Shown here in pieces: positions 1 to 64,000 of a stretch of 64,000 bases of DNA. The notes under the pieces are model-generated. The model had not been told where the DNA came from and searched no databases. It saw only the letters and a list, made by a program, of their open reading frames with translations. The position numbers and the translations under genes were made by a program. Position 1 is the first letter of the stretch; each line of letters opens with the position of its first letter. Source of the stretch: Diplonema papillatum (taxonomy: Eukaryota > Euglenozoa > Diplonemea > Diplonemida > Diplonemidae); NCBI GenBank assembly GCA_030068145.1, contig JAPJBO010000505.1:1-64000 (forward strand). The letters are read 5' to 3'.

Positions 1-2
1 GA

Positions 3-2108
3 CCCGCGAACATGCGAAGGAGGGTCCACCCACCTCTGATCACCTTCCCGAACTCGCACCAAAAAGTCACTGAGGCACCAACCGAATTCGGCAGGAAGGC
101 ACACGAGCAAGATGGGGCGCTCCGCTACATCGATCCATCCAGCCCACACAACAAGAAGAGGATAGTGTCAATCGGCGGAGTGCCAACGACAACGCAACCG
201 CAATGGAGACGAAATATCCATCGAATCGGGGAGACGGCCCAAAACCCCATAGAGTTCACGGTGGTGTCAGACCTTCAGTGGAAGGACAAGGTAACACTCC
301 TGGGGCTGACGATCGACGACAGACTGAACTTCACCGCTCACATAGATCGCATACTGCAGAGCGCTGGGCGGAGGGTAAATCTGGTACAGCTGGTATCCGG
401 GACGAAGTGGGGCCACAAGACCGAAGTGCTCAGAGCCCTCTACATGGCATACGCCCTGCCGGTCTTAACCTACGGCATGGCAGTCTACATCCGTTATGCA
501 TCGAAGAAGGACGTGGACAGGATAGAGTGCCTGCATCGAACCGCACTCTGCGCCGTGGTTGGCTGCAAGAAGACGACGTTGACGGAAGCTGTCCTCACCG
601 AGGCACGAATGCTGCCAATCAGGTCGATAACCGACCTCAGGACAGGCGCGCTGGCGGAAAAGATGGCCACGAAGACCATGTGGAAGGACGTGCTGCATCC
701 GCGACGAACCAACGACACCCTCCCGCAGTCCTTCCTCATCCTCAAGAAGACGGCGCGAACATCGAAGCCACGGCGGGAGAAGCACGCACCAAATCCCTTC
801 CCACCTTGGAAGCCGCCACCAGAGCTCCACATCTGCGCTTCACTTCCAAAGAAGTCGAAAAGCGCCGAGGAAAACCGGAGAAAGGCAGAGGCAGTCCTCG
901 ACGGATTGCCATCCCCGACATACATCGTCTGGACGGACGGATCGGTTGCGGCGCTGAAGAGAAGACACGCACAGTACCAGCTGCTCCACGGTACAACCGT
1001 AACAACCGACGAGGTCACGAGGTGGGGTGGCGCAGGTCTCGTGGTGTACTACCGCCGAGAAGAAAGCTGGAGAGACGCGACGCCGATGAAAGGGACCCGC
1101 CTAAGCCGTCAGGCCGGTAAGTGGGCAACCAGCTACCGCGCGGAGCAAGTGGCGATGAAAATTGCGCTGGAATCGCTGGAGCTGAAACTGGGAAAGAGGG
1201 AGGTACTCGAAGGAGAGCCTACCAGCAGACACATCTGGGTGCTCAGCGACTCCAGCTCCCTTCTGAACGTGCTGTCCCAAGGTCCGCACAAACAGCAAGA
1301 ACGGGACAACGTCCGAATCTGGCAGGCGCTCGAGAAACTGGTTGCGAAGGGGTATACACCAGTACTCCAGTTCGTCTACGGCCACTGCGGACTAGCAGGG
1401 AACGAAGAGGCGGACGGGCTAGCGAAGCAGGGCGTCTCGCAGACCGGAGAAGAAACGCAGCCGCCGATGACGGTAGGAACCGCGAAGGCCCGGTACCGCG
1501 AGCACGCCTGGGAGGCACTACACGCGGCTTCAATGCGGGAATCCCCGTACCAACCGGGCGGGCCGCTGCCGTACACGCAGTTGGTCCGAGGACGGAAGGT
1601 CCCAAAAACGGCACACCTGACGAGGCGAGCCGAGCGCGAGATCCGCCAGCTTCGCACGGGACACCACCAACTCCTCAGGAACTGCTACCGGGACGACTGG
1701 ATGGATCTCGCAGCAGAAGAGAGGCAAGCAACCCGCCCATGCCAGCTTTGCGACGCCACGCCGATCTGCCCCCTAACACACCTTTTCCTGGAATGCAGAA
1801 TCGGGGGCGACGAGAGAGCGACCATGTGGAGACGGGTCCACAAGGCCATCCCGGACTCACCAAGGGAAAAGCCGACACCCAGGGAAAGGCACAAGCTGCT
1901 TTGGCCGCTGCTCTTCGAGCTCCCTGAAGCAGCCCTCGCGTACCTTCAGGCCGTGGGGCTTGTGCCGAAGTACGAGGTCTACGAAGACCCACCTGAGCCC
2001 GGCACACCGGAACTCGACGGCAACATGGCGGCAGCAGCAACCAATGGCGTCGACAACACCTTCGACCTCGAGGGATCAAGCTCCGAGGATGCCGAAGGAT
2101 GGGCATAG
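3..2108 (+). CDS. LINE A ORF2, C-terminal part (RT end, RNase H, zinc motif)
   Basis: The reading frame is open from the first bases of the window, so the gene starts outside it and only about 700 residues of ORF2 are seen. The first third corresponds to the region behind the reverse transcriptase catalytic site (the LLGLTIDDRLNF and VLRALYMAYALPVLTYG segments also occur in LINEs B, C and E). Then follows an RNase H domain: VWTDGSV (first Asp), SYRAEQVA (Glu), WVLSDSSSLL (Asp) and YGHCGLAGNEEAD (last Asp), all four acidic positions kept. A CQLC...H....C zinc motif lies near the C-terminus, followed by a short acidic tail. This order is that of ingi/I-type LINEs. It lies head to tail with LINE B. 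No internal stop is seen. Confidence 0.85.
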   Translation, partial: PANMRRRVHPPLITFPNSHQKVTEAPTEFGRKAHEQDGALRYIDPSSPHNKKRIVSIGGVPTTTQPQWRRNIHRIGETAQNPIEFTVVSDLQWKDKVTLLGLTIDDRLNFTAHIDRILQSAGRRVNLVQLVSGTKWGHKTEVLRALYMAYALPVLTYGMAVYIRYASKKDVDRIECLHRTALCAVVGCKKTTLTEAVLTEARMLPIRSITDLRTGALAEKMATKTMWKDVLHPRRTNDTLPQSFLILKKTARTSKPRREKHAPNPFPPWKPPPELHICASLPKKSKSAEENRRKAEAVLDGLPSPTYIVWTDGSVAALKRRHAQYQLLHGTTVTTDEVTRWGGAGLVVYYRREESWRDATPMKGTRLSRQAGKWATSYRAEQVAMKIALESLELKLGKREVLEGEPTSRHIWVLSDSSSLLNVLSQGPHKQQERDNVRIWQALEKLVAKGYTPVLQFVYGHCGLAGNEEADGLAKQGVSQTGEETQPPMTVGTAKARYREHAWEALHAASMRESPYQPGGPLPYTQLVRGRKVPKTAHLTRRAEREIRQLRTGHHQLLRNCYRDDWMDLAAEERQATRPCQLCDATPICPLTHLFLECRIGGDERATMWRRVHKAIPDSPREKPTPRERHKLLWPLLFELPEAALAYLQAVGLVPKYEVYEDPPEPGTPELDGNMAAAATNGVDNTFDLEGSSSEDAEGWA

Positions 2109-2568
2109 TTCGGGCCGGGTCGGAAGACTGAGGCGGCAACACACCCGGCACATCCGTGCAAAGCAACCTCACCCGACCGCCGGTGCAGGCGCAACAGGGC
2201 TGCTGAGTGCGAAGCGCGAATCAGTACGCTGACGGCGCAGTCCAACACCAGACGCACACACCCGGCACTACACAGTCCCCACGGCCACCGACCAACCGCC
2301 GCAAGGCGGCAGCAGTAAACCGGCAGCACGACAACGGAGACGCAGGCGCCGACGAACAGCCGAAGCCCGCACGCCGACACGGACGCAGCCGGTCACCGGA
2401 CCGAACAGCACCTGAGAACAATAAGAAAAGAGAGGGGAAAAAAGAAGGCAAACAAAAGTACCACCGCAGCAGCGCAACAGCGCCGCGACCGAACACGACT
2501 ACCAACGAAGGGTAGACTCGGTGCACCGACAGCACACCCACCTGACCATAGGAAGGTCCAAAAGGGTG

Positions 2569-2956
2569 GAGTGAGCACTGGAGCGGTCACTGAGGCAGAT
2601 AGGTAGCTGCAACACAAGAACAGTGCATTAGCAACCAAAACAAAAAAAGACAACCCTCCGGGCCGAGAGCGGACAATGAGCACGGGATAGAACAGCGTCA
2701 GAAACACCAGCCCGGTGTTTCCGACTGCCGGAGACGACCTGGCCAACGGACCGCACCACGCAGAGTGAGCACTGGAGCGGTCACTGAGGCAGACAGGTAG
2801 CTGCAACACAAGAACAGTGCATTAGCAACCAAAACAAAAAAAAGACAACCCTCCGGGCCGAGAGCGGACAATGAGCACGGGATAGAACAGCGTCGGAAAC
2901 ACCAGCCCGGTGTTTCTGACGCTGCCGGAAGCGACCAGGCCAACGGACCGCACCAC
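2569..2956 (+). repeat. Two tandem copies of a 194-bp unit
   Basis: The words GAGTGAGCACTGGAGCGG begin at 2569 and again at 2763, and the sequence between is repeated with few changes up to about 2956. Such tandem blocks are common in LINE untranslated regions. Confidence 0.8.
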
Positions 2957-3096
2957 GCAACAGCGCCGCAAAGCGAAACAGAGACAAGCAGCAAGCTCAA
3001 AGGCCCCGGAAGGAAGAACAAAGTAGAGGCAGGCGAAGCGCCCAACGGACCGCACCACGCAACAGCGCCGCAAAGCGAAACAGAGACAAGCAGCAA
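2940..3096 (+). repeat. Two copies of a 54-bp segment, about 102 bp apart
   Basis: CAACGGACCGCACCACGCAA and the following 34 bases occur at about 2940-2994 and again at about 3042-3096. The first copy overlaps the end of the 194-bp tandem unit. Confidence 0.7.
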
Positions 3097-3104
3097 CCAA
3101 ACCA

Positions 3105-3768
3105 GCCCCCCCCGACCGAAGCGGAGGACCGACTCAACAGGCAAACCCTGGCACGCCAGGGTTTACCAACAGAAGTCAGAACACCGCCCGGAAGGGAGAG
3201 CCGCACAACAAGTCCAAAAAATACCCCCCACCAACTGCCGAAAAAGAAATACCTTTCCCTTACCTTGTCCCACAAAACCAGAACCAATAACAACGCCCCC
3301 CCCCCAAGCACGCAAGAGAAGCCGAGTCCTGCCAAAACAACAGACAACGTATTAACCCCCCGTTTCAGTGCTACACGCACCACGCTCAACAACAACCCAC
3401 AAGAGCGAAGGCAGCAGGACGGGCAGCGGCAGCGAAACAGCGCCACGCGCCCGACAACAACAGGAAAGTCCCGAAGCGAAAGCAAACCCCCCCCGACCGA
3501 CACGGAAGACCGACTCAACAGGCAAACCTGGCACGCCAGGGTTACCAAAAGACGTCAGAACACCGCACCGGAAAGGGAGGGCGAGCGAAGGACGAAGCCA
3601 CAACAAAACCAAGGAAAAACAACCATCACTGCACACAACACGCAGAGCCAAGCAGCATATCAGCAGCGAACCAAAGCAAACCCTTGACAAATTACTATCA
3701 CAGGCAACTGACAGCGCGACAATCGCCGGAAACACACCGACCGCGACTGGTAAAGCCTGGCACGCCAG
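3105..3768 (+). repeat. Dispersed repeats centred on the palindrome CCTGGCACGCCAGG
   Basis: An approximately 80-base segment beginning at a C-run plus GACCGA occurs at about 3105-3185 and 3488-3568. Each contains the palindrome CCTGGCACGCCAGG with a few more paired bases outside it. A third, shorter copy of the palindrome lies at about 3752-3766. Each could form a small hairpin. Confidence 0.7.
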
Positions 3769-4033
3769 GACATCATTACCAAAACAGCGGCAAGAAACAA
3801 GGGGAGGGCGGGCAAGAAACAATCCCACTGAACCCCCCCACAACCATACCAAGAACGAACGAAAGGAAACAGAAAACAAACAAACGCCCCAAGGATGAAG
3901 AGAAGGCACAAGGAACCTTAGCACCGTATCCCCAAGCCTAACCCGGGTGCGGTTTCCAAATGTTGAAATTGAAATTGAATTTATAAGTCAGAGAGAGACA
4001 GAACGAAAGCCGCGCCCGACCTTCGGCGGAAAA

Positions 4034-7000
4034 ATGCTCGGCAGCCCGTTACCGGTGCTGCTCGCAGCAGTTTGCTACGCAGCCGCGGGAGTGAACAACA
4101 CGGTCGGCCCCACCGGCCCGCCGTACGCGCTGGCGGACGACATCCTCGGCGACGACTTCGGCGGCACGGGATTCATGGGGAGGAATCGGCTGTGGCACCA
4201 GGGGCAGGTGCGGTACGCCATTGCCATCAGCTACGCTAACGCGCAGGACCCGGCGGCGTACTACCTCCAGGACGGCGACGACCGGATCACGTGGGCCGTG
4301 GCCAACTGGGAAGAGGTGACGTGCATCCGGTTCACGAAGTGCAGCAGCCCCTTCACGTGCTATGAGCCGTCCATGGTCTTCGTCTCGGACGCCAGCCGGT
4401 GCGACGCGCCGGTCGGAACTTTCGGCGGCGTCAGCGAAGTCAACATCGGGACTATCTGCTATCGAGGTTGGGTCGCTCATGAGATCGGGCACGCCCTGGG
4501 CCTCAGGCACGAGCACACGAGGAACGCCAGGGGCGGGTACGTGACCCACAACGAAAGCAACGTCACCGGCGGCTTCGAGAAGTTTGGCCCCTCGGGGCGC
4601 TACCTGGGCCCGTACGACTACTGTAGCCTCATGCACCACGGGCCGCAGGTGTCCCTCGCAGTGGAACTCAACGACTCCGTCTTCTTCGCCACGTCCACGC
4701 CAGAAGGCAGCACCACCAGCGATAGTGCGGCAGCGGTCGGCGGCTCGTTCTCCTTCTCCACCAGCTTCGCCGCCACGATCTCCGACGTGCCGGTTGCAAC
4801 GTGCTCGGTCGTCGTGCGAGTGGCAGCTGGCCCCACCGTCGTGCCGACGACAGGCGCGCCGCTGACCGCCGTCCTGCAGACAGCTGCTTCCCCTCTGTTC
4901 ACCCTTCCCGACGGGCCGCCGCAGCCGCCGAACCTCCCGACAACAGCTGACTCGGTCCCGGATTTCTCCTGCGCTACGGCGCACCTTTTGATCTTCCGGT
5001 CCTCCGTCACGACACACCCGCCGGAAACCGCCCACCCCTCGCCTCCTGGTTCTAACTGCAGGTACGAGCACGATCGTTGCGGCTCGCTCCCTGCAGTCGG
5101 TTGCCGTGAAAAGTCGGGGCGCGACCTGGATCCGTACGACTACTGGAGCCTCATGCACCACGGGCCGCAGGTGTCCCTCGCAGTGGAACTCGACGACTCC
5201 GTCTTCTTCGCCACGTCTGGCTCGGTGCCGGATTTCTCCTGCGCTCCGGCGCACCTGTTGATCCTCCGGTCCTCCGTCACGACACTCCCGCCAGAAACCG
5301 CCCACCCTTCGCCTCCTGGTGCTAACTGCAGATACGAGCATGAGCATCGCGGCTCGTTCCCTGCAGTCGGTTGCCGTGAAGACCGACCTCGCACTCGGCC
5401 ATCCACCGTCACGGCCGCCGACACTGTCTGGTCACCTCATGGCCAACAGCCGGTCCTTCCCGACCTCACCAACGCCATCGTCGCGCCCTGCCTCCCAAGC
5501 CTTCCACAGCCCCCTCGTTCCGTACTGCGGAGTCAGTCAGCGAGGCAACGAAGGTTGCAAAGGGCGGCTGACCGGCGTCGGAGTGCGCGCCGGGGGCTAT
5601 GCGCCACTCTCTCCGGCAACGCGCTCGTCATCCGCTCCTGTGCACCCTGGCTCTCGGTTGCTACAGTTGCGGTTGCCCGAACAACGCACACGCCCGCGCT
5701 GGTCACCCCCCCGTTATCCGTGGCTACTCCAGACGTCACGCCCCCGGCCAGATGTGCAAGCTCCTCGCCGTCGTCCTCTTTCATCGTCACCGGTGTCGAC
5801 GGGAAGCGGCACTGTCTGACCGCCAACCTCGATGATCGGCTCGGCGATGTCCTCGAGGGGCGCGGGCTCCTCCTTTGTCCCGGCGTCCGAGTGGTTCGTG
5901 GCTGCGGAGCACCACTTCCCCTCGACACGCCGCTACGGGAGATCGGCTTCGATGCCGGGCTCTCGCCGTCACTCAGCATCCTGCCGTCTGTACTCGGGGG
6001 CAAGCGATCGGGGTTTGGCAGCCGCCAAGGGCAAGGACGGGGGATAGGTTCGAGCGGGCGCCCGAGCGTACCTTCCGGGCGGGGCTCCATGGCTGGAGTA
6101 CCTGGCCGCGGTTCGGGTACGGTGGTACACGAGGTCTGCGGTTCGAAGGGTAGGGGCAAGGGCCAACGCCCGCTGGAACGGGACGATTACGGCCCCAGCG
6201 CGTCCTCCGCCTCTGCCTCCCACTCTGCCGTCCCCGGCGCCGTCGACGGGCTGTACCCTGGTTGGGAAGCTCCTGAGGCCCGTTTCCGAGCCACCATGCC
6301 GATGCCCGACACCCCTTGGAACGAGGTGCAGCAGCACGCGCACGCTCTTGCCCGCACGCGCCTCCACTGGGCTGTTGACCGCCAGGAGATCAACGGCATC
6401 TGGGGAGTGACTGCGGACAGAGAGCTGTCCAAGGACAGCCTGAACACGTTTGTCCGCGCCACATTTGCGGTACCTGCTGTTCTGGGCGAGGCCACCCTGA
6501 AGTCGAGTGGATTCGGCACCGTCTTCTTCGAGCCGCTTGCTAATGACCACGAGTACCGGGTCATTAACCTCGGTGAGATCCCCGTGAACGAGGCCCAGGA
6601 CCTAGCGAGCAGCATCCCTGACCTCCACTGGGGTCTCACCTTCTGCCGAGCTGCACTGGGGATCCGCGTAAAGGCTGCTGACTACAAGCGGGCCATTGCC
6701 CAGCTGCCCCCCTTGCCCCCTCCCATCGGCTATTTCGAGGTACAGGGTGTACCATGCCGCACCAACGGGGGTCTGCTAAGTCGCAACCTCCGCGACCTTG
6801 GCTGGGGCGTCACGCCGCTCTTCCGCACGCGAAAGGGCGGACGTTTTCTCACCTGGGTGGTGAAGTCGGAGACGCTCCCCGGGACGGATACCCTACGGAC
6901 CGCTCAGGGCCCCACACTCAGGTTCAAGCGCATCCCCCGCTGCCCGCTCGAGCCGGCCCAAACCGACAACTCCCCACGCCTTTCCGACAGCTTCCGCGCC

Positions 7001-8392
7001 CCGTCTGCCACCTCGGCCAGCCAACCGAACAGCTGTTCCCCACCGCCCCTGTCGCTCGCCGACCTCACCAGGCTACACGGTGCGGCCGTTGCACAACGCA
7101 TCGTCGACGGCCTTCGCCTCCTCGGCGAACAAACAGAACCCCCGAGAGGCAAACCCCTGGCTGGCGGCCTCACCATCGCGGCAGCCGACTTCCCTGACGA
7201 CGAGCCGGCTATGGATGTCGACGCTGTGAGCTCGAGTAGCGAGGAGGTTAGGCCTTGCTCGCCCCCCCCAGCGGCCCCCCAGCCTATTCCCCCTCCCGGC
7301 ACAACTGACGTCTCGCAGACGGACGCTCTTGCTGCAGCCTTGGGCCAATTCCAGGCCTTGTCTGCGCAAATGCAGGCTGGATACCGAGACGCGGTGGCCA
7401 AGACCGAGGTCGACTTGCTCTCCGGCTTCCGCATGATCACGGATGAGGTCTACAGCAAGGTTGCCGGCCTCTCCGAGGAGATCCGAGCGCAGGGCGCGGC
7501 ACTCTCGAGCACCCGCTCGGAGCTTGCCGCCGACATCCAAAAGCGCGGCGCGGAGATGGAGGGCCCCTTCCGCGATTTGGCCGCGGCGGTCAGGCTTCAA
7601 AGCGCTGCCCTCGACACACTGCGGGGCGAACTGCCCGCTCGCGGGCATGACCTGGACCGCCGCCCGAAGGTTGTGCTGCGGAAGAAAGCGCGGGACAGGT
7701 CAGCAGACCACGAAGCTGAGCTCTGTAAGGGAGAGGCTACCCTCCCCCCCCAGCCCGAAACCAGTTCCGAGCAGGTGTCCCGGACGCAGGTGGATCTACC
7801 AGTTGACAGTGCCGAACCTTTGCTGCAGGCGCCGCAGCCGCACGACACTCCGCTGCCCCTAGTACCACCCCCCGCTACCCGTTCCCCTTCCCCCGCTAAG
7901 CCCCGGTCGGCCCTGAAGACTGGGAAGGGACCCAACACCAAGGACACGGCCGAGCGTGCTGCACGGGAGAGGTCTCTGCTGCGGAAACGATCGGCACGTC
8001 CCGCTGTGGAACCAGCGCCCCTGCCGCCCACAGCCGAGCCGCCCCGACCCCAATGCACCCCCGAGCTTCGGGCGGATCAACCGCAAACTCCTGACCCCGC
8101 CCTCGCCACCAGAGCCACCGTCGCGGGCCGGGGCAGAAGTCCGTTTGCGGAGTATCCCCCCCCGCGATCCCGCAGCGCTCCCGAGAGCCTCACCCCGCAG
8201 GGTCCGAGGGGAGCCGGGCGGTCCCCGGCCAGTAACGCAACGCCGCCAACTGGGCTTCTGCCCCAACAGCAACCCTCGCCCCCCGCCGGAGCACGTTCGA
8301 CTGAAGGGGGGTCGTTGGCTCTCCCGGGCGACGGGCCGAGCTTCGACGGGTCGTTGCCTGATTACAGCCCCCCGCTCCTATCACAGCACTGA
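4034..8392 (+). CDS. LINE B ORF1: astacin-type metallopeptidase fused to ubiquitin-like and gag-like regions
   Basis: I chose the ATG at 4034 because it gives a classic signal peptide (MLGSPLPVLLAAVCYAAAG); the frame is open a little further upstream. Residues about 40-230 read as an astacin (M12A) domain: the zinc site HEIGHALGLRHE starts at residue 149 and the Met-turn SLMHH lies around residue 200. The usual Tyr after the Met-turn His is replaced by His. After it come two partial duplications of the domain's tail. Residues about 583-656 look like a ubiquitin fold ending in LGG, followed by a Gly/Arg-rich stretch. Residues about 744-970 form a core shared with LINE C ORF1. The C-terminal 450 residues are Pro-rich. 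The protein is 1452 residues, very long for a LINE ORF1. It ends with a UGA, after which the same frame continues into ORF2. Function of the core is presumed RNA binding, by position only. Confidence 0.8.
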   Translation: MLGSPLPVLLAAVCYAAAGVNNTVGPTGPPYALADDILGDDFGGTGFMGRNRLWHQGQVRYAIAISYANAQDPAAYYLQDGDDRITWAVANWEEVTCIRFTKCSSPFTCYEPSMVFVSDASRCDAPVGTFGGVSEVNIGTICYRGWVAHEIGHALGLRHEHTRNARGGYVTHNESNVTGGFEKFGPSGRYLGPYDYCSLMHHGPQVSLAVELNDSVFFATSTPEGSTTSDSAAAVGGSFSFSTSFAATISDVPVATCSVVVRVAAGPTVVPTTGAPLTAVLQTAASPLFTLPDGPPQPPNLPTTADSVPDFSCATAHLLIFRSSVTTHPPETAHPSPPGSNCRYEHDRCGSLPAVGCREKSGRDLDPYDYWSLMHHGPQVSLAVELDDSVFFATSGSVPDFSCAPAHLLILRSSVTTLPPETAHPSPPGANCRYEHEHRGSFPAVGCREDRPRTRPSTVTAADTVWSPHGQQPVLPDLTNAIVAPCLPSLPQPPRSVLRSQSARQRRLQRAADRRRSARRGLCATLSGNALVIRSCAPWLSVATVAVARTTHTPALVTPPLSVATPDVTPPARCASSSPSSSFIVTGVDGKRHCLTANLDDRLGDVLEGRGLLLCPGVRVVRGCGAPLPLDTPLREIGFDAGLSPSLSILPSVLGGKRSGFGSRQGQGRGIGSSGRPSVPSGRGSMAGVPGRGSGTVVHEVCGSKGRGKGQRPLERDDYGPSASSASASHSAVPGAVDGLYPGWEAPEARFRATMPMPDTPWNEVQQHAHALARTRLHWAVDRQEINGIWGVTADRELSKDSLNTFVRATFAVPAVLGEATLKSSGFGTVFFEPLANDHEYRVINLGEIPVNEAQDLASSIPDLHWGLTFCRAALGIRVKAADYKRAIAQLPPLPPPIGYFEVQGVPCRTNGGLLSRNLRDLGWGVTPLFRTRKGGRFLTWVVKSETLPGTDTLRTAQGPTLRFKRIPRCPLEPAQTDNSPRLSDSFRAPSATSASQPNSCSPPPLSLADLTRLHGAAVAQRIVDGLRLLGEQTEPPRGKPLAGGLTIAAADFPDDEPAMDVDAVSSSSEEVRPCSPPPAAPQPIPPPGTTDVSQTDALAAALGQFQALSAQMQAGYRDAVAKTEVDLLSGFRMITDEVYSKVAGLSEEIRAQGAALSSTRSELAADIQKRGAEMEGPFRDLAAAVRLQSAALDTLRGELPARGHDLDRRPKVVLRKKARDRSADHEAELCKGEATLPPQPETSSEQVSRTQVDLPVDSAEPLLQAPQPHDTPLPLVPPPATRSPSPAKPRSALKTGKGPNTKDTAERAARERSLLRKRSARPAVEPAPLPPTAEPPRPQCTPELRADQPQTPDPALATRATVAGRGRSPFAEYPPPRSRSAPESLTPQGPRGAGRSPASNATPPTGLLPQQQPSPPAGARSTEGGSLALPGDGPSFDGSLPDYSPPLLSQH
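8390..8392 (+). promoter_or_regulatory. Single in-frame UGA between ORF1 and ORF2 of LINE B (candidate readthrough site)
   Basis: The context is CAC TGA GGG CAG. From 8393 to the endonuclease domain there is no further stop in this frame and no ATG. LINE E has CAT TGA GGG at the same place with the same properties. This suggests that ORF2 is made by stop-codon readthrough as an ORF1-ORF2 fusion. Confidence 0.55.
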
Positions 8393-11300
8393 GGGCAGTC
8401 GCCCCCGCATCGAGGGGTAACCCCCCCCGATGCCCACCACCGCGCCCATCCGGCCGGTCCACCCCCCACCCCTGGCGCACCACCGCGAGCAGCCAACACC
8501 AATACTGCTTCGCGCCGGGAGCCGGCCCCTCCGCCGGGTCGCGGCCGGCGGCGGAGGCGCACCGCCAGTACCCCCGCTGCCGCTGCACCCTTTGACCCCG
8601 ATAGCATCCTTTTGATCGTGTCGTTCAACTGCCGATCATTTTGGGCAAGGGAGTCCATCCCTGGCGGTACCAATAGTATCAGCCGAGGGGTCGCCAACAT
8701 GTCTCCGAGGATCCCGGACATCCTGCTCCTTCAAGAGACATGGCTCTCGAGCAAGTCCCTTCCCCCTCGCCTCGACGGCTACCGAGTCTTCAGACGCGAC
8801 CGAGACGGAGACGCCCGCGGCGGAGGTGTTCTCATCTTCGTTCGCACAAGCCTGCTCGCGACGGAAATCCCGCCCCCTGATATCGACGCCGACTCCTCTC
8901 TAGATTGCGTTGCTGTCGAGATCACTCGCATCGGCCTTCCCCCCCTGAGGGTGTACAATGTGTACCGCCCGCCCCGCAAGGAAGGGAGAGACCTGTGCAT
9001 GGAGCCGTTCCCGATGGACGACCACGTGGTCATCGCCGGTGATCTCAACGTCCACCACCCGGACTGGTCTCGGGGAGCCGAGAACACAGGCGGAAAAATC
9101 CTCAGGGACTGGCTCGTCGAGGCGTCTGCCATGACCCTGAACGACCCGTCGGTCTCCACGATGGCCTACCGCCCCCACGCCAGGTACTCCTCTCCGGATG
9201 TGGTAATCTCCACCCCCACCTCCAACATCCGCAATTGGAGAGTGCTGGATTCTTGGGGTACCACCCGGGACCACCTCCCCATGGCGTTCGAAGTTCCCCG
9301 GGGGTACTCCCAGCCGCGCGTCCTCCGCAAAACTTGGTTCTCTTGGGCTCGGGCTGACTGGGATGGCATGATGGAGCATCTCGACGAGGAGAGCTCTGCC
9401 CTACTCGCAAACCGGCCGGCAACCAATGTGCAATTCGCTAAGCGAGTCGCTTCGACGTTCCGCCGTGCTGTACACCAGTTTGTCCCCCGGTATCGACAAG
9501 GACGTCCGTACAAGGAATGGTGGACCCCGGGGCTCTCTGCTCTAGAGCGTGTCAAGGGGGCGGCCTTCACCGACCTCCTCGCCGACCCTGACGCCCCACA
9601 CGCACAGCGCGCCTACTCCGACGCGGTCGCCAGATTCGCGTCGGCGGCCACGCAGGCGAAGGCGGCTCACTGGAATGCCTTCTCCGGGAGGATCAACCGC
9701 TGCACGGACATTGGGCTGCTCTTCCGCCTGATCCGCAAGATCGACGGTCGAACGCAGCAGAACAACATCCCCCCCATCCGGCTCGGTCACTCATATTATG
9801 TGGCCGCAGACGGGAAGACGGAGCTTTTTGGGGATCACCTCAAACGGGTGTGCGGCGGTTCGACAGCTACCAAACCGCCGCCGTGGTTCCCCGCTAAAGA
9901 ACCATCCAACGACGACGCTGGCTGCGGGCTCATCACCGCCGACGAGCTCGATCGGGCCCTCGACAACCTCGACCCGAAGACTTCGCTCGACCCTGACGGG
10001 CTTTGCAGTGAGTTCCTCCGCCGACTCACCGACGGTGCCAGGGCCCTCATCCTTGAGTTGGTCAACATTTCGTGGGAGGAAGGCTTCGTTCCCGAATCCT
10101 GGCGAGACGCCCACGTCGTCCCCGTCCCGAAACCAGGACGGGACCACTCCTTGCCGGAGGGTTACCGGCCGATATCTCTTACGAGTGTGATCTCCAAGGT
10201 AATGGAAGTCATCGTGAAGAATCGGCTCGAGTACCTCACGGAAAGCCCGCAGCATCCTGAGGTCCGGCGTTTCAACTCGCGGCAGGGCGGCTTCCGCAAG
10301 GGTCGCGGTCCCGAAGAGCAGCTGTTCTCGATAGTTTCGGCTCTCGACTCTGCCAGGAACCGTCTGCTGTTCACGTGTTTGCTGTCGTTCGATCTGGCGA
10401 ACGCGTTCGATACCGTCGACCACGGCAAGCTGATGGACATCCTGCAGCGAAGAGGGGTGCCCGCCAAGTTCCTTCGCTGGATCGAGGCCTTCCTACGGAA
10501 CAGGAGGGCGGCCTACAAGATCGACGGAGCGACTGGCCGCTCCTTTGACTTGAATACCGGCGTCCCCCAGGGGACGGTGCTCGGCCCCCTTCTGTTCCTA
10601 TACTACATCGACGACCTCGGTTCGGACCTCGATCGGCTGCAGCGCCGCATCCATCAGGACAACGTCGGGGCGACGATAACCTTCTCCCTGTATGCTGATG
10701 ATGACGGCGTTGCAGTGGAGGCCCGCACGTTTGCCGCCCTCGAGCAGTACGCGCAAGATGTTGTCGACGTGGTGGAGCGCTGGACGGCGCAGGCGCTGAT
10801 GTCCCTGTCCGTTCTGAAGACCAGAGGTGTCTTCTTCGTTGGAAAGAACGCAGCCCCTTTCCCCCCACCGAACGTAGTCTTCAAGGCGACGAGGGCTGAC
10901 GTCCCTGTTCCCCCTGCTGACACCGAACGGCGAGTGTCGGCAGAGGGTAGATTGGTGGGGACGAACACGCCACATGACGGCAAAACATTCGTTGGCATCG
11001 CGTTCGGGCCCGTAACAGAGGCCAATGCCGGGCTCACACTGCTCCACTCGGTGGTTACCCTTCAGTGGGTTGACAAAGTGAAGCTTCTTGGGTTAACCAT
11101 CGACCAAGGATTCACCTTCCTCCCTCACCTCCAACGGGTTGTCGATGGATTCTCGCTGAGGATGAACCTCCTTCGACACCTGGCCGGCAAGGATTACGGC
11201 TTCAACGGCACGGTTCTCCGCACCCTGTATCTCTCCTATGTGCTACCCACGTACACGTACGCACTCGGAATCTACGGGCCATTCATCCTCCCCGCTAATG

Positions 11301-12952
11301 GGCCCCTCACAACGCTTGAACGCATGCATCGTCGTGCCCTTACCCTCATCCTGGGCTGTCGCAAAGGCGTCGCTGAATTCGCCGGGCAACAGGAGACTGG
11401 TATCCTCCCGATCCGCGCGCTCGCAAAGTGCAGGATCGCGGCCCTCCGGGAGAAGGTTGAATTCAACAAGGTTCTGTGGGCGCACGAGCTTTCCCTGGAC
11501 ACGCTCCTGAAGTCGACGTCCGACAACATCCGCAAGAAAGCGGGCACGGACGGTTGCCGTCGGGAGCTCCGCGACTTCCATTTGTTCGCCCCCTGGGTTC
11601 CCAGGCCCGACGTCGAGATCTACACGTCGCTGAAAGTCCGCAAGCACGCCAGCAATGCGGAGAAAAAACAAGCGGTGCTGAAACGCCTGGCGGAACTACC
11701 CCACCCGGACTGCGTCGCCTGGCCAGACGGCTCCGTTGTACACGGTGACCCCCCTCTGCCCTCGATCTGCGACGCCAACGCCAGCGCTGCCCTACGCCCG
11801 TGGCTGAGGAGCACGGCGGACCGTACGACCTGGGGGGCTGCCGGCGTGTTTATTGATCTTGGGCCGTCGGTCACCATCAAGCCGGACCACGGCCTGCCCG
11901 TCAAGCCCACCGGCGACCGACGCACGTTCGATGCCTCTTTGCCCGCCGGCAAGCACCCGCACAGCTACCGCGCCGAGGAGTTCGCGCTCTACAGCTGCCT
12001 GAAGTTCCTCCTGCGCCTCCTCCCGCCAACCCCGACGCCGCTCAACATCCTCGTCCTCAGTGACTCTCAGTCACTCCTGATGACGCTGAGCCACGGCCCC
12101 CATTGCCAGACGCAGCCGTACCCAATCGCGATCTGGCTGCACCTGGCCGAGTTGGAGTCGCTGGGTTACACCGTGACGCTGCAGTTCGTCTTCGGCCACT
12201 GCGGCCTCGAAGGCAATGAGAGGGCGGACAAGACCGCAAAACGTGGTGCACTCGCGTTCATGCGGGCGGCCACCGACGCCGCGGCCAAGAATCAACCCCC
12301 TCCGCTCTCGGCACGCCTCTGCGCCACGGCCGCTAACGGCCGCTATCGTTCCGTCCTCTGGCTGGAGAGCAGTGAAGCTGGAGCACGAGACGCCTTGGAC
12401 AGGGCCACCCTCCTCAGGAACCCGTCGTCGTTCGCCAGGTTGGTCTTTGGCCGCCGCATCCCCCGCCCCAAGCACTTGGCACCACGGGCGGAAAGAGAGG
12501 TGCGGCAGCTCCGCACTGGCCACCACCACCTGGTGATGACCATGTACGCCACCGAATGGCGCGACCTCTCGAGGGCGGATCGCAGACAGGCGTTTCTCCC
12601 GTGCCCTATTTGCGGCACCCGGTCGTTGGCCCCGCTGCTCCACCTCTTCGTCGGGTGTGACGCCCCTGCAGCTGTGCAATCCCGGCTGACGATGGACGCC
12701 GATCTCGACGCGAAGAGCCGCCTCCGCTCGAAGCCTCCGCCCGCCGATGCCATGGAGCGCCTCTGGGCAATCCTCTTCGTCTTCCCGGAACTCGCCCTGG
12801 CCTACCTGCAGAGGTGCGGCACTCTGCCGAGCTACGCCATCCTCGCCGGTCAGGCGTCCGGCGAGCCCGTGGGTGGCGGCGCCAATCGCTCGATCACGCC
12901 TGACGCCGCCTCCTCGCGCTCCGCCGACTCGGAAGACGCGATCTCGCGCTGA
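8393..12952 (+). CDS. LINE B ORF2: APE endonuclease, reverse transcriptase, RNase H, zinc motif
   Basis: The frame is open from directly after the ORF1 UGA, giving up to 1519 residues; the conserved part begins near 8612 at IVSFNCRSF. The apurinic-type endonuclease shows LLQETWL (Glu), VIAGDLNVHHPDW and RDHLP (catalytic Asp-His). The RT shows GYRPISLTSV, GGFRKGRG, SFDLANAFDTVDH, GVPQGTVLGPLLF and the active site LYADDD at 10690-10701. The RNase H shows AWPDGS, YRAEEFALYS, LVLSDSQSLL and FGHCGLEGNERADK. A CPICG...H....C motif lies near 12600. All catalytic residues are present and there is no internal stop, so the copy may be active or recently so. There is no ATG before the endonuclease, which argues for translation by readthrough from ORF1. 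Confidence 0.9.
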   Translation, partial: GQSPPHRGVTPPDAHHRAHPAGPPPTPGAPPRAANTNTASRREPAPPPGRGRRRRRTASTPAAAAPFDPDSILLIVSFNCRSFWARESIPGGTNSISRGVANMSPRIPDILLLQETWLSSKSLPPRLDGYRVFRRDRDGDARGGGVLIFVRTSLLATEIPPPDIDADSSLDCVAVEITRIGLPPLRVYNVYRPPRKEGRDLCMEPFPMDDHVVIAGDLNVHHPDWSRGAENTGGKILRDWLVEASAMTLNDPSVSTMAYRPHARYSSPDVVISTPTSNIRNWRVLDSWGTTRDHLPMAFEVPRGYSQPRVLRKTWFSWARADWDGMMEHLDEESSALLANRPATNVQFAKRVASTFRRAVHQFVPRYRQGRPYKEWWTPGLSALERVKGAAFTDLLADPDAPHAQRAYSDAVARFASAATQAKAAHWNAFSGRINRCTDIGLLFRLIRKIDGRTQQNNIPPIRLGHSYYVAADGKTELFGDHLKRVCGGSTATKPPPWFPAKEPSNDDAGCGLITADELDRALDNLDPKTSLDPDGLCSEFLRRLTDGARALILELVNISWEEGFVPESWRDAHVVPVPKPGRDHSLPEGYRPISLTSVISKVMEVIVKNRLEYLTESPQHPEVRRFNSRQGGFRKGRGPEEQLFSIVSALDSARNRLLFTCLLSFDLANAFDTVDHGKLMDILQRRGVPAKFLRWIEAFLRNRRAAYKIDGATGRSFDLNTGVPQGTVLGPLLFLYYIDDLGSDLDRLQRRIHQDNVGATITFSLYADDDGVAVEARTFAALEQYAQDVVDVVERWTAQALMSLSVLKTRGVFFVGKNAAPFPPPNVVFKATRADVPVPPADTERRVSAEGRLVGTNTPHDGKTFVGIAFGPVTEANAGLTLLHSVVTLQWVDKVKLLGLTIDQGFTFLPHLQRVVDGFSLRMNLLRHLAGKDYGFNGTVLRTLYLSYVLPTYTYALGIYGPFILPANGPLTTLERMHRRALTLILGCRKGVAEFAGQQETGILPIRALAKCRIAALREKVEFNKVLWAHELSLDTLLKSTSDNIRKKAGTDGCRRELRDFHLFAPWVPRPDVEIYTSLKVRKHASNAEKKQAVLKRLAELPHPDCVAWPDGSVVHGDPPLPSICDANASAALRPWLRSTADRTTWGAAGVFIDLGPSVTIKPDHGLPVKPTGDRRTFDASLPAGKHPHSYRAEEFALYSCLKFLLRLLPPTPTPLNILVLSDSQSLLMTLSHGPHCQTQPYPIAIWLHLAELESLGYTVTLQFVFGHCGLEGNERADKTAKRGALAFMRAATDAAAKNQPPPLSARLCATAANGRYRSVLWLESSEAGARDALDRATLLRNPSSFARLVFGRRIPRPKHLAPRAEREVRQLRTGHHHLVMTMYATEWRDLSRADRRQAFLPCPICGTRSLAPLLHLFVGCDAPAAVQSRLTMDADLDAKSRLRSKPPPADAMERLWAILFVFPELALAYLQRCGTLPSYAILAGQASGEPVGGGANRSITPDAASSRSADSEDAISR

Positions 12953-13605
12953 GGGCGCTCGCCACCTGCTTGCGCGCTGCTGGCTGAACGGCGAGCTCGG
13001 GGCTGTTGCCCATTTGAACATGCAATGTAAATAGCCTCTATTCGAGCCAACCCGGCTTCTCCTGCAACAATTCTGAAACTGTATTGTATTTGGGACTAGA
13101 TAATGGCGCTGAGCAAGCTTTATTTTTCCCTGGCGAAAAGCATAGCCGGGGCAGAGTCAGCGGGCGCCGGCCTACGGACCGTGCCCAGTTACGGGCCAGT
13201 ACACAGCCATAGTCAGTCCCCAACGTCCCGCCGGTGCCTCGATACCCGGCCGTCAAGGCCCTACGGGGAGAGGCACCGCAATCAAACAAGCAACCGTGTG
13301 CTCCGCCACACCACACCATCCTTTCATTCCACCATGCTTCCCACATTCCAACACTCTCCCCCCCTCCGAGTTCTAGTGGCAGAGAAAGAAAGAAAGAAGC
13401 CAGAGGTCTCCCGGGTCTTCCACCTGGCCTCACTCAACCGCCACCTGGCTGGTTTGTGTGAAAGGCTCAGATACTGGACACCCACGCACTGATAACCCCC
13501 CTGTTCCATAGCCCATCTCTCTTGCATGTGTCTTGTGTCTCTCTGGCATGCCTTCCGGCCCGAAGAGGCCCGTAAAGCCTGCCCGAAAACTGGAACGCGG
13601 CTCTC
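12953..13605 (+). other. 3' untranslated region of LINE B and junction to LINE C
   Basis: No gene seen. The region lacks a poly-A tail and contains only a short GAAA-rich run near 13385. The border between the two elements is not sharp. Confidence 0.5.
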
Positions 13606-13616
13606 CGGTACTTTAT
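13606..13616 (+). other. 11-nt match to the 3' end of the diplonemid spliced leader, upstream of LINE C ORF1
   Basis: GTACTTTATTG, the last 11 bases of the Diplonema SL exon as I remember it, lies 15 bp before the ATG of LINE C ORF1. A second CTTTATTG follows within 11 bases (13620-13627). It may be a 5'-truncated SL at the insertion border, as for LINE D, but the match is short and could be chance. Confidence 0.35.
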
Positions 13617-13631
13617 TGATCCTTTATTGGT

Positions 13632-16600
13632 ATGGGAGTTTGGTTGGGAGGGAAAATGGGAAAACCGCTATCACACTCGGTCAGTGTACCGCCCGAAGTG
13701 AAGAAAAGGTGGCCGATCGCAGTGCTGACGTGCATTTGCCTCGGCCTCCTGCTGCTCGTCGAAGCCGAGTTCTCCGTCACTGAGCCGTTTGTGACGTCCA
13801 ACTGCGAAGTGTCGTGCTGGATCGGAACGTCCCTGAAGCAGAGTCCGTGTGCCTTGAGCGAGGGGATCGGCTGCCACACGTCGACGGACCTTATGAACTG
13901 GAAGCTCCTCAACGAGACCATGCACGACACGTCAATTGTCAGCAGCGTTGGTACGCCGCCGTGGTGGATCGAACGCTCGGACGACCAGCATGGAAACGAC
14001 GGCGGCGACTACGACGCCAGCCGGTGCGACGCGCCTGTCGGAACCTTCGCCGCCACGATCTCCGACGTCCCGGTTGCAACGTGCTTGGTCGTCGTGCGAG
14101 TGGTAGCGGGCCCCACCGTCGTGCCGACGGCAGATGCGCCGTCGACCGGAAGGCATGCCGCATCTGCATCTCCCTCGCCCCCTAGAGCATACGGCGGCTG
14201 GTTCGAACGCGACCGCTACGGCTCGCACACTGCTGTCGGGTGCTGCGAGGACCGCCCCTGGACGCGACCTTCATCTGTCACTGCCGCCGACACCGTTTGG
14301 GATCCCCTGATCCTCCCTGACCTTACCCACGCCATCGACGCGCCCTGCCTCCCGCGCCTACCGCAGCCCCCTCGTTCCATACTACGGAGTCTGCCAGCGA
14401 GACAACGAAGGTTGATGAGGGCGGCTGTCAGGCGCCGGAGCACGCTCCGAGCTCAACGTGCCACGCTCGAAGGCACCACTGACAACGTCCTTGTCCCCCA
14501 CGCTCGTGCATCACCGTTGGTCCTCGGCGGCGGTTGTACGCAAAACACGTCTGTTGCGGTCAACCCCGTGCGACCCCCGCCCTCGACTACAACGCTCGCA
14601 ACAACGTCCGCCCCGCCTGCCCCCGACACTCCTGCACTGCTGTCGTTCTGGGTCTGTGACCCCTCCGGCAAGCACCGACACTGCACGGTGGACAGTGAAA
14701 CTGTCGTCGGGGACTTCTTCGCGCAGTCGACTTGGTTTGACCCCGACGTGTGCTGGATTTCGCAGGGAACCAGGCAACTAGTCCTCTCGGACTCCTTTGC
14801 CGAGAACGCCGTCAACCGCGACGACACACTGACCGTGATGGTCAGGCTCCTCGGGGGAGGTGGCCGAGGTAGTTGGCGCGGCGGCAAGGGAAACAGGGGC
14901 GGTAGGGGCGCTGGGTCCTCGGGTACCAGCGTGCCAAGTGCCCCCGCTGGGGATGCGAGCTCCGGGACTAAGGGGCACAAGGGCGGAAAATCGCGCAGGG
15001 GGAATGGACCACCCGATGGCCTCGTGTGGAGTGATGGCGCAAGGGACTGCGATAAAGCTGACCTGTATCGCGACTGGGAGTTCCCTGAGATGCGCTTTCG
15101 AGCCGTCTTCCCCCTGCACGTGTTCGACGGCGACGTCACCCATGCGTCATGGGAAGAAGTGTCGGGCTCCCCGTTCCAGTGGGGGCAGTACTACCTGCAC
15201 AGCGTCCTGACCCGCGGTGCAGTTAACTCGTGCTGGGATGCTGCAGCCAAACAAGAGTTCTCCCGGGGCGAAGTTTACCAGACCTTGGAGATACACTTTT
15301 CGGCCAACGCAGCAGATGAAGTCGACATCTTGCGCGCAAGCGGGTACCAGGGTGCGTACTTTGAACCGCTGAACTCGCAAGATTACCGTGTCCTACTGGT
15401 CCCGGATAGGGCGGACATGGGGGAAGTCAGCAGCATCGCAGCCAAGATAGACCATCTCCAACTGGGTCTTTCTTACTGCAGAGGGGAATTGGGTGTTCGA
15501 GTCAGGGCATCCTCGTACGCCGAAGCCCGTCAGCTGTTACCGGATTTACCCGCGGAGATCGCCTATTTCGCGGTGGCTGGCATCCCCTGCGGTTCGAACG
15601 CAAACACGCTGCAACGGAACTTGACGCGCTTGGGGTGGAACGTCACGCCTTTGTTCAAGACGGCCAAATCGGGACGATACGCCGAGTGGGCTGTCAAGTC
15701 CGAGACGCTCCCGGGAAGGTTTGACTGCGATCTCCTCAACGGCATGCGCATCACCATCAAAAGGGTGGATCGGTACCCGATCCAACCCTCCAGACATATC
15801 GCGTCCGTCCGCCTCTCGTCCTCATACAGAGACGAATCGAACACGCTGCGTTGTGACGTACATGAAGGTTCAACACCGGTTCCGTACAGCGTATTCCTCG
15901 AGCGTTACGGCAAAGCTGCCAGTACCCTGTGGGAGCTTGCTGGTAAGAGCAGTACCACGGATGGTGCGGACGGATCTTCCTTTGGCAACGACGGCACCCC
16001 TCTAGCCGGCGGGAGCGAGGTCGGGCTGACGTCCTATGCAAAAGCGACTCTGCGGCCTTGCAGCTCGCCCCCGCCGGCCCGTGCAAATCCCACCTCATCG
16101 TCCTCACCGTCGTCCTCGCCAGTTAATCCGCCTAGGGCTGTCGCCGACATCGACGAACTCGAGCTGCAATCCCTGGTTCGCAGCCTTGTTAAAGAAGCAA
16201 CCTCGTCCACTGCCTCCGCACCTGTTCCGCGGGTCGCACCCCTGCCCGAACAGCCCCCCACGCAAGACGCAGCCGCGTTCAAAGAGTTTGTCGGCAGCAT
16301 AGTGCGGGAGAGTGTTGCCGACATGGAGAAAAAGCGTGCTCCCACCCTTGGTGCATGTGAGGTAGCAACCCTGGTCGAAAACTCTGTCGGAGCATGTGTC
16401 GCGCAGAAAGTGTCAGAGGCCGTCGCTGGTCCGCTCCTCGAAGTCACCGCTCAACTGAAGCTGATGGGGGAACGGATGACGACGCTTGCGGCGAGGGTGG
16501 ATGAGGTCCAGTCGTCCTCCGCTGGTAAGGGGGCTAACAAGGGATCGAAAATGACTTCTCCATCCCCAACCCCTGAGCGCGACATGCCCTTAGTGGTACA

Positions 16601-16928
16601 CAATGGGCCTAGCCCGGTTCAGGGCGCCGGCAGCTTGGTCAGTTCAGTATTGGCCCAGCCTCTGGTCAACCGGCCCCTCAGGATAGACGCGATGAAGGTC
16701 GGCATGCCGGTCCAAGAGGGCAAAAACGTGAAGTTGGTGGCAGCCATTCACAAGAAGCAGAAGGCTAACCGCCCTCGATCGCGGAGTCTTACCGCGTCCA
16801 CGCCGTCGCAATCCAGTGACGCCCCGCTGAGCGGCTCCAGCCAACAGCTCCTTTCGAAGGTTTGCGGCACTCCGGACGATCCTTCTTCGTTTCGCTCCGT
16901 CTGCCACATCGAGAAGGAAAAGATGTAG
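13632..16928 (+). CDS. LINE C ORF1: membrane anchor, astacin remnant, ubiquitin-like domain, gag-like core
   Basis: The protein has 1098 residues. Residues 27-46 form one hydrophobic segment (signal peptide or anchor). At about residue 130 the sequence DASRCDAPVGTF runs straight into AATISDVPVATC. In LINE B these two words are separated by the whole astacin catalytic part, so C is an internal deletion form without the zinc site. Residues 339-409 align well with ubiquitin, from FWVCDPSGK to VMVRLLGG, and a Gly/Arg-rich run follows directly (GGRGSWRGGKGNRGGRGAG). Residues about 475-720 match the core of LINE B ORF1, with the shared words WEFPEMRFRA, GLSYCRGELGVRVRA, LGWNVTPLF and AVKSETLPG. The C-terminus is low complexity and ends with TAG. 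ORF2 overlaps the last 98 bases in another frame. Confidence 0.8.
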   Translation: MGVWLGGKMGKPLSHSVSVPPEVKKRWPIAVLTCICLGLLLLVEAEFSVTEPFVTSNCEVSCWIGTSLKQSPCALSEGIGCHTSTDLMNWKLLNETMHDTSIVSSVGTPPWWIERSDDQHGNDGGDYDASRCDAPVGTFAATISDVPVATCLVVVRVVAGPTVVPTADAPSTGRHAASASPSPPRAYGGWFERDRYGSHTAVGCCEDRPWTRPSSVTAADTVWDPLILPDLTHAIDAPCLPRLPQPPRSILRSLPARQRRLMRAAVRRRSTLRAQRATLEGTTDNVLVPHARASPLVLGGGCTQNTSVAVNPVRPPPSTTTLATTSAPPAPDTPALLSFWVCDPSGKHRHCTVDSETVVGDFFAQSTWFDPDVCWISQGTRQLVLSDSFAENAVNRDDTLTVMVRLLGGGGRGSWRGGKGNRGGRGAGSSGTSVPSAPAGDASSGTKGHKGGKSRRGNGPPDGLVWSDGARDCDKADLYRDWEFPEMRFRAVFPLHVFDGDVTHASWEEVSGSPFQWGQYYLHSVLTRGAVNSCWDAAAKQEFSRGEVYQTLEIHFSANAADEVDILRASGYQGAYFEPLNSQDYRVLLVPDRADMGEVSSIAAKIDHLQLGLSYCRGELGVRVRASSYAEARQLLPDLPAEIAYFAVAGIPCGSNANTLQRNLTRLGWNVTPLFKTAKSGRYAEWAVKSETLPGRFDCDLLNGMRITIKRVDRYPIQPSRHIASVRLSSSYRDESNTLRCDVHEGSTPVPYSVFLERYGKAASTLWELAGKSSTTDGADGSSFGNDGTPLAGGSEVGLTSYAKATLRPCSSPPPARANPTSSSSPSSSPVNPPRAVADIDELELQSLVRSLVKEATSSTASAPVPRVAPLPEQPPTQDAAAFKEFVGSIVRESVADMEKKRAPTLGACEVATLVENSVGACVAQKVSEAVAGPLLEVTAQLKLMGERMTTLAARVDEVQSSSAGKGANKGSKMTSPSPTPERDMPLVVHNGPSPVQGAGSLVSSVLAQPLVNRPLRIDAMKVGMPVQEGKNVKLVAAIHKKQKANRPRSRSLTASTPSQSSDAPLSGSSQQLLSKVCGTPDDPSSFRSVCHIEKEKM

Positions 16929-19900
16929 TCGCAGACGCCCCAAGCGACGGAGCCGCAGGAGCGCAAAGCGCGGCAGAGAGCGGGCACCGTGTGTGGCGCG
17001 CGACGGGGGCGCGCCGCACTGGACTGATGCCCTAACCATCGCCTCCACCAACTGCCGCTCCTACAACGCCCGTGAGAACATTCCTACGAGTCTGGAGGAG
17101 ATCAGCAGAGGAGTCCAGGAGTTGCGGCCCGATATTGTTCTCCTCCAAGAGTCCTGGCTCTCCGACGAGTCTCTGCCCCCGCACCTGGACGGTTACGTTT
17201 TGTTCCGCCGGGACCGCGGAAGCCGTGGAGGGGGCCTTCTCACGTTCGTAAGGGCTGATCTCGCAGCGTCCTTAATCCCGGGCGCCTCCTTCGGTGACGA
17301 CTGCTCCACCGAGTGTCTTGGCGTCTTGGTCAAACGCGTTGGACTACCTCCGCTAAGGCTGCTGAATGTGTACCGCCCGCCAGGATCGCCCGCCTTACTG
17401 CCCGAAAACCTTGAATCGCTCGAGCTCGACGACACGACTATCATTGCCGGGGACTTGAACTTCCACCATCCGCAGTGGTCGCGTGGGGCACCTAACTCTG
17501 GAGGCTCTACGCTGTTCGACTGGCTGCAGGAATACCCCGCGACCGTGCACAACGACCCGTCGAAGCCCACAAGGGAGCCCACATCCGCCAGGCCATCATC
17601 CACCGATGTTGTAATCACCGCTCGCCCTCCTGAGCAGCTGATTCTCGACTGGACGACGCTGCCGCCCTGGGGTAAGTCCGATCACAAGGTCATGGTGTTC
17701 CGAGTTGCCAGGGGACATCGTCAGAAAGTGCTGAAAAGGCCCCCTCACTACGTGTGGGCTAAAGCCGACTGGAAGGCGTTCCTGGAGGATGTCGAACAAT
17801 GCTGCCCTAAGGGTCACATCCCCTCGATCCAAGCACGATCAGACGGGATTTCCGCCGCGATCCGTTCTGCCATCCGCGAACGTGTGCCCAGGGCGTCCGG
17901 AAAGGGCCCGCACAGACCATGGTGGTCACCCGAGCTCACACAACTGGAGCGGCTGAAGAGATCGGCGTTAGAAGCATCAGAAGGGGACCCTTTTGACGCC
18001 GACAAACTCGAGGAGTACGGTCGCGCTAAGGAGGCGTTTTCGGTTTCTGCTCATGCAGCCAAAGGACGGTACTGGGACAAGGTGGTGGCTGGAATCAACT
18101 CCGGCACCGACCTCAGCTTCCTGTACCGGATCATCCGTTCGATTGATGGCCGATTCCAGAGGAACCTGCTTCCCCCACTGTCTGACGGTCGCAGCCAGTA
18201 CACTTCCGGCAAAGGGAAAGCGGATTTGTTGGGCAGATGTCTCGCTAACACGTGCAAAGCTGTGGTGAGCGGTGCAGCTACCCCTTTCGAACCAACCTAC
18301 GGCCCCGAACTCGAACCGGACGACGGAATCCGCGGCGCCACTGGAGAGATCACCCCAGACGAACTGGACCGGGCAATCGATGATCTGAAAAAGAAGGAGA
18401 GCCTCGATCCGCAGGGGCTGTGTTCAATGGCTCTGAAGAACCTCGGACCTGAGGCCCGCAACTCCATGCTGCAGCTCTTCAACGAATCTTGGAGGAAGGG
18501 TGAGATCCCACGCCAATGGAGGGACGCTCACATGGTGCCCATCCACAAGCCTGGTAAAGATCGTTCGTCACCGCTGAGCTACCGACCGATTGCGCTAACC
18601 AGCGTGTCGGCAAAGCTCATGGAAATCATCGTAAAAAACAGGCTCGTCTTCATCACCGAGAGCCCTGATTTCCCGACGGTGATGCCGTACTCGGTCTTCC
18701 AAGGCGGCTTCCGAGAGGATAGAGGAACTGAGGAGCAAGCTTTCTCGATTGTCGCCGCCCTGGACGAGGCGCGCCGATTGAACCAATTTGCGTGCTTCCT
18801 CTCGTTTGACCTCATGAGTGCATTCGACACCGTTGATCACGACCGCCTGCTCCGAATCCTCGAGAAGAGGGGAGTCCCACAACGTTTCGTGCTCTGGCTA
18901 CGTGCTTTCCTCGAGGACCGCAGGGCGCGCTTCAAGGTGGACGGGGTACTTGGCCAGTCCTCGAAGCTGCAGAGAGGTGTCCCCCAGGGAACGGTCCTGG
19001 GGCCTGTTCTATTCCTCCTCTGCATCGACGACTTAGGGAGAGACATCCTCGAGGTCAAAGACAACGCTGCTAACTTCAGCCCTGAAGCTCAACGTGCCAA
19101 GATCACTCCCTCACTGTATGCTGACGACACCGGCTTCGCGATCTCTGCGGACGAACTGGACGGCCTGGCGAAGTGGGCACAGGATGTGATCACCCTGGTT
19201 GAGGAATGGTCGACTCGCGCGAAGATGCAAATCTCACATGAGAAAACAAAAGGAGTCTTCTTCAACTGGAAGAGGCGCGACTCCTCTGCTGCTCCTCACC
19301 TCGTGTTCGATTCCACCACCGCTGAACTCTGTCTCGACCCCCAAGACACAAGCTGGGGATTCAAGAACTGCAGCTTCGTTTCGAATGGCGACTTGAAGGC
19401 ACATCACGGCAAACACGTCGCCGCCCGCAACGGAATCGCGGTCAGGTCGCAAAACGATCTCCGTCCAAGATGTGCAACTTCCAAGGTCAAGGTGGTTACC
19501 TCCCTGCGGTGGGTCACACAGCACCGCTTCCTAGGCCTGATCATCGACAACAACCTCTCCTTCCGCCCGCACGTGGAAAACGTCTTGGAAAGGCTGTCGG
19601 AGAGAATGATCATCCTGCGGAGAACGTGCATGAAGTCCTGGGGCCTCAGCGTCTGCACGAACCGCAAGGTGTACCTGACGTACGTCCTCCCGGTTGTAAC
19701 GCACTGCCTTGCTGCTTACGGTCCTTTCCTACTCCCCAGCCATGGTTGTCCCAATCCTCTCCTTCTGGCTTTACTCGAGAGCCGACACAGAGTAGCCCTG
19801 TCGTACGTACTGGGCTGCAAGAAAGGGGTGTCGGCCTTCATTGCGCAGAGAGAGGCCCGCGTGCTCTCGATCCATGGGTACATCGAGTACAGGCTTGGCA

Positions 19901-21492
19901 CCTTGTGCGAAAAGATGTCGATGCGGCGTTCTGTCTGGTCTGAGGTGCTGGACACGCGCAGTCTGCTGCTCTTGAAGTTCGCGGAACTGAACACGCGCGC
20001 ACGCCTCAACAAAAGGAGCCGTGAGATCCCGATGTACCGCCCGTTTAAACCCTGGGAAAGTGTCCCCAAGGTGACGGTACACAGCACGCTCGACAAAAAG
20101 CGGTCGAAAGACCCGGCCGTCAACAGAAGAACGGTGGCAACCAGGCTGGATTCACTCCCCAAGCCCCACCGGATAGCATGGGCGGACGGCTCCGCCCGGA
20201 CGGGGGCTCGGCTGCCACTGTACACGGGACCAGCCGAGCTGAAGCCGTGGGCCATCAACACTACCGACCTCACCGTGTGGGGAGGCGGCGGGGTCTATGT
20301 GCAGAAACCATTCGGCGACCGTGGCCCGGACTGGAGGCGACCGGTGGACGGTAACGCCATCGCTTGGACTTGCCCGGTCGGGGCCCACTCGAACAGTTTC
20401 CGCACGGAGCAGGTCGCTTTCCTCAATGCGGTTGAAATCCTGGATGAAGAGACCTCTCGGGAAGCAACCGCGCAGATGGCATTCGATGAACCTAAGGTGG
20501 CGTGGGTGCTCAGCGACTCGCAGTCGCTTCTGAAAGACCTCGCCCCCGGCCCCCACCGACAGAAGCGGTTCATGAACCAGCTGATCTGGCTGAAACTTTG
20601 CAACATCGCCAGGAGGGGGTATATTCTGATCCTGCAGTTCGTGTTCGGTCACTGCAAGCTCCCCGGGAATGACCGCGCTGACAAGCTGGCGAAGAAGGCT
20701 GCTCTGCTAGCCCGCCAACTGACGCAGTCCCCCGACCTGACCCTCGCTGCCGGAGTTTCCCGCCCGCCGCCGCTCTCGTACGTCGAAGCGACAAACCGCT
20801 TCAAGCTGTTTTTGCTCAGGGAGGACGGCGAGAGGGGAGCTAAAGGTGCGATAGTGAGGGCTCGCCGCCTTGCTGTAGGCATGCCGTTCGTGAAGATCGT
20901 TGGGGGACGCAAGATCCCAGTGCCGGACAAACTGACCGTGAGGGCAGAGAAGGAAATCCGCCAGTTCCGAACGATGCACCACGGTCTCTTTATCACCCGG
21001 TACTTTACGGGGTATAGGAGCCTCCCGGCCTCAGAGCAGGAGCAGTACTTCCGACCCTGCCCCCTCTGTGGACACCGGGTCCATAACTTCCTTCCACACA
21101 TTTTCATCTCGTGTCGGCACGCGGAGTCGGGAGCAGCACGGGCAGCTATGTGGGACGCAGTTGGATTCGACAGGTCAGCCGCGATCGAAGTTCGCCTATG
21201 GGAGCTGCTCTTCAAGCACCCGGAGGCAGCCCTGCGCTACTTGCAGCGGATCGATGTCATCCCGACATATGCGATACTGCGCAAGGACGCGGAGGCGGCT
21301 CGACCCCCATCTCTGGAGAGTCAGGAGCGAGAAGAAGAGCCCTCCCCGTACCTCTCCACTCGCACACCGGTCTCGTCCCCTGCGATGTCGTCGTCGTCCT
21401 CCTCGACGGAACCTGGCAACACGGGGGATGACGAACTAACTCCTCTCCCCAGCCAGTGGCGGCCGCGGGAGAGCGACTCTGAGTCCGGCTGA
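16831..21492 (+). CDS. LINE C ORF2: APE endonuclease, reverse transcriptase, RNase H, zinc motif
   Basis: The frame opens after a TGA at 16828-16830, inside ORF1, and runs to 21492. No ATG occurs until well inside the endonuclease domain (near residue 230 counted from 16993). The first 50 codons are Arg-rich. Endonuclease: LLQESWL, IIAGDLNFHHPQW, KSDHKVM. RT: SYRPIALTSV, GGFREDRG, SFDLMSAFDTVDH, GVPQGTVLGPVLF and LYADD at 19117-19128. RNase H: AWADGSA, SFRTEQVAFLNA, WVLSDSQSLL, FGHCKLPGNDRADK. Zinc motif CPLCG...H....C near 21060. The frame is +1 relative to ORF1, so a frameshift, reinitiation at a non-AUG codon or a separate spliced mRNA is needed. No internal stop; catalytic residues are intact. 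Confidence 0.9.
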   Translation, partial: AAPANSSFRRFAALRTILLRFAPSATSRRKRCSRRRPKRRSRRSAKRGRERAPCVARDGGAPHWTDALTIASTNCRSYNARENIPTSLEEISRGVQELRPDIVLLQESWLSDESLPPHLDGYVLFRRDRGSRGGGLLTFVRADLAASLIPGASFGDDCSTECLGVLVKRVGLPPLRLLNVYRPPGSPALLPENLESLELDDTTIIAGDLNFHHPQWSRGAPNSGGSTLFDWLQEYPATVHNDPSKPTREPTSARPSSTDVVITARPPEQLILDWTTLPPWGKSDHKVMVFRVARGHRQKVLKRPPHYVWAKADWKAFLEDVEQCCPKGHIPSIQARSDGISAAIRSAIRERVPRASGKGPHRPWWSPELTQLERLKRSALEASEGDPFDADKLEEYGRAKEAFSVSAHAAKGRYWDKVVAGINSGTDLSFLYRIIRSIDGRFQRNLLPPLSDGRSQYTSGKGKADLLGRCLANTCKAVVSGAATPFEPTYGPELEPDDGIRGATGEITPDELDRAIDDLKKKESLDPQGLCSMALKNLGPEARNSMLQLFNESWRKGEIPRQWRDAHMVPIHKPGKDRSSPLSYRPIALTSVSAKLMEIIVKNRLVFITESPDFPTVMPYSVFQGGFREDRGTEEQAFSIVAALDEARRLNQFACFLSFDLMSAFDTVDHDRLLRILEKRGVPQRFVLWLRAFLEDRRARFKVDGVLGQSSKLQRGVPQGTVLGPVLFLLCIDDLGRDILEVKDNAANFSPEAQRAKITPSLYADDTGFAISADELDGLAKWAQDVITLVEEWSTRAKMQISHEKTKGVFFNWKRRDSSAAPHLVFDSTTAELCLDPQDTSWGFKNCSFVSNGDLKAHHGKHVAARNGIAVRSQNDLRPRCATSKVKVVTSLRWVTQHRFLGLIIDNNLSFRPHVENVLERLSERMIILRRTCMKSWGLSVCTNRKVYLTYVLPVVTHCLAAYGPFLLPSHGCPNPLLLALLESRHRVALSYVLGCKKGVSAFIAQREARVLSIHGYIEYRLGTLCEKMSMRRSVWSEVLDTRSLLLLKFAELNTRARLNKRSREIPMYRPFKPWESVPKVTVHSTLDKKRSKDPAVNRRTVATRLDSLPKPHRIAWADGSARTGARLPLYTGPAELKPWAINTTDLTVWGGGGVYVQKPFGDRGPDWRRPVDGNAIAWTCPVGAHSNSFRTEQVAFLNAVEILDEETSREATAQMAFDEPKVAWVLSDSQSLLKDLAPGPHRQKRFMNQLIWLKLCNIARRGYILILQFVFGHCKLPGNDRADKLAKKAALLARQLTQSPDLTLAAGVSRPPPLSYVEATNRFKLFLLREDGERGAKGAIVRARRLAVGMPFVKIVGGRKIPVPDKLTVRAEKEIRQFRTMHHGLFITRYFTGYRSLPASEQEQYFRPCPLCGHRVHNFLPHIFISCRHAESGAARAAMWDAVGFDRSAAIEVRLWELLFKHPEAALRYLQRIDVIPTYAILRKDAEAARPPSLESQEREEEPSPYLSTRTPVSSPAMSSSSSSTEPGNTGDDELTPLPSQWRPRESDSESG

Positions 21493-23020
21493 CGCACTGA
21501 AGGCCGAAGGCATTGCACGACGCCGCATTCGAAGTCGACGCCGACGTGCCCGCACGGGCTTTAGCCACCTTCTTTGGGGAAAGATGGGGAAAAGTGTTTT
21601 GTTTCATTGAAAGAGGACCGCTCCGCGGTCGAGCCGCGGTGCTCCAACGGCCTTTCCTGACCACCCCGTACCGGGAGAGTCAGACTGTGCCCGGTCACAG
21701 ACCGCTGCAGAAAGAAAACTGCAGGAGAGTTGGGACTTGTGCGAGAGGCACACAACTAGTGTCGGACCTTACACGGCCCAACCGCCGACGACACATTGCC
21801 CCTCCAATGTCGGGCCCGTAGCCCGCAACAACCAACGTCTTTTTTTAACGAACTCGGTGCATCGTGGCAGCCCTCCTGACCAACAAGCACAAGGTCAAAA
21901 ACTGGGCGAGGCAGCTTATATCCGATCACTGGGCTGCAGATAGAAAACTGCGAGAGATCCGTCGCGGGCACTCCGTCACTGACGGCTTCAGGAACGGGCA
22001 ACAGCGCCAGCGTCGACAACCAAAAATCGTTCTCACCAACTCCCCGTGCCCTACCTTTCGGTCCACAACCAACGTCTTCTTTCTGACTGGAACCTGGTGC
22101 ACCGCGGCGGCTCTCCTGACCACTCAGCTGAAGGTCAAGAACAGGAGAGACTGCTTGTTACCGGTCACCGGGTAGCGGGTAGGAAACCGCAGAAGAGCAT
22201 CGAGTTGATGCGAGTGGCGATCGACTGACACAGCCAGAACCACGTTCGTGAACAACGGGCACCATAGTCTGGCACAGAGCAGACCAAAACCCCACCACCG
22301 CGCCCTTCTTGTGTTTACCGCTTCCCGAAGTAACCACCCTCAAAAACAAGTGCCCCAGGGCCAGGCGGCCGCACACAGCGCCACCCGGAGCGTGCACGAA
22401 AGCGGCCACGGCAGACACGCCACAGAGCGACGCCGCCGGCCGGGCGAAACGACGACGGCCCCAGAGACCAGGTGGTTACTTCGCGGAAGTACCAGATCTT
22501 CTTCTCCATGAAAGTCTTGAGTTCCATCATCTTTTCTCTTCCCCAAGGCCGGGGAGGCGGGGCGTGAAAACAGCCCCACTGTTCCCCCCAGCCAAAAACT
22601 GGCGAAACGGGTGAGTCAACTCCCTGAGAAGACCACCGACACACCGCTGTGCCTGCGCTGAAACGAGTGCGGGACACGGCCCAAGCCACTCTGACAGCCC
22701 CCCAGACGCAAACGCCCTGACTCAAACTCAGGGCTGGAGTCAAAAACCACCAGAAGAAGGCTGCAGAGCAGGCTAACCCTATGTTATCATAGCCATCCCT
22801 TGTCTTTCGTTACTTCCCCCCCTACCCACCCTTTCACCTGTTTTTCATTATCTTCCCGGCATAAGCAGCCCAGTAAAGCTGGCCTCTTCCTCTCCTTTCC
22901 TTTTTTGGGTTCTTCCTTTGATGACGGCACCACCGTTTGCGTTTGTGTGTTCTCATGTCTTCAATTTGTTTCCAAAAAAGAAAGGATAGAAGGAAAAGGT
23001 GCCTCATCTAAAAAAAAAAA
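21493..23020 (+). other. LINE C 3' untranslated region with diverged internal repeats
   Basis: No gene. Two diverged copies of a roughly 150-base unit lie at about 21825-21975 and 22060-22210 (shared words: ACAACCAACGTCTT, GGTGCA, CTCCTGACCA, AAGGTCAA), and a weaker third precedes them. From 22790 the sequence is T- and C-rich. It ends in the A-run. Confidence 0.55.
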
Positions 23021-23205
23021 ACTTTATTTTTTTTTTTTTTTTTCAGGCCACCAGGGCACCTTACTCCACTCCTTTGAGGTCCCCTTGATGGGGATGGTTG
23101 GGAAACCATACTAGGTATGGAAGCCATCCTTTCGCGGACCAGTTTCCGCTCGGCTATTGAACTAGGGCTTGCATCTGGGAGTTCATCCCCAATAATATAA
23201 ATATC
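23021..23205 (+). other. Pyrimidine tract plus CAG, then upstream flank of tRNA-Ile
   Basis: A run of about 18 T ends in CAG at about 23045, which looks like a splice acceptor, though no ORF follows. An AT-rich block (AATAATATAAATAT) lies directly before the tRNA-Ile. Confidence 0.35.
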
Positions 23206-23278
23206 GGTCGTGTAGCTCAGTCGGTAGAGCATTGGTCTAATAAGCCAACGGTCCCAGGTTCGAGCCCTGTCACGACCA
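23206..23278 (+). tRNA. tRNA-Ile, anticodon AAT
   Basis: The 73-nt gene folds as a full cloverleaf. Acceptor GGTCGTG pairs with CACGACC. The D arm is GCTC-AGTCGGTA-GAGC. The anticodon stem TTGGT/GCCAA encloses the loop CTAATAA, so the anticodon is AAT (Ile). The T loop is TTCGAGC. The outermost T-stem pair is a C-T mismatch. Six T follow two bases after the discriminator, a normal RNA polymerase III terminator. No intron. Confidence 0.93.
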
Positions 23279-23279
23279 C

Positions 23280-23285
23280 TTTTTT
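23280..23285 (+). terminator. RNA polymerase III T-run behind tRNA-Ile
   Basis: TTTTTT directly behind the tRNA 3' end. Confidence 0.7.
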
Positions 23286-23299
23286 CTCAAGAAGTACTG

Positions 23300-23490
23300 G
23301 ATTTGGACCTAAAATTTTGAAAGTGCTAAAATCTGAGATTTTGGCATGAGTAGATTTTTGCGTGAGTGCGGAATCTGAGGTTTTTGAAAATGCTAAAATC
23401 TGAGATTTTTGCGTGTGCGTGAGCGCAAAATCTGAGATTGGGGTGCAAAATCTGAGATTTTTGGCGCGCGCAAAATCTGAGATTTGGCCC
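23300..23490 (+). repeat. Cluster of the palindrome AAATCTGAGATTT
   Basis: The word AAATCTGAGATTT, or a close form, occurs five to six times between the two tRNA genes. Each copy is a near-perfect dyad. No gene is seen in the 390-bp gap between the tRNAs. Confidence 0.75.
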
Positions 23491-23665
23491 CAGCCAAAAA
23501 AAAAATTTGGGTTCGCCGAATTCAGACCCAACACTGGGCCAACAGGCTGGCTGGTGCGACACAAGGCAACCTCCCGCCTGTGCGTGGATTGGCGCCGCTC
23601 AATCGGCTACCTTCTTCTGTTCCGATTTCGTTGACAAGGGTACGAAAAAATCTCCCCCCCCCCAT

Positions 23666-23752
23666 GCCGGAATGATATCAACTGGTGTTGGTTGCAGGCT
23701 TCAAACCTGTAGGTGGGGTGACCCACAGCGGTTCAATTCCGCCTTTCCGGTG
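23666..23752 (+). tRNA. tRNA-Sec (selenocysteine), anticodon TCA
   Basis: The 87-nt gene has all the unusual features of eukaryotic tRNA-Sec. The acceptor is GCCGGAA paired with TTCCGGT, with discriminator G. The D stem is long, six pairs (ATCAAC/GTTGGT), around a four-base loop. The anticodon arm GCAGGCTTCAAACCTGT matches the vertebrate gene almost base for base and gives anticodon TCA. The variable arm is long (GTGGG-GTGA-CCCAC). The T stem has only four pairs around TTCAATT. TTTT follows at 23753. A working gene implies that the organism reads some UGA codons as selenocysteine. Confidence 0.95.
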
Positions 23753-23756
23753 TTTT
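23753..23756 (+). terminator. T-run behind tRNA-Sec
   Basis: TTTT directly follows the discriminator base, as expected for RNA polymerase III. Confidence 0.6.
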
Positions 23757-23865
23757 ACAAGGAAGGGGGGGATATGTGCGATGCCCATGCCACGGCTGGT
23801 TAGCCACAACTTGCCACAATGTGGCCCATTGGGGTGGATTCCCGATACATCACTCATTAAATGAG

Positions 23866-23938
23866 GGTCAGGTAATTCGTACGAATTCGTATTCGTATTT
23901 TTTCGTATTTACGAAATACGAACGAAATACGAAATGTC
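23866..23938 (+). repeat. Left AT-rich terminal inverted repeat (family 2)
   Basis: The sequence starts GGGTCAGGTAATTCGTACG and continues with CGTATT/ACGAAATACG words. Its reverse complement occurs at 38955-39047 with one 10-bp insertion. The outer ends match as GGGTCAG(G/C)TAATTCG. See the putative hAT element. Confidence 0.7.
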
Positions 23939-24036
23939 ATGTTTCCGTACAAATCCATGACTGCAGCCGAAGGCCTCTTCGGGGGCATCTCACAGCTTGC
24001 AAGCACCGAACTGATGTGCATGCCCAACTGAATCTT

Positions 24037-24385
24037 AATATTGGGTCCAAATATTGGGTCCAAATATTGGGTCCAAATATTGGGTCCAAATATTGGGTCC
24101 AAATATTGGGTCCAAATATTGGGTCCAAATATTGGGTCCAAATATTGGGTCCAAATATTGGGTCCAAATATTGGGTCCAAATATTGGGTCCAAATATTGG
24201 GTCCAAATATTGGGTCCAAATATTGGGTCCAAATATTGGGTCCAAATATTGGGTCCAAATATTGGGTCCAAATATTGGGTCCAAATATTGGGTCCAAAAT
24301 ATTGGGTCCAAATATTGGGTCCCCCAAAATTTGGGTCAAAATGTGGGTCCCAAATTTGGGTCCAGAATTTGGGTCCCAAATTCTG
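24037..24385 (+). repeat. 13-bp minisatellite, unit ATTGGGTCCAAAT
   Basis: About 20 nearly perfect units run from 24037 to about 24322, then decay into TTTGGGTCC variants. The unit has no stop codon in any frame, so open frames of 120-210 codons appear on both strands; they are artefacts. A possible hairpin of GGTTCGGTTTTGG against CCAAAACCGAACC follows at about 24390-24450. Confidence 0.95.
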
Positions 24386-24579
24386 GAAGGGTTCGGTTTT
24401 GGGGTCAGTTTTGAAACCGAACCCGAAACCGAACCCAAAACCGAACCTTCCAAACTCGGAACCGAACCCAGGACGGTAGGCTAACAACAAGGTGGCAGCT
24501 CTCCTCAGTACATCACGCAAGAATGGCTGAAGTGTCTTTGAACTGTCCTTGTGCCCACAGGGCAGTGTGAGGTTTAGCT

Positions 24580-24835
24580 ACAAAAAGCTAGAGCTAGCTA
24601 CACATAGCTGTCAGCCACAAGATAGCCACTAGTGGCTAATTGGGAGCCACAAAGTAGCCACAAACCTTGTGGCTACCTTTGTGGCTAATTATGCAAAATT
24701 TTGGTACCCAGGAAAACCACGTGAAACTAGCTTTTCCGGCCAGAAAATGCATCTGAAACACAATTTCTGACGATTTTGACAGGTTTTTGAGCCAGAATTT
24801 GGATAAGCTGCTTCGCCCTGGCCTCGGTATCCTCA
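24580..24835 (+). repeat. Left arm of an internal inverted repeat
   Basis: About 255 bases that match, inverted, the segment at about 26052-26305. Shared words include TAGCCACAAACCTTGTGGCTAC and GGCCAGAAAATGCATCTGAAA. Many short TGTGGCTA/TAGCCACA words within the arm can also pair with each other. Confidence 0.85.
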
Positions 24836-26051
24836 GCCGCGAGTCAGCGGCAACGTTGGCAACTCTATCAGTAATTTCGTACAACACCGAAGCAATTCAA
24901 GGCTTGAAAAGTTCAGAAAACAACAACAAACTGCTGCATCGTGCCAACACGGTCGCAAAACTAATGCTAATGCCATAATTCTAGTACATTTTGAGTCGGA
25001 GAGTGCACCGGAGGAAGACGAACCCGTCGAAAGCGAAGTTGATAGTTCAGACAGCAGTCAGTACGAACCTGCCAATGCTTCTGTTGACAGGTTTTGGAGC
25101 AGGCAAGGAATCAATTTAGTTCAAAGGGTCTCTTGTCCGCAAACCCGTTTCAGTTGCGGGGTTCATAGTCTCCAACTTTTCCTGCCAAAGGACCAAACCA
25201 CGCAGGTGGTGACAACCGTGGTCTAAGGTTACTAGTAACGACGACAAAGCACGCTGATATTCTGGGATACGCAGGAGGACAGCAACAACCCAGCAAACGG
25301 CAGAGCATTTCACAATTACGACAGCTCTTCTACTCGGTGTGCAAGCCACTTTGCTTGCTTGCTTGCAAAGTGCGCAGTGCGCGGCCGTTGAGCGCAACTA
25401 CACGGCAGCAGGCATAGTACTGCAGGAGCACACTGACAGTGTGACTGACTCCCTGTACCCAACAGCTGTCACTGAGTGGCACTGTTACACTTGTTGCAAT
25501 CAATGTCCGAAAGAGTTCAAGAAGGAGCCAAGAAAAGTATCCGAGAAAAGTAGCGGGCAATCTCTCACACGTCTTGGAAATTCCTCGCGGGCTCCTGTAG
25601 CACCCCAGCCAGGGCACAAGGGAAATGGCTTCTGGTGGCTGACTTGCCGACAATACCAGTCCCAGCCTGCCGGGCAGCCTGGTTGCGCACCCTGGGGTAC
25701 CATTAAAATTAAAGGTAAACGGTTTACTAAAACTCTACTGCTACTAAAGTAGTAGTAGGCATTATGCACACAGAATCGTGCATAATTCAGGTTGGCGAGA
25801 GTGACAGACCCGTTCTACTTGCAAAGCGCTTACCATTTCTGTCCTAAAACCCTCTGAGAGGGCCTCTCAACCAGCGACCGGCGCTCTCCGAGCCTCTTGA
25901 ATGACCCCAGAGGAGGAGTGGGAGAGAGCGGCAAGTACCGCCGCAGCCAATCAGATTTAAATGATGCTAGAAAGCTGCAAAGAAAAGTGTCAGCCGTCTG
26001 ATAATAGTCAGGAGCTGGCTCTTCAGGAGCTTGAGCTCCCTGCCGCGGGCC

Positions 26052-26305
26052 TGATGCCGAGCCCAGGGTCAAGCAGCTCACCAAAATGCTGGCCCAAAAA
26101 CCTGTCAAAATCATCAGAAAATGTGTTTCAGATGCATTTTCTGGCCGAAAAAGCTAGTTCCACGCGGTTTTCCGTGATACCAATTTTTTGCATAATTAGC
26201 CACAAAGGTAGCCACAAGGTTTGTGGCTACTTTGTGGCTAAATGGGGCCACAATGTGGCAACCTTGTGGCTGACAGCTATGGCTACAGCGTAGCTTTTTG
26301 TAGCC
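26052..26305 (-). repeat. Right arm of the internal inverted repeat
   Basis: Inverse of 24580-24835 with roughly 85-90 % identity by eye. Together they enclose about 1.2 kb without a gene I can recognise and may be a former MITE-like element. Confidence 0.85.
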
Positions 26306-26849
26306 TTTTGTAGCCTTTTGTAGCTCTTTTTTTTGGGGGGGGTTCCCAGCCCATTCAGGATACTTTTCGCCCCAATTTCTTCAGTTTCGAAGTTTTCTGG
26401 GCATATTTTGGCGTGTTTCCTGGCACCTGCTTTGCCCTGTGCACTGAGGCCTCACTCACGCCGGGCCCGCTGCAGCTTACCGAGCCTCAGTGAGGGTCGG
26501 TGAGGCTGCAACAACGCAGGCGGCGAGGGTGATGCAGCAGGGAAGCCTGGGGCGCCAGAGTCACGACGGTTCCATGAAGCGAAGCCAATCAGGACCCCAA
26601 CAGCAGAGCGAAGAGCACTCGAGACAGTGTGGGCCCGGAGCCCCGGGCTGGAGCTCTCATTGCACTCCAGAGCCCCGGGCTGAGTCAGGTATTTGGGCGG
26701 TACTTACCAACACTTGGGCAGATGCTGCAGTGTGGACTGCCGAAGCCACCGTTTAGACCAGTCACTCCCCATCGGACGGGGCCCCCCAAAAGCCCCTCGG
26801 GGCCTCCTGGGGATTCGCCACAAGAAGAACGCACTCACCTGCCCTTTGG

Positions 26850-27090
26850 AAGATAGAGGAGACCATTATCAAAGACCGCCCCACGTTCCTCCATCGATGG
26901 ACTCCTCAGTCCGGAGGCTTCCGGGTAGGGAGAGGCACAGAGAAGCAGCTCTACACCGCAATCAACCGGAAAAAAGGCCGATTCACATGCTGCTCGTCTT
27001 CGACCTGGCGCGCGCTTTCGACGGGCAGCACGCTCCCGGCAGGCGGGACTCCCGGGAAGAGCACGCCGCTCAGCACGAATCAAAAACGCA
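26850..27090 (+). pseudogene. Fossil reverse transcriptase fragment, copy 1
   Basis: Read across frames, the sequence contains ETIIKDRPTFLHRW, then QSGGFRVGRGTEKQLYTAI, then LLVFDLARAFDG. These match the RT blocks IVKNRLEYLTE, GGFRKGRGPEEQLFSIV and LLSFDLANAFDTVDH of LINE B. Frameshifts and stops separate the pieces and the rest of RT is missing. It is a degraded LINE segment inside the inverted-end element. Confidence 0.7.
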
Positions 27091-28339
27091 GTCCGGCCAC
27101 TAAAGCATTAAAGTAGTGAGCGATCTACGACAAAACGTGGTCACGGAATCGTGTGAGCGGCCTGCAGATGCAGGTACTGGGTGGTCGTTCGGTAAGGTCA
27201 CACTCGTCTGCCGAAACCCTTGTAGGCTTCAAATTGAAGTCAATGGCCGGCAGCTCGAAGAAAGTCTCCGTTCCCAGCTGAGTCATCACCTGTTCAAGAC
27301 TGCTGGATCTGGCGAAACGCCGACTGAACCCGGAGGCCTTGCCGATCCTTACCGCACCCCAGACTCTGCAGACGTCGCCGCCACCGCGCTACGAACGCGT
27401 GGCTGTCACTCCGCTGTGCTTGTTCCGCGGCACTGCTGCCGGCAGCCACACTCGGTTTTCACAAACCGAGGAGTTCATCCAAATTATGATCAAGGAAACA
27501 ATACGAGACGTGTCACGAAACTTTAGCCTGCAACGCAGCACACGTTGAGCCGTGCGGGGTGCTGCGGGTGACTGTACTAGTAGTACAGAACAGTGTGGGG
27601 GCTGGCACCGGTGCTGGTCGGTGCCCGGGAACAGTAGGGTCGGGTCGTAGGGTGCACGCATGCCCGACCCTACTGTAGACTTCTTGGGAAATCGTGATGA
27701 CTCCGTTTCGTCGTTCGACTGTTTTCTTTTGCCTAACGGCCTTCGACAAAGCTTCGTGGTGGTTGGTGATTTGCAACTTGACTGCTACAGTTGGCTGCCC
27801 GGGGCCGGGTCTGGACGTACCGATTCGTAGCCGGATGATGCATCTCTGCTGGGAGTGCCGCCCACTGTGAGTGCGGCTCAGCATTGAGTTCTTTTAAGTA
27901 CATGAGGACGAGTCACGCTACGGACTGCAGCCTGTGATACAGGCTTTCAACAGCCACCAGTATCAGCAGGCCGTGTAGCCAACACGGCATGCGTCACAGT
28001 CGACAAGAGGCTCGGTCACTCACCCGGCTACCGCGATGCTCGCCGAGAAGCGTCAGACTCTGACTCAAGACCGAACTGATGCTGATGCAGAATGTCGGGC
28101 AAAAAGCTACTCTTGGTGAAAGACTCCAGGTGCAGCCACGGTCCGGCTGTCTTACTGTCCTGCCCGTACACAAAGCTACGGATACGCACGTGTTTTTGTT
28201 TGGAAGTCCCACACAGGCCGGTGCCGGGGCTCAACCTCGCGCGGAGAGCCCCGCGGCGGCACTGGAATGGATCTACTGTTGAAACGTTGAAACAGTAGAA
28301 CGTGCCCCCCTGTTGTAGTAGTCCATTCTCAGCCCCAGG

Positions 28340-28725
28340 TCCAAGTTTTGGGTCCAAGTTTTGAGTCCAAGTTTTGGGTCCAAGTTTTGGGTCCAAGTAT
28401 TGGGTCCAAGTATTGGGTCCAAGTATTGGGTCCAAGTATTGGGTCCAAGTATTGGGTCCAAGTATTGGGTCCAAGTATTGGGTCCAAGTATTGGGTCCAA
28501 GTATTGGGTCCAAGTATTGGGTCCAAGTATTGGGTCCAAGTATTGGGTCCAAGTATTGGGTCCAAGTTTTGGGTCCAAGTTTTGGGTCCAAGTATTGGGT
28601 CCAAGTTTTGGGTCCAAGTTTTGGGTCCAAGTATTGGGTCCAAGTTTTGGGTCCAAGTTTTGGGTCCAAGTTTTGGGTCCAAGTTTTGGGTTCAAGTTTT
28701 GGTTCAAATTTGTGGGTCCAAGTTT
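28340..28725 (+). repeat. 13-bp minisatellite, unit TCCAAGTATTGGG
   Basis: About 28 units, with ATTGGG and TTTTGGG variants, degenerating at both ends. The TTGGGTCCAA core is the same as in the array at 24.0 kb but with AAGT instead of AAAT. Long open frames across it on both strands are artefacts. Confidence 0.95.
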
Positions 28726-28848
28726 GGGTCGGATTTTGGACCAACTTTGGGTCCGCACTGCGTGTAAAGCTCATTCTTACTTTTCATGCTCGCCTTTTGG
28801 TGTTCAAGAGCAGCACTCACCATCCTGGCATCCACGCATTCCTGCAAC

Positions 28849-28992
28849 TTGGGTCCCCAACATGGGTCCCCAACTTGGGTCCCCAACTTGGGTCCCCAAC
28901 TTGGGTCCCCAACTTGGGTCCCCAACTTGGGTCCCCAACTTGGGTCCCCAACTTGGGTCCCCAACTTGGGTCCCCAACTTGGGTCCCAAACT
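28849..28992 (+). repeat. 13-bp minisatellite, unit CTTGGGTCCCCAA
   Basis: Eleven units in a row. It is the third array in this region with a 13-bp period and a TTGGGTCC core. Confidence 0.95.
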
Positions 28993-29039
28993 TGCCAAAA
29001 TCTTGGTCACAGCGGACAGGACTGTCGATCTAACAACGC

Positions 29040-29170
29040 GGACTATAATGGCAAAATCTAAGGAAACATGGACTATAATGGAAAGATCTAAGGGGCTTGG
29101 ACTATAATGGCAAAATCTAAGGAACATGGACTATAATGGAAAGATCTAACAAAACACGGACTATAATGGC
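29040..29170 (+). repeat. Five copies of a 29-30-bp unit with GGACTATAATGG
   Basis: GGACTATAATGG begins at about 29040, 29070, 29099, 29128 and 29158. The spacer alternates between CAAAATCTAAGG and AAAGATCTAA. A similar word, GGTCTATAATGG, is repeated at 49740-49785. Confidence 0.85.
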
Positions 29171-29620
29171 AATTGACTTCAGCCCCAGACCGTGTCAGGG
29201 GCGGCCGATTTCCTTGGTTGTTTTCAAAGTGCGCACCCGAAAAACAACCCATTCTTGGGCCAGCTCAGCCCCGAAGCCCCGGGGCCAGCCTCAACACTGT
29301 TGGACTCGCTATTGTAGCCTGCAGTTGCAAGAGCCTTCCCCTACTGCAGCCTGTGCCAGTGCAGGAGACCGTACGCTGCTACAGAGCAAGGACGTGAGCG
29401 CTGCCGACACTGACAGACGCCACAATCGTCAAAAAAAGTGGAAAACCAGGCGGAATTCGGGTTTGGGTGACGTTTCACATGGGTTTGAATCGTATTTTGA
29501 TGGCACAAAAAAAAGGCTACAAAAGGCTACAAAAAGCTACAGGAGCTACAGTAGCTAAAAACTGTAGCAGCTATAGCTGCTACAAAAGGCTACTGTAGCT
29601 AAACCTCACACTGCACAGGG

Positions 29621-30420
29621 CACAGAAGGCACGCGGTGGCTATCGGGAAACTGCGTCGCGCACTCAGACAGAATTGACAGCATGTACTTGGAACCGTCAG
29701 TAATCTGGACAACCGTTACGCTGGACGAATATCAGGAATCGACGAATATCTTCGGGCTGTTTCAAAATTCTTCTCGAAAATACAGGGTCAAAAGGGCCTT
29801 CCCCCCCCCCAAAAAAAAAGACTCCAGATACGCAAACTCTTTCGAACGCTGCACACGGGTATCCTTCACGGGTGCCCTTATATCCCGAACCGGGATATAT
29901 GGGCACCAAATTTGTTTTGAACCGGGATATAAGGGCACATATTTGTTAGGGGCGGGATATAAGGGAAATTTACCGAGAGAAAATGTTGATAACGAAACGG
30001 TTTGCCAACACAGAAAGTGCACGAACAAAAAAAAAAAAGAAGGGACGACGCCAAGGAAACAGGAAAATAAAAGACACGGAGGGCGCAGCACGACCCAAGC
30101 ATGCAGAGACATTAGAGACAAATGGGCCTAATTGACTTCCCCCCTTCAACCCCTCCTCGCCCCCATCCCCGCAACCCATTCTTTTCTTATTTATTGAGTT
30201 TACTACTTTTAACATCAAAAATATCACAAGACTGACGCTCTCGGGGGCACCACAACAATCTCAGCATGATGAGAGGAAAAGCAGTGTCAAAACAGCAAAG
30301 CAGAGGCACAAACCGCCCTAAAGATTAGCGACATCCCTCTATTTCCTTCCCTTCTATGTCACTCGTACTATCATAACGTAACTATGTGCCTCTCTAAGGC
30401 GACAGTACGTTTGAAACCCT
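29621..30420. other. Gene-free stretch before LINE D
   Basis: No gene. It contains a hairpin with GGGATATAAGGGCA repeats (29871-29907 and following) and an A-run at about 30029-30040. Confidence 0.5.
29871..29960. repeat. Hairpin and direct repeats with GGGATATAAGGG
   Basis: GGTGCCCTTATATCCCG and CGGGATATATGGGCACC (29871-29907) form a stem with one mismatch. The word CGGGATATAAGGG occurs twice more by 29965. Confidence 0.7.
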
Positions 30421-30539
30421 TTTTTTGTGTTTCCGACGATCCCGTGGGACGTACAGATTGGTGTCTTTCGACCTTTGTTTGTTTGTGAGGTTCAGCTTGG
30501 TGCGTGTGGTCGGTGGGCGGGGGGGTTGGTTAGGAAGCT

Positions 30540-33500
30540 CTACTGTATCGGGCTAGACTTTAATTCATGCTTGAGCCAGGATGCCCACTCCGCAGCCTTT
30601 CCGCTGGGCTCTTGGTAGCTGATCCGCTCGCATACACTTTTCATTACAGTGGCGTTGCGCGCTGCGAAGTCGTCCATGATTTGCCAGTACGTCACGTTGC
30701 ATTGTCCATAAATTCTCGCCAGGTCTGCTTCGGGTCCATAACTCCGCACGTGAAGCTCGTCGTTGGCCGTGAGCACGTGCTTAGCACTTCCTCGTTCAAC
30801 GCATCCTACGACGGCGCACGCCTCGCTCGTTCTAAACGGCATGATCGTCCTTCGGACCAGGGCCTGGAGCAAGTCCGTCGCGCCGTGTAGCTTCCGCAGT
30901 GCCCGGAGGGTTTGCGTGCTGAGGCACCGTGGCGGCACTTCATTCGTCAGTCGGTCGCGGACCGCCATGTCACGGCTGCAGTTGCGGCTCCTCCGCAGGA
31001 AACGGCCACTCTCTTCCAGCTGCACCAGGTCATTCGCCTCGTCGTTGTCGTCGGGCTGCTGCCGTCGGCGTCGACACAGCCTTGTGACTTTGGCTACGCT
31101 GTAGCACCACTCGATGTCGAATGAGCGGATACTTTGGTGCGCATTGGTCGCTGCTTCGTCGGCCGCGTTGATATCCGCGTTGTCGCGGTGGCCCCTTGCC
31201 CACTGGACCACCGGGATGTTGCGCAGAACCGCGGCGACGGGGTCTCCTTTCCGGGGGTTCCGCGTGCGGGCTATCGCACTCTGACTGTCACTGCGCAGAG
31301 TGACTGTGGCCTGGGGCTGCACTGCGTCTAGGGCTGTGGCGAGCACCATCAACGCGCACAGTTCTGCGTCTGTGCTGGAGCTGATCCTACCTTGGATTTT
31401 TGCCCCGTAGGCCGTCCCGTTGACGTAGACGCCTACGGACCCCCTGCCTTCTCGTTCGTGGTAGCTGCCGTCGGTAGCCACCTTGATCTCCCCGCCTTCG
31501 GCTTCGGCTTTCCGGAGGGCCTTTTCCGTCCACGTAACAATGTACGGTTTTCGGCCTCTTCGTGGTGGCCCTAGCTCGAAACCGGTCGCCGGTATGCGTC
31601 CTTCCGTGGCGTGGGGGTGAGCAGCCATGTACGCCCTTGCCCTCTGCTGTTCCGCGAAATCCTTCACAGGTGTCATCCCGTAACCGAAGGTGCATGCTGG
31701 GTAGTTTGCGATGCCCTTACTGCCGCGGTGCTTCGGGATCAGCTTGTTGTATGCTGCGAGGAGTTTTGGGTGGGAGGGGTCAAAGCACTTGGCGATCGCT
31801 TGTACCGCTAGGGTCGGTAGTGCATGACTTCTGTATCGGTCGCACTTGCCTCTCGTGGAGCAGAAGTACGACTGTGCGACAAGTGCGCAGACTCGGCTGA
31901 AGCGTTCCATCTTGGCTCGGTTGCGAGTGCAGGTTGCATGGTCCTTGTCCCCATGGAGACACCCTCCGAGGAGCCTTGAGGAGAGCCGCGTCGTGACTTC
32001 GCCGTGTCCGGGTACCGACAACTTGCAAACTCTCGTTGCGACCACTACGAGCTTCCTTCGAGCCATCTTCATCCCCTTGCGCGCCATCCAGTCGTTGAGC
32101 GTCTTGATCTGGGCGGGGACAGAGTCGATAGTCGCATGAGACGTCAGATCATCGATGTAGGCCTTGCATTGTTCGATTGCAGGTGGATCGGCTGTGTAAT
32201 AGAGGTATAGAATTACACTCAGCGGGGACCCCTGCAACAGTCCCCTCCGCGGCGCCATTGGCTGGGTGTAGCCTTTGTTTGTTGTCAGTGTGAACCATTG
32301 GGACCCTAGTATGCTCTTGACCGAGTTCGCCCATTCATCGCCGAAGTCGTTTCGGATGTCTTCGAGGAGCTTGTCGTGTGGCACTGTGTCATAGGCCGCC
32401 TCGATGTCGGCGATTACGACGGCTGGGTCCTCGATGTCGCTGTCTAGCCACTCTTGCGCCCGTTGGAGGATCTCAAGAGTCGCATGCTGATGCTGGCATC
32501 CGTACTGGAAGTCGCTGGTTCTTATTCGTTCGATGCATAGGTCTCTGATTTTAAGGTAGAGGCAGACATGAAGACACTTGAGCATCAGTGGCATGATGGC
32601 GATGGGTCGAAAGGCGTTTGGGGACTTCTGCTTCGCGCCAGGTTTTAGGAGCAGGAAGATCCAGGACAAAGCGTGCTCGTGGGGAATTCCGGTTTCCAGC
32701 CACTCGTTAAAAGTGTCGGCTACTGTTGCAATTTCTTTTGGACGGAGTGTGGAGAGGAATGTTGCCGACAAGTCGGTTGTTCTGGCCTTCTTCTTCACGA
32801 GCGGGATTGCCAACGCCACGTCCTGCGGGGTAATGGTGACTGCTTTGCGGCGCTTCGGGTTTTCTTCTTCGCTCTCTTCTGCTGGCTGTGTCGGTCGTGA
32901 TGTTACGGCGTCGTATCGGAGTTGGAAGTGCGCGACGACGGCGGCGACGTTGGGGATGTTGGGAGGTTCATATGGGCGTCGGAGCTGAGTGGCGTGGTTG
33001 CTGTTTTCGCCTCTCGTGGCGTAGGCGATCCGTCTCCGGATGTCGTTGATTTGGCGATTCAGCTCCTTCTTTTCGTCCTCGTTCGTGGCAGTGCGTCGAT
33101 TCAGTAACCTCGTATTGAGGGCCCGTTGGAGTCGTGCGATTTTGGTTGTGCGGTAGCGTGGTGGTCTGACTACCAGGGGGCCAGTCATTGTCGCCATGAG
33201 CCCGTCAAAGTCGTCTGCCACAGGTCGGTCGTTTTTGGGGTATCTCATCGGTGGAATTACCCTCACGATCGTGTGGTCGTACTCTACGGTGATTGCTGCA
33301 TGGTCGCTCCCGCCTGAGAAGCGCGCGGATACGAAAACGCAACTTGTTCCTCGGGGTACGAAAACCCTGTCTAGCGATGTGCTGGCGTTGCTGCGCTGGT
33401 AGGTCGTCCGTCCTCGTACGAGTTCGTCGCCCGCCTTGTCCCTTACGAATCCTTCGACGGCGGGTGTCGTATTTCCGTTGAAGTCTCCGGTGACCACGTA

Positions 33501-34358
33501 TTCGCCTGGGGACCTCCTCATTGTGTTCACGATCCAGCTGCCGAGGGCTTCCGCCTCTGCTTTTAGGGTGTTGTTTACGACGTATACAGAAACGATGCGC
33601 AGGACTCGCTCTCCTATCTTCAGATCGGCGTAACAGCAGGTGCGGTGCGATCCCGTGCGTAGGATGTGCGTCGATGAGCTGTTCGGGACAAGGATGCTGC
33701 TTCGGGCGATTCGTTTTGACCCCAACTCTTCCACTGCGACTACTAGCACTTGCCAGCCTTTAAGTCGCGCCATGTCTTCGAAAACGACGGGGTCCCTTCC
33801 GATTTCGCTCACAGCTAGGATGTTCGCACAAGGGAGTAGGTCGAAGAAGGCAGACAGACTCTTCTTGCAGCATGAGTTGCAGCTTACGATACGTACTTTG
33901 CTTCCAGCGGATGGGGTGACAGGGCGGTGGTTTGCGGGGTTGTATGCATCGCCTTCTTTGGAGATGGTGGGTGGGAACATGGTGAGCTGAACCGGTGCTT
34001 GATTGTTTGGCGGTGAAGAGGCTGGTTGTTGTGGTGATGATGATCGGAGTCCTGCATCCGGCTGATTACTTGTAGCTGGCGGGGCAGCTGGTAGAATTAG
34101 TACTTGGGGAGGGAGTATGATGGGGTTGTGGGTGGGGATAGGCTGCTTTGGTGAACCACGTGCTCTGGTGGGGATGGGGAGGAGGGGGACACCTGATGAT
34201 GCGGGTGGGACGGGCAAGGGGAGGAGGGGGACACCTGATGATGCGGGTGGGACGGACAATGATGATGATGCGGGGGCTGAGGCTGGGCCGCGCGTGCTAC
34301 TTGTTGCCTGGGTGTGATGGTGCTGATCGTGAAAGCTGCAGCTGGGCGTTTGCGACAC
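30540..34358 (-). CDS. LINE D ORF2: endonuclease, reverse transcriptase (YIDD), RNase H
   Basis: The open frame has up to 1272 codons; the codon at 34358 is GTG, and the first ATG in frame is near 33980, just before the endonuclease. I give the full open frame. After a Pro/Ser-rich N-terminus (two copies of PPASSGVPLLP) comes an APE-like endonuclease (VRIVSCNSC, VVTGDFNG, SDHAAI). The RT has AFRPIAIMPLMLK, DIEAAYDTVPHDKLL, GLLQGSPLSVILY and the active site YIDD instead of YADD. RNase H has VATDGSYHE, STDAELCALM, LRSDSQSA and WARGHRDNADINAADEAA. No internal stops. ORF1 ends 36 bp upstream in the same frame, with TAG and then TAA between. Confidence 0.85.
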   Translation of the reverse strand: MSQTPSCSFHDQHHHTQATSSTRGPASAPASSSLSVPPASSGVPLLPLPVPPASSGVPLLPIPTRARGSPKQPIPTHNPIILPPQVLILPAAPPATSNQPDAGLRSSSPQQPASSPPNNQAPVQLTMFPPTISKEGDAYNPANHRPVTPSAGSKVRIVSCNSCCKKSLSAFFDLLPCANILAVSEIGRDPVVFEDMARLKGWQVLVVAVEELGSKRIARSSILVPNSSSTHILRTGSHRTCCYADLKIGERVLRIVSVYVVNNTLKAEAEALGSWIVNTMRRSPGEYVVTGDFNGNTTPAVEGFVRDKAGDELVRGRTTYQRSNASTSLDRVFVPRGTSCVFVSARFSGGSDHAAITVEYDHTIVRVIPPMRYPKNDRPVADDFDGLMATMTGPLVVRPPRYRTTKIARLQRALNTRLLNRRTATNEDEKKELNRQINDIRRRIAYATRGENSNHATQLRRPYEPPNIPNVAAVVAHFQLRYDAVTSRPTQPAEESEEENPKRRKAVTITPQDVALAIPLVKKKARTTDLSATFLSTLRPKEIATVADTFNEWLETGIPHEHALSWIFLLLKPGAKQKSPNAFRPIAIMPLMLKCLHVCLYLKIRDLCIERIRTSDFQYGCQHQHATLEILQRAQEWLDSDIEDPAVVIADIEAAYDTVPHDKLLEDIRNDFGDEWANSVKSILGSQWFTLTTNKGYTQPMAPRRGLLQGSPLSVILYLYYTADPPAIEQCKAYIDDLTSHATIDSVPAQIKTLNDWMARKGMKMARRKLVVVATRVCKLSVPGHGEVTTRLSSRLLGGCLHGDKDHATCTRNRAKMERFSRVCALVAQSYFCSTRGKCDRYRSHALPTLAVQAIAKCFDPSHPKLLAAYNKLIPKHRGSKGIANYPACTFGYGMTPVKDFAEQQRARAYMAAHPHATEGRIPATGFELGPPRRGRKPYIVTWTEKALRKAEAEGGEIKVATDGSYHEREGRGSVGVYVNGTAYGAKIQGRISSSTDAELCALMVLATALDAVQPQATVTLRSDSQSAIARTRNPRKGDPVAAVLRNIPVVQWARGHRDNADINAADEAATNAHQSIRSFDIEWCYSVAKVTRLCRRRRQQPDDNDEANDLVQLEESGRFLRRSRNCSRDMAVRDRLTNEVPPRCLSTQTLRALRKLHGATDLLQALVRRTIMPFRTSEACAVVGCVERGSAKHVLTANDELHVRSYGPEADLARIYGQCNVTYWQIMDDFAARNATVMKSVCERISYQEPSGKAAEWASWLKHELKSSPIQ

Positions 34359-34394
34359 AGAGCTCGACGTCGTCGCTGCTTTGTTAGGTTAAGG

Positions 34395-35501
34395 CTACAG
34401 TCTGGGTGGCGTCTTTGGCGGTGGGGTGAAACCCGTTTCGGATGAGGCTGCCCGCTTCGTCCCGCGCCTCTCCCTATCGCTTCCGGTGACAACGGATTCC
34501 TCCGTGTTCTGGGTGCCGCCCCCGGCTGCGCTCTCGTTCGTTTCGTTCGTACCTTCTTCCTCTTTTCCAGCTGCGTTCTGTGTTGCTCCGTCTCCGTCTG
34601 CGTCATCGCCGATGCCACTCTCACTGCCACTAGTGTCGTCGGCAAGGTGTTCCGGCTCCTCCACCTCTGACACCGGTTGCATTAGGGTTTCTATGTGCCC
34701 AAAGCGGAGCACGTTTCCAAACGGGGTGGTGAAGGGGGTCCGGGCGAGCTCAGCTTCGTCGATGGGGCTGAGGCCCTCCACCACGTAAGCAACAAACCCC
34801 GGCCGTAGGCCGAAAACCGGGTAAACGGTTAGGCCGCTTTCAGGGCGGATTGCTGCAGTGGCTAAGGCGCCTGAGACCTCTAAGGAGTGCCACGTCCGGT
34901 CGCATCCAGTGAGGCCGAACTTCTTCTTTGAACGTTCTATGAAGACCTTGCGCTGGTCCTCGCGTCGTGCTTTTGTCACGATGTACCTTTCACCGTGCTT
35001 CAGGGCCATCCCGGATGGGTCCAGCAGTTCGGCCAGGTCCTCCCATTTGTTCTGGGACTCGGGGCGCACCTTTATCAAGTACTCGTTCGCCCCCGACCTT
35101 ATGACCCTGGCTTCGATGGCCGTGTCTTCCAAGGCTCGCAAGACCTCGTGGAAAGGTCTGACGGTCGTATCTTTCCTGGCCTCTGCTCGCTGGAACGTTT
35201 TCAGCTCCGTCCACCCCGGTTCTTCCAGCGCCCACTCGGCATAATAGGCGCTGTAGCCGGACTCCCTCACTGTCCGGAAAACCTTCTGCACATCGCAGTT
35301 CTCCCTCAATCGTACAAGCTTCACGCCGTTGGACCGGAAGAACCCGACCGCATTGCGCACGTCTTCGATAGCAGCTGTTCCTCCCATCTTCTCGAAAAGG
35401 ACGGCGAAACCTTCGATGGGCCCGCAGATGGACAGGAGCCGCTTGAGGTCGTCCTTGATTGATGACAGTTCGATGATCCGCTTTTCAGACACGGTAGACA
35501 T
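34395..35501 (-). CDS. LINE D ORF1, function unknown
   Basis: I take the ATG at 35501 (MSTVSEKRIIELSS), giving 368 residues; the frame upstream of it is only the A-rich leader. The first 270 residues are a mixed alpha/beta type of sequence without a motif I recognise; the last 100 are acidic and Ser/Thr-rich and end with a basic patch and PPPKTPPRL. There is no obvious zinc knuckle, astacin or ubiquitin-like part, unlike LINEs B and C. By position it should be the nucleic-acid-binding ORF1 product. It lies directly behind the SL sequence, so its AUG is the first in the presumed trans-spliced mRNA. Confidence 0.7.
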   Translation of the reverse strand: MSTVSEKRIIELSSIKDDLKRLLSICGPIEGFAVLFEKMGGTAAIEDVRNAVGFFRSNGVKLVRLRENCDVQKVFRTVRESGYSAYYAEWALEEPGWTELKTFQRAEARKDTTVRPFHEVLRALEDTAIEARVIRSGANEYLIKVRPESQNKWEDLAELLDPSGMALKHGERYIVTKARREDQRKVFIERSKKKFGLTGCDRTWHSLEVSGALATAAIRPESGLTVYPVFGLRPGFVAYVVEGLSPIDEAELARTPFTTPFGNVLRFGHIETLMQPVSEVEEPEHLADDTSGSESGIGDDADGDGATQNAAGKEEEGTNETNESAAGGGTQNTEESVVTGSDRERRGTKRAASSETGFTPPPKTPPRL

Positions 35502-35525
35502 TGGTTTTTTTTTTTTTTTTTTTGC

Positions 35526-35556
35526 CAATAAAGTACAGAAACTGTAGCTTTTAAAT
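35526..35556 (-). other. Spliced-leader remnant at the 5' end of LINE D
   Basis: On the minus strand, 31 bases reading from ATTTAAAAGCTACAGT to CTGTACTTTATTG match the 3' 31 of about 37-39 bases of the Diplonema SL exon as I remember it. The next bases are GC and a long A-run, not the GT donor of an SL RNA gene. It is thus a spliced mRNA copy, 24 bases before the ORF1 ATG. Confidence 0.7.
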
Positions 35557-36081
35557 AGCTTTTTTTTTTTTTTTGTCTCCGCTATTGCTCTACCCTTCAC
35601 ACCCTCCTCTACGCCTCATCATCCCATCATCATTTAAACATTCCTTCTTTTTCCTCTTATCTACTCCTTTTTCCCGTTTTCACATTCCTTCTCTTACATC
35701 CATCACTTCCTCCCCACTCCGCCGCAGCGCTCGTGCGAAAAACGAGAATGCTGGGGCAGAACCGCACGAAAACAGCAGAGAAGCCCCAAGCAAACCACAG
35801 CAAGAGGCGACACACGGGGAGGAAACCACCCCCAAGAAAAACGAAAGAGCGTGCAACTGCTCCAGCATTCCCTCCCTGAGCTTCCCCTCTCGGGCCACGG
35901 CACGAGCCAGAAAGAAGCTCCCCAACCGGACTTCTAACCGGAGCCGACAACAAGGCACCCCGGAAACCGTTCCTCCTCCCGACCTAACGCTAAGCTAAAG
36001 GATGGCCAGGTACATTCATGTTCCCGATGTTTCCCTCTCAAAAGGCTAAGGCCCAGCCTCCGTTTGTTGTCCTAGTGAGCT
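35557..36081. other. Gene-free stretch, pyrimidine-rich on plus strand
   Basis: A run of about 16 T (35561-35576) directly borders the SL remnant of LINE D. Beyond it, low-complexity C/T-rich sequence; no gene seen. Confidence 0.5.
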
Positions 36082-38702
36082 CTATACTTCAAAAAAAAAA
36101 AAAACCAGGCTTTCATGAGCTGCTTCCTCGCTGGGCTCTCGGGGGCTTTCTGGTTGGGGCACAGCAGCTTCCAGTGCCTGTGCAGCACGCTCCGCACGGC
36201 GTTCAGCCTTGGCTTTTTTCCCTGTGTCGCGATACAGGTCTTCATGCAGCAGCCTATGATTCAGGGCAACACTCATGGAAGCGTTTAAATTTTCAGTGGA
36301 GAGTGTGGATCTCTTTTTGTTTAAAAGGACCGACAACTTCTTGAAGTGTCGTTCTACAGAAGCTTCGCTAGCTGTCGCTTTGCCCAAAGTGCAAGCGAAG
36401 AGAGTTAGCAGTTCACTCTCTTCTGCTGTAGCAAGGGCATGATTTCTCCAAAAAAACTTGTACCCGTGTTTGATAACTTCCCCGCTCGGGCCTCGGGCTC
36501 GGTTTCTGAACTCGTTGTACACGACTTTCAGTTGAACAAGAGTTTGTTCAAGGGTGCTTTGATCGCGAAGTCTCCGGCTAACGAATGGGCGCAAGAACCG
36601 GCACAGCACATTCCACTGTCGGGCTTTCTGCTCATTCTGGACCAGCATCTGGTCGACGTCGGGGTGCAGAGACTCCAGAACTTGCATGGCTGGAAACGAC
36701 AAGTTCTTTTCTATGCGCCAGGTCCATTTCTTAATGGCGTACTCGACGACACTGAGCTCGTTCTTGTTCTGACTATGCCTCACTCGTGCCACTGCAAGCC
36801 CGTCCGTGATAGTTGCCGGCGGAACGCATCACTGACTCCAGGCAGGTATCGGATGCTTTTGTCGCGAAGCGTGGCGATGCTGAGCGCGGTGTCATACACG
36901 CTGCTCCATCGCACCGACGTCGGGTATCGCACCACGCGGGGATGGCTTTCCCCCGCATCCAACTGCATCTGTCGAATACGGGCTTTTTCTTCAGCTGTGT
37001 TGAACTTTTTTGCAAGATCAATCACTTCATCTTTCACTGATGACATGAAGGGGTGCTTCATAATGTCACCCATGCAAAGTTGCATGCTGTGACAGGCACA
37101 TCGGAAAGCAAATATGCCGTGATTCTTTGCATATTTGAGTGTCTCGAACATCAGTTTCTCGACGCTTTCCTCCCCTTCATCAGTGAAGTCAATTCCCAAT
37201 CCGCGAATTTCAAACTCGAAGGAATCGGGTGACAGGGAAACCCCGAATGCTTCTGCATCACTGATGAGGTCCTTCATTGCTCTCAACATAGCAGATGCGT
37301 TGTCCGCCACAATAGCGAACACATTGAGACTTCCGCGATCGCGAAGCAGTGCGATCGTATGATCCAGCTCGGAACAAATAGTCTGAGCGTTCGCTGATGC
37401 TATTTCAACGTTTTTAAGAAAGAAAGTTGAGGCACCGTTGCTCACAGCAAATCCCAAGAAAGTTCTTCCACGAACAGTGGCACCATCGATGAGCAGGAAG
37501 ACGTCTGCACCCCGATTCACCGCAAAGAACATTTCTTCTGTCTCAGCAGCAAAATCTCTGGTTTCCCGGACAAGCTCTTTTGTCCAGAAGCGCTGCTTGG
37601 CAAGGCCAGTCGGGTTCAGTATCGATCGGAACAGTGGGGTATCCATGATCGAGTTCGGCAGGCCATACTCAGAGACGAGAAGTGCAAGTCGACGAGTGAA
37701 CGACATTTCGTTCCAAGGAGCCACAGCAGCGGAAGAGACTGCACCAGACGCACGCGCTCTTCGAGGAGACTTAGGGCCGTGTTGTCCCTCCCAATGCCGC
37801 TGAATGCTTGTCTTCCCGATTTCCTTCTGGCAGATATTGCATTTTACGACCTTGTTCCCGTTGGTCTTTGTGCAAACGGGCCCGCATAAATAGCCGCGTC
37901 CCACTCCGCTGGCTATTTTGGAGGAGTACTCAGTCACATACTCTACAATCGCAGGGAGTGGCTTAGACACAACGGTGGCAACAGAGGCCGAACCCGCCGC
38001 GGCCGCAGTACTTTCTCGAGTGTTGTCATTACTCGCGGCGTTTTCGCTCAACTGTGCACCTTCAGCCAGTTCAGGTACTTCGGGACGATGCGAAGCTTGA
38101 TCCGTTGACTGGGTCTGATCCTCACTCTTTCCGGCTGCTGCTTCAAGCTCTGTCAAGTGACGTTGCAGGTCCCTCATGCGAGCAACGAGGGCGCGTTTCT
38201 GATTGCGAACTTTTGCGAGCAGATTGGTACGGACTTCGTTAACGAACCCAGCGAAGCTGTTGTTTGTCTTGTGGCAGGTTTCACAGATGTCCATGCCGCA
38301 GTGACCCTTGATTTTCGGACACGAAAAACGAGCACCATCGACTCCGCCACATGCATCACACTCCCACAACCTCCAGTCCCGTCCCCTTTGCGTCTTCAAT
38401 TTCTCAAGGGCGAGTACCACTAACAGCTCTCCGCATAGGCACCTTCGCTCCTCAGGCTCAGCCTCCTGTGACTCTGACTCTGTGTCTGACGCTGTACTAC
38501 TCGACTCTTCACTTGGAAGGCGGCGTTTTTTCCTTCTCGCCTGGTCAGGGTCTGCAGTTTCCTGCTGACGACGTCTCACCCTGGCTGCCTTCTGATGCTG
38601 CGTCCCTTCTCGTGCTGCACCTCCCGTAGGCATGGCACTTGTAGTGTGCACCAGCAATAATAATAACAGGAACACCCACAACACGAAGTGTTTGGCGATC
38701 AT
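36082..38702 (-). pseudogene. hAT-family transposase, frameshifted
   Basis: Two open frames together give a hAT transposase. The first (36780-38702, 640 codons) begins at an ATG followed by a hydrophobic stretch like a signal peptide; the ATG at 38633 after it is the more likely start. It holds a Cys-rich ZZ/PHD-like finger (CDACGG...CETCH), a BED-like finger (CNICQKEIG...H....H), and a DUF659-type catalytic part with LLIDGATVRG, IVADNASAM and CACHSMQL. The frame breaks near 36785. The second frame (36082-36792, 236 codons) holds the C-terminal dimerisation region (ASVERHFKKLS...KKRSTLSTENLNASM). One frameshift, or an unseen intron, separates them. The gene lies just inside the right family-2 inverted repeat. 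Confidence 0.8.
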
Positions 38703-38954
38703 TTTTTAAAGTTAAAAACTTCTCTTGAGGATTCTTGATAAATTCGGCAAGTCCTGTAATTTTTGCGGATTTGAGAGAGATATGGCAATGAACCTATCGC
38801 ATGCTGGCAGCTACGTTGCGGATTTTATCAACAATTTTGGCAGGGCCACACACGCCGTGCCCGGCCCACCATCGAAGTTGGAAAAAGTCTCGTGGTGCTG
38901 TATGTAAGGCAAGTCATCAATTCCTGCGGTGCTGCAGGAATCGATCACAAACAC

Positions 38955-39047
38955 GACTTTCGTATTTCGTTCGTATTTCGTAAATACGAAAAAATACGAA
39001 ACGAAAAATACGAATACGAATTCGTACGAATTAGCTGACCCCCGGCA
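38955..39047 (-). repeat. Right AT-rich terminal inverted repeat (family 2)
   Basis: Inverse of 23866-23938: on the minus strand it reads GGGTCAGCTAATTCGTACG and goes on with ACGAAATACG words. Confidence 0.7.
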
Positions 39048-40259
39048 AGCGTACAGTGGTTCTTTGTGCCACCATTTACTCCGTTGTGTTGTTTGTGATG
39101 GAGTGATGACTACTACTTGTTCTTTTATCGGATTTTCCGAGACTAGAGGTATGCTAATAGCTCTATCGAGCCAACCCCACTTTTTAGGGGGTCGGGGGCG
39201 AAGCCCGGGGGCACTTTTTCGTAGTGTTTTTTTGGGGCAGAACTTTTGTCAGCGGCCATAGCTTTTTTTGCCCCTGGATTTTTTGTGTCAGAACTGACAA
39301 CCAGCCATACGGAGGCGAATGAACGGGACCGAGCCAACTGGAAAATCAGCGGTCAGTTGGGAGACTGGGTTAGACGAGTGAACGAACAATTCCAGAAGCT
39401 GACCTGGTCAAGGGGGCAATTCCCCTGGAAATTGACATCGCAGTGGCACAGTGAACGGCGCCAGGGTTTAGGGCTGGAGTTCCCGATTTCGAACCCCGCC
39501 GAGGACCTTTTTTTGGTTCTCCTTGGTCTTCGGTCAATTCCCTTGCTCCGGGGTTTTCTTGACCCGTGATTTGGCACCGGGTAGGTTGCATACTTCAGGC
39601 CCGGACGGAACTTAGCCTTACCAGAACTTAGCTTTTGCTTCGCCCGAACTTTGCTTTGCTTCGCCGAACTTAGCTTCACCAGAACTTAGCTTCGCCCGAA
39701 GTGAAATTTCTTCGCTGGTCCACGGCACAGCACTTTTTCGACAAAAAATTGCTCGCTTTCAACTCCGATGAAGAGATCCGTGAAAAATAGGTCCGGGGGT
39801 CATAGCGTAAGCGCGTGGTTCGTGGGACCTTGCGAGATGCAGAGCACCAGGCGCGGAAAACCTGGTAGTGGGTTTTCATTGGGGAGGGCGGGAATCGACT
39901 CCGCTTATTTCTGTTTTCACGATTTCCATTTCCACATGTGTCAACGTCCCGAACACTGCCACGTTTGGCTCCATTTTTCGCAGATCTTCTCATCGGAGCT
40001 GATCTCGAGCAAAAATTCGTCGAAAAAGATCTGCTCCTGTGGACCGGCTTCCAGGATCCAGAAATGGCAGGATCAGGCTCAGGAGAAGACCACCAGAGAT
40101 TCCGAAAGGGCTTCTGGGGGAAGGGGGGGGGGGTGCAAACTGAAAAAAAAATGCTCAAAAGTCCTCAATCGAGGCTTAAAATCCAGTTTCAACACTTTTT
40201 TTTCACTTTTTTGAGCTTTTGTAGGTATGCTAGTTGAATTTTGTTTCCAGCCATTCTGA
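39048..40259. other. Gene-free stretch with short GAACTTAGCTT repeats
   Basis: No gene seen. From 39600 to 39705 the word GAACTTAGCTT(C/T) recurs four to five times with CGCCC or ACCA spacers. A G-run and A-run lie near 40120-40155. Confidence 0.45.
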
Positions 40260-40292
40260 GCCATTCTGAGCCATCGAGTGGCTCAGAATGGC
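40260..40292. repeat. Perfect 14-bp-stem hairpin
   Basis: GCCATTCTGAGCCA and TGGCTCAGAATGGC are separated by TCGAG. It stands directly at the left border of the second copy of the inverted-end element. Confidence 0.8.
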
Positions 40293-40301
40293 ACCACACT
40301 G

Positions 40302-42508
40302 CAGTGAGGGTCGGTGAGGCTGCAACCACGCAGGCGGCGAGGGTGATGCAGCAGGGAAGCCTGGGGCGCCAGAGCCACGACGGTTCCATGAAGCGAAGCC
40401 AATCAGGACCCCAACCGCAGAGCGAAGAGCACTCGAGACAGTGTGGGCCCGGAGCCCCGGGCTGGAGCTCTCATTGCACTCCAGAGCCCCGGGCTGGGTC
40501 AGGTATTTGGCCGGTACCACTACTTACCAACACTTGGGCAGAAGCGGCAGTGTGGACTGCCGAAGCCACCGTTTAGACCAGTCACTCCCCGTCGGACGGG
40601 GGGCCCCCAAAACCCCCTCGGGGCCTCCTGGGGATTCACCACAAGAAGAACGCACTCACCTGCCCTTTGTAAGATAGTGGAGACCATTATCAAAGACCGC
40701 CCCACGTTCCTCCATCGATGGACTGACTCCTCAGTCCGTAGGCTTCCGGGTAGGGAGAGGCACAGAGAAGCAGCTCTACACCGTGACGGCGGCAATCAAC
40801 CGGAAAAAAGGCCGTGCTCGTCTTTGACCTGGCGCGCGCTTTCGACGGGCACACGCTCCCGGCAGGCGGGACTCCCGGCAAGAGCACGCCGCTCAGCACG
40901 AATCAAAAACGCAGTCCGGCCACTAAAGCATTAAAGTAGTGAGCGATCTGCGACAAAACGTGGTCACGGAATCGTGTGAGCGGCCTGCAGATGCAGGTAC
41001 TGGGTGGTCGTTCGGTAAGGTCACACTCGTCAGCCGAAACCCTTGTAGGCTTCAAATTGAAGTTCAATGGCCGGCAGCTCGAAGAAAGTCTCCATTCCCA
41101 GCTGAGTCATCACCTGTTCAAGACTGCTGGATCTGGCGGAAACGCCGACTGAACCCGGAGGCCTTGCCGATCCTTACCGCACCCCCAGACTCTGCAGACG
41201 TCGCCGCCACCGCGCTACGAACGCGTGGCTGTCACTCCGCTGTGCTTGTTCCGCGGCACTGCTGCCGGCAGCCACACTCTCATCATCCCAGTTTTCACAA
41301 ACCGAGAGAGCTCATCCAAATTATGATCAAGGAAGCAATACGAGACGTGTCACGAAACTTTAGCCTGCAACGCAGCACACGTTGAGCCGTGCGACTTGCA
41401 CTGCCCTGACTGCGAGCGGGGTGCTGCGGGTGACTGTACTAGTAGTACAGAACAGTGTGGGGGCTGGCACCGGTGCTGGTCGGTGCCCGGTAACAGGAGG
41501 GTCGGGTCGTAGGGTCACGCACGCCCGACCCTACTGTAGACTTTTTGGGAAATCGTGATGACTCCGTTTCGTCGTTCGACTGTTTTCTTTTGACTGCAGC
41601 CTGTGATACAGGCTTTCAACAGCCACCAGTATCAGCAGGCCGTGTAGCCAACACGGCATGCGTCACACTCGACAAGAGGCTCAGTCACTCACCCGGCTAC
41701 CGCGATGCTCGCCGAGAAGCGTCAGACTCTGAATCAAGACCGAACTGATGCTGATGCAGAATGTCGGGCAAAAAGCTACTCTTGGTGAAAGACTCCAGGT
41801 GCAGCCACGGTCCGGCTGTCTTACTGTCCTGCCCGTACTGTAGAGGGCCAGTACACAAAGCTAAGGATACGCACGTGTTTTTGTATTAGTTTTGGTCCAA
41901 GTTTGGAAGTCCCTGCCGGGGCTCAACCTCGCGCGGAGAGCCCCGCGGCGGCACTGGGAATGGATCTACTGTTGAAACGTTGAAACAGTAGAAACTGCCC
42001 CCCTGTTGTAGTAGTCCATTCTCAGCCCCGGAGAAAAAAGAGCCCCGGCACCGGCCAGCCCCCAGACCGCACGACTGACTGACAGGGGCGGCCGATTTCC
42101 TTGGTTGTTTTCAAAGTGCGCACCCGAAGAACAACCCATTCTTGGGCCAGCTCAGCCCCGAAGCCCCGGGGCCAGCCTCCACACTGTTGGACTCGCTATT
42201 GTAGCCTGCAGTTGCAAGAGCCTTCCCCTACTGCAGCCTGTGCCAGTGCAGGAGACCGTACACTGCTACGGAGCAAGAACGTGAACGCTGCTGACACTGA
42301 GTGACTGACAGACGCCACAATCGTCAAAAAAAGTGGAAAATCAGGCGGAATTCGGGTTTGGGTGACGTTTCACATGGGTTTGAGTCGTATTTCGATAGCA
42401 CAAAAAAAAGGCTACAAAAGGCTACAAAAAGCTACAGGAGCTACAGTAGCTAAAAACTGTAGCAGCTATAGCTGCTACAAAAGGCTACTGTAGCTAAACC
42501 TCACACTG
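40302..42508. mobile_element. Second, left-truncated copy of the inverted-end element
   Basis: From CAGTGAGGGTCGGTGAGGCT onward it follows 26488-29613 with about 95 % identity. It lacks the three minisatellites and most of 27720-27910, and ends with the same CCTCACACTG. The left terminal repeat and target duplication are absent. Confidence 0.8.
40672..40900 (+). pseudogene. Fossil reverse transcriptase fragment, copy 2
   Basis: Same broken RT blocks as at 26850 (ETIIKDRPTFLHRW, GGFRVGRGTEKQLYT, VFDLARAFDG), with additional small insertions and deletions. Not functional. Confidence 0.7.
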
Positions 42509-43624
42509 CCCCCGGTGACGGTAACGTCGCTCGGGTTCGCCTGCGCTACGACTTGCCATGTGTTTTCGGGCTGCACCGAATTTGCTCAAAATTTGACCTG
42601 TACATGTCGGATATGAGGAAGCAAAAATCTGTGACACGTTTTCGTGGAATGAGTGTTATGTGCCGCGCTGTTTGCGGTCGAGCTTCCCCGTTGTGTGGCG
42701 GGTACGGTTGTCGATCGTTGCCGTGGCGTTGGTGATTGCGTTCCGTTGGTCGGGAGCCAGCGACTTGCAGTCCTGCATCCAGTGATGCTCCACCGAGCCG
42801 CTCCGGCTACAAGTAGGGGGTACAAAATAGTTGGTTGTTTGGGTGGCCTGGGCGGCGTTTGACCAAGGGCAGCTTTGGTAAGCACCGACAACTCCCCTTT
42901 GGGGCCTTCCAGCCGGGTTCCGTGTGGTGCTTTCCTGTTGCTTCCCAGTTAGCAGCTGTGCGGGCGTGTCGGCCTGCGCTGTTGCGCGAGACCGTTGCCC
43001 TTTTTTCCCTCCGGCCTCTGTGCCTGGCGCAGCCGGGGCTGTTCCTTGGGCTATACCACTACTGTGGTATTGCCAACGTTTGCCAATATGAAGGCGGTCA
43101 CACGTTTCAACTTGTAATTGAAGGGGCGGGGGAGAAAGAGAGTCCGTTGTATGCGAGGCGCGTCCCCGAGCAGTACCGTGCCGCGGTTTACCCTTCTTCT
43201 CCCCTTCCTGTCACACAGCCGGGTTCCGTGTGGTGCCTCCCTGCTGGCGGCTGCGTGGTTGTGACAGTCTGTTCTGCACTCACTGTTGTCCTGATGTGGG
43301 GCTGCGGTTTGCCAACGCATACTTTCGTTGACCGCACTACCCTGAGCCCAAATCCTGGACGTGGTTTCAGGTGGCAAATTTGGCAAATGATCATGATCAG
43401 AAGGTCCTACTTGGGCGGTTCAGTTTCCTCACACATTGCATGTGGCTAAAAAAAAAAAGAAAAAAAAGGAGACGAATGCACAGCCAACTCCAACCAACTT
43501 GTGTGTGCGCGGAGCGGGACGCGGATCTCCAGCGGCGCAGCTTCGAGCATGCGTCGCGCCGTCGGCGTACCGCGTTCCGCGAACACTGCGACCGCCGTTG
43601 TCGGGAGAGCACGCGGGCTTGCCT
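42509..43624. other. Stretch without a recognised gene; contains a dispersed repeat
   Basis: A 204-codon plus frame (42835-43449) is open but has no recognisable domain; it contains two QPGSVWC words and I do not call it a gene. At 43320-43450 is a segment (TTCGTTGACCGCACTACCCTGA onward) that recurs at 56573-56695. An A-rich run follows at 43449-43470. The 3' UTR of LINE E lies to its right, with no poly-A tail visible. Confidence 0.4.
43320..43450 (+). repeat. Dispersed repeat, copy 1 (second copy at 56573-56695)
   Basis: Shared words: CGTTGACCGCA, CCCAAATCCTGGACGTGGTT, TCAGGTGGCAAATT, TTGGCAAAT, and GTGGCTAAAA at the end. Confidence 0.75.
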
Positions 43625-46600
43625 CTACATTATGGACACAAGCCCGTACTCGTGTTCTTCGGTCGTGTCCGGGGTATCGTCAGGGCTGGACGCCACAAGG
43701 ACTTGGAAGGGTGGAAGGGCGCCAGCTCTCTGTAAGTAAAAAAGGGCGAGCTCGGGGTGGACGAATAAGAAGTAACAGAGGGAGTCGATGGGTCCGCCTG
43801 GGTCCTTCTTTATCCGCCTTGTTACCTCAAGCCGCAGCGTGGTCCTGAGGGGAGCTGTAACGAAGGCTCGGCAGTGCACGAATAAGTGCAGCAGGGGGCT
43901 GGGCGAGCGAGCCCCGCAGATCGGGCACGGAAGGAAGTGCCACCGCCGCTCATCCGAACTGAGGGATACGTACGACGCAGAATAAAGCGTCATGATCAGG
44001 CGGTGGTGCCCGGTCCTCAGCTGGCGAATCTCTCGCTCCGCCCGCGCCGTGAGGTGACGGCGTCGAGGTATCGGCCGCCCGTGAACAATACGGGCGAACG
44101 GCGAGATGTTCCCGTGCTCGTCTGCACGCTCGAACGCACCCTTGGCACCTAATTCGCTGCTATCCAGTCGTAGGTACCGTCGATAGCGGCAGATTGCATC
44201 AGCGACGGTCAGCGGGTAGGGGTCAGGGTGAATCGCGGAAGAGTCTTCCGCAGCCTGACGGTGTGCGAGGGCCGCAGTTTTTGCGAGGTTGTCCGCCACG
44301 TCGTTGCCTTCAAGCCCGCAGTGCCCGTAGACGAACTGCAAGGTGGCTAGATAACCCCTTGCTTCCAGATCCGACAGGATCTTCCAGCACTCTATGGCGA
44401 GAGGCTCGACTTGGGCATGCGGGCCGGCACTCAACGTTTTGAGAAACGATTGGGAGTCGCTCAGGATGAGGATGTGGAGCGGGCGAGTCGTCGGCGCGAG
44501 ATGCTGATTGTAGAACACCAGGGCCGAGTACAGTGCTACCTGCTCCGCGCGGTAACTGTGTACGTATTTCCCGACCGGGTACGACCGGGTTGTCGTGCGC
44601 CGATCCCCGGCGGTTCATACCAGCGACGTTGCGCAGGCTGTCGGTGATAGACGGCTCGAACACGAAGTACAGTCCGGCTTCGCCCCATGTCGTCTTATCG
44701 TTGTAGCGCTTCAGCCACGGGAGATGACGTTCGTCCCAATTGTCGGCTATCGAGGGCGGCGGCTGGGGCGGCGGTTCACCTTTGAGCACCGAGCCGTCCA
44801 CCCAGGCTGAGCAGTCCGTCGGCTCAAGCTCGTTCAGCCGGGCTACGACGATACGCTTCTTGGCCGCAGGCGAGTCGCCCTTTTCCCTGGCAGGGTGGCG
44901 ACTATAGACACCCTGGGGCTGGGCGTCCAGGGGGCAAACGGGTTGAAAACAAATTCCTCGCGCTTGCACCCGTCCGTATCGGCCTTTTCGCACAAGTCAA
45001 CGTAGTCTCGCCTCATCGTCGAGTGCATGGCGAGCTCCTTTCGCCAGAGCGTGCCGCGGCGCCGCATTCTCTCTCGCAAAGCGGCGATACGGAGCCTTGC
45101 TATCGCACGGAGCGGCAAGATCCCGGATTCTTGTTGCGCTGAGAATTCGGAGGTGTTCTTCCTGCATCCGAGGAGGAGAATAAGGGCACGGTTGTGCAGC
45201 CGCTCAAGTGTTGCCACCAGGGGAGATGTGGAACGAAGGAGGTACGGGCCGTAGACCGACAGGGCGTACGTGTATGTCGGTAGGACGTACGTCAGGTACA
45301 GAGTGCGCAGCGTGCACGTGTTGCAACCGAACGATTTCCCGGAAAGGTGCCGCAGGAAGTTCATCTTCAGAGAGAAGTTGTCGACTACACGCTGCATATG
45401 GTGGTGGAACGTGAGTTCCGAGTCGATGGTCAGGCCAAGAAGTTTGGTCTTGCCTACCCAGCGCAGCCCGTCGGCAACGCGTATGGTAACCATGCGGCCG
45501 CCTTCCACGACTTCAAGCGAGATGATGATTTTGCCGTGGTGCTGGTGCCAGGGCGAGTCCTTCTCCGGCTCCAGGAACTTCCAGGCCGATCTCGACTTCA
45601 GCGTCGTGGCGTAATCGGCGGGCACCGTGACGTCGACGGCTGTGGCGTTGAATCTCGTCCTCAGAGGTACAGGTTCGGGGGCACCAGGATCCCGAAACAA
45701 GACTGCTTCCGTCTTCAGCTTTGACAGGTGCATTTTGGCTTCGATCGTCCAGTCCTCGACCACGTCCACAACCATTTGGGTGTACTTCTCAAGTGGGGCG
45801 CGGCTTGGGGAAGAGACTACGACGCCGTCATCGTCGGCGAAGAGTGAGAACGTGATCCAGGAACCCCCTTGGGTCTCTTCAACAATTCGCTTGTTGAGAG
45901 CTTCCAGTGAGGTGCCGAGGCCGTCGATGTGATACAAGAAGAGTATCGGCCCGAGGACGGTACCCTGGGGCACGCCGTGCTTCAGGTGGAACTTGCTTCC
46001 GGTGGCCCCATCGACCTTGAAAGCCGCCCTTCTGTTCCTCAAGAAGGACTCAAGCCACACGAGAAACTTAGGGGGGACTCCCTTACTCTGCATAGCGTCG
46101 AGTAGGAGGGCGTGGTCGACGGTGTCAAAGGCGTTGGCCAGGTCGAACGAGAGGAGGCAGACGCGTCGCCGGGTAGGTACCGCGCAGTCGATCGTGGTCA
46201 TGACGGAGTAAAGCTGCTCCTCAGTACCTCGCTGCTTACGGAAGCCGCCCTGCCGAGTGCAGAAAGGTAGGACCTGGGTGACTTCCTCGTTCTCCGTCAG
46301 GAAAACCAGCCGGTTCTTGACGATCACTTCCATCAGCTTGGAGGTAACGCTCGTCAGAGAGATAGGGCGGTAACCCTCAGGGAGGGAGTGGTCTCTGCCT
46401 GGCTTCGCGACAGGTATGACGTGGGCATCACGCCAGGTGTCCGGGACAAACCCTTCACCCCAAGAGATGTTCAGGAGCTCGAGGATCAGCTGCTTGGCGC
46501 CTCCATCCAGCCTGGACAGGAACTCGGTGCAGATGCCGTCGGGGTCCAGGGATGTCTTCGGGTCGAGATCCTTGAGAGCACGATCAAGCTCGTCCTCGGT

Positions 46601-48166
46601 TATACGCCCACAGCCAACGTCGTCATCGGACGGGCGATTTTTCGGAGCCCATCGGCGGGGGGGATCAGTGTTTGCGCCCCCACAGACGGACTCGAGATGC
46701 CGTCCGAGGATTTCGGCTTTGACTTCGGCTTCGACGCAGAAACCTTCGCCGTTCCGCAGCGGAGGGATAGAAAGGTGGTTGCGCCTACCGTCCAGCATGC
46801 GGACCTGGCGGAAAAGGAGGGCAATGCCAGTGCACCTGTTAATGCGGCCCGCTATCCTGTCCCAGTAGCAGGTTTTGGCCTGCGTGGCGGCCTCCTTGAA
46901 CTCGCATATCTTCTCGAGGTGTGCACAGATCTTGTCCGAGGAGTCGGGCTCCGCCTGCAGCTCCGCGAAAGCGGCGGCTTTTTCACGTTCGAGGGTGGTG
47001 AGCTCAGGGGTCCACCACGCCTTGTACGCACGGCCCTGGGTGTACTTCGGGACAAAATCATGGATGGCACGGCGGAAGCAGGAGGCAATGCGTTTGGCGA
47101 ACTGGGTGTTGGTGGCCGGTCTTTTGGCGAGAAGGGTCGCGCTCTCCTCATCCAACCGAAGCATCATCTCTTCCCAGTCTGCCCGTTTCCAGGAGAACCA
47201 TGTAAGCCTGGGGGGCCGAGGCTGCCTGTACCCCCTCGGAACCTCGAAGGCGACAGGGTAGTGGTCGGACTCCCAGGAGTCCAGTCTCCTCCAGTTGCGT
47301 ATGAAGCCGGGGATGCGGGAGGAGATGGCTACATCCGGGGATGAGTTTCTGATACCCGGCCTCGGCGGCATGGTGTGGACTGCGGGGTTGTTGCTAACCA
47401 CTGCCGACACCTCGACGAGCCAGTCCTTCAGGTTCCGTCCGCATGCGTTAATAGCCCCGTGGGACCAGTCCGGGTGGTGGGCGTTTAGGTCACCGGCGAT
47501 GACGACGGTGTCGTCCATCGGAAAGGGCTCCATGTCGAGGTTTGTGTGGGAGGATTTCGACGGTGGGTGGTATACGTTGTAGACCTGCAGTGCTGGGAGA
47601 CCGATGCGGGTGATCTCGATTGCCACGCATTCCGTCGTAGAATTACATAATCCCGCGGGGACAGGGATCTCTTTTACGTGCAGGTTGGACCTCACAAACG
47701 TGGCGACCCCACCGCCTAGGCCACCTCGGTCCCGCCGAAACACCCTGTAACCGTTGAGAACTGGAGGAGGAGACTTGCTCGTCAGCTTTGTCTCCTGCAG
47801 GAGGAGAATGTCCGGCATGTAGGCGGCGATTCCTCGGCTGATGCTATCTAGCCCCCGAGACAACTTCTCGCGAGCGAAGAAGGAGTTGCAGTTGAACGAG
47901 ATGAACTTCAGGGTAGAGAGCTCGCCCCAACCGCGCTCGGGACGTCTGCGATTGGCCGCTGGGGGGAGTGCGGCGCTACGCGGTGGTTGAACGCCGGCCT
48001 GCTGGGCTCGGCGAGGAGCCGAGGGTTGTCCCGGGGGAGCCTGTCTCCGGGTGTTGGTGACTGGTGCAGGTGCCGGATTTTGGAGGGTTTGGGCGCCGCT
48101 CTCTGGGGTTGAGCTGGCGAGGAGGGGGGCGCCGAGGGGGGGATCTCCCGGGCGCGGGGGTAACCC
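43625..48166 (-). pseudogene. LINE E ORF2 (endonuclease, RT, RNase H, zinc motif), two frameshifts
   Basis: The frame is open from directly behind the ORF1 TGA (48167-48169) to about 44880. It has an endonuclease (FISFNCNS, LLQETKL, VIAGDLNAHHPDW, ESDHYPVAF) and RT (GYRPISLTSV, GGFRKQRG, SFDLANAFDTVDH, GVPQGTVLGPILF, LFADDD near 45830-45841, Phe for Tyr). Near 44880, in GGGAAAAGGG, the frame shifts; it returns near 44580, where CGACCGGGTA is tandemly duplicated (10 bp). The RNase H (AWVDGSV, YRAEQVALYS, LILSDSQSFL, YGHCGLEGNDVADN) and CPICG...H....C motif follow to 43625. There is no ATG between the ORF1 stop and the endonuclease. Confidence 0.85.
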
Positions 48167-48607
48167 TCAATGCTGTGAAAGAAGCGGAGGGCTTCCTTCT
48201 GAGGGAGACCCGTCGAAGTCCAGGTGGTCTGGTATCGACGGTCCCGTGGGCAGAGGCGTAGCCCCTGGTCTTGAGAGAGAGTGGGGGGAGGGGACCATTT
48301 GGTGGCTCCCCTGGCACGTGGAAGGTCCGCGCTGTGGGAGCGGGGTGGGGGGTACACCATCCGCGTGGCTCCGCGTCCTCCCCCTACGGCCCGCGGGGCG
48401 GGAGCGGTATGGGCCGGTGCCGCAGTTGCTCGGTTCCCACATTGCGGTGCTGCAGCCTGAGGGGGCTCGGCCTGAGGCAACGGGGTGTCTTGTGCCTCGG
48501 AGGTCGGCTTTGTCTGGGGTTCGGCAAGGGGGCGACGACGAGGCTTGGCGCGGCGGTCCTTGTCGGGTTGGCCCTGCGAGCACGGAGGGTGGAAGTGCTC
48601 GAGACAC
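48167..48607 (-). pseudogene. LINE E ORF1, C-terminal fragment
   Basis: The 146 remaining residues are Pro/Ser-rich and share the C-terminus with LINE B ORF1 (FDGS..., SPPLLSQH). It ends with CAT TGA GGG, and the frame goes on into ORF2. The rest of ORF1 is missing by 5' truncation. Confidence 0.65.
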
Positions 48608-48651
48608 AACTGACGACGGCTCGGCACGGATTCAACGGCGAGGCGTGGGGG

Positions 48652-49536
48652 ATGGATCTTTTCCCGACGTACGGAGGTGGAAGAGCGGAGCGTGCGGCGA
48701 GATGGGCGGTGTTCAACGACGCTACGGAGAAGAAGAAAGGCAAGAAGACGGCAGTCGTCGGAGGGGATCCGTGGTACGTGCCGGAAGGGGCTCCCCGACA
48801 CGAAAAGTGGGGTGAGCGGGTGTGCCACGAGCACCAGAAGGTGAAATGCGACGGGTGCAAGCGCCAGGGCAAGTCGGTGGCGTGGTGCTGTAAGGCCCAC
48901 CACAAGGAAGACGACGGCCTTGCGGTGAAGTTCTGCGCGCAGCACCGCCTGACGCAATGCGCGACGTGCAAGACGATCGCGGAGTGCTGCCGCAACGGAC
49001 ACCACCGGTGCCTTGATCATGGCATGCCGACGTGTGCGCACTGCAGCCGGCTCGCGGACTTGCGGAGTCGAAGGCCCAAACTGTGCTGTCGGAAGGGGCA
49101 CCACCGGGCGGCCGTGGCGAGAGGAGAAGAAGCAGCATCGAAGAAGAGGAAGGCGGAGCCGGAGGGCGCCGCGACAGCGCCGAGACAGGCGAGACGTGAG
49201 AACGTGGTGTTCATTCTGCGGGAAGCAGCGGAAGGCGAGCGAGAGCCCGCAACATCAACGCCGACATCAGCAGCGAAGGTCGGGAAGACGGCACCAACGC
49301 CAGCGAAGAAGCGGCAATCGGACTCCGCGGCGGAGCCGGTACCGAAAAGACGCAAAGGACGCGTCGATGTGCCACGACCATCGCCCAGGCGCCGAGAAAA
49401 AGCAGAAATCGACGCGCAACCGATGAACCTCGACGAGCAATCGAAGAAGAAGCGAAGCACCAAACGCGCGCCTGAGCGCGACGATCAAGACGAGCTAAAG
49501 AGGCGAAAGCATGACACTTCACGTGCGAAGAGATAA
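48652..49536 (+). CDS. Cys/His-rich, basic protein of unknown function
   Basis: The ATG at 48652 (MDLFPTYGGG) gives 294 residues; the frame is open upstream but overlaps the LINE E remnant in antisense. Residues about 55-150 contain three units of a pattern C-x2-H-x4-C-x2-C-x(n)-CC-x3-HH: CHEHQKVKCDGC...CCKAHH, CAQHRLTQCATC...CCRNGHH and CLDHGMPTCAHC...CCRKGHH. This spacing suits zinc binding but I know no named family with it. The remaining half is Lys/Arg-rich with several possible nuclear localisation signals (KKRKAEPEG, PKRRKGR). It could be a host nuclear protein or part of another retroelement's ORF1. LINE E stops just before it. Confidence 0.55.
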   Translation: MDLFPTYGGGRAERAARWAVFNDATEKKKGKKTAVVGGDPWYVPEGAPRHEKWGERVCHEHQKVKCDGCKRQGKSVAWCCKAHHKEDDGLAVKFCAQHRLTQCATCKTIAECCRNGHHRCLDHGMPTCAHCSRLADLRSRRPKLCCRKGHHRAAVARGEEAASKKRKAEPEGAATAPRQARRENVVFILREAAEGEREPATSTPTSAAKVGKTAPTPAKKRQSDSAAEPVPKRRKGRVDVPRPSPRRREKAEIDAQPMNLDEQSKKKRSTKRAPERDDQDELKRRKHDTSRAKR

Positions 49537-51284
49537 CCGCGCCGTCGGCGATGCAGATTATCGCCACAGATTCTTTGCATCTAATCCAAAATATTACACT
49601 CGATTACGCTCGATCAGGGGGCAGGTGAATTGGCTCAAATAATACGTAATAATCAGGCTAATAATATCTAATAAAATCTAATCGAATCTAATAATAATTA
49701 TTACATGCCAACCGTGATAATGGGTCAAAAGTTAGAAACTTGGTCTATAATGGGTCAAAAGTTTGAAGTATGGTCTATAATGGTCATTGACCCGGTGTCG
49801 CGATAGTGAAGGGTTTTCCGGCTCCCGCCGTACCTCCTACTCCACTTATTCAGCATGGTTTGAGCATCAGTCGAAAAGAACATACCACATCGCTCACCTC
49901 GGACAGATCGAACTGGTAATCCCACAGGCTGTCGCTTTTCTCAGCTTCTTCCTCACCCTGTGTAAATGATTGGTTCATGCTTTGCAAGTTGTGCGTGTGG
50001 TGCTTTTCTTTGCATGGGTGGTCAGGCTTCTTCACTCCCCGTCAGCTTCTTGTCACGCGCGTCAGGGTGAGAACGAGATTCATCATTCTCACCAGCTGCT
50101 GCCTCACCTTCTCGTCGACGCCTTTCTCAGCCAAGCATGATGCCCGGTCAAGCAGTGCGTCGACGTCTCCATCGTCGAAGATGAACGAGGCAAGCCCTAA
50201 GAACATTTCCGGAGTTGGGGCTTGCACTGATAAACGAAGCAACGGACGATCAGCATCAACTGACCAAAGGTGATGAAAATGATAAGGCAAAAGTTTCTTG
50301 GTCTTCGCGTGTACAGGGTATAAACCTCTCTGGGGGGGGGGGGGGGGCAGTGCTGATACTAAGCCTGAGACCCAAAACGAAGTTGCTAACCCTGGGTGGG
50401 GGTGGGTACCCCCCCCACCGCCGTCCGGCTGACAACGATGCCGAGTTTAGGGGCCTTAGCATCAGCACTGGGGGGGGGGGTTTTCCTGTATTGCACTTTT
50501 TCATGTGCAACCGTTGTTCCGGAAATGTTCCCGTCAGTACAGATCAGGGCATTAGCTTCCCATTCCAAATTCCGTCAGCTGACGGAATTTGGAAATCCGG
50601 GCGGCTCAAAAAATTAAAAAAAAAAGTGCAAAAAACGACCTTCGATGAAAAAAAATCGTGGGGGTCCGGTGGAGGCGTGGGTTAGGCCAGCTGTGCCAGG
50701 AAGCTGGCTGGCGGTCAGGGGCTGGCCATCGGTGGGTCGCCGCTGGGCATGGTGGGCTGACTGGCAGAAGTTTGGGGCTGCCGTCGGTGCTGAGCCGAGT
50801 GAGAGAGTCGAGGCTCAGAAGCAGCCCAGAATTCTTGACAGATTCTCTCCGAGTTGACACAAGTGCCTTGTTCCGTGTGATCTCCGGTCTGCATCTACTC
50901 GTGCCAATGATTTGCCAGCACACACTATCTGAGTGGTGGATGAATTTGAAATGGGCTGTTGGCTTCAGGAGTTCGCACCAGGGGAAGCGGGGCGAGGGTC
51001 ACACAGATGGCAAACAGTGCCACCAGTACGTTGGTCGTATGTCTTACGCGACAAACGGACTGAGAAGTGCAAACTCGTTCTCCACCTGAATGTACCGTAC
51101 CGTTTGCCAGGGGGCGGTGCCCCCCGGACCCCCCCTTTTGGAAGGTTCGGGTGGCCTAAATAATCAAAGGCTTCGATTTCAGAGCGGGAAAAGCAAATTG
51201 GCTATTGAGACGGATTTTGGAAAACTGAGGAAAAATGAAGCTAATAGCCTGAATGTACTATTAAAAAAAAAAAAGAGCAATTTA
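49537..51284. other. Stretch without a recognised gene
   Basis: AT-rich from 49570 to 49790, including two copies of a 36-base unit with GGTCTATAATGG. Two G-runs (50331-50346, 50469-50478) and an A-run (50609-50628) occur. An 82-codon minus frame (50042-50290) has plausible composition but no recognised domain. Confidence 0.4.
49718..49790 (+). repeat. Short tandem repeat with TAATGGGTCAAAAGTT
   Basis: The unit TAATGGGTCAAAAGTT...GGTCTA occurs twice and partially a third time. The GGTCTATAATGG part resembles the GGACTATAATGG unit at 29040-29170. Confidence 0.6.
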
Positions 51285-51597
51285 CCTTATAGCCAGCAGG
51301 TACAATTGAAATTCCCTAACAGCCAGCAAAAACAAATTTAATTCCCTTCGAGCCAGCAAAACAAATTCTATTCCCTTCGAGCCAGCAGAAACAAATCTTT
51401 TTCCCTTCGAGCCAGCAAAACAAATTTAATTCCCTTCGAGCCAGCAAAAACAAATTTATTTCCCTTCGAGCCAGCAAAACAAATTTAATTCCCTTCGAGC
51501 CATCAGAACAAATTTAATTCCCTTACGAGCCAGGAAAAACAAATTTAATTCCCTTCGAGCCAGCAAAAACAAATTTAATTCCCTTATAGCCAGCAAC
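51285..51597 (+). repeat. Left minisatellite arm
   Basis: About ten units of roughly 31 bp; consensus begins CCCTTCGAGCCAGC and ends in AAATTTAATT. Confidence 0.85.
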
Positions 51598-51867
51598 AGC
51601 ACTTTTTTTTGGAATTTTCACATTTTCCGGATGTAGGCCTATTTTGGCCATTTTTTGCCATTTTGGCCGATTTGCCCATAGTTTGGCCTATTTTGGCCTC
51701 TGTTGCCGGGTTTAGACTTTGGCCATTGCCTCCAGATTTTGCTCATAATTTGCAAAGTGCATTTCCCTGACAACATTGAAGAAAACAATTTCCGACATTG
51801 CCGTTGACAGGCACTGGTCCCCTACAGCACTGATCACTCCCCAGGAGCAATCAGTATTCTTACTTCA

Positions 51868-51935
51868 TCAATTCCAGCACCATAATCAAACTCACTGTAC
51901 ATCAATTCCAGCACCATAATCAAACTCACTGTATA
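51868..51935 (+). repeat. 34-bp direct tandem duplication
   Basis: CATCAATTCCAGCACCATAA followed by TCAAACTCACTGTA occurs twice in succession. Confidence 0.85.
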
Positions 51936-52415
51936 ATCAAGGCGCTTCCTTTTGATTCAGAAAGGATTCATGTCCGCGCGAACCCCCTACGGCACTGTAA
52001 AATGTAGGGGGGCCCTACTCCTATTGCATGTTCGCGTGTTTCACAATAACCCGGTCGGTTCCTCCATATGTACAGGCTTGCTTTTGCACGCATGTGTATC
52101 CTTTTTCAGGGTGTGCTTATCCCTTCCATCCCTTTGCTTAGTTCGTGAGCCATGATTGTTTCGTCAAAGGCATGCATCCTGGCAGGTATCCCCTTTTTTT
52201 TTTGGGAGGACAAAGCGGGAAGGGGGGGGTTAATATTGCATCATCCTGCGTAAAGTCATCTGCACTACGATCAACAGAATTCGCTCTCTAAGTACGGAGT
52301 CAAGTCTCGTCTGTATACGCGATGCGGTTTACCGAAGCCATCGAGCGCCACGGCCAGGGATGGATACGTTTACTCGCTGATCGATGCTACGGCAGTACAG
52401 CAAACCCACTATGCA

Positions 52416-52804
52416 GCCTGAGTTCAGCCCCGCGCACCTAGCGCTCACAAGGCAACCCATGATCACTTCGGTGTGAGGGATCAGTCCTGACCGAGCCTAA
52501 TGCCTGCCGGGCGCCTGCTCCGTTGCGGTGTTTGCTTTCTGACCAATGCGTTCCACGTCTGAAGGGTCCTTGCGTTAAGTTCGCGCCTTCTGTGGGTATA
52601 CAGACTTGATCACGACTTTTGGAAACGAAGCTTACTCTTGAGATCTGGTGTGGAGGGCCATCGTTACCTGACAAAACCCACTCATGCAGCCTGAGTTCAG
52701 CCCCGCGCATCTAGCGCTCACAAGGCAACCCGTGATCACTTCGGTGTGAGGGATCAGTCCTGACCGAGCCTAATGCCTGCCGGGCGCCTGCTCCGTTGCG
52801 GTGT
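52416..52804. repeat. Two copies of a 118-bp segment, 271 bp apart
   Basis: The copies at 52416-52534 and 52687-52804 are almost identical (GCCTGAGTTCAGCCCCGCGC to CTCCGTTGCGGTGTTT). Each contains the dyad TCACTTCGGTGTGA. They might be copies of a small structured RNA gene, but I could not match them to 5S, SRP or an snRNA. Confidence 0.7.
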
Positions 52805-53098
52805 TTTGAAAACTAGGTAACTTTGTGCTCAGCGGTCCTACGAATCATGTTCCACGTCCTGTGATTCGTACTTTCAAACTTAATGCCATGAATCATGTTC
52901 TACCTCCTGTGATTCGTGTGACTTTTAACAATCTTGTCATTTCGCCCCCACTCCTTCCTACAGCAGGACAGGTCCTGCTCTGTGGGCAACCAATGTTTTC
53001 TCACCCAGGCTGGTAGAACTGGTCATCCTGTCCAGGCGTCCAGACTGGTGGGACTGGTGTGGTCAAGCTGTCCAGGCTGGTGGACTGTTCTGGTCAAG

Positions 53099-53289
53099 TG
53101 CTATAAGGGACTTAAATTTGTTTTGCTGGCTGTAAGGGAATGCAATTGCTTTTGCTGGCTGTTGGGGAATTAAATTTGTTTTGCTGGCTGTTAGGGAATT
53201 AAATTTGTTTTGCTGGCTCGAAGGGAAATAAATTTGTTTTTGCTGGCTGTTAAGGAATTAAATTTGTTTTGATGGCTCGAAGGGAAATA
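53099..53289 (-). repeat. Right minisatellite arm
   Basis: About six units, inverse of the left arm. Confidence 0.85.
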
Positions 53290-53452
53290 CCCCCCCAAAA
53301 AAAAGAAAAAACAACTCTCGTCAGTCCACCGGCAATCAGATCACCAGACTTTGAACACGCGGACCTCGGAGGCTTGTTTCCTCCTGCTCATTTCCCCCGT
53401 TGGGGTTCGCCGCTTCGAGTGTCATGAGGCTGACTCAGATACGAACGTGGAA

Positions 53453-53744
53453 AATACTCGACGTAGCTGCTTCGACTCCGAATGAAAGGGGGGAAATATA
53501 GAGGTAAGGGGCAAATACAATACAAACACAATCTGATTTGTTCTTCGCTTACACCACCGTGTGTTGTTTTCTCACTCAGGACTTTGACCTGTTGTGTTTG
53601 TGTGATTTGTCGTGTAGGGGTAGACCCGCATGACCTCACGTCCGTTCAACACGTGGTTCGGTAGTTACAGCACTTGGGATCCCTTCTGTTCTTTGTCGGG
53701 CAGCATCGTCGAGCATTTCCTTTCAAGCTGGCGCTTATGTAAAA
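53453..53744 (+). repeat. SINE-like repeat, copy 1
   Basis: About 292 bases shared with 58475-58772 and, for the last 210, with 62641-62850. All three end in CGCTTATGTAAAA or close to it and then diverge. Confidence 0.8.
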
Positions 53745-53809
53745 CAAAGACTGTGGCAGGGCTCACATCAGACCCGAAACCTTGGCATAGTGTTTGAACA
53801 CGAAACCGC

Positions 53810-56098
53810 CTAAAAATGAAGGAATCGTACCAGGTGGGCGTCTGACTCCAGCATGGAGTGGAACTCGCCGGAGCGCACGCATTGGATGAGCCGATGCTGC
53901 GCTTGCGAGAGGCCGGACGCGTGCGAGTGGCGGCTGACGTAGTTCTCGACGACCGATTCGCGCACGGCGTCGAAGATGGCGACCGTCCGGCGCATCTCGT
54001 CGTTTTCGGACGCCTGGGCGGCGGCCTCGAACTCCTTCAGCGCCCGCCTCCGCTCGCGCAGCGTCCGGAGCCTGCCGTCGGTGCGCTTGTACAGCGCGAG
54101 CTTCACCCGGTACTCGCCCTCCACGCCCACCCTCGCTTTCTGCTCTGCAATCGAGCGCTCGCGCTTCCATTTGTGGTACATTCGGGTGAACGCCCATTCG
54201 AACCTGTCCTCGCGCTCGTGGTACCGGTCTGGTTCGGTAGAGACCGAGTCGACGGTCGCCATCACGTCGGCGACGAGGTTTGCGGGGGTCTGCGAGGCTT
54301 CGTCCTCGTCGCGGTGGCCTTCGAGCATCTTCGCGAAAACGGCCTCTTTTTGCTCGGGCGTCGGCACCTTCACCGCGTAGCCGGCTTCGGGCACCCAAGA
54401 CCACGAGACGGTGCGCGTTGTGCCGCAGATCCACAGAGCGTCGCCGCCGCCCGTCTGGCTCCCGGCCGCGAACGGGCTGTGTGCGGCGACCGTGACGTTC
54501 TGCATCAGATAGTCTGGGCAGTTCTGGTCCTGGGGGTCGACGGTTTCCCGCGAGGCGCGCTTGCCGATGGTCCGCCTGAGGTGTCCGATGAGGTACTCGA
54601 CGTCTTCGGCGGCGTGCCGCGCAAGGTTGATCACCGCCGCCCGCTCGGCCGCCGCGGCCGCGAAGTCCGCGCCCGCCAGCCGCTGCAGGTACCCCACAGC
54701 CATCGCGGTCACCCTCGCATCGTCGCGCGCCTCGGCGGCGCCTTCCGGCGTCGACCACACCCGGGTTCCCTGGTCCTTCTTCAGGCACTCCGCCGCGACC
54801 GCGTACCAGTCGAGCGCGTGGACAGGATCGTTCCCCGGGACCATCAGAGGTCCCGGCGCCACCGTGCCCAGCGCCGCGGCTGAGTTGCCCAGGAAAAACG
54901 CGTCGGTCCGCGCTGCGTTGCCGCCGGGGATGTTCCCGGGGGCCGCGAGGCAGCGGAGGAACTGGAACGCGACGGGGGCGGCGCCGTTGACGAAGGACGC
55001 GAGGGATTGCTGCTTGTCGGCGGCGGCGTCCGTGTCTGGGGAGTTGAGGTGGAAGGCCCACGCCGTCGGTGCCTGCCGGGTGTGGTCGGCGACGATGGAC
55101 CGCAGCGCGGAGCCGAAGGCCAGGTTTTTGAGCCGCGCCGCCAGCGAAGCCGACGGGTGCGGAAACGCCGCCGGCAGCCGCGGCCCGGCGAACGGCCGCT
55201 TCTTCACCTTCTGGACGGCCTCCTCGGCCGCCGGCGCGTCCGAGTCAAAGGCGAGATCCGCCGAGAAGTCCGGTACGTCGTCGTCGGCGCCGCCGGCCGG
55301 CTTGTCGTCGCGAGCGTCCGCTGCGGCGCGTTCGGCGCTTTCCCGGTGGACGGCCGCCGCAGCGACGTATTCGCCGAGAACCTGCCACCGCAGCCACTCT
55401 CCGAGGGTGATGTTCGGGGCGACTTTTTGGTCGAAGGCCGCGGCCAGCTCCGCCGTGCGCGCCTCCGTCAGCCCGGCGGACGCGAACGCCTCCGCCGCGA
55501 GACCCGTCTCCGCCCAGAGCTCGAAAGGCATCAGCAGGTAGTCGGAGGCGAGCTCCCGCATCCCCGCCTCGGTCGCCGCGTACAGCGCGGGGCGGGTGCC
55601 GCTGCGCACGTCGTCAGCGTGCTGTGCTTCGAGGACGTCCGCTACGCTGTCCCAGTGGCGGGTGACGGCCGCGAGCGCCTGCGTTCTCTCCCCGTCGGAC
55701 AGCGCGAGGAAGCTGTCGAGGAAGAGCTGGAAGTCGGGTCGGAACTCCGGCACGCTCTTCGCCGCCTCCCAGAAGGCCCTGGGCCCCCTTTGGTCCAGTT
55801 CGGTGATCATCCGGTTGAAGGACCGGTCGCTCAGCTCGGCGCCCGCGACAACCTGGTGGTTGAACGTCGAGCTGCACCAGTCGCCTTGGCACTCGACAGC
55901 GGTCGCCTTCGCGAGGAAGTGGAAGAAGGCGTCCGTCTTCGACCCGTCGGCGACGGCGGCGCACAAGTCGTGCAGCCACACCGCGCTGGCCCGCCACGCG
56001 TCCGCGGCCGAGCCCCCCGAGGCTGCTTTGGACACGATCCCCTTCGACAGCAAGTTGACAACTTCTGGGAAGTCAAGCCCGGTCGCCGGTAGAGGCAC
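53810..56098 (-). CDS. Unknown protein, about 762 residues
   Basis: The frame is open from a TAA near 56162 to 53810; the given start is a GTG, since no ATG occurs in the first 95 codons. The real N-terminus probably comes from an upstream exon: ATAAAAACAG just before GTTCCAACGC (about 56120) would be a fitting acceptor. The protein is Ala-rich and probably helical, with a basic coiled-coil-like part at residues about 590-690 (HEREDRFEWAFTRMYHKWKRER, RLRTLRERRRALKEFEAAAQ). I recognise no domain. Codon composition is GC-rich, and shadows are open on both strands; this frame is chosen for its length and natural composition. It is flanked by SINE-like copies 1 and 2 and shares the strand with the NAR1 exon and the gene at 56874. 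Confidence 0.6.
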   Translation of the reverse strand: MPLPATGLDFPEVVNLLSKGIVSKAASGGSAADAWRASAVWLHDLCAAVADGSKTDAFFHFLAKATAVECQGDWCSSTFNHQVVAGAELSDRSFNRMITELDQRGPRAFWEAAKSVPEFRPDFQLFLDSFLALSDGERTQALAAVTRHWDSVADVLEAQHADDVRSGTRPALYAATEAGMRELASDYLLMPFELWAETGLAAEAFASAGLTEARTAELAAAFDQKVAPNITLGEWLRWQVLGEYVAAAAVHRESAERAAADARDDKPAGGADDDVPDFSADLAFDSDAPAAEEAVQKVKKRPFAGPRLPAAFPHPSASLAARLKNLAFGSALRSIVADHTRQAPTAWAFHLNSPDTDAAADKQQSLASFVNGAAPVAFQFLRCLAAPGNIPGGNAARTDAFFLGNSAAALGTVAPGPLMVPGNDPVHALDWYAVAAECLKKDQGTRVWSTPEGAAEARDDARVTAMAVGYLQRLAGADFAAAAAERAAVINLARHAAEDVEYLIGHLRRTIGKRASRETVDPQDQNCPDYLMQNVTVAAHSPFAAGSQTGGGDALWICGTTRTVSWSWVPEAGYAVKVPTPEQKEAVFAKMLEGHRDEDEASQTPANLVADVMATVDSVSTEPDRYHEREDRFEWAFTRMYHKWKRERSIAEQKARVGVEGEYRVKLALYKRTDGRLRTLRERRRALKEFEAAAQASENDEMRRTVAIFDAVRESVVENYVSRHSHASGLSQAQHRLIQCVRSGEFHSMLESDAHLVRFLHF

Positions 56099-56254
56099 GC
56101 CGTTGCTCAGGCGTTGGAACCTGTTTTTATGAAAGTTAAGTTCGCTTGAGAATTCGGGGGTTTAGAGTCTACGGCTAGTGAAAGTGTTAGTTTAACCAAG
56201 TTAATGTTTTTGCAGATTCACTTCACAGATTCCGGTATTTCAAAGTGCCACGGT

Positions 56255-56472
56255 TCACAGCGCTTGCGACAGGAAGGGCCAGAACTTGCGCAGCGACTGC
56301 TCCTGCACAAGGGTCTCCGACGTCGTGACGCAGTCGCTGCACGCCAAGCAGTCTGCGAGTCTGCTGACCTTCGCCCTCTTGTCGTGCCATGACGGAGTCG
56401 ACCTCCTCAGCAGGCAGCAACGGCAGCACGCAAGCCTGCGACGGCGCGATGTAGTCGAGCCCCGTCAGCTGC
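56255..56472 (-). CDS. N-terminal exon of NAR1/NARFL (cytosolic iron-sulfur assembly), partial
   Basis: Behind a strong acceptor (TTTCTCTCTCCTTGCAG) the minus strand reads LTGLDYIAPSQACVLPL, matching the start of Nar1 (a Fe-only-hydrogenase-like protein that hands Fe-S clusters to targets). After a change of frame comes AKVSRLADCLACSDCVTTSE, matching the second part of the N-terminal cluster site. All four cysteine ligands (one in PSQAC, three in CLACSDC) are present. The frame change could be a tiny intron: removal of 25 bases from GTCGACTCC to GACAAG restores the frame. The frame ends at 56255. No later Nar1 exon is seen in the window, so this is either one exon of a gene spread further or a stranded pseudogene piece. 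Confidence 0.65.
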
Positions 56473-56572
56473 AAGGAGAGAGAAATTGCTGTACCACGGT
56501 AAGAAACTAGCGTCTAATACGACAAAAACCGTACACCGCGAGAGTAGGAGAACGTAGAAAGGGAAACTAAAG

Positions 56573-56695
56573 TTTTCGTTGACCGCATTACCCTGAACCC
56601 AAATCCTGGACGTGGTTTCAGGTGGCAAATTGGCAAATCCCCCCAGCCACCCAGACGGCTCGGTTTCCCCACACTTCGCATTGTGGCTAAAATAC
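56573..56695 (+). repeat. Dispersed repeat, copy 2 (copy 1 at 43320-43450)
   Basis: Same words CCCAAATCCTGGACGTGGTT and CAGGTGGCAAATT as copy 1, again ending in GTGGCTAAAA, here followed directly by the inverted repeat at 56688. Confidence 0.75.
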
Positions 56696-56905
56696 TCGAG
56701 GGGCTGCCTTGTGCTTATTTCGAAGGAGGAGGAGGAGAACCAATACAGCTACAAAGTGGGTCTCTTTTGTTGAGCGCGTACGCCCGCCACTAAACCCACA
56801 TTCACCTGTTCTTCGCGTGGGCTACAGCACATTCCTTTGATCTTCCGCAGCTGGCAGTCTTCTCAAGTATTTCCTACAAAGCAGGTGCTACTACAAAAAA
56901 GAAGC
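56688..56905 (-). repeat. Inverted repeat, left member
   Basis: About 215 bases that recur inverted at 59540-59772 with small indels. Shared words on the minus strand: CCTGCTTTGTAGGAAAT, GCTGTAGCCCAC, GACCCACTTTGTAG, CCTTCGAAAT. Its right end overlaps the 3' end of the gene at 56874. Confidence 0.8.
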
Positions 56906-57527
56906 GGGAAGACCTGCTGGAAAGGTCGTTGAAGTGCCGCGTCTCGATGAGCTGCCGAAAGTAGACGTTGTGCGCGGGGGCCTTCGGGAAAGAAGCCTTC
57001 GCTTTCCGCAGGAGCTGGTCGAGCGGCAGGGTGCCGACGTCTTCGCGGAGGCAGAACGGGTCCACCGCGCGCAGGTCGTCGTCGACGCTCAGAGCCGTCG
57101 GCGGGACCCCGTTTCGAAGCTGATACTCGACAGCCTGCGCCCCGGACCACGACCTGCGGAACCTGCCCTTGCTGCCGGCCTTCGGCTCCCACGCCGGCAC
57201 ATCGTCGGCCGCGATCGACGATTTGCGGCGGGTTCGGTTAAGCTCCTCCCGGTGCTTCATGACTTTGATACGCTGAATCCTCTCTTGCTCCCGCGTGAGC
57301 TCGCTGGTGTTCGTCTCGTCAAGCTTGGGTGAACGGACCTGCTTGTGGTCCCTGTGCAAGATGTAGTCCGGAAGATCGTAGTACATCTGGCTGGCGGTGA
57401 ACTCCGGCATCGTGTTCGCATCGGGCTTCGGGTACATGTTCAGGTACCCACGCTTCTGCCGCATCTCGGCCGTCAAGCACACCCGCTCCGAAGCCACCCG
57501 CAGCTTTGCACGGTGCATCGCTGACAT
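56874..57527 (-). CDS. Unknown protein, about 217 residues, possibly a first exon
   Basis: The ATG at 57527 (MSAMHRAKLRV) is directly preceded by an in-frame TGA, so the N-terminus is well fixed; a second ATG follows three codons later. The sequence is hydrophilic with clear natural composition (MYPKPDANTMPEF, YYDLPDYILHRDHK, ELTREQERIQRIKVMKHREEL). I know no family for it. The last 13 residues lie in the dispersed inverted repeat, so the true C-terminus may differ; CAGGTCTTCC at about 56910 could be a splice donor. The upstream flank contains a CA-rich microsatellite ending in CACAG, a possible trans-splice acceptor. Confidence 0.6.
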   Translation of the reverse strand: MSAMHRAKLRVASERVCLTAEMRQKRGYLNMYPKPDANTMPEFTASQMYYDLPDYILHRDHKQVRSPKLDETNTSELTREQERIQRIKVMKHREELNRTRRKSSIAADDVPAWEPKAGSKGRFRRSWSGAQAVEYQLRNGVPPTALSVDDDLRAVDPFCLREDVGTLPLDQLLRKAKASFPKAPAHNVYFRQLIETRHFNDLSSRSSRFFFVVAPAL

Positions 57528-57571
57528 TCACGCCTTCCTGCCTTTCAAAACTACCCGCCTTGGTCTCTTTT

Positions 57572-57576
57572 TGTTG

Positions 57577-57612
<36 letters not shown>
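57572..57612 (+). repeat. (GT)n microsatellite
   Basis: About 18 GT pairs with one A interruption. Confidence 0.95.
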
Positions 57613-57613
<1 letters not shown>

Positions 57614-57639
57614 TGGAATTCAATCTCGGGTAACCCCTG

Positions 57640-58010
57640 AAGCGGAGTATAGCCCAAATTGTGAGCATCCTTACGTCACTGCTGATGGCCCCGCCGGCTG
57701 CCCGTGGTGGCCACGCGCTGATCTAAACTGCAGCCTCGTTTGGCTAAGGCTCTCTGCTCCATGTCCCATGGAACTTTTGACCAAGGTTAGTTACATGTTT
57801 CCATCACCGTACTTGTTCGCTATCGGCCTCCGGGATACTTAGCATCAGCAGAGGGATACCTGCCGGAAAGCTCAGCTTCCCAAACTGAGCGACTCGTGCT
57901 AGCAAGGAGTTAATCAACTTGGCTCGCCGAGGATATTCGCTCTGTGGACACCCCATGGCCACAGGAGACAATTGTGTACCAAGCTAGGTTGGTGTGCACA
58001 GGAAACAGCC
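57640..58010 (-). rRNA. Fragment of large-subunit rRNA, 5' region (diverged)
   Basis: On the minus strand GGCCGATAGCGAACAAGTAC is followed by GGTGATGGAAACATG, an almost invariant part of eukaryotic LSU rRNA. Upstream GAGTCGCTCAGTTTGGGAAG and GCTAAGTAT, and downstream GTGACGTAAGGATGCT, match the order in yeast 25S (about positions 260-650). The variable part between is short. It is far from a whole LSU and strongly diverged; it may be a pseudogene or a piece of a fragmented rRNA. Confidence 0.7.
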
Positions 58011-58474
58011 GCGACGGATCCCAACCACTCCCCGCCAGCCTTTTCTCTCTCTCACACACCTTTTGGCGGCTTTTCTACACACTCTGCAAACTTGAGAGAA
58101 TGAGACAGACACAGGTCAGCAGGACCGCACCTTGAGGATAGTCTAGAGGTGAAACGGAGGATGCGCCTGGGCTTGACACCGCAAGCCGAGCCCGGCTCAG
58201 ACAGACTGCGAAGCTGTTCCTTTCTTTTTCGTTCTTTCCTTTTCGCCAAGCACTAGTGTACCGGGGAGACCGCCTGCTACGCACGCGGCGTGTTCGGCGG
58301 CGCCCAGGGGGTCAGTTGGCTGCTACCAATTTCCCAAGCAAAAAATCATCGAGACGTCGCGCACCTTGGGGCTTGGCGCTTGCGCTGAACACAAGCCACG
58401 TAAAGACGGACACCCATCCAGGGCAGAGCGGACGGGGCGTTAGGGGCACCTCCGGGCTGGGAATGGATCGACTG

Positions 58475-58772
58475 GAAATACTCGACGTAGCTGCTTCGAC
58501 TCCGAATGGAAGGGGGGAAATATAGAGGTAAGGGGCAAATACAATACAAACACAATCTGATTTGTTCTTCGCTTACACCACCGTGTGTTGCTTTCTCACT
58601 CAGCACTTTGACCTGTTGTGTTTGTGTGATTTGTCGTGTAGGGGTAGACCCGCATGACCTCACGTCCGTTCAACACGTGGTTCGGTAGTTACAGCACTTG
58701 GGATCCCTTCTGTTCTTTGTCGGGCAGCATCGTCGAGCATTTCCTTTCAAGCTGGCGCTTATGTAAAAAAAA
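58475..58772 (+). repeat. SINE-like repeat, copy 2
   Basis: Nearly identical to 53453-53744 and ending in an A-run of eight. Confidence 0.85.
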
Positions 58773-59074
58773 CAGCAAAAATTTGTTCCCGAAAACCGAA
58801 GTAGCGAAGAACGCAAGAACTCCGCAAACCAAAAACGCGTGTAAATCCACACCCGAAAAGCGGGTGTGACGCGCGCTTTTTAACTCCAGTTTAACTCCAG
58901 CTTCTGAGGCTGGACTTCACCGTGCACAGCTCTGCCGTTGGCTACTAGGGTTGCCGCAGCAATGCGATGTGTGGTACTAATTTGCATGCAAATGACTCCC
59001 CACTAACGCAACAAGAAGACGATGTGTGGTGATATGTTGTGGAAGCACGGTCCTCGCCCCACGTCCCACGGTTC

Positions 59075-59404
59075 TTCATTGACACGTCTTGAAACACGGA
59101 CCAAGGAGTCTAACACGTGTGCGAGGCTTAGGGTGTCAAACCCACAAACCGCACTGAAAGGGAGATGCGTGCCAATCCTTGAGGACGCAGCACAGCGATC
59201 CTGATTTACTGGAAGGAATTTGAGGTTAAGTACACTTGTTGGGACCCGAAAGATGGTGAGCTATGCCTGGATAGGACGAAGCCGGGGGAAACCCTGGTAG
59301 AGGTCCGTTGCGGTGTTGACGTGCAAATTGCTCATCGAAGCTTGGTATAGGGGCGAAAGACCCATCGAACCATCTAGTAGCTGGTTCACTCTGAAGTTTC
59401 CCTC
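59075..59404 (+). rRNA. Fragment of large-subunit rRNA, following region
   Basis: CGTCTTGAAACACGGACCAA, GGAGTCTAACACGTG, GGGACCCGAAAGATGGTGAG, TATAGGGGCGAAAGACC and ATCGAACCATCTAGTAGCTG are universal LSU words in the correct order and spacing (yeast 25S about 670-980). Identity breaks off after GAAGTTTCCCTC at 59404. The fragment continues, in LSU terms, the piece at 57640-58010, but on the other strand. Confidence 0.85.
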
Positions 59405-60221
59405 CACAGGGGGGGGGGGCAGTTGTTCCAGTGGTCCATTCCCAGCCCCGGGCGGCCGGCCCCCACGGGACGGGGGTTGTGGCACGTTGCGTGCAGCAGT
59501 TGACGGCTGCGCTCTTGCGACCGGAGAAAAGCTTGCCGTGCTGTTCTTTTTTTTGTATAAGCACCCGCTTTGTAGGAAATGCTTGAGGAGACTGCCGGTT
59601 GCGATAGATCAAAGGAGGCAAATGTGCTGTAGCCCACACGAAACACAGGTAAATGGTGGGCGTAAGCGTTCAACAAAAAAGACCCACTTTGTAGTTGTAT
59701 TGTTTTCACCCCCCTCTAGCCTCCTTCGAAATGAGCACAAGGCAGTCCCTCGAGTATTTTCTGCTTCTTCCCTTGTGTACCGTAACGTGTGACCGGGTTT
59801 TCCCGGTGTCTGACGCCGGGACACCGGGGTTTTAAAGTCCCATGGAAAAAACACGCAGTCTTTTTTCGCTTGGTCTTATTCTCCCAACATATAGGTGAAC
59901 ACCCAAACACACACCTTCTCCCTTTCCGGTTTTTGGCGCCGCTGACCCGCAGGTCAGAAAAAAACTTCAAAGAAATATGTCCCCGAAGACGCAGGCGAGA
60001 AACGGGGATGTGGGAGGAAACGACAGAAGCTCACCGCCTCCGAAAGCGGCGATTCACTCGCGCCCTGGATTAAAAGCAACCAGGCGCCGTGCGCTCAACG
60101 AAAAAAGGCTGGTCTCTGTTCCCGTCATCGTCGTCGTTTTTAGACTGAAAGTTCGCTCACGGCGATCGGACATTCGGAATACACGCGGAGAGAGAGAAGG
60201 AGGAAGAGAGAGTGTGTGTCT
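59405..60221. other. Stretch without a recognised gene; contains an inverted-repeat copy
   Basis: 59540-59772 is the plus-strand copy of the inverted repeat at 56688-56905. The rest has no gene I can support. Confidence 0.45.
59540..59772 (+). repeat. Inverted repeat, right member
   Basis: Inverse of 56688-56905; the pair encloses both LSU rRNA fragments. Confidence 0.8.
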
Positions 60222-61049
60222 GGCGGACCCGTTATAACGCGGTGCCTCCCTTCACGGAGTACGACCACGAGGAAGAGAGAGTGCGTGTCTGGCGGACCCG
60301 TTATAACGCGGTGCCTCCCTTTACGGAGTACGACCACGAGGAAGAGAAAGTGTGTGTCTGGCGGACCCGTTATAACGCGGTGCCTCCCTTTACGGAGTAC
60401 GACCACGAGGAAGAGAGAGTGCGTGTCTGGCGGACCCGTTATAACGCGGTGCCTCTCTTCACGGAGTACGACCACGAGGAAGAGAGAGTGCGTGTCTGGC
60501 GGACCCGTTATAACGCGGTGCCTGTCTTCACGGAGTACGACCACGAGGAAGAGAGAGTGCGTGTCTGGCGGACCCGTTATAACGCGGTGCCTCCCTTCAC
60601 GGAGTACGACCACGAGGAAGAGAGAGTGCGTGTCTGGCGGACCCGTTATAACGCGGTGCCTCCCTTCACGGAGTACGACCACGAGGAAGAGAGAGTGCGT
60701 GTCTGGCGGACCCGTTATAACGCGGTGCCTCCCTTTACGGAGTACGACCACGAGGAAGAGAGAGTGTGTGTCTGGCGGACCCGTTATAACGCGGTGCCTC
60801 CCTTTACGGAGTACGACCACGAGGAAGAGAGAGTGCGTGTCTGGCGGACCCGTTATAACGCGGTGCCTCTCTTCACGGAGTACGACCACGAGGAAGAGAG
60901 AGTGCGTGTCTGGCGGACCCGTTATAACGCGGTGCCTCTCTTCACGGAGTACGACCACGAGGAAGAGAGAGTGTGTGTCTGGCGGACCCGTTATAACGCG
61001 GTGCCTCCCTTCACGGAGTACGACCACGAGGAAGAGAGAGTGTGTGTGT
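60222..61049 (+). repeat. Twelve tandem copies of a 69-bp unit
   Basis: GGCGGACCCGTTATAACGCG starts every 69 bp from 60222 to 60981. Units differ only at a few positions (TTC/TTT, CTCCC/CTCTC/CTGTC, GCGTG/GTGTG). 69 is a multiple of three and the unit is free of stops in at least three frames, so long frames are open on both strands; one would repeat the 23 residues VWRTRYNAVPPFTEYDHEEE plus RVR. Each unit contains the perfect palindrome CGTTATAACG. Whether it is translated cannot be told. Confidence 0.95.
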
Positions 61050-62640
61050 GCGTGAGTGTGTGTCGGCAAGTTCGGTTTCGGCCAACATTCTCCACGGGCA
61101 TTTTTAAAGAGTGTAAGTCCACTTAAAGATCCGGGATCTCTCCGGGTGACCATTGTCGTAAAGGTTCCTTTGAGGTATCGTATACCAGTGTGCGTGTCGT
61201 CTCTGCGGTGGCAGGACGTGTGCTTGTGCGGCCTTTTTTCGGCAAAACAGGGGTCTTTCAGGGTCCTTTTAGGGTCATTTTTAAGGTCCCGGCGGTTTGG
61301 CGAGCGCTTTATCAACCCACACCGGTGTGGATCAAACATTCCTGGGGTTTCCGAATGTTTTTGGGTTCCTGTGTGGTTGTTTCCCAGTCGGGCTGTTTTT
61401 TGTGGCTTGTGTCTTTGTTGCCTGTTGCCCTTTATAGGGAAAGACCGCACGAACGCGAGAACACGACACTCCGGGCGGGGATGGAACCCACGAGGGGGCC
61501 CATCGAAAGCAGGTACATTCTGTGCTAGCGCGCCTCGCGTCTCCAGGCCAGAAAAGGCAAAGCTTTCACGGGATAAAGAGAGGACTAATGACGGGGAGTC
61601 CGGGTGTGTTCCGGGGCCTTACTTGTACTCACGCACCACATCCACGGTTGGCGAGTGACGAGCTCTTCGGTTTCTTTCGCGGAGGACCCTGGCTGCACAC
61701 ACACGAGAGCGTAAGAACGGCCAGCATCTCGCCTTCTTGCGATGGGCCTGACACTTCCGATTACCCTCTTTTTGTGGTCGCGTTCGGCCTCCACCCCCTG
61801 CGGCGGTCCTTTTAAATGGCCGGCGCGAAAGGAAAAAAAAAAAGAAAAAAGAAAACGGATGCTTCACGATTCCATTTCTGATTTGTTGGTTGCAACAGCG
61901 TACCTGGGTGGAGGAGACGGGAAGGGCAAGAACGTGCTGTGATTGGTGTCTGCCTAACACCAGTGTTTCCTTTGAGCCACGGACACGTCGGGCGGAACAT
62001 CGGCATGCGCAGAACCTGCGCGACCTTGTTTTGCCAGGCGGCTGTTCGTAGCTCGCCATAGTTGAGGCCCACCCGTGCTACGAGAGACAAGCAAATACGT
62101 CTCGAGGGACTGCAGCGAAAGGCTTGAGCAACTTGCGCAAGGCAAGCACCAGGCAACAATTTGAACAAAGGCATAAAAAAGCCAGACACAGACATCCTCC
62201 TTCTGGTCTCCGTAGTTCCCCCACGTCTACCCCGTCCCACCCCCCCGTACCATTTCCGGTGCTGCTATTCTCGTTCTTCGCGTGTACATTGGAGAAACCT
62301 TTCTGGAGAGAAAAACTTTGTAAGGGTTGGGGGGTGGTTCCTGTATCAGCACGGTTGCGTTGGCTTCGTTTAACGTAAAATGTGTCCCGGATGAGTTGCC
62401 TTCAGTGCAACTGTTGTAGCTGAAAAAGCTTGAACTTGTTATGCATCAACAATCTGTGACGATCGCCTGCACAAGTCGGTACCGACATGCGATGTGTCAT
62501 GCTTCGATTGCTTCGTGCTCCGCGCCCCGTTTTTCTCCGATGCGCGTTTCACGTCCGCTGCCGGTGACGATCCCGAGTTTTTAGTTGTTTAACTTCTGCG
62601 AGAAGAAGGGTTCCTCCATTCATGCTTGTGTTTGTCGCGC
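61050..62640. other. Stretch without a recognised gene
   Basis: Several 60-145-codon frames are open on both strands but none has a recognisable domain or clear coding character. An A-rich run lies at about 61832-61855. Confidence 0.4.
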
Positions 62641-62850
62641 TTTGTTCTTCGCTTACACCACCGTGTGTTGTTTTCTCACTCAGGACTTTGACCTGTTGTG
62701 TTTGTGTGTTTTGTCGTGTAGGGGTAGACCCGCATGACCTCACGTCCGTTCAACACGTGGTTCGGTAGTTACAGCACTTGGGAATCCCTTCGGTTCTTTG
62801 TCTAGCAGCTTTTGTCGAGCATTTCCTTCCAAGCTGGCGTTTATGTAAAA
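62641..62850 (+). repeat. SINE-like repeat, copy 3 (5'-truncated)
   Basis: It starts at TTTGTTCTTCGCTTACACC, inside the other copies, and ends with TTATGTAAAA. The variable 5' end and constant 3' end point to retrotransposition. Confidence 0.8.
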
Positions 62851-63389
62851 GAAAAGGGGTGTACCCCCTTGCCCTGCGGTGAAATACTGCAGGGCAGGGT
62901 GCATGACCCGCTTGGTATGAAAACAACGAGTGACTGTGTTGCTAACGTGGCATAACGTGTGATCGCATGCTTTGTTCCTTGTACTGATATGGCATCATCT
63001 GCCGTGCCGCAGGTCATAGAGCACGTGAAACCATAACAAGTGGGTCGTGAAGGCTGGTGGAGGGGAAAGAAACGTTATCGGCCGACTGGCCCCCCCGCTA
63101 TCGATCTTCTTGGAGAAACAACAGTCGCGGGGGGGGCGGCCAGCATTCGTTGGATGGTTGCGTCTTTTCTCGTGTTTTACCCCCCGGCGGCCGGCATATC
63201 TTTTGTTTGCGCGCGTGTGTATGATAGGCAGCTCCTCACGAGGTGAGCCGGCGGGCACATTGGGAGATTTGTATGCGCTCGTGTGTAGTCCCTTAATGTT
63301 TACACCACGATACGCTATCAACCGTCACTTCTTGATAACAATGGCACACGCGTTTGTTACTATACAAAAACATGCACCGGCCAACACTG
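62851..63389. other. Stretch without a recognised gene
   Basis: A 108-codon minus frame (62995-63321) and a 115-codon plus frame overlap; neither has a recognisable domain. Confidence 0.4.
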
Positions 63390-64000
63390 GTTGATGTGGT
63401 GATCACAACTCGGTCCCTTGCGCAGCCGGGCGACTGTGCTTTCGATACACTGCCAATCGTCTCTTTCTAACAATGACTACACGCGCGCTTGCCACCATAC
63501 AAGAAGATGCACCGGCCAATTGACGTCCACCACAAGGAACGCCAGGCGTTACCTCGCAGGGGACTTGGCCCGTGGTTGATGTGGTGATCACAACTTGGTC
63601 CATTTGCGCAGCCGGCGGGCGACTGTGCTTGCGATACACTGCCAATCGTCTCTTTCTAACAATGACTACACGCGCGCTTGCCACCATACAAGAAGATGCA
63701 CCGGCCGATTGACGTCCACCACAAGGAACGCCAGGCGTTACCTCGCAGGGGACTTGGCCCGTGGTTGATGTGGTGATCACAACTTGGTCCATTTGCGCAG
63801 CCGGCGGGCGACTGTGCTTTCGATACACTGCCAATCGTCTCTTTCTAACAATGACTACACGCGCGCTTGCCACCATACAAGAAGATGCACCGGCCAATTG
63901 ACGTCCACCACAAGGAACGCCAGGCGTTACCTCGCAGGGGACTTGGCCCGTGGTTGATGTGGTGATCACAACTTGGTCCATTTGCGCAGCCGGCGGGCGA
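63390..64000. repeat. 189-bp satellite, running off the window
   Basis: GTTGATGTGGTGATCACAAC starts at about 63390, 63575, 63764 and 63953. The second to fourth units are nearly identical with a period of 189 bp; the first is shorter and diverged. 189 is 63 codons, and a minus-strand frame is open through the array, probably without meaning. Confidence 0.95.

Follow-up and report, generated by a model that had tools for sequence, protein, structure and literature searches.

Copies of the LINE D retrotransposon of Diplonema papillatum can carry a spliced leader (SL) at the 5′ end in DNA, and the SL-headed copies in this genome almost certainly derive, to judge by their sequences, from trans-spliced RNA. 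The copy described first lies on the minus strand of a stretch of 64,000 nt (contig JAPJBO010000505.1, positions 1 to 64,000), referred to here as the window.

The SL at the 5′ end of LINE D

The minus-strand 31-mer at 35526..35556 (read from 35556 to 35526), ATTTAAAAGCTACAGTTTCTGTACTTTATTG, is an exact match to nt 9-39 of AACCAACGATTTAAAAGCTACAGTTTCTGTACTTTATTG, given as a euglenozoan SL in a table row of PMC3795323 (the row as excerpted does not name its species), and to the SL RNA gene of this genome at locus L034 (below). An earlier note on this DNA had taken these bases for diplonemid SL exon, and proposed alignment to the published SL as a check; they prove to be the last 31 nt of a 39-nt SL. 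The sequence is found once in the window, even with up to 3 mismatches tolerated, and in 0 of 100 shuffles; with the reversed control also absent genome-wide, a chance origin is out.

The earlier note had placed the SL directly at the 5′ end of LINE D. This holds for nt 9-39, but nt 1-8 are missing from the window copy: the 31-mer is preceded by a target A15 run and then by GCT where they would be (35557..35574, minus strand). GCT after A15 puts AAAAGCT ahead of ATTTAAAAGCT, perhaps because of slippage between the A-run and the SL's internal AAAAGCT. On the other side there is no GT donor, and the A-rich leader and ORF1 ATG that the note described are there instead: the leader, GC-A19-CCA (24 nt, 35502..35525, minus strand), runs from the SL to the ATG and would be the captured flank of a parent copy; the leaders at loci L053 and L060 differ from it. 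The SL RNA intron, U2 and 5S are all absent from the window locus, which rules out an SL RNA gene there.

LINE D is a two-ORF LINE (non-LTR retrotransposon) with a reverse transcriptase (RT) domain. ORF1 (34395..35501, minus strand; 368 aa) has no Pfam match. The ORF2 frame (30540..34388, minus strand; 1282 codons, stop to stop) includes an RT domain over the cut-off (RVT_1, E 7.3e-17), a weak RNase H match, and endonuclease matches under the cut-off (Exo_endo_phos_2, E 0.0026; Exo_endo_phos, E 0.052). The 3′ UTR (30420..30539, minus strand) ends in CGGAAACAC-A7, and the 3′ sequence (CGGATCGTCGGAAACACAAAAAA) is also captured at locus L048 (below). No target site duplication of at least 9 nt was found at the window copy, where an A-run target would mask one. 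There is no Rfam match at 34900-36400 at E values up to 1, and so no HDV-like ribozyme at the 5′ region. The window also holds a tRNA gene (23206-23278), a selenocysteine tRNA gene (23666-23751) and an LSU rRNA fragment (59110-59384), all on the plus strand.

SL RNA genes and SL copies across the genome

Locus L034 is an SL RNA gene, with a 39-nt exon followed by GTACTTTAACACATCC (starting GTACTTT) and a T-rich stretch beginning after 75 nt; two U2 genes and one 5S gene share its 9.4 kb. It agrees with the Diplonema papillatum gene as described in an excerpt of PMC10161547 (39 + 75 nt, in repeat units with 5S and U2), which makes this species very probably the host, and the diplonemid host group proposed in the earlier note is thereby borne out. 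The full SL followed by GTA has 211 matches in the genome, compared with 110 gene copies at ≥90% identity in the same excerpt (PMC10161547); many are in arrays, e.g., on C1335, often about 1240 bp apart (among the 100 matches listed of the 211). A second SL RNA gene (L065) is found among the sampled sites, as is an SL RNA fragment (L022) with the complete SL exon and the first 44 nt of the intron, followed by unrelated sequence.

The 31-mer itself has 574 exact copies in the 271 Mb searched (2910 contigs), and its reversed control has none. While 211 copies are SL-RNA-like, 363 stand outside the SL RNA form. The sites read comprise 89 of the 100 matches listed (of 574 in all) and the window; at 87 of these 90 the SL is joined to sequence other than the SL RNA intron, the rest being L034, L065, and L022. 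A SLACS/CZAR/CRE-type LINE inserted in an SL RNA gene might be suspected wherever an SL adjoins a LINE, CRE-clade elements being known to target SL RNA genes (excerpt of PMC12278014), but the non-intron sequence at those 87 sites and the lack of intron, U2 and 5S at the window locus leave this reading with almost no probability.

Up to 9.4 kb of sequence was read at each of twenty loci, one of which, L031, was chosen for its relation to LINE D. Setting aside L034 as an SL RNA gene and L039 for its roughly 280 nt of downstream sequence, 18 were testable, and RVT_1 is found downstream in the SL direction at 15 of them (at L037 barely over the cut-off). For L033, L036, and L041, five of the eight ORFs listed were tested and gave no Pfam match. 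An HDV ribozyme was sought in 20 further loci without a match, and target site duplications at the 20 loci and the window were not convincing, barring a 25-nt match within a local repeat at L050. The tie between SL and LINE D drawn in the earlier note thus stands for LINE D but is not special to it: many LINE families are involved, at least one of them behaving differently (family 1, below). Assembly chimeras joining SL RNA genes to repeats, a caution voiced for Schistosoma SL-containing retrotransposons (excerpt of PMC5832876), are scarcely credible here against 363 non-SL-RNA copies with varied flanks, LINE domains downstream at 15 of 18 loci, private SL mutations in the copies, and AG at the junctions (below).

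At seven loci (L001, L013, L023, L027, L035, L064, and L084) the SL-headed elements lie directly behind a common sequence type, AGAACTCAATGCT(T/A)AAC, pointing to either a preferred target or insertion behind some other repeat.

Leaders and their unspliced counterparts

The start of LINE D ORF1 is found at six exact places, and allowing 3 mismatches adds none. Four of these copies (window, L053, L060, and L091) are headed by the SL, so that the proposal to ask whether all full-length LINE D copies begin with it receives a negative answer; the other two have an A-run, at L093 followed by CCCC and ACCAATG (A31; LINE D directly behind the A-run) and at L094 by 25 nt and CCAATG (A22). The window, L053, and L060 copies are 99.3-99.8% identical in ORF1 over 438-468 nt, but their leaders, starting GC-A19, CACTCTG-A15, and CAAGTCAAAAGTCTGAGTG-A23 respectively, are mutually unrelated. 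CAAGTCAAAAGTCTGAGTG was found at one other place, C575, with AG exactly at the junction, by a search pattern blind to sites with C in either of the two preceding bases. At C575 the leader sequence stands ahead of an uninterrupted A29, and LINE D is absent from the 221 bases read.

Locus L048 is a LINE D relative, with an ORF1 63.5% identical to that of the window copy and 88.6% to that of L031. Its order is SL, the end of a dispersed repeat, A15, a 5′-truncated LINE D 3′ end, A6, ORF1. The first 36 nt of the repeat end are found exactly at 86 places (among the 100 matches listed of 132 at up to 3 mismatches); AG precedes them at 84, which as members of one repeat family amount to one independent case, and the SL precedes them at the other two, L048 and L092 (C553).

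The first 20 nt of each leader were sought without the SL in all loci read, with up to 2 mismatches. Leaders with at least 7 A in these 20 nt (including those of the window, L031, L053, L037, L095, and L098) were left out, and 87 junctions kept. There are 18 distinct leaders with an unspliced counterpart, and AG stands directly before the counterpart in 13 of them (for one, in 9 of 10 matches), compared with 6.1% of dinucleotides in the background; some of the counterparts sit within longer leaders of other SL-headed copies, and are not all independent of the elements. Because the unspliced counterparts end in AG this often against a background of about 6%, the SL-leader boundary looks like a trans-splice junction.

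L006, L014, and L016 are exceptions without AG; a further non-AG case (L009/L067) is a register artefact against L018, and for L079 the non-AG counterpart, which lies in the window, is perhaps a truncated SL. At 13608-13629 (plus strand) the window has GTACTTTATTG-ATCCTTTATTG at the exact position of the L079 SL end, ahead of a second LINE, whose two ORF frames span 13620-16928 and 16831-21492; RT and endonuclease are in the second frame. The stretch at 13608-13629 may be a truncated SL and relic, although its alignment score of 22 compares with 24 for the best of 500 shuffles. Among the A-rich leaders left out of the count, AG precedes the counterpart for L037 and L095, and does not for L053, which is of low complexity. 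The L012 leader has unspliced counterparts at 43354 and 56605 of the window (both minus strand), with ACGTCCAG then GATTTGGGCTC, at 0 and 2 mismatches. In the L026 group, the bases after the SL, ACGACGATTTTTC, resemble ACGACGATTTTT, which is found after CAACAAG near the end of L040, again behind AG.

The leaders could also come from template switching, in which the RT jumps from the A-run of LINE D to that of an unrelated SL-bearing host RNA, the leader then being host mRNA. C575, as the source of the L060 leader, would suit this well with its A29 and no LINE D in 221 bases, as would the A-run that separates leader from ORF1 in the copies of LINE D and its relatives that were compared. Yet L048, with a LINE D 3′ end between two A-runs, is more simply a parent locus with two insertions, L093 shows the parent type without an SL, and the relic at L091 (below) requires an SL-headed parent, making template switching an unlikely source. 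Either way, under template switching or capture of a parent's flank, the RNA copied would have been trans-spliced.

Relics of older SLs

The L091 copy of LINE D reads SL, TTTCTGTACTTTATTG, TCTTCGCAAACAG, A12, CCAATG. The additional 16 nt come from the end of an older SL, and since this relic begins directly after the CTACAG of the older SL, L091 is read as re-spliced: in it an older DNA-encoded SL has acted as trans-splice acceptor at its CTACAG. There are 25 instances of the 16-nt relic junction, spread over 23 loci. Five relic loci were read: a single relic is present at L091 and at L098; L097 has one, preceded by an SL with one change; L096 has one, preceded by an SL cut off at an A-run; and L095 has three in a row, or four rounds if there was one splice per relic. 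Among these, LINE D was identified at L091 alone. Relics of older SLs are absent from the window copy, no relic loci are among the 89 sampled places, and tandem SLs of the kind known from dinoflagellates are likewise missing there (0 of 89 with an SL piece of score at least 13 within 600 nt of the SL).

AG at the leader sources, the differing leaders, and the SL relic all support the earlier note's central claim, that LINE D copies come from reverse-transcribed, trans-spliced RNA. It is likely that LINE D regains its SL through fresh splicing in successive rounds.

Family 1

Family 1, with leader GCTGCTCACGCGG and 20 copies among the sampled sites, presents a different picture. The SL end abuts one and the same base of the leader in all 73 matches to a pattern blind to C in the two preceding bases, and in 72 of 72 in a further search; neither search found an AG-headed copy. 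Such constancy, together with the lack of relics within 600 nt in the 89 sampled places, is what might be expected if the SL had been captured once, inherited as DNA, and transcribed from a start at or near it with no new trans-splicing. For LINE D, such a fixed SL (or 31 bases inherited as part of a longer 5′ UTR, as the earlier note would have had it if mistaken) does not fit the near-identical copies with unrelated leaders, AG at their sources, or the L091 relic. In family 1 itself five copies have SL changes shared with no other copy, in contrast to one leader variant common to two, and two of the sampled copies (L027 and L052) begin at an internal CATCCAG. A fixed SL seems very improbable as a general account. 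For the way in which the family 1 junction is kept, an inherited SL with its own start, an unassembled master copy, and collapse of a 16-nt repeat while copying are all candidates.

Family 1 ORF2 at L032, L047, and L049 has an AlkB-like 2OG-Fe(II) oxygenase domain N-terminal of the endonuclease and RT. One might speculate that this domain strips methyl groups from the template RNA.

The first nucleotide of the SL

Of 94 sites with an exact 31-mer, 45 have a contiguous SL match that stops at nt 2, 18 have one extending to nt 1, and 31 have a shorter one. Without L022, L034, and L065, A is found at nt 1 in 15 of 60, which is at chance level given 0.317 A in the flanks; the copies thus give no sign that SL nt 1 is copied. 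Euglenozoan SLs bear a heavily methylated cap, and failure of the RT at the cap-adjacent nucleotide would explain the missing base, which would then be a genomic trace of the cap.

A model for LINE D retrotransposition

LINE D inserts, in the model we favor, at A-runs, as a two-ORF LINE that seems to have neither its own promoter nor its own 5′ UTR. A copy would be transcribed within a longer RNA begun upstream, and the host SL trans-spliced to an AG ahead of ORF1. This AG could lie in the flank, in an element upstream, or in the CTACAG within a DNA-encoded SL from an earlier round. The resulting SL-mRNA would be both translated and used as template by the LINE D RT, which would copy it to about SL nt 2, so that the new copy starts with the SL and everything between the AG used and ORF1. 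The copies themselves display the 5′ SL in DNA, AG at the unspliced counterparts, leaders differing in near-identical copies, re-splicing relics, and no sign of SL nt 1; read-through transcription, translation of the SL-mRNA, priming at A-runs, and the lack of a promoter we infer. Points against it are C575 with its uninterrupted A-run and no LINE D in the 221 bases read, the absence of AG at L006, L014, and L016, the lack of a target site duplication at the window copy (which an A-run would hide), the identification of LINE D at just one of the five relic loci read, and the fixed junction of family 1. Taken as a whole, from RNA started upstream, through trans-splicing and reverse transcription to about SL nt 2, to a leader running from AG to ORF1, we hold the model to be highly probable.

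How LINEs, which have no LTRs, keep up their 5′ ends is a standing question, to which the answers have been internal promoters and 5′ ribozymes. Host trans-splicing appears to maintain the 5′ end here. If so, any copy keeping the ORF1 ATG could be restarted at whatever landing site has an AG upstream. Copies made from an RNA template are marked by the SL tag, successive rounds can be read from stacked relics, and one genome offers several hundred test cases. A broader reading, to which we give a little less than even weight, is that elements of the LINE D type have lost both promoter and 5′ UTR and have the 5′ end rebuilt each generation by the host, with the DNA SL serving as a portable acceptor (CTACAG), the 16-nt relics counting generations, and the 3′ end of an upstream element usable as acceptor. 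The copies indicate elements that jump as finished, leader-capped messages, with a front end that can be regained from the host.

Comparison with known systems

No earlier report of SL-headed diplonemid LINEs was found in the open-licence literature searched. Several known systems share parts of the arrangement; comparisons here are with the excerpted portions of the papers cited. SLACS/CZAR/CRE elements have the association of a euglenozoan LINE with the SL in common with LINE D, but insert into SL RNA genes, whereas LINE D carries the SL at dispersed sites (PMC12278014). L1Tc/ingi elements with Pr77 are also euglenozoan LINEs amid polycistronic transcription and SL trans-splicing, but their 5′ promoter includes an HDV-like ribozyme, while the 5′ region of the window element has no ribozyme match (PMC4748587, PMC4035085, PMC8190864). 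Reporter RNAs made in T. cruzi from constructs with a mutated Pr77 promoter were without SL (PMC4748587, PMC4035085).

In Schistosoma mansoni the SL has been found fused with (retro)transposons, and the authors suggest trans-spliced, retro-transcribed elements (PMC5832876). Six cases were described there, with assembly chimera left possible, compared with the several hundred SL copies, AG sources, and relics seen here.

Features of SL-tagged retrocopies are present here as a DNA-encoded 5′ SL at a trans-splice acceptor and, in other copies, as relics of older SLs. Dinoflagellate retrogenes have DinoSL relicts at the 5′ end, and stacked relicts are taken as a count of retroposition rounds (PMC6050394, PMC3942190). 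The two systems are alike in the DNA-encoded 5′ SL and in having relics, but the dinoflagellate reports cited concern host genes, while the diplonemid carriers are LINEs, and the diplonemid relics are 16-nt pieces from after an internal CTACAG, unlike the dinoflagellate kind.
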